Shown: positions 1-21,356 of the stretch, in pieces
How positions within the stretch are numbered: position 1 is the stretch's first letter
How the letters are laid out: each line of letters begins with the position of its first letter
Virus record (IMG/VR): IMGVR_UViG_3300012920_000338
Span: 1 to 21,356 of that record
Direction: 5' to 3' (one strand)
Length of the DNA stretch: 21,356 nt
DNA from: a virus
The notes under the pieces: generated by a model
The model's database searches: none
Seen by the model: only the letters and a program-made list of their open reading frames with translations
What the model was told of the DNA's origin: nothing
Program-made: the position numbers and the translations under genes

Positions 1-98
1 CCACCTAATGTGGACATAGAGCCTGGTGGTCTATATACTTTTTCATTAAGACCAGCTTTCGTAAGTAAGTTATTTCTAATTTCTCTAAATGTTTTCAT
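1..98 (-). CDS. Partial late-operon gene running off the left edge
   Basis: An ATG at 98 opens a frame with no stop to the window edge; the visible 32 complete codons begin MKTFREIRNNLLTKAGLNEK. The start lies one base after the TAA of the preceding gene (100-102), the tight spacing seen through this operon, and purine-rich GAGGATAA sequence lies just upstream as a ribosome site. The N-terminus resembles the T4 internal-protein leader (MKTYQEFIAE) in its first seven residues, and a possible L-N-E cleavage site ends at residue 19. Only the N-terminus is visible, so no function can be given. Confidence 0.75.
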   Translation of the reverse strand, partial: MKTFREIRNNLLTKAGLNEKVYRPPGSMSTLG

Positions 99-99
99 A

Positions 100-1089
100 T
101 TATCCTCTGTGATATTTAGGTGCTTTCTTTCTTTTACCTAATCTAATTCCTGCATCAGTTTGTACAGCGCCTCGCATTTCTTGTACATCTTCATTTAATC
201 CAACCATATGGCCAATTGATGCCCAAATTTCTTCTCTAGTCATTGTATCACCATAAGCTAAATCTTTTGGGTATGTTTTAACTTCAAGACTAGCCTTTTC
301 CCAAAGATCCTCACGAACTTCCTCTTTACTTCGTCTCTTTTTCATCATATCAAGTTTCATACCTTTAAATACTTTTTGTAAATAATCATTTAATTTTTCA
401 TTAAACTTCATATTTTTCTTTTCATTCTTTGATATAAATGCAAAGTAATAATCGCCATCTCTAACAGGATAACTTAAAGAATTCCATGCTTTTGGTCTAG
501 CTGAATTCTTAGGGCTATAATCTTGTTTCATTTCAGCCCTAGCCTTATCTAAGTCGCCAAAAAACTCTTCTGGTTTACTAAAGAATTTGAATTGTTTATC
601 AATTTCCTTATCAGATAAATTTTTTGAATATGCCTCAACAATTTCTGGTTGTAAATCTTCTTTCATATTAAGTATAGTAGATTCATTTGCGTACTGAAGT
701 GCCTTTTTAACCTCTGGGTGATTAGAAAGACCTCTCTTCATTTTCTCTATACCTTTTACTGCAAAGGTCATGGCTCCGCCATGGTCCAGTGCAAATTCTA
801 CAGCCTTACGGACTGTTTTATCTTTTTTAGCGCCAGGGTTTTTTCTCATGTATACACTGATTTCTTGACCAGTCAACTTAGACCCAGACATTTTACTAAG
901 TTTTTCTCTAAAATCTTTTAATTTCATTTTATCCTCTTTTAAATTACCTCCGGCATCTGCAAAAGCCGCAATTGCCATTTTTCTTCTTTGATCCATACTT
1001 TTACCTTGGAACTGTGGCGCGTCTGATTTCATAAAATCTTTTATCCATGCCCCAATACCATCACTTACTTTTAACTTTTCGTTTATCAT
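100..1089 (-). CDS. Conserved marine-phage protein with an N-terminal SDAPQF-type module
   Basis: A 329-residue soluble, lysine-rich protein. Residues about 9-47 hold the block DGIGAWIKDFMKSDAPQF followed by GKS...RRKMAIAAF and a glycine pair. I recall this block from many uncharacterised proteins of T4-like cyanophages and pelagiphages, but its function is not known to me. The rest is mixed helical sequence with many charged residues and no recognisable catalytic motif. No signal peptide or membrane segment is seen. Its ATG overlaps the stop of the upstream nucleotidyltransferase gene as ATGA, so the two are probably translationally coupled. Unlike its neighbours it lacks the F-x-x-[FY] leader. 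Its place in a late operon suggests a virion or assembly role (inference). Confidence 0.8.
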   Translation of the reverse strand: MINEKLKVSDGIGAWIKDFMKSDAPQFQGKSMDQRRKMAIAAFADAGGNLKEDKMKLKDFREKLSKMSGSKLTGQEISVYMRKNPGAKKDKTVRKAVEFALDHGGAMTFAVKGIEKMKRGLSNHPEVKKALQYANESTILNMKEDLQPEIVEAYSKNLSDKEIDKQFKFFSKPEEFFGDLDKARAEMKQDYSPKNSARPKAWNSLSYPVRDGDYYFAFISKNEKKNMKFNEKLNDYLQKVFKGMKLDMMKKRRSKEEVREDLWEKASLEVKTYPKDLAYGDTMTREEIWASIGHMVGLNEDVQEMRGAVQTDAGIRLGKRKKAPKYHRG

Positions 1090-2441
1090 ACTTTAGCTGC
1101 TAGGTCCTTATCAGCCTTACCCCATGTTCCAGGCGATTTAGTAACAAAAGAATTAACTCTTGCAAGTCCCCATTGTGTTGGTGTAGTACCTGGTCTATGA
1201 CCAGTTCTCCAGGCTGCAACTCCCCTATCAAAAACCTTCTTTAAAATAGCATAAGGCATACCTGACTTATCAGCCTTTTTCTGTAATGCCGCTTTACTAT
1301 TTTGTTCTGTAACTGCAAAGTCTTCAAAACTTAATGTATTTTCACCAAACATTTGTTTATATTTCTTAGTATGTACTGAAGGTTTAGTTTTTGCAGTTGC
1401 ATCTCCAGGGGCAGGTTTATAGGCCGCTGGATTATCATCGCTCATTTTGCCATGTTTCTTAAAGTGTGCCGCTCTTTTATTCTTAGTAGATTTAGTTTTT
1501 ATACCTTTATAATAACCTACTGGTTGTGATCCTTTTCTATCTCCGACATCTGGATCCTCTTTACCTTTTTTATTTTCTGTTTGTCCTGGAGTCATTTTCT
1601 TTGTATGTTTGGCGTAATCGGCACCTATCTCATACACCTCATCTAACCAAACTTTTTTGTTTCCTCTGGCTAATGATACTGTAAGATAATTTGACCCTTT
1701 TGTAATAATAGTTCCAATCTCACCTGATTCTATAATTTCCACTTCGTCACCGACATTAAATATATTACCTTGTACAAACTTTTCCCTTGTCTCCGATAAT
1801 GTTGGTAGTTCTATGTGTTTACGAAATGATTCTTTTTTAAGACCCATACCTTTACGGATTGCATAGTATAGTACTTGTATACCTTCGCCTGGTACTTCTA
1901 ATGAGTTATCTGCAAAACCTTGTAAATCACCTGCGGCGACAAAGGCTCTTAATTTAGATGCAGACATACCAGTTACGCCTTCTGCGTCTGGGTCCCTATG
2001 TCCTGCAGATATTACTCTAATTCTATCTTCAAATTGATAGAATCCGTGTCTGTTCTTCATACCATTATACTTGTTTAGTAGTATATCAAATTCTTTTATT
2101 CTATCTGATCCTGCAACCATAGTAACTTTAGTAAATCCTTGGTCATACAGTTTTACTGCAATATCGAGTACTGTTCTGACATCTGGATCTGCCATAATAT
2201 TACGCGCATGTTTTGGAAACATTTTACGCATAAATTTAATTTTTTGTTTAAATGGTAAAGGATTCTTTTTTGGATCCTGAGATTTAGATGCATATATTCT
2301 ATATGTACCACCTCGTGATACTTTTTTCAAAGTTTCAAATAGTTTTTCGTGCCCCTCTGTGGGCGGATTGAATCTACCAAAAACGAATGTTACTTCTTTT
2401 GATGATTCGACGATGTAATCGCTGAATGATTTAATTGACAT
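1086..2441 (-). CDS. HxGH-type nucleotidyltransferase fused to a KOW/SH3-like segment and a DUF5824-like C-terminus
   Basis: A 451-residue multidomain protein. Residues 17-200 look like a cytidylyl/adenylyltransferase (Rossmann) domain: FGRFNPPTEGH at 21-31 supplies the nucleotide-binding [HT]xGH motif, and GMSASKLRAF at 158-167 matches the S-x-S-x-L/R signature after the last strand. Residues 225-269 form a KOW/SH3-like barrel (NVGDEVEIIESGEIGTIITK). A basic linker with YYKGIK, RAAHFKKH and AYKPAPGD follows. Residues 383-450 (GMPYAILKKVFDRGVAAWRT, PTQWGLARVNSF) resemble the DUF5824 module of marine phages. The N-terminus MSIKSFSDYIVES looks like a T4 capsid-targeting leader ending I-V-E at residue 12. 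Similar cleavage-like sites occur internally at L-S-E (217) and V-T-E (379). Substrate unknown. SD GAGGA lies upstream of the ATG. Confidence 0.85.
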   Translation of the reverse strand: MSIKSFSDYIVESSKEVTFVFGRFNPPTEGHEKLFETLKKVSRGGTYRIYASKSQDPKKNPLPFKQKIKFMRKMFPKHARNIMADPDVRTVLDIAVKLYDQGFTKVTMVAGSDRIKEFDILLNKYNGMKNRHGFYQFEDRIRVISAGHRDPDAEGVTGMSASKLRAFVAAGDLQGFADNSLEVPGEGIQVLYYAIRKGMGLKKESFRKHIELPTLSETREKFVQGNIFNVGDEVEIIESGEIGTIITKGSNYLTVSLARGNKKVWLDEVYEIGADYAKHTKKMTPGQTENKKGKEDPDVGDRKGSQPVGYYKGIKTKSTKNKRAAHFKKHGKMSDDNPAAYKPAPGDATAKTKPSVHTKKYKQMFGENTLSFEDFAVTEQNSKAALQKKADKSGMPYAILKKVFDRGVAAWRTGHRPGTTPTQWGLARVNSFVTKSPGTWGKADKDLAAKV

Positions 2442-2460
2442 TTATATCCTCGGTTTCCCA

Positions 2461-3702
2461 TTAGCTGGGGTTATCCCAACCTTTTATTATATCTTTGCTG
2501 AAATTATTAGTAGAGAATTCTAATCTGTCTACTAACTTAACAGCACCACCTTCCATTCGGTCTATGGCAACAAATCCCTCGGGATTGGTTACTCTAAACC
2601 CGGATTTAGTTTTTACAAAAGTTCCTATAGAACTTAACTTGTTTAGTTTATTTATAAGAATTAATTTCGCATCCACTACAAAATTCTGCAAATCAAAGAT
2701 ATTTTTTAAGTTTTTTATATTATTCTTACTAAAAAACGATAATAATTCATCTCTTTTAGTTATTTGCACATCTTTTCCTTTCTGTGATTTTCTTTTATCT
2801 ATTTCTTTTGCATATCTATCATTTACAAACATAACCAGACCAGTCGCATGTTTTTTAGTATCTGTTATTCTTTGTCCTTCTCTAACTACTCTATTATTGT
2901 AAATATTAATGACTAGATTTAATTCTTTATTTTGTTCTATTTCTTTTAAAACATTACTTTGTATTTTTTTAAATATCTTACCGGCATTCGATAAGTTACT
3001 ATTTAACTCTTTGGTTTCTGCAGAAGTTAATGTTGCAGTTCCAGATAGGTCTGGTAGTGTCGCATCGACCATCCAAACATCTTTTGTTCTTTTAAGTTTA
3101 GGGACTATTTCTCGGCCAAATTCAGCCCTCATAGTTTCAAATGTTGCACCACTATATGAAGTGTGCCAAACGATACCAACTTTTGCTGAAGTTATTTCTT
3201 TGGCCATTGCGTTATCGGTTGGTATTGCGTATACAATAGTATTCGGATGGAAAGTAATATGAGAAACTCCATTTATTTTTTCTTTCTTTAGGTCTGATTT
3301 ATCAAACATAAAGTCACCTTGAATTACTCCTTTAATACCTACACCTTTTAAACTATCAAATGCAAGTTTTAATTTTTTAGATAAATCGCCAGATGTATCA
3401 GCATCTATATCAGCATGTGATTTATATATTTTAGGATTCTTTGCAAATATACCTTTCTTTGCAACAAAGAATTCTCCAGTTTCTGGATCCTCTCCCGCAA
3501 ATACAGCGGGGGCACCGTCCCATTTGACTGTAACATCTACAGGTGCTTTTGTGTTACCAGACAACATATCCCTCAGTGATCTAAGCGCGAGGATAGCTTG
3601 GCGTGCCCCCTTAACTCCACCATCAATAATCAAGTCCTCAATATGAGTCATATGAGTATTCTTCGATTCCGTTAATGGTATGTATGAATTAAATCTTCTC
3701 AT
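2461..3702 (-). CDS. Ligase-like nucleotidyltransferase (DUF6267-like)
   Basis: A 413-residue protein. The order of motifs fits the covalent nucleotidyltransferase (DNA/RNA ligase, capping enzyme) fold: motif I K60-W-D-G-A-P-A with the candidate nucleotidylated lysine, a motif III-like IQGDFMF at 127-133, motif IV EGFVAI at 375-380 and a motif V-like AVKLVDR at 387-393. A long helical insertion separates III from IV. I recall the same framework from cyanophage proteins called DUF6267. Whether it joins nucleic acid ends or modifies another target is unknown. The N-terminus MRRFNSYIPLTES fits the capsid-targeting pattern, with L-T-E at 10-12. Its start shares ATGA with the stop of the 413-residue gene's downstream-coordinate neighbour boundary pattern: its ATG at 3702 overlaps the stop of the ParB-like gene at 3699. 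Confidence 0.78.
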   Translation of the reverse strand: MRRFNSYIPLTESKNTHMTHIEDLIIDGGVKGARQAILALRSLRDMLSGNTKAPVDVTVKWDGAPAVFAGEDPETGEFFVAKKGIFAKNPKIYKSHADIDADTSGDLSKKLKLAFDSLKGVGIKGVIQGDFMFDKSDLKKEKINGVSHITFHPNTIVYAIPTDNAMAKEITSAKVGIVWHTSYSGATFETMRAEFGREIVPKLKRTKDVWMVDATLPDLSGTATLTSAETKELNSNLSNAGKIFKKIQSNVLKEIEQNKELNLVINIYNNRVVREGQRITDTKKHATGLVMFVNDRYAKEIDKRKSQKGKDVQITKRDELLSFFSKNNIKNLKNIFDLQNFVVDAKLILINKLNKLSSIGTFVKTKSGFRVTNPEGFVAIDRMEGGAVKLVDRLEFSTNNFSKDIIKGWDNPS

Positions 3703-4424
3703 TTGTTTCTTATATTCCCTATTGCATCTGTATATGCAAGTGTAAGTGGTAATAATTCTTTTATTGGTAAATCTATTTTTAAACAGTTAACCTTAATCTT
3801 TGGATCAATTAAAACAGTTGTTAAAAATCTATGATGACCATCAATAATTCTATTATCCTTTGATACTATAAAGTTATTAAACTTAGATGTTAAAAAGTTT
3901 TTAGATGACTTTACTCCATCTTTAGATACTTTTTTAATTGATTTATCAAAGTATATTTGTGCCTGTATAGGTTTTAAACTACCAACTGCAATTTTTTCAT
4001 TTGTTACTTTTACTACATCATCTTTTGCATCGCCGTCATTTTTTGCCAGACCACTTGTTGTCCACACTTTACCTGTCTTTTGGTCTAATCCGTTAGGGTA
4101 TGGATCGTCTGGAAGGTCATTCTTTGCAAAGGGTTTACTTATATCAATAGAACCTGACGATAGTCTTTTTTGTAATAACTTAACATCTCTGTTATCAATA
4201 ACAGGCATATCTTTTCTTTTTGCAAATCCTAACTTTGCACTTTTTTGTGCAAGTGTATAGTTTTTATCAAAGTCTGGTAACTCTTTATCTAAATCAAGGC
4301 CATTTTTACTAAACTTTTTCTCTGCAAAATCTCTTGCGGAATTTAGAGAAGTAGATAATACTTCTAACTTGCCGGCCTCTGCACCACCTTTTACTTCTTC
4401 AATATATTCTAAAAACTTTTTCAT
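3699..4424 (-). CDS. ParB/sulfiredoxin-fold protein
   Basis: A 241-residue protein. The C-terminal part (about 143-228) reads as a ParB-like N-terminal domain: EKIAVGSLKPIQAQIYFDKS is the first strand and helix, then NNFIVSKDNRIIDGHHRF carries the D-G-H-H-R box (195-199), then a strand and KIDLPIKELL. In this fold the GHHR box binds nucleotide or phosphate, and family members include nucleases, CTPases and kinase-like enzymes. The N-terminal 140 residues are lysine-rich and unrecognised. No helix-turn-helix follows, so a partition role is unlikely. The leader MKKFLEYIEEV aligns residue for residue with the T4 internal-protein leader, with I-E-E at 8-10. Both ends use ATGA overlaps with neighbouring late genes. 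Confidence 0.82.
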   Translation of the reverse strand: MKKFLEYIEEVKGGAEAGKLEVLSTSLNSARDFAEKKFSKNGLDLDKELPDFDKNYTLAQKSAKLGFAKRKDMPVIDNRDVKLLQKRLSSGSIDISKPFAKNDLPDDPYPNGLDQKTGKVWTTSGLAKNDGDAKDDVVKVTNEKIAVGSLKPIQAQIYFDKSIKKVSKDGVKSSKNFLTSKFNNFIVSKDNRIIDGHHRFLTTVLIDPKIKVNCLKIDLPIKELLPLTLAYTDAIGNIRNK

Positions 4425-4780
4425 TTTTCTTTATTTATTTCCTTAGTTTTCTTTTTAAGTTTCTCTAAATGTGCAGTCCAAATATCATATGCCTTTTGTA
4501 TATTGGCCTTTTTTTCTGGATCCTTAGTTCTTTTAATTGCCTCTTTTGCCCTTTGTTGCATTACAAGAGTCGCCTGTACCTTATGTGCGTGTGTTCTCTT
4601 CGCCTTATTTATTATACCTACACCTTTATTTGCAGTTTCGGCATCCTTAAAACCTAGACCATGTATAGTTCCTTTTGGATCCTCGTCTGTGTATAAGTCT
4701 GAATGACTTGAACTACCACGATGTTGTCCTTTTTGTCTAGGAGTTCTTTCCGCCTCTACAAATTCTTTAAAAGATATCAT
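4421..4780 (-). CDS. Small basic conserved marine-phage protein with capsid-leader-like N-terminus
   Basis: A 119-residue, strongly basic protein. After the leader-like MISFKEFVEAER comes RQKGQHRGSSSHSDLYTDED and PKGTIHGLGFKDAETANKGV, then a helical, lysine-rich C-terminus (AHKVQATLVMQQRAKEAIKR onward). I recall the block SDLYTDE.PKGTI.GL.F.DA from cyanophage hypothetical proteins; function unknown. Small size, basic charge and a T4 internal-protein-like leader make a DNA-associated internal head protein plausible (inference). The leader has F-K-E-F in the right place, but the cleavage-type triplet is F-V-E rather than [ILV]-x-E. ATGA overlaps couple it to both neighbours. Confidence 0.8.
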   Translation of the reverse strand: MISFKEFVEAERTPRQKGQHRGSSSHSDLYTDEDPKGTIHGLGFKDAETANKGVGIINKAKRTHAHKVQATLVMQQRAKEAIKRTKDPEKKANIQKAYDIWTAHLEKLKKKTKEINKEK

Positions 4781-6231
4781 TTGTAAATCGCCTTAAACTC
4801 AGGTGTCATTGTGGCTAAGAAGGACGGTGCGGCCCTAAAGTTTCCTTTATATCTTAACACAATATTACATAATGGTAATTTACCAATAACTAAATCAAAT
4901 CTTAATACGGCAGCTCCTGCACCTTGATCAAATGCCTGTGTCGCGCCTGGTGTAAATTTAAGGTCTATTTTACCTGATGAAAATAAATCATCTAATTTAC
5001 TTGTTACAGTATTAATATCTTTATATTCACCTTTTTCAACAACAACACCTTTTGATGGACCATAGTCACCTATACCTGTAACTAATGCAAAATCAAAATT
5101 TACTTTTTGTAAATCCTTTAGGTCTGCCTTAAATATCAATTGTACTAACTGATTGGCAATTAAGTTCTTTTGAGACATAATAATTTTTGCCATATCTTTA
5201 AATAGTGACCTTGATGTTTTAAGTTCAGCATTAATTAAACTATTAGGTACTCTTTGTATATACTGTTTCCAGTTTTTAGGTGTTGGCTTATCTTTCTTTA
5301 GGTCAGCCATCATTTCTTTATCTAATAGTTTTTTTCTTGCGGCAGTTTTAATAACCTTTGTATAAAATTCACCAGCCTTTAAATCAAGTTGTCTCATTAT
5401 TTTATCAAATTTCTTATCTGTAAATAATGTGGAAAATGATTTATTAATTAGTGTTGGATCCTCTTCTGATAATCTTTTTTTCTTTTTAAGAGATACACCT
5501 AAAAATTTATTACCTTTTTTTATTATAAAATCAGATGAATTAAAATCATTCATTCCATGTTTTGAAATTTTAAACTGTTTTACATCATCGTCCCATGATT
5601 GTCCTGTAAGATAAACTTTGTCTGCCCCACCATATCCAGCTGCGTGACACGCCAATGCCGCAGATACTGCTTGACATAAGTTAGGGTAGTCTCCAGTTAA
5701 TGCATCTACTTGTCCTTGTTTGTAACCTTTTACGGCACCAAGTCCAAGTTTTACATCATCTATAAGTTTATCCATTTCATCAGAGTTTTCAGGAGCCTTT
5801 AAACTTGATTTTAAACAAAGTGCGGCCGTCATTAACTCGTTCGGGTCGTCGCCTGCACCTGATCGTTTACCTAAAGGTCTACAATTAACATAGACATATC
5901 TGTCCATATCTTTATATTTAAATGCATAGTCTTTTCCTGTTCTTGCAGAGCTAACTTTTACTCTTTCTAGGTCTGGATGTTTTTCGATAACTTCAATTGC
6001 AAGACCTGCAAATTTACTTCTATCTTTATCCAACATGAGCTGAGATACGCCAAGTTTACTAGAATTAGTTTTTCCAGTCCTTGTGTCTAATGCGATTTCT
6101 GTATTGACTGATCCTATCTTATCGTCGATATCACCTAATAAACCTAACACAAATGCATTTTCATTTGCCTTGTTATAGTTTAATTTATCTAAATCTTCTT
6201 TAATAATAGAAAAGTATTTAAACCTATGCAT
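4777..6231 (-). CDS. First gene of the late operon; possible PD-(D/E)XK nuclease
   Basis: A 484-residue protein. A candidate nuclease core spans about 128-250: a helix with E132 (DPNELMTAAL), then D234 in NSSDFIIKK, then VSLKKKKR at 246-253, giving an E...D-x(14)-K layout like PD-(D/E)XK enzymes with S-L-K in the last strand. The C-terminus (IVLRYKGNFRAAPSFLATM) also resembles restriction-like nucleases. This call is tentative, since no database comparison was possible. The leader MHRFKYFSIIKED fits the capsid-targeting pattern, with I-K-E at 10-12. A late promoter octamer lies 18 bp upstream and a strong SD (GGAGGG) 6 nt before the ATG. It ends in an ATGA overlap with the next gene. Confidence 0.8.
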   Translation of the reverse strand: MHRFKYFSIIKEDLDKLNYNKANENAFVLGLLGDIDDKIGSVNTEIALDTRTGKTNSSKLGVSQLMLDKDRSKFAGLAIEVIEKHPDLERVKVSSARTGKDYAFKYKDMDRYVYVNCRPLGKRSGAGDDPNELMTAALCLKSSLKAPENSDEMDKLIDDVKLGLGAVKGYKQGQVDALTGDYPNLCQAVSAALACHAAGYGGADKVYLTGQSWDDDVKQFKISKHGMNDFNSSDFIIKKGNKFLGVSLKKKKRLSEEDPTLINKSFSTLFTDKKFDKIMRQLDLKAGEFYTKVIKTAARKKLLDKEMMADLKKDKPTPKNWKQYIQRVPNSLINAELKTSRSLFKDMAKIIMSQKNLIANQLVQLIFKADLKDLQKVNFDFALVTGIGDYGPSKGVVVEKGEYKDINTVTSKLDDLFSSGKIDLKFTPGATQAFDQGAGAAVLRFDLVIGKLPLCNIVLRYKGNFRAAPSFLATMTPEFKAIYK

Positions 6232-6249
6232 TATAGCCCTCCGTAATAC

Positions 6250-6257
6250 TATTTATA
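6250..6257 (-). promoter_or_regulatory. T4-type late promoter (TATAAATA)
   Basis: The minus strand reads TATAAATA, the exact octamer recognised by the T4 late sigma factor gp55 with the gp45 clamp. It sits in a short gene-free gap 18 bp before the ATG of the 484-residue gene, and an SD (GGAGGG) falls between them. The octamer also occurs inside genes at 2649, 8856 and 13912, as expected by chance in AT-rich DNA. Only this copy has promoter geometry. Confidence 0.72.
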
Positions 6258-6268
6258 ATAAATTAAAA

Positions 6269-6445
6269 CTAAGGTTTCTTATATGGTATAATATCTCCGT
6301 TTTTATTATAAGAAATAATTTTATAACTGTGTAATACATCAACTGTATTTGCGGCACCTACTCTTACACCCTCGTCTAAACCTAATTTATAAGAGGACCA
6401 ACCACAGCCAATTAAGATAAGAAAAAATAATATATATATTTCCAT
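6269..6445 (-). CDS. Small membrane or lipoprotein-like protein (58 aa)
   Basis: A 58-residue protein starting MEIYILFFLILIGCGWSS. Residues 3-14 are a strongly hydrophobic segment ending L-I-G-C, which reads either as a lipobox (Cys14) or as a short membrane anchor. The remainder is a soluble tail with GLDEGVRVGAANTVDVL and ending IIPYKKP. I recall similar single-pass proteins of marine phages with a GxxxGxRxGA stretch and a terminal PYKK; function unknown. Its ATG overlaps the TAA of the preceding 51-residue gene as TAATG, which supports translation. It is the last gene before the late promoter. Confidence 0.72.
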   Translation of the reverse strand: MEIYILFFLILIGCGWSSYKLGLDEGVRVGAANTVDVLHSYKIISYNKNGDIIPYKKP

Positions 6446-6600
6446 TAGAAACTAATTCTTTCAATTTCGGTATTATAACCTTTTTGTCTCATACCTAGTT
6501 CAAACTTAATGGCCTCTTTAAGTCTATCGAATACATACTCAGCAACTGGTAACTTTTTTTGGCCTTTAGTTGCAGTAACTTTAAACGCACTTTCTTTCAT
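6445..6600 (-). CDS. Small hypothetical protein (51 aa)
   Basis: A 51-residue soluble protein beginning MKESAFKVTATKGQKKLP and ending YNTEIERISF. It has a central predicted helix (VFDRLKEAIKFELGMRQK). Support comes from a clear SD (GGAG, 5 nt before the ATG) and the TAATG overlap with the next gene. It is unrecognised; the compact one-strand, one-helix look could suit a small regulatory protein, but no function is claimed. Confidence 0.7.
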   Translation of the reverse strand: MKESAFKVTATKGQKKLPVAEYVFDRLKEAIKFELGMRQKGYNTEIERISF

Positions 6601-6668
6601 AGTTTCTCCATTGTAAATTTGAGGGGCGTTTTCATTCCCCTCTTAGGATGTTCGGACATCAACCCCAT
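6597..6668 (-). CDS. Possible micro-ORF (23 aa)
   Basis: An ATG at 6668 (or an internal ATG at 6659) opens a frame reading MSEHPKRGMKTPLKFTMEKL in its last 20 residues. Its TGA overlaps the ATG of the 51-residue gene as ATGA, the junction type used by real neighbours here. No good SD is seen. A GAGGGG...CCCCTC hairpin lies inside it, so the stretch may be an RNA structure instead. Confidence 0.3.
   Translation of the reverse strand: MGLMSEHPKRGMKTPLKFTMEKL
6621..6642 (-). other. GC-rich hairpin in the gene spacer
   Basis: GAGGGG and CCCCTC form a 6-bp stem with a 10-nt loop, followed on the minus strand by AAATTT rather than a T-run. It lies 20 nt before the start of the 51-residue gene, close to its SD. 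It could act as an attenuator, a processing site or a stability element. See the finding on this 100-bp spacer. Confidence 0.5.
6647..6660 (-). other. Second hairpin in the same spacer
   Basis: GATGT and ACATC pair around a 4-nt loop, directly beside the GAGGGG/CCCCTC hairpin. Two adjacent stable stems in AT-rich DNA suggest a structured RNA segment. No known RNA family was recognised. Confidence 0.4.
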
Positions 6669-6703
6669 ACGCTTTTAGTTCCGACCGCTGGTGTCGTTCA
6701 GTT

Positions 6704-6922
6704 TTAGGAGGCAAGTGCCTCATCTGGGTAACTGTCGTACCAAGATTTCTCAGCCTCTTCTGCTGACTTATAATAAGTTGTTAGTCTGTTATAAGGTTCA
6801 GGGGCAGTCATAACCTCTCCGTCTTCGAAAGTATATTCTACCAAACAATCGTGGCCGATATAATATCCTGCGGCAGACTTCATGACTTTTGGCCCGTGAA
6901 CTGAAATTAATTTATCTTCCAT
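6704..6922 (-). CDS. Small acidic hypothetical protein (72 aa)
   Basis: A 72-residue acidic protein with MEDKLISVHGPKVMKSAAGY, a central YTFEDGEVMTAPEPY and a tyrosine-rich, acidic end. No motif, membrane segment or cysteine cluster was recognised. Its ATG overlaps the upstream TAA as TAATG, so coupling supports expression. It belongs to the promoter-driven cassette of small genes starting at 7316. Confidence 0.72.
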   Translation of the reverse strand: MEDKLISVHGPKVMKSAAGYYIGHDCLVEYTFEDGEVMTAPEPYNRLTTYYKSAEEAEKSWYDSYPDEALAS

Positions 6923-7113
6923 TAATACCCCATAGTAACATGTGAATAAGCATCAGGACAAGTGTCCAGAGGTTCTCCACACATGCAAAGTTCGTTTTCT
7001 TCTTCTTCTCTAGTTGGCGCGCCAACCATATCCCTAATATCACTTTCGGTAAATTTTTGTTTACCATCAATGATAGATTGTTCTGCCAATAATCTAATCA
7101 TATCTTCATTCAT
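6922..7113 (-). CDS. Small protein with a C-terminal Cys cluster (63 aa)
   Basis: I choose the ATG at 7113 (MNEDMIRLLAEQ), not the longer 7137 start. It makes the standard ATGA overlap with the upstream stop and has GAGGAG 8 nt before it. The protein is acidic and helical at first (residues 1-45), ending ELCMCGEPLDTCPDAYSHVTMGY. The CxC-x(6)-C plus His suggests a possible small zinc site. I recall similar C-CG-P tails on small marine-phage proteins; function unknown. Confidence 0.72.
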   Translation of the reverse strand: MNEDMIRLLAEQSIIDGKQKFTESDIRDMVGAPTREEEENELCMCGEPLDTCPDAYSHVTMGY

Positions 7114-7316
7114 AAACATCTCTCCTCGAACATACATTCAAACAATTCGTTTCTTTTGTTATTCATAAATTCTTTACCATTGTTAACATCTCTACCAACA
7201 ATTACACTTTCTCTGTTAAATTTTTCAAACAAAACTTTTAACACATCAAAGTCGCCCATATTGTCAATTAACTCGGCAATCTCTTCTTTTACTATATCAT
7301 TTACTAAATTACTCAT
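7110..7316 (-). CDS. Small helical hypothetical protein (68 aa)
   Basis: First gene of the small-gene cassette. A 68-residue acidic, mainly helical protein beginning MSNLVNDIVKEEIAELIDNM with no recognised motif. It has a good SD (AGGAG) and lies just downstream of the promoter at 7339-7367. Its stop overlaps the next start as ATGA. Early-expressed small acidic phage proteins often bind and redirect host factors, but nothing in the sequence shows this here. Confidence 0.72.
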   Translation of the reverse strand: MSNLVNDIVKEEIAELIDNMGDFDVLKVLFEKFNRESVIVGRDVNNGKEFMNNKRNELFECMFEERCL

Positions 7317-7338
7317 ATTTACTCCTATTTAAAATTAT

Positions 7339-7367
7339 ATTATACTATACTTTCTTGTCTTTGTAAA
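7339..7367 (-). promoter_or_regulatory. Sigma70-type promoter for the 7316 cassette
   Basis: The minus strand reads TTTACA (7362-7367), 17 bp, TATAAT (7339-7344), within AACACTTTAC. The ATG is 22 bp beyond the -10 box, leaving room for a leader with SD AGGAG. The promoter overlaps the 3' end of the 50-residue gene. Confidence 0.85.
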
Positions 7368-7497
7368 GTGTTTTTTCAACTTTTTTTTCATAATCTTCCC
7401 AATCATGTGGCGTACCAGCATTGGGTTTTTTATTTTCCACGGCCCTCTTCCAGGCTTGACCTTGGAGAGTTCCTGGTATTTTATCTTTTTCCTTCAT
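7345..7497 (-). CDS. Small lysine-rich protein (50 aa)
   Basis: A 50-residue protein starting MKEKDKIPGTLQGQAWKRAV and continuing through NAGTPHDWEDYEKK to a basic end. Its ATG overlaps the stop of the 125-residue gene as ATGA, which strongly supports translation. It has no recognised motif. The last ten codons coincide with the -35 box and spacer of the next promoter (coding EKTLYKDKKV), so coding and promoter function share the same DNA. Confidence 0.68.
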   Translation of the reverse strand: MKEKDKIPGTLQGQAWKRAVENKKPNAGTPHDWEDYEKKVEKTLYKDKKV

Positions 7498-7871
7498 TTT
7501 AGATAATCGGGGCCATATACCCTGTGTGTTTTGTGTTGTTCCGCAATATTGTAACCATCAAATAAGTTACCTCTTGCCTTGTTTAAGGTAGGTTTAGCCC
7601 AACCAGCCGCCTTTAAAACATCTCCAACTTTAAATTTATCATTACAAAGGTTTATAAAACCCCAAACACTTCTATGATTATTGCGTTCTGTTGTAATTAT
7701 TTTAATATACTTTTTACCAACCAGGGCTTCGTGTTTTATATCATAATCTGGTTCAGCAGTATGGGGAAATGCCTTATGTAATGCCCTTGTAATATTCTCG
7801 CAAAGTTCTTCACACAATTGAAGCAACTCTTGTTCTTGGTTTACTTGATTTACTAATTCATTTAATTTCAT
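7494..7871 (-). CDS. Conserved marine-phage hypothetical protein (125 aa)
   Basis: I place the start at 7871 (MKLNELVNQVNQEQ) because it makes a TAATG overlap with the upstream gene and has GGAGG 8 nt before it; the in-frame ATG at 7907 lies inside that gene. The N-terminus is helical. The core KKYIKIITTERNNHRSVWGF, then KFKVGDVLKAAGWAKPTLNKARGN, resembles small proteins I recall from T7-like and T4-like marine phages. The pattern of short strands ending in basic loops suggests a small nucleic-acid-associated domain (weak inference). Function unknown. Confidence 0.75.
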   Translation of the reverse strand: MKLNELVNQVNQEQELLQLCEELCENITRALHKAFPHTAEPDYDIKHEALVGKKYIKIITTERNNHRSVWGFINLCNDKFKVGDVLKAAGWAKPTLNKARGNLFDGYNIAEQHKTHRVYGPDYLK

Positions 7872-8095
7872 TATCTGGCCCTCCATGTATGAGTCATAGT
7901 GTCCCAATCGGTAACAAGGTCCCAGCCTTTATCGAATAGAACAGCTTCCATTGACTCAGTTTCAAACTGAAGTTTAGCCTTGGCATCATCAGTAAGAGTA
8001 CTGAGGTCGGTCGCAAGGTTCTGGATAACCATACCCTTGAGAGTCTCGGCTCTCAGCCCTTCGTAGGCCTTTGTTTCTAGTATTCTTTGTGTCAT
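7871..8095 (-). CDS. Small hypothetical protein (74 aa)
   Basis: First gene after the promoter at 8125-8153. A 74-residue soluble protein beginning MTQRILETKAYEGLRAETLK, helical through residue 50 and ending in a tryptophan-containing segment (DWDTMTHTWRAR). SD AGGAG lies 5 nt before the ATG. It has no recognised motif. Its local G+C seems higher than its neighbours', as in the other small genes here. Confidence 0.72.
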   Translation of the reverse strand: MTQRILETKAYEGLRAETLKGMVIQNLATDLSTLTDDAKAKLQFETESMEAVLFDKGWDLVTDWDTMTHTWRAR

Positions 8096-8124
8096 CTTTA
8101 CTCCTTTCTTTATTTTATATGTCT

Positions 8125-8153
8125 ATTATAACACATGTTTTAGAAAAAGTAAA
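8125..8153 (-). promoter_or_regulatory. Sigma70-type promoter for the 8095 cassette
   Basis: The minus strand reads TTTACT (8148-8153), 17 bp, TATAAT (8125-8130), inside AACACTTTAC. The leader to the ATG at 8095 carries the SD AAGGAG. Confidence 0.85.
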
Positions 8154-8162
8154 GTGTTTTTT

Positions 8163-8187
8163 TAAAAATGTTACATGATTGTAACAT
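8163..8187 (-). terminator. Intrinsic terminator after the helicase operon
   Basis: On the minus strand ATGTTAC pairs with GTAACAT around the loop AATCAT, followed at once by five T residues. This hairpin plus T-run fits an intrinsic terminator. It lies between the last gene of the gp41 operon and the promoter of the next cassette. Confidence 0.62.
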
Positions 8188-8197
8188 AAGGAAACGA

Positions 8198-8215
8198 AGG
8201 AGGATTTCTCCTCCT
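8198..8215 (-). terminator. Second hairpin (AGGAGGA-GAAA-TCCTCCT)
   Basis: A 7-bp perfect stem closed by a GAAA tetraloop on the minus strand, about 10 bp upstream (in transcription sense) of the first T-run terminator. It lacks a long T-run, so it may be a transcript 3' end stabiliser or part of a tandem terminator. Confidence 0.5.
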
Positions 8216-8247
8216 CCGCGATTGATTATATAATATAATATTATATC

Positions 8248-8427
8248 TTAGTCACTCTTGACCAGGGTGAAAATACCCCATGCTAAACCTATCCAGGCTA
8301 GAACTTTGGCCAATCCGCCAAATAAAATGACTGAAAGACATCCTCCAATTAGTAAAAGTCCATCGTAAGATGTTCTCTCACCTAGTCTGTCCATAACCCA
8401 GTCCTTAGCTTTTAGTAACATATCCAT
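8248..8427 (-). CDS. Small membrane protein (59 aa)
   Basis: A 59-residue protein starting MDMLLKAKDWVMDRLGERTS. A hydrophobic stretch runs from about 22 to 56 (GLLLIGGCLSVILFGGLAKV, then LAWIGLAWGIFTLV), enough for one long or two short membrane segments. SD AGGAG lies 6 nt before the ATG. I recall close relatives of this KAKDW...LGERTSYDG protein in marine phages; a lysis-related or membrane-modulating role is possible but unproven. It is the last gene before the tandem hairpins and follows the helicase by ten bases. Confidence 0.75.
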   Translation of the reverse strand: MDMLLKAKDWVMDRLGERTSYDGLLLIGGCLSVILFGGLAKVLAWIGLAWGIFTLVKSD

Positions 8428-8436
8428 ATATTTCTC

Positions 8437-9828
8437 CTATATTTTAAATTCCGCAAAGGTGTCCTTTGTTTCACGGTCACCCCATGTTGCGATTGGTTTA
8501 TCAGGTACAGGATCTGCCATAAGGTTCTCCTGAGCTGATTCTTCTACATCATATAATTTCATGCGGGAACGATCAATACCAACTACAAACCGTTTATACT
8601 TGGTCGGATCGTTATATCTATTTTTCAATTGTTTTACTAACAATTGGCCTAACTCTTCAAGTTCCTCTGTTGATATTAGAGCAAACATTAAGTCAGCCGT
8701 TGCTGGTAAACCAAATGATTCAGATGTATCCTCAAGTCCGACATCGGTATTACTATACCCTGACCTTGTGGTCTGTGTTGCCGATACTATTGGAACATTG
8801 AATTCCACAGCCAATCCACGGAGTTCTTCCGCGATGGCCTTAATGTATGAATAACTATTTATACTTCCACCGAGCCCTCTCATACGGCTAGACGCACAAA
8901 TATTTAAATAATCTATATAAATCATATCAGGTCTAAAGTTCTTTTTCATCTTTAATTCATTAAGAAGAGCCCTGAAATGACCTGTATGCGCTGCCCCTGT
9001 TGGATATTCTTTTACTATAAGTTTTCCAATAGACGCAGTTGCAATCTTTTGTATCTTAGAATCAAATGCATTTTTAGATATTCTTTGTAATTGTTCTATA
9101 GGCAAGTCCATAAGATTTGCATCTATTCTTTCTGCGATTCTTTCTTCTGCCATTTCCATTGTAATATATAAAACATTCTTACCTTGTTGTAATGCAGATG
9201 CCGCGCAATGACACATAAAGAGTGATTTACCTACACCTGTTCCAGCAAGGGCAATATTTAATGTTTTATTTGGTAAACCACCTTTTGTAATTTTATTAAA
9301 ATAATCTAAATCAAATGGAATTCTATCCTCTTTTTTACTATAAAAATCAAATCTTTCATCTGAATTATCTATGTAATCATGACCTATTGCCTGGTCGAAA
9401 GATACACCTAATGCATCTGATAGTATTTCTGGAATGGCACCTTCAGTTTTTTCTAAATTTTTTCCATCGATTATTTGTATTGAATCCATAATCGCGTTGT
9501 AAACTGCCCTATCCCTACACCACTTCTCTGATTCTCTGATTAAGTAATCTGTATCTATGTCTACCTTTTTAGATATTTCGGATATAAGAACAGCCGATTC
9601 ATTAAGTATATCTTCAGACGCACTTGTTTTTCTTAGTTCTAATTCTAATACACTTGTTGTTGGTAATTTATTGTGTTTATTTACGAAGTTTGTAATTAAA
9701 TCGAATACAGTTTTATGAGAACCCTCGAAAAATTCTCTCTTAACATAGGGAATAACTCTTCTGCAATACTCTTCGTTATTGAGAAGATTGCTCAGTATGT
9801 GTGTTGGTAGTTGATGTTTTATTTCCAA
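8437..9828 (-). CDS. 41: Replicative DNA helicase gp41 (DnaB family)
   Basis: A 463-residue T4 gp41-type helicase: hexameric 5'-3' unwinding on the lagging strand with primase at the fork. The N-terminal helical domain (1-150) is followed by the RecA-like core with Walker A AGTGVGKS (195-202), TMEMAEERIAERI (about 223-235), Walker B MIYIDYLN (302-309) and SATQTTRSG (motif H3/H4 region). The length matches T4 gp41 (475). The start is a TTG at 9826-9828, with GAGG 6 nt before it; no ATG occurs before residue 114, and the conserved N-terminal helix needs this start. This creates a 53-bp overlap with the preceding 118-residue gene, unusual among its neighbours. Confidence 0.95.
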   Translation of the reverse strand: MEIKHQLPTHILSNLLNNEEYCRRVIPYVKREFFEGSHKTVFDLITNFVNKHNKLPTTSVLELELRKTSASEDILNESAVLISEISKKVDIDTDYLIRESEKWCRDRAVYNAIMDSIQIIDGKNLEKTEGAIPEILSDALGVSFDQAIGHDYIDNSDERFDFYSKKEDRIPFDLDYFNKITKGGLPNKTLNIALAGTGVGKSLFMCHCAASALQQGKNVLYITMEMAEERIAERIDANLMDLPIEQLQRISKNAFDSKIQKIATASIGKLIVKEYPTGAAHTGHFRALLNELKMKKNFRPDMIYIDYLNICASSRMRGLGGSINSYSYIKAIAEELRGLAVEFNVPIVSATQTTRSGYSNTDVGLEDTSESFGLPATADLMFALISTEELEELGQLLVKQLKNRYNDPTKYKRFVVGIDRSRMKLYDVEESAQENLMADPVPDKPIATWGDRETKDTFAEFKI

Positions 9829-10132
9829 TTCTTGCCTCTTTATTTTCCAGTGAGTCCATTATAATATGTTGTAACAGAGCCCCTAGGTAATTATTAAAAT
9901 CTTCATCTTTTTGAAGAAACTCGTAATCATGGTCAGCAGGGTCCTGAATATTATAGTTGAAAGATAACTTTGCGTTAGTTTTTTCTTCGTTCTCTTTTAC
10001 ACTAACTGCACCGTATACAACTATAACATCAGCATATTTACCAGTCTTAATTCTAACTCCATAAAACTCTGCTAGTTCACCACCAGGATTTTCAACCAAT
10101 GTATAATCGGTATTAGATATATTATAACTCAT
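9776..10132 (-). CDS. Conserved small protein between uvsX and gp41 (118 aa)
   Basis: A 118-residue acidic protein. The first half looks beta-rich (ELAEFYGVRIKTGKYADVIV, then VYGAVSVKENEE, then AKLSFNYNIQD), then a helix DFNNYLGALLQHIIMDSLEN and a polar tail. I recall a conserved gene at this same place in T4-like marine phages, with no assigned function. Being wedged between recombinase and helicase suggests a replication or recombination accessory role (inference). The ATG is one base after the uvsX stop, and the SD (GAGGAG) is formed by the last uvsX codons. The polar tail overlaps the helicase start. Confidence 0.82.
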   Translation of the reverse strand: MSYNISNTDYTLVENPGGELAEFYGVRIKTGKYADVIVVYGAVSVKENEEKTNAKLSFNYNIQDPADHDYEFLQKDEDFNNYLGALLQHIIMDSLENKEARIGNKTSTTNTHTEQSSQ

Positions 10133-10133
10133 T

Positions 10134-11189
10134 TTACTCCTCTTGTAAAGTACTTTCTAAATCAATGTCAAGCAATGGTTTGTGACCAATAGAATAATAT
10201 GATGTTAGAAATTCTTTAAAGTCTGTATTTTCAAAGATAGGTAACCAAAAGTCCTTTTCTCTTGTTGCCTTTTCTCTTACCTTAGGTTCTTGTATTTCAC
10301 CTGTATCTTTATCAACTGCGGCATACCAACCCATAGAAGGTTTTACTACATATCCACCAGCCAATGCTACTTCTAATAGACCAGAGTATTGCTGAATACC
10401 ACCTTCCCAGGATACGCCGATTGGTACTTTAGATTTTTCTTTGACAAATCTTGACTTCTCGACATTAATTACAAAGTTATAACCTGTAACATCTTTACCT
10501 GTTTTTTCTTGTTGTCTTCCTATAATCCAGATATTGTCGGCCGAGTAATAAACACCCGTACCACCTGATACAATCGCCTTAGGGAATAGTCCAATTTCTT
10601 GATAGGTATGATTAACGGCAAGTAAAGGGATATTCTTCATTGTAAGATAAGGAGTAACCATTCGGAATAATCCCTTTAGTGCCTTGGCCCTTGACATATC
10701 TGCCACTGACTTTTCGTTAAGAGCATCTTCTAGCTCTTTTTTACTTGCGAGGTTACCAATAGAATCAATTACAATTACTACTTTATCTCCTCTTTCAATA
10801 TTATCTAACTGACCTACTAAGTCAAACTTTAATTGTTCGACATCAGTAATAGGAGTGTGTAGTACTCTTTTTGCATCAATTCCAAATGCCTCGAAATAGC
10901 TTTGTGGTGATCCAAATTCTGAATCATAAAATAGTAATACTGAATCTTCGTGTTCTTTCAAGTATGCACTAGCCATAAGTAGTGCAAATGAAGTTTTGAA
11001 GTGTTTACTTGGTCCTGCCAAAACAGTAAGACCTGAAGTCAACCCACCATCGGGATCACCTGACAATGCTACATTAATCATAGGTACTTCGGTTGGTACC
11101 ATATCCTTTTCTGTAAAGAATACAGATTTATCTAAAACCTCTGTAGTTTTAATTTTAGAATTCTTTTTTAGTTTATCCATTACTGACAT
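10134..11189 (-). CDS. uvsX: RecA-like recombinase UvsX
   Basis: A 351-residue T4 UvsX homologue that forms filaments on single-stranded DNA and drives strand exchange for recombination-dependent replication. Walker A GPSKHFKT lies at 59-66, in the T4-type form with K in place of the second G. LLFYDSEFGSP (85-95) carries the catalytic acidic residue, and Walker B KVVIVIDSIGNL is at 136-147. VSGGTGVYYSADNIWII follows as the DNA-binding L2 region and strand. An SD (GAGGA) lies in the last codons of the bS21 gene, one base upstream. The position before gp41 matches the T4-like replication module. The C-terminal acidic tail (DIDLESTLQEE) is typical of RecA-family proteins. Confidence 0.95.
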   Translation of the reverse strand: MSVMDKLKKNSKIKTTEVLDKSVFFTEKDMVPTEVPMINVALSGDPDGGLTSGLTVLAGPSKHFKTSFALLMASAYLKEHEDSVLLFYDSEFGSPQSYFEAFGIDAKRVLHTPITDVEQLKFDLVGQLDNIERGDKVVIVIDSIGNLASKKELEDALNEKSVADMSRAKALKGLFRMVTPYLTMKNIPLLAVNHTYQEIGLFPKAIVSGGTGVYYSADNIWIIGRQQEKTGKDVTGYNFVINVEKSRFVKEKSKVPIGVSWEGGIQQYSGLLEVALAGGYVVKPSMGWYAAVDKDTGEIQEPKVREKATREKDFWLPIFENTDFKEFLTSYYSIGHKPLLDIDLESTLQEE

Positions 11190-11190
11190 A

Positions 11191-11457
11191 TTATTTTCCT
11201 CTTGTTTTTCTAAAAGTACCTATTTGGTTTACTCTTTCATATTTACGCCATCTGGCAATTGCCTCGGCCTTTTTTCTTTTTCTTTTTGCTGTTGGTTTTT
11301 CGTAAAATTCTTTTTTACGGACATCTTGTAGAATACCAGCTCTTTCTACTGCCTTTCTAAACTTTCTTAACCCGACATCAAACGGCATAGGTTTGGCAGG
11401 GCGTTTATCATTTTTTCTTCGCCTTTGGTTTTGTGGTCTTAAATCAATACTTGGCAT
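11191..11457 (-). CDS. rpsU: Phage-encoded ribosomal protein bS21
   Basis: An 88-residue, very basic protein. The bS21 core spans about 27-67: [20 protein letters not shown], then [17 protein letters not shown], the family signature. It has a 25-residue basic N-terminal extension ([16 protein letters not shown]) and a C-terminal extension ([20 protein letters not shown]), making it longer than bacterial bS21 (about 65-71). In bacteria bS21 sits beside the 16S 3' end and influences mRNA recognition at initiation. Phage bS21 is reported from several marine phages, including pelagiphages; incorporation into host ribosomes is the usual proposal. SD AGGAG lies 4 nt before the ATG. It is transcribed with uvsX and gp41. 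Confidence 0.93.
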
Positions 11458-11469
11458 AATTCTCCTATT

Positions 11470-11883
11470 TTAAATTTTTTGTTCACACACTCTTTTTCTT
11501 AAATCACTAGTTGAAAATCTATGGTCTCGTTTATTAAAGTAAAACTCAATATCTCTTTGTTTACATAAATCTCTACCAGTGAAGTCCTTATCTCGATACT
11601 CGACTCCCATAATCTTGACATCAATATCATACATAGAAAGAATATCCAATAATTCTTCTTCGGTATTATAAACTAATATTTCATCTACATATTTAATTGA
11701 GGCCAATTGTGCCTGCCTTTCTACTATGTTTTGGACAGGTTTATTTTTCTCTGGTCTGTCAACAGAAGGATCATTCTGTAGTGCACATATTAGATAATCG
11801 CACACACTTTTTGCCTCTCTTAACATTGCACAATGACCTGCGTGAAGTAAGTCAAAGGTAGATGCTGTAATACCAATTTTCAT
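11470..11883 (-). CDS. Cytidylyltransferase-like protein (TagD/HldE-C type)
   Basis: A 137-residue single-domain nucleotidyltransferase. TASTFDLLHAGH (6-17) carries the HxGH nucleotide-binding motif, and HRFSTSDLRKRV (121-132) the S-T-S-x-L signature. Length and motifs match glycerol-3-phosphate cytidylyltransferase and the ADP-heptose adenylyltransferase domain, which activate small phosphorylated sugars or polyols. GVEYRDKDFTG at 93-103 is like the HldE/RfaE subgroup. The substrate cannot be read from the sequence. It starts in a TAATG overlap with the GIY-YIG-like gene. Nearby epimerase and UDP-glucose dehydrogenase genes suggest a shared link to sugar nucleotides. Confidence 0.88.
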   Translation of the reverse strand: MKIGITASTFDLLHAGHCAMLREAKSVCDYLICALQNDPSVDRPEKNKPVQNIVERQAQLASIKYVDEILVYNTEEELLDILSMYDIDVKIMGVEYRDKDFTGRDLCKQRDIEFYFNKRDHRFSTSDLRKRVCEQKI

Positions 11884-12569
11884 TACGAATAAAAGTCCTC
11901 AATGAATTTAAAAGCCATTTCTTTATTTTTAACACCTATGTTAAAATGATTTCTAACACCAACCTCTTTGATGTCTGTAATACCAAACTCTTCGCAGAAG
12001 GTATATAACTGTTCCTTCCTAGTTTCTAATACATCATCTTTTGCATGTATCATTATTTTTAACAATACTTCATCGTCAGTTGTAATCTCTAAAACTGGTT
12101 GCATCTTATGCGTTGTTTCAAACTCTAATTGATGATGATGGGATTTTACAACATAGACATTTAATCTGCCCTTAAATATATTGTAATTTTCCACATACCA
12201 GTCTGGTTGTGATTCGAAATTGTCATGTTGACTTTTTTCAAATTCGTTAAATAATTCACTCATTTTTGCCATAATAAAACACTCCTTATAATGTCCAGAG
12301 ACTGAGTTATCTCTTGGACTTTCATTAGTAATTAAAAAGGATTCCAATAAAAAAGATTGGTAATCCCGTTTGTCAAATCGTTCAAGGTTTCTTGCGATGA
12401 TGTATAAATCTTTAATATCGTATCCCTTGTCTCCGACATGAGATTGGGCTCTATTTTTATTACCCTTTCCAATATATACCCATTTTCCATCTTCTTTATA
12501 ACCATAAACATACTGACCTAATGTTTCCCAACAAGCTGCAGGTATAGATTCAGTATCTTTTAAAAACAT
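11883..12569 (-). CDS. GIY-YIG-like nuclease-domain protein
   Basis: A 228-residue protein. QYVYGYKEDGKWVYIGKGNKNR (split as QYVYGYK at 19-25 and VYIGKGNKNR at 31-40) matches the GIY...YIG core, R40 fits the catalytic Arg, and E76 in LLESFLITNESP fits the metal-binding Glu. The C-terminal 130 residues are unrecognised. GIY-YIG proteins include homing endonucleases, and free-standing ones are common in T4-like phages. Attack on host DNA or mobility are both possible. The promoter's -10 box lies 8 nt before the ATG and no SD is present, so the transcript should start at or next to the ATG (leaderless). Confidence 0.78.
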   Translation of the reverse strand: MFLKDTESIPAACWETLGQYVYGYKEDGKWVYIGKGNKNRAQSHVGDKGYDIKDLYIIARNLERFDKRDYQSFLLESFLITNESPRDNSVSGHYKECFIMAKMSELFNEFEKSQHDNFESQPDWYVENYNIFKGRLNVYVVKSHHHQLEFETTHKMQPVLEITTDDEVLLKIMIHAKDDVLETRKEQLYTFCEEFGITDIKEVGVRNHFNIGVKNKEMAFKFIEDFYS

Positions 12570-12577
12570 ATGGGTAT

Positions 12578-12606
12578 ATTATAACACACTTTTAATTAAA
12601 AGTAAA
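12578..12606 (-). promoter_or_regulatory. Sigma70-type promoter giving a predicted leaderless transcript (12569 operon)
   Basis: The minus strand reads TTTACT (12601-12606), 17 bp, TATAAT (12578-12583), then exactly 8 nt to the ATG at 12569. A perfect 16-bp palindrome (12588-12603) fills most of the spacer and overlaps half of the -35 box. The promoter drives GIY-YIG, cytidylyltransferase, bS21, uvsX and gp41. Confidence 0.86.
12588..12603. promoter_or_regulatory. Perfect palindrome in promoter spacer, possible operator
   Basis: ACTTTTAATTAAAAGT reads the same on both strands. The same element with a mismatched centre (ACTTTTAAATAAAAGT) sits at 18811-18826, at an identical offset from its -35 box. 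Position between -35 and -10 suits a repressor or phage regulator site; AT-rich chance palindromes are possible. Confidence 0.45.
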
Positions 12607-12609
12607 GTG

Positions 12610-13029
12610 TTATTCTTCATAAATTAACCCATCTTTTTCAATTAATGCCGCTCTATTCATCATGTGGCCTTGTTCTGTATCAGCCTTTGATTGTCCAAAG
12701 TATGGTACTGCATGGAATTCATCAATCTGTTGTTGATTAATACTATACTTAGAATCGCCAATAAATAATTCTCCAAGTATTCTTCCGAACTTACCTTTGT
12801 CATGAGACACTAATTGAATATCTTTACCATCTAATATTCTAACTAAATTAGCCTTAGATGCCTTGCCATAAAATTTTTCTTTTAAATCACGGGTTCTGGA
12901 TTCTGGAGTATCAATACCCATCATTCTAACCCTTTGTTTTTTATAAGTCATTCCGAAACCTAAATCGATATCTACATCAACCGTGTCTCCATCAATAACT
13001 CTATCTACGATAACTTTGTATCTGTACAT
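12610..13029 (-). CDS. Staphylococcal-nuclease-like (SNase/TNase) protein
   Basis: A 139-residue single-domain SNase-fold protein. VDRVIDGDTVDVDIDLGFG (8-26) gives the calcium-binding Asp residues, and RVRMMGIDTPES (33-44) places R35 and E43 like the catalytic Arg and Glu of micrococcal nuclease. DKGKFGRILGELF (77-89) supplies the second catalytic Arg (R83). All key residues are present, so a Ca-dependent sugar-nonspecific nuclease is likely. No signal peptide is visible, so it should act in the host cytoplasm, for example on host DNA or RNA. SD AGGAG lies before the ATG. It follows the SleB-like gene by eight bases. Confidence 0.9.
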   Translation of the reverse strand: MYRYKVIVDRVIDGDTVDVDIDLGFGMTYKKQRVRMMGIDTPESRTRDLKEKFYGKASKANLVRILDGKDIQLVSHDKGKFGRILGELFIGDSKYSINQQQIDEFHAVPYFGQSKADTEQGHMMNRAALIEKDGLIYEE

Positions 13030-13037
13030 TTTTTCTC

Positions 13038-13604
13038 CTATTTGTAGAATAAGTGGTTATCAATAACCGCCACTAATTCTAATTGTTTTGACCAATAAGG
13101 TTCTACAAAATCTGCATGATACCATAATGATCCTTCTGTTATATCAGGATATGCTCCCGACAATACTAAATCTGCAATCCAGAGAGAGTCCAACCAAGTC
13201 TCCGAATCCTTTGGTTCGTCTGATTTACCATCACAATACCAACTAAATTGACATTGATTTCTAATAGGTACTTCATTACCTTTCCAATTAATCTTTGTTT
13301 TTGCCTGATATATTACACCGCATACACTATTTGGAAACATATTAGAATGTTCTCTGTTTATTACAACATGTGCAACTGCAAGTTTTCCTGCGAATGATTG
13401 ATTTGCCGCTTCAAAATAAACATTTTTAGCAAGACAAACTATATCTTGATCATTATCTAAATCTACTGTATGACCATGATAAGTTAAATTGTTTTTATCA
13501 TTTTCGTATTTAATAACATCAGCCGTTAAATGCGGTAACAATAATATACTACAAACAATTGCAGCTATCCATAAGGATATTTTTCCATAGTCTGGGTCAT
13601 TCAT
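13038..13604 (-). CDS. Membrane-anchored SleB/CwlJ-type cell wall hydrolase
   Basis: A 188-residue protein. A hydrophobic segment at about 10-28 (SLWIAAIVCSILLLPHLTA) forms a signal anchor, with the catalytic domain beyond it from residue 53. CLAKNVYFEAANQSFAGKLA (57-76) carries the family's catalytic Glu (E65), followed by VAHVVINR and CQFSWYCDG (118-126). SleB/Hydrolase_2 enzymes cleave peptidoglycan glycan strands as lytic transglycosylases. An uncleaved weakly hydrophobic anchor would fit a signal-arrest-release endolysin; this is inference. It starts in an ATGA overlap with the epimerase gene, placing a probable lysis enzyme among metabolism genes rather than in the late block. Confidence 0.88.
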   Translation of the reverse strand: MNDPDYGKISLWIAAIVCSILLLPHLTADVIKYENDKNNLTYHGHTVDLDNDQDIVCLAKNVYFEAANQSFAGKLAVAHVVINREHSNMFPNSVCGVIYQAKTKINWKGNEVPIRNQCQFSWYCDGKSDEPKDSETWLDSLWIADLVLSGAYPDITEGSLWYHADFVEPYWSKQLELVAVIDNHLFYK

Positions 13605-14455
13605 ATTTGTTCCTTTAAATAAGACATTAAGTTATTTTTACACTTCCAACCTAATTCTTTTATTTTATCAGTTTTAAGTTCTCCGTCCATTCTATTACCA
13701 GGTTTTTCTGGCTGTAGGGATGGGGTGCAATTTAATGCCTTTACAACATCTAGTATTGAATACTTTTCATCAGAACCAATACCATAATCATCGCCACTAC
13801 CTTTAAATGCCGCAAGTATTATTCCATCAACTATATCGTCAATGTGTGTAAAGTTTCTTGTTTGAGTTCCAGGCATAGTTACAGGAAGTTCTATTACTCC
13901 TTCCTTAACCATATTTATAAACTTTCCAATAACTGTTGCATACTTACCCTTTGATATTTCATTATCGCCATATACATTATAGAAGTATACAATTGAATAA
14001 TCAAGGCCATACCAATCTGAATAGTTTTTTAGAAGTTCAGTATTCTGTGCCTTAGTATATGCATAAGGACTCATATTTCTACCACCGCCCTCTGCAAACT
14101 TAGTTGACGAACCAGAGTAAATAAGTTTTGCGTCTTGTTGTTTTGCAAAATCAAGTATATAAGGAAACCCATGATAATTAGATTTCATTACAGTATCGTA
14201 ATCACTAAATGATTGTTCTACTCTTGCGTATTCGCCTAAATGAAATATATAATCATATGTAGGTTTTGTATATCTTAACGCACCAGCAATGTCTTGAGGT
14301 GTTCCATAATAATAAAAACAACCTTCTTGTTCGTTACTTCTTTTGCCAGTGCTGTAATTATCAAATGATACTACTTTATGACCATCTTTAACTAATCTTT
14401 TTACAAGTGCCGTACCTATAAATCCGGCACCACCTGTTACTAATATTTTTGACAT
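13601..14455 (-). CDS. NAD-dependent nucleotide-sugar epimerase/dehydratase (extended SDR)
   Basis: A 284-residue extended short-chain dehydrogenase. VTGGAGFIG (6-14) is the NAD-binding glycine motif, D32 in SFDNYSTGKR is the adenine-ribose acidic residue, SGSST (114-118) supplies the catalytic Ser/Thr, and Y131-x-x-x-K135 the catalytic pair. THIDDIVDGI is the conserved substrate-side segment. It resembles UDP-glucose/UDP-glucuronate epimerases and is slightly short for the family. It could make a sugar nucleotide for DNA or surface glycosylation with the UDP-glucose dehydrogenase. TATAAT ends 8 nt before its ATG with no SD, so translation is probably leaderless. Confidence 0.9.
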   Translation of the reverse strand: MSKILVTGGAGFIGTALVKRLVKDGHKVVSFDNYSTGKRSNEQEGCFYYYGTPQDIAGALRYTKPTYDYIFHLGEYARVEQSFSDYDTVMKSNYHGFPYILDFAKQQDAKLIYSGSSTKFAEGGGRNMSPYAYTKAQNTELLKNYSDWYGLDYSIVYFYNVYGDNEISKGKYATVIGKFINMVKEGVIELPVTMPGTQTRNFTHIDDIVDGIILAAFKGSGDDYGIGSDEKYSILDVVKALNCTPSLQPEKPGNRMDGELKTDKIKELGWKCKNNLMSYLKEQI

Positions 14456-14463
14456 TGTGTACT

Positions 14464-14492
14464 ATTATACTCCATTTTTATTAATTTGTAAA
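14464..14492 (-). promoter_or_regulatory. Sigma70-type promoter giving a predicted leaderless transcript (epimerase operon)
   Basis: The minus strand reads TTTACA (14487-14492), 17 bp, TATAAT (14464-14469), exactly 8 nt before the ATG at 14455; AACACTTTAC surrounds the -35 box. The promoter fits entirely into the 40-bp gap after the UDP-glucose dehydrogenase stop. Confidence 0.87.
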
Positions 14493-14495
14493 GTG

Positions 14496-15689
14496 TTAAT
14501 TATCATTATATACATCTCGGGTATATACCTTATCCAAACAATCTTCTAATTGATTTTCCATTCTATTTGTCACAATTACATCTGATAGTTTTTTAAATTT
14601 ATTTAAGTCATTCTCTACAATACAATCCATAAATTCTCCATTAAAACTAAATGCTGGTTCATGGATAATGACTTTAGTTTGTGGTTTTAATCTTTCAATA
14701 ATACCTTGAATTGCAGAACTTCTAAAGTTATCGGAACCAGATTTCATGATTAATCTGTATATACCAACTACTTTAGGAGATTTGTGTAATATTTGATTTG
14801 CAATGTGGTCCATTCTAATCTCGTTAGAATAGACAATTGATCCAACCAGTCTGTTAGGTATTCTATTTGTTTTATAGTTTGATAACAATTGTTTTGTATC
14901 TTTTGGAAAACAATAACCACCATAACCAAATGATGGATTATTATAACCTCTACCTATTCTTTTATCTCTTGTTACGCCGTCTATAATTGATTCCGTATCC
15001 AATTTATGATATTCAGCATAAGTATCTAATTCGTTAAAGTATGCAACTCGCATCGCAAGATAACTATTTGCAAATAACTTTACGGCCTCTGCCTCTGTAG
15101 TTCCAGTAAATATAACTGGTATTTTCATTGACTGTGGAATCGCTGAGTTTACAAATAAATCATATAAAAACTCTGCGTCTTCTATATGTTCTGGACTTGA
15201 ACCAATTACAATTCTATCTGGTCTTAATGCATCTCTTAATGCAGTACCTTCTCTAAGAAATTCTGGACAAAACATTATATTATTAAAGTTAAATTTACTT
15301 ACCATTTCCTTACAAAATCCTACTGGAATAGTAGATTTAATTACTATCATTGCCTCTGGATTTATTTCTTTAACATCTCGTATTACTCCTTGGATAGAAT
15401 CAGTATTAAAATAGTTTGTTACTGGATCATAGTCTGTTGGAGTTGCGACTATAACCCAATCAGCATTTACATATGCAGATTTTTTATCAAGGGTTGCCGA
15501 TAATTGTAATACTTCGTTTTCCAGATAATCCGTAATATCTGCATCTTCAATTGTAGATTGTTTATTATTTACCTTTGATACTCTATCAGCATCAATATCT
15601 AAAATAGTTACACTATTATGTTTTGCCAACATAACGGCATTTGCCATTCCGACATAACCAGAACCTACAACAGTTATTCTTTTATCCAT
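14496..15689 (-). CDS. ugd: UDP-glucose 6-dehydrogenase
   Basis: A 397-residue member of the UDP-glucose/GDP-mannose dehydrogenase family, which oxidises the sugar nucleotide twice with NAD to the uronate. The N-terminal Rossmann motif GSGYVG is at 9-14, KSTIPVG at 118-124, CPEFLREGTAL at 141-151, the central helix KLFANSYLAMRVAYFNE at 204-220, and the catalytic Cys260 in FGYGGYCFPKDT. The C-terminal UDP-binding domain is present, so the enzyme looks intact and near normal length (about 390-440). SD GGAGGAG lies 8 nt before the ATG, within the 3' end of the 66-residue gene. Product use is unknown; the glycosyltransferase at 17601-18506 is one candidate. Confidence 0.94.
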   Translation of the reverse strand: MDKRITVVGSGYVGMANAVMLAKHNSVTILDIDADRVSKVNNKQSTIEDADITDYLENEVLQLSATLDKKSAYVNADWVIVATPTDYDPVTNYFNTDSIQGVIRDVKEINPEAMIVIKSTIPVGFCKEMVSKFNFNNIMFCPEFLREGTALRDALRPDRIVIGSSPEHIEDAEFLYDLFVNSAIPQSMKIPVIFTGTTEAEAVKLFANSYLAMRVAYFNELDTYAEYHKLDTESIIDGVTRDKRIGRGYNNPSFGYGGYCFPKDTKQLLSNYKTNRIPNRLVGSIVYSNEIRMDHIANQILHKSPKVVGIYRLIMKSGSDNFRSSAIQGIIERLKPQTKVIIHEPAFSFNGEFMDCIVENDLNKFKKLSDVIVTNRMENQLEDCLDKVYTRDVYNDN

Positions 15690-15874
15690 ATCGCATTCTC
15701 CTCCTTCGCAATTTTTATGGCTTGGTCCTTACTATACCAAATGCCTGATAATACTTTTACATGTCTAAATCCAAAATTTGGATCAATTGTTTCCACTATC
15801 CATCTTGGTAATCCAAACATAGACCTGTCCTTAAACAATCTTGTGTTATCGAATGTATCTATTAATAGTCTCAT
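15674..15874 (-). CDS. Small hypothetical protein (66 aa)
   Basis: A 66-residue protein beginning MRLLIDTFDNTRLFKDRSMF, with beta-strand-like segments and a final helix (SKDQAIKIAKEENAIWIKE). No motif was recognised; the VKVLSGIWYSKDQAIKIA part resembles a small alpha/beta domain. It starts in an ATGA overlap with the membrane protein gene, and its 3' end carries the SD for the UDP-glucose dehydrogenase, overlapping it by 16 bp. Confidence 0.72.
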   Translation of the reverse strand: MRLLIDTFDNTRLFKDRSMFGLPRWIVETIDPNFGFRHVKVLSGIWYSKDQAIKIAKEENAIWIKE

Positions 15875-16257
15875 GCCTCTTTATCAATATCCCACTTAAC
15901 TCTTTTTTCATAGTTCGACCTTTTTAATCTTTTATCCATGGCTTCTATATCTTGTTGTACTCTAAAACTTGTATACCATTTATCGCCATTCTTTTCAGCC
16001 TCCATGAATATTGCATTAGTTACGAATAGAGGAGCCAAAACTGCCAAGTGTATGAATATAGACCAAGTCACACTATATGTTTCCCAGCCAATCCATGTCC
16101 ATGCCACTACAGCAAAATATCCACTCCACATTACAAATAATGCGAGATATAAATACATTTGTATTGAAGGATCCCTTACATGTCTTAACGGATTATATCT
16201 CATATCCATTACTAGTCTCCAACAATCTATTATAAAAAATATTATTTTCTTCATCAT
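15871..16257 (-). CDS. Membrane protein of marine T4-like phages (128 aa)
   Basis: I start at the ATG at 16257, 6 nt after AAGGTG; an in-frame GTG at 16266 has no SD and lies inside that site. The N-terminal helix (KKIIFFIIDCWRLVMDM) is amphipathic or membrane-bound, followed by MRYNPLRHVRDPSIQMYLY. Two membrane segments follow at about 36-54 (LALFVMWSGYFAVVAWTW) and 65-85 (SIFIHLAVLAPLFVTNAIF), then a charged tail of about 40 residues. The RYNPLRH...DP block is one I recall from cyanophage and pelagiphage membrane proteins of unknown role. It sits in the operon with the primase-like and UDP-glucose dehydrogenase genes. Confidence 0.78.
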   Translation of the reverse strand: MMKKIIFFIIDCWRLVMDMRYNPLRHVRDPSIQMYLYLALFVMWSGYFAVVAWTWIGWETYSVTWSIFIHLAVLAPLFVTNAIFMEAEKNGDKWYTSFRVQQDIEAMDKRLKRSNYEKRVKWDIDKEA

Positions 16258-16274
16258 AGTTTTCACCTTATAGT

Positions 16275-17201
16275 TTATAGTTGATTTTTATATACATAAT
16301 CCAATGCCCTTTCGGCCTCTTTATCCAGAGGTCTTTTTGCATACCAGTTACCAGTATCGAAATCTAATTCTCTACATAAATAGGCAATCTCGGATGCCGT
16401 AATTGGATATCCATTCTTAATCGCGTTACCAGCCAGTGCCACCATTATCTGGTACATCTTGTGATACCAGCCGGTTCCGCTTATTGTTTTATATTCTTGT
16501 TCTAATTGTTTTGGAAAAAATGGACAGTCCTTATATCCACTCCACTTAATATTTGTATTTGTTAATTTACTCTTAACATGTTCCATCATTGCTTCTTGCA
16601 TTTTCTTTGGTAGTTTATCAAAGAAAGTATTTCCAGATTTTTCTACATAAGGATGTTTTTCCATAAGAGTAACTGGATTAATATATTCACCTTTGTGAGT
16701 AAATATAAAGTTGTAGGCTTTCTTGTATTTTCCAGGGATATAATACATACGCGATAAATCTTTAGTTTGAATATCGCCCATTTCGCCTAGTTCTTTATTA
16801 ATTGCATACCAGAAATGTTTGATATTATCTTTATCAACTATATTAGTTAAAGGAAACACAAGTCTAAATTTAGGGTTCTCTTTAGTGGACGATGCTGTTG
16901 AATAACAAACATAATAAAAATCTCCACACTTTTTCTTTAGGAACTGTTTTATATCTCCTTGAAAGTCATCTACATCTACAGCACACCAACCGCCCCATGC
17001 TGTAACATTGTCATTAGCCCTTTTAGTATATTTCTTATAAATGGCTGGTGACATTAATTCCGCTGATTTTTTGTCCTTTCTTGGTTTTTTAGATAAACGA
17101 TAAAGGACATCTTCGAAGTTATCGAATGATTCTAATGTAATTGTCTTATTTGTCTTTACGTCGTATAAAGAATCAAATAATGTACCAGATATTTTTTGCA
17201 T
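16275..17201 (-). CDS. Archaeo-eukaryotic-primase-like (PrimPol/VirE-type) protein
   Basis: A 308-residue protein. WCAVDVDDFQGDIKQFLKKK (72-91) holds the D-x-D metal motif, YSTASSTKENPKFRLVFPL (100-118) matches the second conserved block with a basic/Arg residue, and DLSRMYYIPG (148-157) fits the third (D..sR..y.PG). This order is typical of AEP-type primases found in plasmid and phage replication proteins. The C-terminal 130 residues are helical, similar in position to PriCT domains. The usual T4 primase gp61 is of the DnaG/Toprim type, so this would be a different or additional priming enzyme. Function remains inference. TATAAT ends 8 nt before the ATG, with no SD. Confidence 0.72.
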   Translation of the reverse strand: MQKISGTLFDSLYDVKTNKTITLESFDNFEDVLYRLSKKPRKDKKSAELMSPAIYKKYTKRANDNVTAWGGWCAVDVDDFQGDIKQFLKKKCGDFYYVCYSTASSTKENPKFRLVFPLTNIVDKDNIKHFWYAINKELGEMGDIQTKDLSRMYYIPGKYKKAYNFIFTHKGEYINPVTLMEKHPYVEKSGNTFFDKLPKKMQEAMMEHVKSKLTNTNIKWSGYKDCPFFPKQLEQEYKTISGTGWYHKMYQIMVALAGNAIKNGYPITASEIAYLCRELDFDTGNWYAKRPLDKEAERALDYVYKNQL

Positions 17202-17209
17202 AATGTACT

Positions 17210-17238
17210 ATTATATCACACTTTTTATATAATGTAAA
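17210..17238 (-). promoter_or_regulatory. Sigma70-type promoter giving a predicted leaderless transcript (primase-like operon)
   Basis: The minus strand reads TTTACA (17233-17238), 17 bp, TATAAT (17210-17215), exactly 8 nt before the ATG at 17201. This copy lacks the AACAC prefix, reading GGGTTTACA. Confidence 0.85.
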
Positions 17239-17242
17239 CCCC

Positions 17243-17608
17243 TTATCCACCCATTGGTGAAATAGTTTCATCGTCTACTACTTCGTCTATTAAGTCTGAA
17301 TGTTGTTCTATTTGATCCTCATGCATCCATCTAAGTAAACTGTTTCTAGTTTTATCAGTTGGTGGGAACCAAATACCTTTTGTTTTAGGAGTTACAGTTT
17401 GTCCAATTAATTCTGCAAATGCCAATAAGTCTTGTTCATTTCTAAATCTAACTTTTAAAATTTTCCAGGCCTCTACTTGACCTTGTTCAAATTTTGGCAT
17501 ATCGTCCCATTCATAAGGTGTTTGTTCTTCTTCTTGACCAGACATAACAAACAATGATTCAGGTTCATAGTTAATTCTACGATCCGCTTTATTTTCACTT
17601 TTAGCCAT
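17243..17608 (-). CDS. Conserved acidic marine-phage protein (121 aa)
   Basis: A 121-residue acidic protein. The core YEWDDMPKFEQ (32-42) and WKILKVRFRNEQDLLAFAEL (48-67), followed by GQTVTPKTKGIWFPP, forms a small alpha/beta domain. I recall this motif set in marine phage proteins, sometimes attached to ParB-like or DNA-modification proteins; its role is unknown to me. It overlaps the glycosyltransferase gene by 8 bp and follows it, so the two probably work in the same context. No promoter lies between them. Confidence 0.78.
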   Translation of the reverse strand: MAKSENKADRRINYEPESLFVMSGQEEEQTPYEWDDMPKFEQGQVEAWKILKVRFRNEQDLLAFAELIGQTVTPKTKGIWFPPTDKTRNSLLRWMHEDQIEQHSDLIDEVVDDETISPMGG

Positions 17609-18506
17609 AATCTACCTCCGGTTTTAGTTTGACTAATTTAAGACCATACTCATTAGTATGACCTTTCTTAATATTTAGCCCACTTTTTAGCGTAGGCGGT
17701 GTATGTTGAAATTGAGAATAATCAATATGATGATGCCATCTTCCCCATTTCCATGTTACTCTTACTTCGTCAGGGTGCTGTCGCCTTAGTGATTCGGCAA
17801 ACTCTCTTCTATTATCAAAGTCAGCATTACCTTCCCTTGACCCTTGATCACCTGTTTTATCAATATTATAAAGTTCTTCTGTATTACCACCTTTCATTGT
17901 CATTGTAGTAATCTTACCACATGCGAATGCATTAAATAAAAATGTATGGTAACCAGCCTTCATAATTCTTAACGATAAATCTGTATCTTCGTTGTATCTA
18001 CCTCTCCAGGCAAACTCTGGATATATATCATTGGATAAACATATACAACTATAAACCCTAGTGTTATGATAATAAGGTGGTCGTTTAGTATGTGCTGGTA
18101 AAAAATATGCATAGTTCATACCGAACATTTTTACATCTTCGTATCTATCAGCAAAGTCTTCACATGCTCTGAAACAAGTACCATCTGTTACTTTAATTTT
18201 TCCATTGTTATGCAGACGATAGAAGTGTTGAATATTATCATCTAAAATCCAATGTCTTTCTGCACCTGATTTAACTGCGTGTTCCCAAACATAATTTCTT
18301 GCTGGTATTGAACCTTGACCTAAATTACTAAATGGTAATACCTCTATATTTGCTGGGTCTATAACTGCGGCATAATCATTGTACTCTTGTGGTTCAATAA
18401 CAATCTTATAAGGAATTCCTAAATGGTCCAATGACTTTACAGTCATTCTAGTATCAGCCCTACCTTTAGAGATAATATAGATTGGATATTTTGGTTGATT
18501 ACCCAT
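17601..18506 (-). CDS. TET-associated glycosyltransferase-like protein (TAGT)
   Basis: A 301-residue GT-A-fold transferase. YPIYIISKGRADTRMTVKSL (7-26) is the start typical of the TET-associated glycosyltransferase family, followed by YKIVIEPQEYNDY and GQGSIPARNYVWEHA. The metal-binding acidic motif LDDN is at 88-91. RGRYNEDTDLSLRIMKAGY (168-186) is the second conserved GT-A motif. In phages this family has been proposed to glycosylate oxidised or hydroxylated bases in DNA. No hydroxylase or base-synthesis gene is visible in the window, so DNA is a likely but unproven acceptor. It starts in a TAATG overlap with the Sm-like gene and is followed by the 121-residue protein. Confidence 0.85.
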   Translation of the reverse strand: MGNQPKYPIYIISKGRADTRMTVKSLDHLGIPYKIVIEPQEYNDYAAVIDPANIEVLPFSNLGQGSIPARNYVWEHAVKSGAERHWILDDNIQHFYRLHNNGKIKVTDGTCFRACEDFADRYEDVKMFGMNYAYFLPAHTKRPPYYHNTRVYSCICLSNDIYPEFAWRGRYNEDTDLSLRIMKAGYHTFLFNAFACGKITTMTMKGGNTEELYNIDKTGDQGSREGNADFDNRREFAESLRRQHPDEVRVTWKWGRWHHHIDYSQFQHTPPTLKSGLNIKKGHTNEYGLKLVKLKPEVDYG

Positions 18507-18778
18507 TATGTAATTACCTTTTTATCAGGTACAACAATACCACTTGTCATGGTTCTTACTTGTTCAGCCAACTCGTCGACTGGATCACATATCATAAGTA
18601 CATGTCTTTTATCAATTATAAATTCTTTTTCTTTTGCATATGCCATAAATGGTATAAATGCCATTTTACCAGGTTCAGTAGAAACCAGATTAAAACCATT
18701 ACTAATTGTAATACTGTTTTCTGATTCTCTTACTTCTCCGATTACTTCCTCTTGTGAGGTTAATCTAACTAATTTCAT
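18506..18778 (-). CDS. Sm-like (LSm/Hfq-type) small protein
   Basis: A 90-residue protein with a short-strand, beta-barrel-like pattern: MKLVRLTSQEEVIGEVRESE, then ITISNGFNLVST, MAFIPFMAYAKE, EFIIDKRHVLMI, then a tail with VRTMTSGIVVPDK. I recall this sequence type from marine phages, and a crystal structure of a putative cyanophage Sm-like protein supports the fold. LSm proteins form rings that bind RNA and assist regulation. It is the first gene after the promoter at 18801-18829, with an SD (GGAG) 6 nt before the ATG. RNA chaperone activity is inferred, not seen. Confidence 0.75.
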   Translation of the reverse strand: MKLVRLTSQEEVIGEVRESENSITISNGFNLVSTEPGKMAFIPFMAYAKEKEFIIDKRHVLMICDPVDELAEQVRTMTSGIVVPDKKVIT

Positions 18779-18800
18779 ATTTTTTCTCCATATTTGCTAT

Positions 18801-18829
18801 ATTATAACATACTTTTAAATAAAAGTAAA
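18801..18829 (-). promoter_or_regulatory. Sigma70-type promoter for the Sm-like/TAGT operon
   Basis: The minus strand reads TTTACT (18824-18829), 17 bp, TATAAT (18801-18806), inside AACACTTTAC, 22 bp before the ATG with an SD between. The spacer carries a near-palindrome (18811-18826) matching the perfect one at 12588-12603. The promoter starts directly after the DNA polymerase stop. Confidence 0.87.
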
Positions 18830-18834
18830 GTGTT

Positions 18835-21333
18835 TTATCCAAAAAAGTCATCTAAAGTTCCAACCTCTTCTGTAGACCAACCAACGGCCTTGAAGATATG
18901 TTCGATAGGATCCAAGAATGTTTTTTGAAATTGTAAGTCATAATCTATATAGCGATCCAAGCCAAACTCCTCTGGCAGATATTGCATAAATCCAATAACA
19001 TTCTCTTTTATAGGATTTGGAGTTTTAAGATAACAAAACTTAATCTTCTCGCCATTTTGGATTGGTTGATATTTCTTTGTAAGATTTAGGTCCTTGACCA
19101 TTTTATTATGTAACAGTGCGGCACGAACATGTATTGGAGTACCTTTACGATATATTGATTCTGCACTACGATAGTCTGTAACATTAGATACTCCTCTAGG
19201 AAAGGCAATATCATTTGCTGGTAAGGTTTTAAAATATGTTCTAAATTGTTCGATGGCCTTTTGGTTCTCTTTTTCGTTACCTTGCATCATGACCTTGAAT
19301 AATTCTTTTAAACCCTGTCTGCATGGGGCAGGTGTTGAAGATTTAATGGCCTCGATACCCATAATTTTAAGTTTAGGTTTTTTATAACGAACACCCTCGT
19401 TATCATGTACATTTAAAATATATCTTTTCTTTGCAGTCCAGATTGCACGGTCACCGATGGCCTCTCGTTTCATAACCATGCGATTGTCTATGCCGCCCAT
19501 AAGTCCGAAAAGTTCTTGATACGCATCATGTAAAACTGGTTCTAGTTTTTCACTGGCCACTTTGTCAAGAAAGTCGATTGGATTTTTAGGATTTAATTTA
19601 TTTACCATAGGTCCCATATTTACATAAAGAGAATCAGTATCGATGGCAATAATATAATCTGTATTAGTACCCATGACTTTGTTTAGATATTTGTTAAGTG
19701 CAACTTCGGCCCAACGAATAGTAAGTTGACCAGATAAAGTAATTGCCTCTGCAATTCTTTGGTCAAAGAAACGAAAGTACTTGTTACCCATTGCACCGTA
19801 AAGTGAGTTAAGAAGAATTTTAATGGCCATTTGTTGGTTTTCTGCAACTGATATTCTTCGTTCAATGTCATATAATTTTTGTTTATCTCCAGGGACAACT
19901 GTTTGTAATTCTTTTTGTGCCTTAATCATTTGGTTTTTAATAACAACCCTTTCACTATACATCTCGTCTACTAGTGTCGGCATAACACCTTTTTTATCAA
20001 CAGTAAATGCCTGGCCGTTGCCACCTATTGCATAACCTTTATTGTCCAAAGTATAACCATCTAATATTTTATCAATATCAATACCCATAACATTACCATC
20101 GACGATTGTTTCTGGCGACATATTATATTGCATAATAATTGATGGATATAGTGAGTTAAGGTCGAATGATAAAACATAGTCATGCATTCCAATGTGAGGA
20201 TCCTTAACATATCCACCAGGATAACTTGTTTTGACCTTTGATTTAGAGAATGGCATTGCCACTTTTTTCTGATGTAGATAACGATATATGATTGTGTCCC
20301 ATATCGCAGTTACGCCAAATGTGTCTCCATAATTTACCCCACCTTTATATGCCATAGTTAACATTAAAGTAATAAGGCCCATCTTATCTTCTAATCGGTC
20401 AACTAATTCCACGTCCTTGATATTATAGTCAATAAATTTTTGATGGTCGTTTTTATATAAACTATGAAGTGTACCATATTCTTCGTATGATAGTTTCTCT
20501 TCGCCGAGAATAACATGGGCAATATGATTTAAGGAATATGATTCTTGTGCAGTATAAGTATATTTCTGAAATAGTTCCATATAATCTGCATGACCAATAC
20601 CTGTAATATCATATGTAGTTTGTTCTCTGTTCATAACTCGAACAGTTCTTCTATTAAGTAAACCCCAGGGTGAAAATCTTTTGGCCGCATCTTCGCCTAG
20701 TAAACGAACAGTACGATTTATTAAATATGGAATATCAAAGAACATTGTATTCCAACCAGTAATAACATCGGGAGTATTACTAGGAGTTGACCAGTGAGTA
20801 ATAAATTTATGTAACAGTTGAAGTTCTGATTCACATTTTACATATACTACACGATTAGTTGTCATATATGATTGTTCTGCATTATAATCACCGAGACCCC
20901 AAACATAATAGGTATTATCGATATTATTTTTAATAGTAATTGCTGTAATTGGATTATTGGCCATATCTGGTTCTGGAAATCCGTCATCGGATTGGACCTC
21001 GATATCTATGGTTGTAACATTAATTAAGTTACGATTAAATTCTATATGACCTGGGAAGTGTTCGTTTATAAATTGTGAGATATATCTGTCGTTGCCAAAT
21101 ATTTGACGACCGGCAGTATCTTTGTTTGTTTGAATCCATTCTTTTGCGTCTCGCATGGATTCGAATTGGATTGGTGAACAAGATTTACCATCTAAGGTTG
21201 TCCAGTCACCTTTTGATGATGAGACATAAAGTGTTGGTTTATATTTGATTCTTCTGGAAATCTTCTTGCCATTTTCGTAACCACGATAAAGTAACATGTT
21301 TCCATAGCGTGAGACATTAGTGTAAAAATTCAT
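18835..21333 (-). CDS. 43: Family B DNA polymerase gp43
   Basis: An 832-residue T4-type replicative polymerase with proofreading exonuclease. Exonuclease motifs: TTIDIEVQSDDG (107-118), GWNTMFFDIPYL with D200, and YNIKDVEL (303-310). Polymerase motif A DLNSLYPS (391-398), motif B KILLNSLYGAMGNKYF (505-520) and motif C IDTDSLYVNMG (564-574), so all catalytic acids are present. The C-terminus (FLDPIEHIFKAVGW...LDDFFG) resembles the T4 clamp-binding tail. It is somewhat shorter than T4 gp43 (898) and like marine relatives; no intein or frameshift is seen. The ATG at 21333 lacks a clear SD but forms an ATGA with a possible upstream gene frame whose last codons read YIIMDLST, so coupling to an upstream gene such as regA is possible. 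Confidence 0.97.
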   Translation of the reverse strand: MNFYTNVSRYGNMLLYRGYENGKKISRRIKYKPTLYVSSSKGDWTTLDGKSCSPIQFESMRDAKEWIQTNKDTAGRQIFGNDRYISQFINEHFPGHIEFNRNLINVTTIDIEVQSDDGFPEPDMANNPITAITIKNNIDNTYYVWGLGDYNAEQSYMTTNRVVYVKCESELQLLHKFITHWSTPSNTPDVITGWNTMFFDIPYLINRTVRLLGEDAAKRFSPWGLLNRRTVRVMNREQTTYDITGIGHADYMELFQKYTYTAQESYSLNHIAHVILGEEKLSYEEYGTLHSLYKNDHQKFIDYNIKDVELVDRLEDKMGLITLMLTMAYKGGVNYGDTFGVTAIWDTIIYRYLHQKKVAMPFSKSKVKTSYPGGYVKDPHIGMHDYVLSFDLNSLYPSIIMQYNMSPETIVDGNVMGIDIDKILDGYTLDNKGYAIGGNGQAFTVDKKGVMPTLVDEMYSERVVIKNQMIKAQKELQTVVPGDKQKLYDIERRISVAENQQMAIKILLNSLYGAMGNKYFRFFDQRIAEAITLSGQLTIRWAEVALNKYLNKVMGTNTDYIIAIDTDSLYVNMGPMVNKLNPKNPIDFLDKVASEKLEPVLHDAYQELFGLMGGIDNRMVMKREAIGDRAIWTAKKRYILNVHDNEGVRYKKPKLKIMGIEAIKSSTPAPCRQGLKELFKVMMQGNEKENQKAIEQFRTYFKTLPANDIAFPRGVSNVTDYRSAESIYRKGTPIHVRAALLHNKMVKDLNLTKKYQPIQNGEKIKFCYLKTPNPIKENVIGFMQYLPEEFGLDRYIDYDLQFQKTFLDPIEHIFKAVGWSTEEVGTLDDFFG

Positions 21334-21356
21334 GTAGACAAATCCATAATAATATA

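Follow-up and report, generated by a model that had tools for sequence, protein, structure and literature searches.

A probable late operon of capsid-targeted enzymes in a marine T4-like phage

Genes and features of the operon

The stretch of DNA analysed, termed here the window, consists of positions 1–21,356 of the virus record IMGVR_UViG_3300012920_000338 and encodes 32 proteins. The features described below are mostly in the operon region at 100–6231, where the genes are on the minus strand. All N-termini quoted in an initial annotation of this DNA were verified in the sequence. A slash denotes a putative cleavage point.

6250..6257 (-), T4-type late promoter octamer TATAAATA; the first leader gene begins 26 nt downstream
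4777..6231 (-), 484-aa protein of unknown function (phrog_3060), start MHRFKYFSIIKED, leader MHRFKYFSIIKE/D
6196..6231 (-), leader codons 1–12 of the 484-aa protein, with no variation at F4 and E12 among 10 homologues
4421..4780 (-), 119-aa basic protein, start MISFKEFVEAER, leader MISFKEFVEA, compared below with homologue N-termini
3699..4424 (-), 241-aa protein with IIDGHHR motif (phrog_2859), start MKKFLEYIEEV, leader MKKFLEYIEE
2461..3702 (-), 413-aa DUF6267 protein with nucleotidyltransferase/ligase-like motifs, start MRRFNSYIPLTES, leader MRRFNSYIPLTE/S
3667..3702 (-), DUF6267 leader codons 1–12, an add-on preceding the conserved body (KNTHxxHxED)
1086..2441 (-), 451-aa NMNAT/cytidylyltransferase-like protein, kin of T4-GC190, start MSIKSFSDYIVES, leader MSIKSFSDYIVE/S
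2406..2441 (-), NMNAT leader codons 1–12, conserved in 65 homologues
1305..1328 (-), internal leader-like element FEDFAVTE, NMNAT residues 372–379, a possible internal gp21 site
1089..1292 (-), NMNAT C-terminal module, whose counterpart is a separate gene in isolate C48C1
100..1089 (-), 329-aa three-module protein, start MINEKLK, no N-terminal leader
1..98 (-), cut gene, start MKTFREIRNN, leader-like but with no E in register

An aromatic leader is found on five of the six complete proteins of 100–6231, and the remaining window genes do not have it. The sixth complete protein, at 100–1089, is leaderless. In four of the five leader proteins an [ILV]-x-E triplet ends at residue 10–12; the fifth, the 119-aa basic protein, displays F-V-E at residues 7–9. 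These counts, as well as the MKTFREI start of the cut gene, are as first annotated.

A late promoter had also been proposed ahead of the operon. The octamer at 6250–6257 is the only intergenic coding-strand copy of TATAAATA in the window, and in relatives (G002, G003, G004, G005 and G006) the octamer precedes the first leader gene by 29–77 nt. There is no excess of the octamer in the window (5 seen vs 5.4 expected by chance), and counts alone were dropped as promoter evidence. The proposal holds on position and recurrence in relatives only.

Identities of the encoded proteins

The protein at 1086–2441 matches phrog_3041 (E = 6.5e-97) and phrog_395 (E = 1.1e-65), as well as Pfam PF01467 at 18.9 bits, just below the 21-bit cut-off. 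It meets the criterion for a CTP_transf_like fold and a phage cytidyltransferase family, i.e., a HIGH-type nucleotidyltransferase, in line with the original designation as adenylyltransferase-like. The 451-aa protein also has an SH3/KOW-like middle and a DUF5824 C-terminal module. Its homologue in phage S-SCSM1 is 44% identical.

The DUF6267 protein displays motifs that are invariant in 28 sequences, KxDGAP, QGD, EG and KLV.R, with the window forms KWDG, QGD, EGFVAI and KLVDR. The designation 'ligase-like' is only partly supported, as it rests on these motifs alone (ATP-dependent ligase motifs I, KxDG; III; IV, EG; and V, K), and a ligase function is no more than a possibility inferred from sequence alone. 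Neither a ligase fold nor a sequence match to a solved ligase was found; the structure model is of low confidence (pLDDT 68) and does not confirm a ligase fold.

The 241-aa protein carries a ParB/sulfiredoxin-like IIDGHHR and matches phrog_2859 (E = 8e-15). The Pfam match on which the proposed ParB fold rests is sub-threshold (E = 0.11). The 484-aa protein has no Pfam or PDB sequence match. Its low-confidence model (pTM 0.40) gives weak matches to Pol-beta nucleotidyltransferase folds (E ~0.01). The suggestion that this protein is a possible nuclease finds no support: no nuclease family or fold was matched, and the weak fold matches are to nucleotidyltransferases instead.

The leader is not a chance pattern

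When residues 2–20 of the 32 window proteins were shuffled, the initially annotated aromatic pattern had a mean of 0.32 matches and a maximum of 4 in 20,000 shuffles, compared with 5 observed. With [ILV]-x-E added to the pattern, the mean is 0.02 and the maximum 2, vs 4 observed. A run of five consecutive leader genes among 32 has p = 1.4e-4. At protein starts the motif is present in 5 of 32 window proteins and 5 of 219 in isolate C48C1; at internal methionines it is found in 1/154 and 0/895, respectively. The internal-Met and shuffling controls rule out chance or an AT-rich artefact as the source of the leaders. As a control, the pattern was run on T4 and recovered ipII and ipIII among 4 matches. 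Occurrence of the leader equally on early proteins, which would have refuted the capsid-targeting proposal, was not seen: the leader is restricted to late or head regions.

Leader anatomy and conservation

In T4, the internal proteins IPI, IPII, IPIII and Alt carry the capsid-targeting sequence (CTS) MKTYQEFIAE and are processed by gp21 (PMC9026906; PMC12373910). The published mutational map assigns targeting to residues 4 and 7 and processing to residues 8 and 10 (PMC9026906). The window leaders follow the register of this map, with two aromatic targeting positions and then [ILV]-x-E for gp21 processing. Aromatics occupy both targeting positions in all five leader proteins, and the segments, which lie at the initiator Met, satisfy the CTS size criterion of ~10–19 residues.

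Conservation is selective. In 65 NMNAT homologues, F6 is present in 100%, [YF]9 in 98%, [LIV]10 in 99% and E12 in 98%; in the 484-aa family F4 is found in 100%. The DUF6267 leader has F or L at position 4 in 98%, and E12 is kept in 98–100% across three families. The DUF6267 leader as a whole changes fast (identity 0.49 vs 0.86 for the body) while its CTS positions are fixed. Homologues of the 119-aa basic protein start MISFKNYIIEAD, MKSFKTFLEAD and MNSFKQYLKEG, and the F-V-E of the window is I-I-E or L-K-E in some relatives.

The leader is modular. It is common to unrelated proteins that fall into 32 sequence clusters, several of which differ in Pfam family, and its carriers include NMNAT, RimK ATP-grasp, PAP2, zeta/AAA_33 kinase, HAD, DUF6267, SAM lyase and kinase proteins. 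It is also missing from some homologues, which begin exactly at the body, as do several cyanophage DUF6267 proteins. No clear leader was found on the NMNAT homologues of HTVC008M, S-PM2 and P-HM2. S-PM2, which also has few leaders, is a poor comparator.

Prohead protease and capsid cleavage sites in relatives

A search for the gp21 prohead protease had been proposed. Every isolate searched encodes it, and so do 4 of 8 long relative contigs, among them G006, the closest. The window fragment has no head genes, and gp21 for this phage is therefore inferred from relatives. Major capsid proteins of relatives display cleavage-like sites, NFISE/A, GFLTE/T, AFLSE/A, AFLGE/I and LLTE/A, that match the leader consensus. 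In the head cluster of C48C1 and G006, a leader-bearing gene occupies the place of gp68.

Virion proteomes of relatives

No proteome exists for the window phage, but published virion proteomes of relatives allow a test in retrospect. All three leader genes of S-CREM2 have products detected in the virion; that is, 3 of 52 detected and 0 of 167 undetected genes carry the leader (p = 0.013, or p = 0.0027 when named structural proteins are excluded). The count is small, and the kinase is included only when Met is assumed for its GTG start; with the plain pattern the figures are 2/52 vs 0/167 (p = 0.056). The SAM lyase and the kinase are represented by 19–21 unique peptides. NMNAT detections rest on few peptides (2–3).

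Leader-bearing NMNAT was found in virions of four phages, S-CREM2 (MKNFSSFLTE/ADEK), S-SCSM1 (MKSFLQFLKE/AAES), S-SZBM1 (MRFRQFIIE/AVAA) and S-SM1 (MKKFSAFLNE/A; T4-GC190 detected). The four detections represent one homologous family and are not independent events. In S-SCSM1 the virion NMNAT is the sole pattern match. Several non-structural S-SCSM1 virion proteins have no leader, and the leader is therefore not necessary for virion presence. A 105-aa leader protein of S-SZBM1 is not in the S-SZBM1 proteome, and neither is its leaderless DUF6267 protein, the neighbour of NMNAT.

A capsid-targeted cargo operon

Leader-bearing relatives are thus present in virions, and relatives encode gp21 and matching capsid cleavage sites. 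Taken together with leader anatomy, selective conservation, modularity and late context, the block from 4777–6231 to 1086–2441 very likely (~0.86) represents a late-expressed operon of capsid-targeted cargo in a marine T4-like phage, a broadened form of the internal-protein strategy of T4. This core reading, a late enzyme operon whose products bear T4-like capsid-targeting leaders, had been put forward at the outset and survived every test run. The further claim that the proteins are packaged and injected is partly supported: virion detections in relatives favour packaging, and the packaging, cleavage and injection of these exact proteins are inferred.

In the proposed mechanism, two aromatics within the first 4–9 positions would dock each protein on the prohead core; gp21 would then cut at the [ILV]-x-E behind them and so remove the leader during head maturation. 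The freed NMNAT-like adenylyltransferase, DUF6267, ParB-like, small basic and 484-aa proteins would stay in the head, pass into the next host together with the DNA and act before any phage gene is expressed. The virus would then be likely to bring ready-made enzymes into the infected cell, although injection is an inference.

Alternative explanations

The leaders might dock on the prohead core and yet the proteins do their work inside the capsid, helping to assemble the head or condense the DNA (in part the role of T4 IPIII), rather than act on the host. The small basic members (4421–4780 and kin) do resemble core or DNA-binding internal proteins, and the leader gene at the gp68 position in C48C1 and G006 is consistent with such a role. 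However, where domains can be recognised, most leader proteins are enzymes whose substrates are small molecules, proteins or nucleic acids (NMNAT, RimK, SAM lyase, kinases, phosphatases), and the leader set differs among close relatives, unlike assembly factors. An assembly role is considered unlikely. There is still less to favour a general amphipathic segment that serves another late function, such as membrane or complex docking, with coincidental gp21-like sites. Aromatic-x-x-aromatic N-termini could form amphipathic helices, and residues 1–14 form a low-confidence helix in the 484-aa model; but [ILV]-x-E equals the aromatics in conservation and agrees with the capsid cleavage sites of relatives, whose virions contain leader-bearing proteins.

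Contamination by abundant late proteins could in principle account for the virion detections. The S-CREM2 authors themselves caution that such enzymes are possibly contaminants of CsCl preparations, and NMNAT is represented by few peptides. Against this are the distribution of a fixed pattern between detected and undetected S-CREM2 genes, the peptide numbers for SAM lyase and kinase and the absence of the leaderless DUF6267 neighbour from the S-SZBM1 proteome, which make contamination very improbable. Finally, the leaders of adjacent genes look alike, as they would if inherited from one duplicated ancestral gene with function lost. This is highly improbable, as the bodies belong to unrelated families and leaders diverge faster than bodies with four positions ~98–100% fixed.

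Relation to known systems

The cargo-operon reading places these genes beside T4 IPI, IPII, IPIII and Alt. Common to both are an N-terminal leader of ~10–12 residues with aromatics at the targeting positions and [ILV]-x-E where processing takes place, mature bodies that are unrelated apart from the leader they share, late transcription and gp21 (here in relatives). There are differences. The window cargo consists of large, sometimes multi-domain enzymes, whereas T4 internal proteins are small and basic; window-type leaders are sometimes shifted inward by two residues or carry two extra residues ahead of [LI]-x-E; and window-type fused proteins also hold internal leader-like elements. Cleavage in the window is inferred.

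Virion NMNATs of cyanophages (T4-GC190; S-SM1, S-SZBM1, S-SCSM1, S-CREM2) are homologous enzymes with the leader, and most share the gene neighbourhood, with DUF6267–NMNAT following gp41. The cyanophage DUF6267, unlike that of the window, has no leader. In the literature searched, no paper was found that links virion NMNAT to a capsid-targeting leader. Polyvalent proteins and virion-packaged NAD-ADPr effectors (Iyer et al., 2017, PMC5512222; PMC9503650) are also packaged host-directed enzymes with multi-domain fusions. They are known by domain architecture and often have their own peptidases, whereas here a short leader and the head protease appear to sort and release the cargo.

Cyanophages are abundant in the ocean, as are related marine T4-like phages. 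Their virion proteomes repeatedly show metabolic and regulatory enzymes in particles, with the route of entry unexplained. The leader offers both a mechanism and a predictor for this entry and singles out the enzymes likeliest to act at time zero of infection. Candidates are NMNAT (NAD supply or counter-defence), SAM lyase (against restriction), kinases, RimK-type ligases and zeta-like kinases. The T4 internal-protein strategy would thereby extend from small restriction inhibitors to large enzymes.

Internal leader copies

The FEDFAVTE element sits in a gap-rich linker before the NMNAT C-terminal module, and an element of this type is found in 37 of 47 homologues vs 3 of 458 control windows. 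A second candidate, ESFRKHIEL at NMNAT residue 206, was rejected as a leader copy, as its aromatic is not conserved among 65 homologues. A bolder reading, offered only as a possibility, is that cargo is partly delivered as polyproteins whose modules are parted by internal leader or cleavage copies such as FEDFAVTE; prohead gp21 might then both strip the leader and cut cargo into several effectors. If so, fusion and fission of leader-headed modules would be a general route by which marine T4-like phages build and swap injected toolkits. In C48C1, the counterpart of the NMNAT C-terminal module stands alone as a gene of 90 aa, headed by a leader of its own, MITFKKYLEEK. The second and third modules of the 100–1089 protein are also separate genes in relatives, with leaders MKFKELRD and MKKFKLLRE.

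Gene content and relatives

The viral contig under study (record G000; 21,356 bases) carries nearly every gene on its minus strand. In minus-strand reading order the polymerase is followed by a TET-associated glycosyltransferase, an epimerase, a cell-wall hydrolase, an SNase, UvsX and a gp41-type helicase. The main landmarks are:

18835-21333, minus strand: family B DNA polymerase, first in reading order
10134-11189, minus strand: UvsX
8437-9828, minus strand: gp41-type helicase, followed by a run of small genes
6231 down to 1, minus strand: leader block, after the small genes

The closest annotated relatives are T4-like phages (Kyanoviridae): C48C1, Methylophilales phage Melnitz and Pelagibacter phage HTVC008M. 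Two block proteins share 55% and 50% identity with C48C1 proteins. More distant homologues of the neighbouring DUF6267 and cytidylyltransferase/NMNAT proteins are found in hundreds of cyanophages, and the pair is usually situated downstream of gp41.

Leader motif, register and conservation

The initial annotation had described T4-like capsid targeting sequences (CTS) at the N-termini of five block proteins, and all the N-termini it quoted were confirmed. When residues 2-20 were shuffled in 32 window proteins (20,000 rounds), the five observed leader starts compared with a shuffled mean of 0.32 and the four leaders with [ILV]-x-E with a mean of 0.02; neither count was ever reached. The five leader genes are consecutive (p = 1.4e-4), and the motif was not found on the remaining window genes. 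It is also rare at internal methionines (1/154 in the window, 0/895 in C48C1).

In T4, the first 10 residues of IPIII are sufficient; residues 4 and 7 of the CTS govern targeting, processing depends on residues 8 and 10, and the prohead protease gp21 cleaves after L/I-x-E (PMC9026906, a T4 review). This register is kept directly in window leader MKKFLEYIEE and in MKKFTNYLAE of DUF6267 kin. It is displaced by two residues in window leader MSIKSFSDYIVE, and window leaders MRRFNSYIPLTE and MHRFKYFSIIKE differ from T4 by a two-residue insert ahead of the cleavage triplet.

In the leaders of 65 NMNAT homologues, F6 (100%), [YF]9 (98%), [LIV]10 (99%) and E12 (98%) are conserved, while residues between them vary. 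In 76 DUF6267 homologues mean identity is 49% in the leader versus 86% in the body after it; despite this divergence [FL]4, [LI]10 and E12 each stay constant in about 98-99% of sequences. Similar conservation is seen in the 484-amino-acid and small basic proteins, from smaller sequence sets.

The DUF6267 alignment displays the leader as an add-on that stops where the conserved body KNTHxxHxED starts, and four cyanophage homologues have a Met start right at the body, without a leader. In relatives, leaders of this kind are on mutually unrelated proteins, including RimK-type ATP-grasp, PAP2 phosphatase, zeta/AAA_33 kinase, HAD phosphatase and several nameless families. The genes are clustered: eight lie at 11.9-20.5 kb in metagenomic relative G002, and most of those in C48C1 at 57-72 kb. 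Some NMNAT homologues (HTVC008M, S-PM2, P-HM2) have no clear leader.

RimK-type proteins with a leader are present in G002 (101123-102559, joined to a RimB-like zinc-protease domain), G004 (13739-15178, assigned from leader and synteny only) and Melnitz (82-1131). These might modify proteins of the host as infection begins. In S-CRM01 (L160 7221-12222), several neighbouring leader-like genes include an 821-amino-acid protein-kinase-like protein (MISFDQFLSEKK) and NMNAT (MKLFNQFFKEA).

Protease, capsid sites and late context

gp21 (PF03420) is present in C48C1, Melnitz, HTVC008M, DLP6, S-PM2, T4 and S-SZBM1. Of eight long metagenomic relatives, four also encode it, among them G006, whose DUF6267 is 84% identical to that of the window. 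In relatives, the sites NFISE|A, GFLTE|T, AFLSE|A, AFLGE|I and LLTE|A lie in the N-terminal region of the major capsid protein and share their short consensus with the leaders. Within the head cluster, a gene in the place of gp68 also has a related leader (C48C1 MRTFKELREA, G006 MISFAELREK).

The element TATAAATA is found intergenically ahead of genes for portal, core and tail proteins; it also lies 26-77 nt upstream of the cluster's first leader gene in the window, G002, G003, G004, G005 and G006. A different promoter-like element, ACACTTTACTTTT...TGTTATAATA, recurs by eye on the minus strand in window gaps 8095-8248, 12569-12610 and 18778-18835, preceding helicase-side genes, the 11883-12569 gene and the DNA polymerase; it differs from the late-operon TATAAATA.

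Published virion proteomes

All 219 annotated CDS of cyanophage S-CREM2 (OR473000) were translated, with GTG read as Met, and the window-derived pattern was applied. Exactly three match: S-adenosylmethionine lyase (MKDFDSFLEE), an APH-like kinase (MKRFDAFLTE) and cytidylyltransferase (MKNFSSFLTE). Each of them belongs to the 52 proteins detected in virions (virion table of PMC10665884; p = 0.013, or p = 0.0027 once the 24 structural proteins that have names are excluded). If GTG is not read as Met, the counts are 2/52 detected and 0/167 undetected (p = 0.056). The fourth virion enzyme (L166 7704-10313, minus strand) has leader-like FASFMAE|A at residues 19-25; its Cas9-like nuclease annotation has no supporting Pfam match.

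In S-SCSM1 (228 kb), a single gene behind a ribosome-binding-like site matches the pattern: that of NMNAT (MKSFLQFLKEA), which the depositors list as a virion protein. The S-SZBM1 virion table includes NMNAT (MRFRQFIIEA) and not the adjoining leaderless DUF6267. The S-SM1 NMNAT starts MKKFSAFLNEA, and T4-GC190 was detected in S-SM1 virions (PMC3037559). As a positive control, T4 gave four matches: ipII, ipIII, gene 61.1 and a start within the uvsW frame; ipI was missed.

Contamination was raised as a possibility by the S-CREM2 authors themselves, and the NMNAT detections across phages represent a single family. A 105-amino-acid S-SZBM1 leader protein (MKSFKSFLSES) is absent from that phage's virion proteome. 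Several proteins of unknown function in S-SCSM1 virions are leaderless, so there are routes into the virion other than the leader.

Proposed mechanism

It is proposed that leader proteins would be synthesized late, dock on the core through the leader aromatics, be trimmed by gp21 after [ILV]-x-E, be kept in the head and be ejected together with the DNA. CTS packaging itself is already known, because T4 IPs are packaged via such a leader and then injected; all three inhibit type IV restriction enzymes (PMC12373910). Two points are new: in marine T4-like phages the CTS extends over a modular series of larger enzymes, and it accords with enzymes already detected in virions by proteomics, whose presence there had been unexplained. 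In the literature searched (most subscription papers were outside scope), 'capsid targeting sequence' and 'cyanophage' together returned only the T4 review.

Encoded enzymes

The 1086-2441 product matches phrog_3041 (E = 6.5e-97) and is a nucleotidyltransferase of the HIGH type with a DUF5824 tail; we read its middle segment as SH3/KOW-like. The invariant motifs of DUF6267 (KWDGAP-like, QGD, EGFVAI-like and KLVDR-like) recall ligase-type nucleotidyltransferases. The initial label 'ligase-like' rests on this likeness of motifs only, without fold support. The 'ParB-fold' proposed for 3699-4424 rests on a sub-threshold match, and the 'possible nuclease' at 4777-6231 was unsupported by searches; the function of this 484-amino-acid protein is unknown.

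Possible polyprotein cargo

Ahead of its C-terminal module, the NMNAT protein carries another leader-like element, F..[FYS]...E (FEDFAVTE in the window). Of 47 distinct homologous linkers, 37 contain it, versus 3 of 458 control windows from the same proteins (shuffled rate 0.096). In C48C1 the counterpart of this module is encoded on its own, behind the leader MITFKKYLEEK. The leaderless 100-1089 protein likewise has modules that are separate genes in relatives, with leaders MKFKELRD or MKKFKLLRE. The cargo may be partly polyprotein, with internal leader-like elements between modules; because homologous linkers are not independent, this is a lead and not a result.

Across window 100-1089 and loci L044, L045, L079, G001 and G002, modules move between genes in which they are fused and genes of their own, each starting with a second leader flavour, M-K-x-F-K-x-L-R-E. 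In T4, gene 61.1 (NC_000866 18966-19130, minus strand) encodes the 54-amino-acid gp61.1, hypothetical in the record, with a CTS-like start, MKTFKEFIKEDM. It adjoins gene 61 near gene 41, a position resembling that of the marine leader cluster downstream of gp41.

Follow-up and report, generated by a model that had tools for sequence, protein, structure and literature searches.

The stretch of DNA analysed here, a fragment of 21,356 nucleotides referred to as the window, belongs to a marine T4-like, Kyanoviridae-like phage and encodes a 451-residue protein made up of several recognizable modules (Table 1). From the N to the C terminus, the protein comprises a leader, a nucleotidyltransferase domain, a small barrel, a low-confidence stretch, the N-terminal half of DUF5824 (N-half), a second, internal leader, and a C-terminal module (C-module).

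Table 1. Features of the 451-residue protein and their positions in the window.
Feature	Residues	Window position	Strand	Basis or remark
451-residue open reading frame		1086-2441	minus	ORF call and translation
N-terminal capsid-targeting-like leader, MSIKSFSDYIVE	1-12	2406..2441	minus	predicted cut after E12
Nucleotidyltransferase domain	~13-200	1842..2405	minus	GRFNPPTEGH and GMSASKLR stretches
LSE, proposed second site	215-217	1791..1799	minus	probably no cleavage site
Small beta barrel	~218-272	1626..1790	minus	five strands in AlphaFold model, pLDDT 77-89
DUF5824 N-half module	~296-366	1344..1556	minus	Pfam PF19141
Internal leader LSFEDFAVTE	370-379	1305..1334	minus	predicted cut after E379
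C-module	380-451	1089..1304	minus	separate gene in many relatives

The nucleotidyltransferase domain matches the cytidyltransferase profiles phrog_3041/395 of PHROG and has a PPAT/NMNAT fold, aligning to E. coli PPAT over 152 residues with a Z-score of 13.8 and an rmsd of 2.9. The Pfam family PF01467 (CTP_transf_like) stays below its curated cut-off in the window protein (18.9 vs 21); three relatives pass that cut-off (L082, 26.5; L083, 27.4; L153, 21.1) and a fourth misses it (L084, 20.4). A second, separate cytidylyltransferase-like gene lies at 11470-11883 (PF01467, 53 bits). The first-pass annotation had called the barrel "KOW-like", a name that a Pfam scan of the window protein, which returned no KOW match for the barrel, did not bear out. 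The three segments in which it placed cleavage sites are indeed present, namely IVE at residues 10-12, SFRKHIELPTLSET at 205-218 and LSFEDFAVTEQ at 370-380. All three proposed positions lie in or adjoin low-confidence stretches of the AlphaFold model, in which the pLDDT averages 49 at residues 1-10 and drops below 50 at 207-214 and 369-374.

The leader at the N terminus has an aromatic residue at each of the two targeting positions and ends in [IL]xE. Its targeting and processing residues at 6, 9, 10 and 12 share the spacing of residues 4, 7, 8 and 10 of T4 IPIII, which serve targeting and processing according to passages of a T4 head assembly review (PMC9026906). The corresponding pattern, [FYL]xx[FYLIV][ILVM]xE within the first 25 residues, is present in 63/63 rows, made up of the window protein and 62 distinct IMG/VR homologues among the matches listed.

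The next four genes on the minus strand (2461-3702, 3699-4424, 4421-4780 and 4777-6231) likewise have leader-like starts, in order MRRFNSYIPLTES, MKKFLEYIEE, MISFKEFVEAE and MHRFKYFSIIKED. A leader pattern scores in 4 of the 28 genes of the window, all of them within this five-gene block; the gene at 4421-4780 has Phe at P3 and does not score. From the sequences of these starts, 1086-2441 and the next four genes probably form a block of head-internal proteins. The profile phrog_455 (764 positions) matches the 413-residue neighbour at 2461-3702 (DUF6267) at positions 22-342 and the nucleotidyltransferase at 420-682; since it covers both neighbours, 2461-3702 and 1086-2441 may be fused in some phages. 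On the other side, 100-1089 encodes a 329-residue protein whose WIxDF..DAPQF and GLSxH modules both recur in other proteins of the relatives' loci, and that contains an internal IVE-A stretch.

Pfam PF19141 (DUF5824) matches residues 309-446 with 56.4 bits against a cut-off of 25. The first-pass annotation had placed its proposed sites between domains; at the internal site the junction is real, but the DUF5824 match, beginning at 309, spans it. On profile evidence, DUF5824 is best read as two separable modules merged by Pfam, which accounts for a single match running across the site. More specifically, Pfam treats DUF5824 as one family, whereas it occupies two genes in C48C1 and other split relatives. 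The nucleotidyltransferase gene of C48C1 matches profile positions 1-55 (21.6 bits, under the cut-off of 25), and the gene that follows it, encoding a 90-residue protein starting MITFKKYLEE, covers positions 63-125. Stand-alone copies of the C-module match the DUF5824 profile only from position 59-66 onward, and phrog_28338 (89 profile positions), itself a short family, aligns with residues 382-447 of the C-module at an E-value of 9.3e-05.

The C-module is a very basic 7.8-kDa unit (pI 10.6; 14 K+R vs 4 D+E) with three main helices in the model. A PDB structure search with it found 12 weak matches, all with E above 0.001. In a viral structure library, two matches reached E <= 0.001, and one of these two bears the label DUF5824; many of the viral matches are nameless, and weak ones carry the labels XkdF and ChaB (one each), a model-based hint that the C-module may have a wider role in head assembly. 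Two C-module copies, one of them divergent, are found inside single proteins at L147:3831-5948 and L124:3876-6143.

To place the fused arrangement in context, 247 loci were examined, including the window itself (L001). The viral-contig profile searches supplied the best 80 matches each, so all counts given here are of a sample. Among the matches listed, 135 ORFs contain a whole nucleotidyltransferase domain: the C-module is fused to it in 85, forms a separate gene directly downstream in 35 (with a 4-nt overlap in 21 of these), lies in another adjacent ORF in 4 and is absent next door in 11. The separate genes usually open with a T4-type capsid-targeting leader, for example MIKFKAYIAE or MISFKSYIAE. 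The first-pass annotation had read the window protein as separate leader-bearing proteins fused; for the C-terminal module this is well supported by the 35 split cases, in which related phages encode it as a leader-bearing gene of its own. In 7 of them (L167, L150, L137, L139, L129, L101 and L146), the upstream ORF stops where the internal leader of the window begins, ending no more than a few residues from a ..FKQMYGE/MFGD motif, and the next gene opens with MIKFKAYIAE, MKFKEYIEE, MLTFKSYLNE or similar. The window reads through the same junction (..KQMFGENT-LSFEDFAVTE). The upstream ORF ends otherwise in the remaining 28 (e.g. L164, L149, L121 and C48C1).

Fused isolates include the Pelagibacter phage HTVC008M, where the protein is gp130, and the Methylophilales phage Melnitz, where its locus is MelnitzEXVC044M_18; neither matches a narrower N-terminal leader pattern, and an obvious N-terminal leader is absent from HTVC008M. 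On a tree of the nucleotidyltransferase domain with 93 rows, the fused label requires 7 changes, 6 of them forced by well-supported branches, so joining or splitting has occurred repeatedly. Among the nine fused rows outside the clade of the window, seven keep [ILV]xE at the internal site. As a whole, it is strongly supported that the window protein is a fusion of two neighbouring leader-bearing head genes, and we infer that fusion, not splitting, was the direction of change.

The window protein contains 8 [ILV]xE triplets, compared with a mean of 4.0 in shuffled sequences (P = 0.03). A bare triplet of this kind is weak evidence, and the weight rests on position and conservation. At the internal site, [ILVM]xE is found in 61 of 65 rows among the matches listed (V 24, I 20, L 11, M 6), the exceptions being L032 (KVE), L033 (KIE), L034 (TVE) and L051 (QVE); L082, which encodes its C-module in a gene of its own, was for that reason left out of these rows. 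The linker around the site varies in length and sequence while the motif stays.

We further scored 141 C-modules for [ILV]xE in the 14 residues preceding the module. These were obtained from 196 distinct occurrences by dropping near-identical copies and HMM matches beginning after position 4, and they divide into 29 podophage-like variants, 57 nucleotidyltransferase fusions, 13 fusions to other proteins, 41 stand-alone genes and 1 open-ended ORF. Among the matches listed, the motif precedes the module in 39/41 stand-alone genes, in 46/57 nucleotidyltransferase fusions (52/57 with Met allowed, though 29/57 only with strict [IL]xE), in 13/13 fusions to other proteins and in 0/29 podophage-like copies. 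Random 14-residue windows from the same proteins reached a mean of 10.8/57 (maximum 22 in 500 draws) for the nucleotidyltransferase fusions and 2.7/13 (maximum 7) for the other-protein fusions. The nucleotidyltransferase fusions without [ILVM]xE are L158, L032, L034, L051 and L120. The 13 other-protein fusions represent 11 proteins, two of them with two copies each; L122, L157 and some others in this class may have their true start further downstream and hence be stand-alone genes. The podophage-like class was defined by the core of the C-module itself (RGQG), and L170, which has a podophage-like start and no RGQG in the stretch read, was counted against the stand-alone group.

These data bear on whether the internal leader is cut or is a remnant. 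In the latter case, joining of the two genes would have left the leader in place as a linker that is not cut, and residues 13-451 would make up the mature protein. Several observations fit such a history: P3 in the window is Val (V-T-E), many different residues stand at P1' (among them G, Q, A, D, N and K), the motif is missing in the 4 exceptions among the 65 close rows, and two fused rows outside the clade of the window, L158 (FNE) and L120 (QTE), lack [ILV]xE. Nevertheless, we consider it rather unlikely, given that the motif is retained at the internal site despite changes in the length and sequence of the linker, and given its distribution between other-protein fusions and podophage-like copies. 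Val at P3 departs from the L/I-x-E specificity reported for T4 gp21 in the relevant passages of the head assembly review (PMC9026906). It also occurs in 9/64 N-terminal leaders of the window's clade among the matches listed, compared with 24/61 at the internal site, so Val lowers the expectation of cutting at 379 without removing it, and the protease of this clade may tolerate it. A cut after E379 by the prohead protease is predicted as likely.

The protease gp21 (searched as PF03420) and the capsid protein gp23 (PF07068) were sought in 12 records around relatives. Both are present in the same ten records, giving 10/12 for each; the podophage HTVC202P, a whole 32-kb record, and the partial contig G005 matched neither. 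At the gp23 position aligned with T4 Glu65, [LIM]xE is found in 10/10 relatives. Within the podophage-like class, gp21 was found in 0/12 longer contigs, which are possibly fragments, and in 0/13 sampled records overall (the 12 contigs and HTVC202P). The window, a 21-kb fragment, gave no gp21 match.

The first-pass annotation had proposed three sites, and with them the release of the nucleotidyltransferase, of residues 218-379 and of residues 380-451. The conservation described above upholds the sites in the N-terminal and internal leaders, and on sequence grounds release of residues 380-451 is likely, but the site at 215-217 and separate release of 218-379 do not hold up. Among the 64 rows scored at this position (of 66), [ILV]SE is found in 54, and Glu217 is replaced in 10 (VSQ 8, VSN 1, VSK 1; among the matches listed). 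Ser is present in 64/64 and the flanks are conserved (HIELPxVSETREEY), which suits structure rather than a protease site, and the substitutions and conserved flanks led us to reject LSE as a cut site.

Furthermore, nucleotidyltransferase and barrel form one protein in GC190 of phage S-SM1, in which a Pro aligns with E217 and LFE occurs a few residues upstream. The portion of Sullivan et al. 2010 that covers this protein (PMC3037559) reports the T4-GC190 putative citidylyltransferase as detected in S-SM1 virions. The gene, SSM1_190 (annotated GC 190), starts MKKFSAFLNEAE, with aromatics and processing residues at 4, 7, 8 and 10, as given for IPIII in the review passages cited above, and its product shares 40% identity with the window protein across 314 aligned columns that cover the nucleotidyltransferase and the barrel. 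A full polyprotein with cuts after 12, 217 and 379 would yield three products; the prevalence of [ILV]SE and the pLDDT below 50 at residues 207-214, between nucleotidyltransferase and barrel, are compatible with it, yet against the replacements of Glu217, the invariant Ser with its structural flanks and the Pro of the virion-detected homologue it appears very unlikely.

A separate C-module could in principle also arise from an internal translation start. Met heads the internal leader in the fused relatives L069 (MKSFSEYNETLDE), L153 (MQSFSEYEALSE), L073 and L079, and an internal start is annotated in gene 21 of T4. The window encodes residue 370 by TTA, and no in-frame ATG, GTG or TTG codon occurs at residues 365-383. 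We therefore rejected internal initiation in the window on the codon at residue 370, and the explanation is exceedingly improbable.

We also asked whether [ILV]xE precedes every head module, scoring the 15 residues before each of seven further modules against controls. The motif precedes YQGKKV in 24/29 N-terminal and 6/10 internal cases (vs 5/10 in the nearest control), CWxGY in 15/25 internal (vs 6/25) and 2/7 N-terminal cases, GLSxH in 12/27 internal (vs 2/27) and 2/15 N-terminal cases, and LKxST in 3/3 internal and 1/1 N-terminal cases. No enrichment was found for the DUF5824 N-half (47/88 vs 36-57/88 in controls), WIxDF (2/5 internal, 1/10 N-terminal) or DNDG (2/14). With three of the seven modules not enriched, the rule is not general and was rejected. 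In Melnitz, the ORF at L083:4001-5953 runs beyond the C-module into a YQGKxV module, which C48C1 and HTVC008M encode as a gene of its own; a leader-like stretch there, VSFKEHLDCG, is without x-E.

Taken together, the window protein is quite probably a two-product precursor, in which two head genes have been fused and a gp21-type protease cuts after E12 and E379. The upstream gene would have contributed the leader, the nucleotidyltransferase, the barrel and the DUF5824 N-half, and the downstream gene a leader and the C-module, as in the split relatives, so that in-frame joining placed a second leader inside the protein. The N-terminal leader would carry the precursor into the prohead core. Cutting by the gp21-type prohead protease at both sites would then leave two products inside the head: a 41-kDa nucleotidyltransferase-barrel-DUF5824N protein and, in a 1:1 ratio, the 8-kDa very basic helical C-module. 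For this phage, we infer targeting, cutting and release.

A broader proposal, which we put forward tentatively and regard as possible rather than probable, is that T4-like marine phages make internal head proteins as polyproteins by means of an in-line unit of leader plus cut. Genes for head modules would join repeatedly, and cutting of the retained leader by gp21 would make joining tolerated and fix the doses of both products in the capsid, comparable to retroviral Gag. If true, the T4 targeting-and-processing system would extend from single proteins to polyproteins, the changing composition of head proteins in marine T4-like phages, in genes as in domains, would be accounted for, and a predicted protease site would divide the Pfam family DUF5824 in two. 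A literature search found no paper on DUF5824, and among the matches listed no title or abstract start concerned polyproteins in T4-like heads. Within those literature matches, the mechanism is that of T4, and what is new is the leader inside the protein, between two conserved modules.

Comparison with known systems places the window protein close to the internal proteins of T4. T4-GC190 of S-SM1 shares the nucleotidyltransferase, the barrel and a leader (MKKFSAFLNE), but with 387 residues it is without the DUF5824 halves, unlike the window protein. The T4 gp22/core proteins and the head proteins of phiKZ and SPN3US, whose propeptides are cut several times, resemble the proposed precursor in having several protease sites; in those systems the pieces are mostly removed, whereas both pieces of the window protein would be conserved products. 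T4 IPI-III and Alt, whose N-terminal propeptides are capsid-targeting sequences processed by gp21, share with it the N-terminal leader, the targeting aromatics and hydrophobic-x-E, with gp21 present in the relatives of the window; for Alt, the same review passages (PMC9026906) give a further cut at the C-terminus. In contrast to the T4 internal proteins, which have one N-terminal leader, the window protein carries a second leader inside, between conserved modules.

Follow-up and report, generated by a model that had tools for sequence, protein, structure and literature searches.

The predicted glycosyltransferase of the TAGT family encoded in the window (by which we mean the whole stretch of 21,356 nucleotides that was analysed, a 21-kb fragment of a marine T4-like myovirus) has a dedicated partner, a small protein here called p121, and both stand together with phage genes for nucleotide-sugar supply between gp43 and uvsX. 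We propose, with slightly less than even confidence, that the two proteins glycosylate phage DNA with a sugar derived from UDP-glucuronate or a related one; DNA as the acceptor, considered on its own, has somewhat more than half the probability, and the virion DNA of this phage would then be hypermodified. The genes concerned are the following:

18835-21333, minus strand: gp43 DNA polymerase, bounding the slot on its 5' side (PHROG 262, 1053 bits)
18506-18778, minus strand: small conserved protein encoded in the gp43-TAGT interval (PHROG 527)
17601-18506, minus strand: predicted TAGT-family (PF20691) GT-A glycosyltransferase, 301 aa, ATG start (Pfam profile, AF2 fold, motifs, dN/dS)
17243-17608, minus strand: p121, 121 aa, ATG start, dedicated TAGT partner (co-occurrence, fusions, dN/dS)
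16275-17201, minus strand: primase-like protein, used as anchor gene (PHROG 9765, E 4.6e-48)
14496-15689, minus strand: UDP-glucose 6-dehydrogenase, UGD (455 bits to the solved Klebsiella UGD 3phl)
13601-14455, minus strand: NAD-dependent nucleotide-sugar epimerase-like SDR (Pfam Epimerase, 134.6 bits)
11470-11883, minus strand: cytidylyltransferase-like nucleotidyltransferase of TagD/HldE-C type, CTP (Pfam CTP_transf_like, 53 bits)
10134-11189, minus strand: uvsX recombinase, bounding the slot on its 3' side (PHROG 97, 300 bits)

The sequence-only reading had placed a TAGT beside gp43 and near genes for UGD, a sugar epimerase and a cytidylyltransferase, and it holds on all of these points. 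The gp43 of the window is most similar to that of phage C48C1 (51%), then to those of cyanophages (48-49%). The primase-like gene is kept between gp43 and uvsX in relatives with and without TAGT, and for this reason it probably serves replication and not modification; it may substitute for T4 gp61. A protein similar to the product of 18506-18778 is likewise encoded in TAGT-less relatives (L319 ORF). Where TAGT is absent, gp43 and the primase-like gene stand about 0.44 kb apart; where it is present, the distance grows to 2.5 kb. As described for T4, T6, and RB69 (PMC13390438, PMC6024577), this slot reads 43-imm-42-b-gt-uvsX in T4 and 43-imm-42-ggt(TAGT)-uvsX in T6, and the arabinose module of RB69 lies in the same interval; by this comparison of gene order, the window TAGT occupies the place where T-even phages keep their DNA-modification genes. 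The corresponding interval of cyanophage S-SM2 holds only one hypothetical CDS of 171 bp, and C48C1 (L235) carries, exactly where TAGT and p121 would stand, a Dam-like adenine methylase (11492-12376), with UGD and SDR kept.

The 301-aa protein matches PF20691 over the full length of the profile (positions 1-205; 139.6 bits, E 1.7e-40, with a curated cut-off of 27.5 bits), which confirms the family first assigned to it, and it also matches PHROG 842, 'beta-glucosyl-HMC-alpha-glucosyltransferase' (E 4.7e-38). In an alignment of 50 TAGT homologs, D89, D90, and D174 are invariant and E173 is found in 90% or more; the window protein thus has both motifs of GT-A enzymes, DD (donor/metal) and ED (catalytic), and they are retained in T6 ggt. 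A structure search with its AF2 model (pLDDT 86, pTM 0.85) retrieved GT-A enzymes at Z 13-15, among them POMGnT1 (5ggf; Z 15.3, rmsd 2.9, 191 aligned) and GalNAc-T2 (6nqt; Z 14.9, rmsd 4.3, 227 aligned), as well as BcsA, hyaluronan synthase, and TarP. Among viral models, the matches were to further TAGTs and to one Klebsiella phage beta-glucosyl-HMC-alpha-GT (E 1.2e-10), and the search for a sequence-related solved structure found none. On the modelled fold, then, the window TAGT is a predicted glycosyltransferase of the GT-A type, and this common fold leaves the type of acceptor undecided. In many relatives a second TAGT paralog (about 30% identical, PF20691 86 bits; e.g., L005:11253-12164) follows p121; it is absent from the window, and two TAGTs could attach two sugars.

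The reading frames of TAGT and p121 share 8 bases (..GGAGGTAGATTATGGCTAA..), and a GGAGG ribosome site lies within the 3' end of the TAGT gene, an arrangement consistent with translational coupling. Measured by the Nei-Gojobori method against the homologs at L025 (91% identical for TAGT), dN/dS is about 0.08 for TAGT (dN 0.060, dS 0.729) and about 0.09 for p121 (dN 0.058, dS 0.670), values so low that both are genuine genes under strong purifying selection. A p121 homolog adjoins TAGT in most of the TAGT loci retrieved; conversely, of the 80 viral loci collected by searching with p121 only, 79 have a TAGT no more than about 4 kb away, and in the single one lacking it p121 starts 43 bases from a contig end. 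Primase-anchored loci with room upstream (n=67) carried both genes in 23 cases, one alone in none, neither in 43, and the Dam-like methylase in one (C48C1). Among bacterial genome records, 34 of 42 TAGT loci contained p121 and 19 of 42 a ParB match.

Fusions point in the same direction. Seven viral ORFs have p121 joined to the N-terminus of TAGT; at L053/L056 a single protein of 510 residues is arranged in the order ParB - p121 - TAGT (PHROG 620, 4e-42; PHROG 842, 1.7e-44), and other loci encode a ParB-p121 protein of 200-220 residues adjoining TAGT. In the cultured phages Aeh1, 65, phiAS5, POP12, and PTm1, p121 forms the N-terminal part of TAGT (HMM, E 1e-13 to 3e-17; about 3e-14 to 6e-15 for this domain of the Aeromonas phage TAGTs); tblastn with p121 gave no match in annotated phages owing to the divergence of this N-terminal domain, which was later found by HMM. 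Together, co-occurrence and fusions mark p121 as a TAGT-specific, obligate partner domain. The idea that the 121-residue protein might be a cofactor of TAGT has therefore gained substance, and the hunch of a ParB-like partner found its counterpart in the ParB-p121-TAGT polypeptides. Since the ParB domain of these polypeptides is common to phage DNA methylases, the simplest interpretation would be that p121 is a targeting subunit which brings TAGT to DNA. The ParB-domain phage DNA methyltransferases (PHROG 498/620) indeed share this same domain, whereas their catalytic part is a methylase and their match in phage records spans ParB only, not p121. The AF2 model of p121 is poor (pLDDT 64, pTM 0.30), and no Pfam family matches it above cut-off; a hit to DUF6982 (E 0.058) was dismissed as chance. 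Vibrio phage Kuja (L237) has two adjacent p121-TAGT fusion genes and, about 60 kb from them, UGD and an SDR 49% identical to that of the window.

With regard to the donor, the window UGD is full-length, with NAD-binding and central domains and an intact catalytic Cys motif (GYGGYCFPKD), and it would be expected to make UDP-glucuronate. The SDR has YxxxK and finds its best solved match in UDP-glucose 4-epimerase 4zrm (87 bits); the glutamate of the STSE motif typical of UXS is missing (the segment reads GSSTKFA), and its identity as a UDP-xylose synthase was rejected on the lack of the S/T-S-E motif before YxxxK. Being nearest to 4-epimerases and without that glutamate, it would most likely yield an epimerised UDP-hexuronate, and the cytidylyltransferase-like protein is possibly part of the same supply. 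These features bear on the alternative of a pentosylation like that of RB69 or Thanatos, in which UGD and a UDP-xylose synthase or epimerase would provide UDP-xylose or UDP-arabinose for 5-hydroxycytosine. The slot is that of the RB69 module, and at L050/L051 an SDR of the UDP-glucuronate-decarboxylase (UDP-xylose synthase) type (STSEVYGDP..GPRSCYDEGKR) directly follows TAGT; the window SDR, however, is not of this type, and tblastn with the RB69 5-hodCMP synthase, ORF052/053, and arabinose-5-phosphate (A5P) isomerase was blank in the TAGT loci. We regard pentosylation as very improbable here.

To what extent do these sugar genes belong to TAGT at all? We counted them at loci anchored on the primase-like gene, with C48C1 left out. 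UGD was present at 8 of 8 loci with TAGT and 1 of 23 without (Fisher p 1e-6), SDR at 8 of 8 and 9 of 23 (p 0.003), and CTP at 7 of 8 and 6 of 23 (p 0.004), all of them counts that ignore common descent. The nucleotide-sugar supply that the sequence-only reading had linked to TAGT is thus reproduced at a fixed anchor, most sharply for UGD. One may still argue that the three genes are neutral passengers with some other function and that TAGT entered the slot incidentally: SDR and CTP do occur in loci lacking TAGT, and C48C1 has UGD and SDR without any TAGT, so the link is neither absolute nor exclusive. Against this stand the distribution of UGD, the occurrence of UGD in two separate classes (about 395 aa and 270-290 aa), both retaining the catalytic Cys, which accompany TAGT in different clades, and the near-complete genome G44, where TAGT-p121-UGD-CTP-SDR form a group of five genes far from gp43. 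An origin as passengers is accordingly an unlikely explanation.

On these grounds, the glycosylation that we propose would be carried out by a two-component enzyme. The GT-A TAGT, with its metal-binding DD and catalytic ED, would transfer the sugar, and p121, as an obligate accessory domain, would probably position the acceptor, like the ParB-linked domain fused in other phages. The donor would most likely be derived from UDP-glucuronate, made by UGD and epimerised by the SDR, rather than being plain UDP-glucose of the host. The acceptor would most likely be the DNA of the phage itself, modified in the vicinity of the replication fork so as to block host nucleases.

The case for DNA as acceptor is built upon four observations: the ParB fusions, the position in the replication module, the C48C1 Dam methylase in the same slot, and the biochemistry of T6, whose ggt is reported to add glucose to glucosylated hmC in DNA (PMC13216743). 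T6 ggt resembles the window TAGT in its family (PF20691, 39.4 bits), its GT-A fold, and its slot between gene 43 and uvsX; nevertheless, the two are very distant (about 18% identity; 10.5 bits with an HMM of the window clade), the 261-aa T6 protein has no p121 domain, its slot has no phage UGD, and T6 possesses gp42 and alpha-GT, neither of which was detected in the window clade (for alpha-GT, in Pfam inventories). The competing view is that TAGT and p121 act on proteins, whether of the virion or of the host, or on glycans of the host surface, with UGD, SDR, and CTP forming a sugar supply of the capsule or LPS type. Several findings speak for it and against DNA: the top structural matches include GT-A enzymes that glycosylate proteins (POMGnT1, GalNAc-Ts), TAGT adjoins terminase and portal genes in siphophage-like loci, and known acceptor-making enzymes (TET/JBP, gp42/5-hodCMP synthase, C5-methylase, 2OG oxygenase) were not found in the large relatives G44 and G04. 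Furthermore, at L067 (3904-9064) genes of a surface nonulosonic-acid type (NeuB, a CMP-sugar transferase, a class III aminotransferase, and a Gfo/Idh oxidoreductase) immediately precede a ParB-p121 gene and TAGT. All four observations that favour DNA weigh on the other side, and we consider a protein or glycan acceptor rather doubtful.

For glycosylation of DNA the question then arises of how the acceptor base would be prepared. The family profiles and a gene 42 query revealed neither a TET/JBP nor a thymidylate-synthase-family gene in the window, in agreement with the sequence-only reading, which had noted that the acceptor-making partner was not there. That reading had further tied TAGT to oxidised bases, and here the relatives give no support: none of the 47 related viral contigs bearing TAGT contained Tet_JBP (the positive control, phage Nigel, gave a weak match of 4e-8), and of about 40 bacterial-genome loci only one has it close to TAGT. 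A locus of Winogradskyella does have TAGT, Tet_JBP, and ParB close together, unlike the window and its 47 related contigs, in which TET is absent. After a search of 47 contigs and 28 genomes, a TET partner was rejected for the window clade, and to judge from gene content the label 'TET-associated' does not fit its TAGTs. A minority of TAGT loci neighbour a C5-methylase (L196, L202), Tet_JBP (L225), or an N6-adenine methylase (Vibrio 1.124.O), a further point in favour of DNA.

The other route named beforehand, synthesis of 5hmC or 5hmU, was likewise not met with in the relatives. No thymidylate-synthase-family (PF00303) protein was detected in any of the 47 TAGT contigs, including G04 (120,810 bp) and G44 (164,769 bp; 26 of the 34 T4 genes tested are present), with 5 of 5 positive controls detected (T4, RB69, T6, Aeh1, and PTm1). 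A sensitive HMM for gp42 and RB69 5-hodCMP synthase found no match in G44, G04, two further records, and the window, and a gp42-like partner was rejected for the relatives on these two results; T4 b-gt had no match in G44, G04, G24, G09, or the window. Pfam inventories of G44 and G04, limited to ORFs of 110 residues or more, for the most part with E <= 1e-6, and hence not exhaustive, did not show a C5-methylase, a 2OG oxygenase, or a T-even glucosyltransferase; they did contain ThyX, dCMP deaminase, ribonucleotide reductase, and ligases. Compared with C48C1, the extra genes of G04 and G44 are TAGT, p121, cytidylyltransferase, dCMP deaminase, ligase, RNase H, a PhoH-like protein, and one further protein without matches, with no obvious base hydroxylase among them. 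ThyX is present in 6 of 10 large TAGT records and is usual in cyanophages; it lies beside gp41 and was set aside as the missing acceptor enzyme on both grounds. The known routes to a hydroxylated base are thus not visible in most of the window clade.

These results also bear on the ordinary T-even scheme, in which an hmC or hmU enzyme would lie elsewhere in the genome and TAGT would add glucose from host UDP-glucose. The window is only a fragment, and the T6 TAGT works in this manner (PMC13216743). Besides, PTm1 has, next to its thymidylate synthase, a second, gp42-like PF00303 match of 37 bits, and the single PF00303 gene of the ackermannvirus Kuja could be a hydroxymethylase. The blank searches of the 47 contigs and with the sensitive HMM argue otherwise, as does the single, strong, and ordinary thymidylate synthase match in each of phiAS5, 65, and henriette; additionally, the phages for which gene 42 is listed in PMC2993671 include neither Aeh1 nor 65. 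POP12 gave one thymidylate synthase match split over two pieces, and two 47-kb Vibrio phages gave none. Altogether, the T-even scheme seems improbable for the window phage. A bolder form of our proposal holds that p121-TAGT is self-sufficient: p121, often with ParB, would deliver the transferase, and the phage's UDP-glucuronate-derived sugar would be placed on a base that no TS-family or TET enzyme has hydroxymethylated beforehand, the base being either unmodified or prepared by an unrecognised enzyme. We hold this only tentatively, as something that would rather surprise us; if true, it would explain solitary TAGTs in general.

Such solitary TAGTs, without alpha- or beta-GT, were reported in 288 of 753 phage genomes, and novel transferases were suggested (PMC13216743). 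Those of Aeromonas phages Aeh1, 65, and phiAS5 share 36-42% identity with the window TAGT across most of its length, and they differ in having p121 as an N-terminal domain, whereas the window has it as a separate downstream gene, with sugar-supply genes in the module. An Aeh1 glycosyltransferase, not necessarily the p121-TAGT gene, has been listed as presumably modifying DNA at an unknown base (PMC8056088). In RB69 (Mosigvirus), arabinosylation resembles the window in that sugar-supply and modification genes share the gp43-uvsX interval (PMC6024577); its transferase, however, is GT-B and acts on 5-hydroxy-dC from a TS-family enzyme (PMC6024577, PMC13390438), in contrast to the GT-A TAGT of the window, and its donor genes are different.

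In a literature search that did not include the paper believed to define TAGT, we found neither the p121 partner, nor the ParB-p121-TAGT architecture, nor the UGD association. Solitary TAGTs thereby gain an obligate partner domain, in many cases tied to a ParB domain; for one TAGT clade a phage-encoded uronate supply is indicated, and the known acceptor routes were not found. The cultured phages Aeh1, 65, phiAS5, and Vibrio 1.076.O allow a direct test of what solitary TAGTs glycosylate. Should it be DNA, one could expect a novel hypermodified base and perhaps also a novel way of making it, with a bearing on restriction evasion and on tools for writing and reading DNA modifications.

Several other genes of the window deserve a brief mention. 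Within the gp43-uvsX interval we noted a SleB-like cell wall hydrolase (13038-13604), a protein with a GIY-YIG-like N-terminus (11883-12569; GQYVYGY..YIGKGNKNRAQSH) that has homologs in 16 TAGT loci, and, adjoining uvsX, a phage ribosomal protein S21-like gene (11191-11457). Elsewhere, positions 1086-3702 encode two large proteins matching PHROG 3041/395 (cytidyltransferase) and 455.
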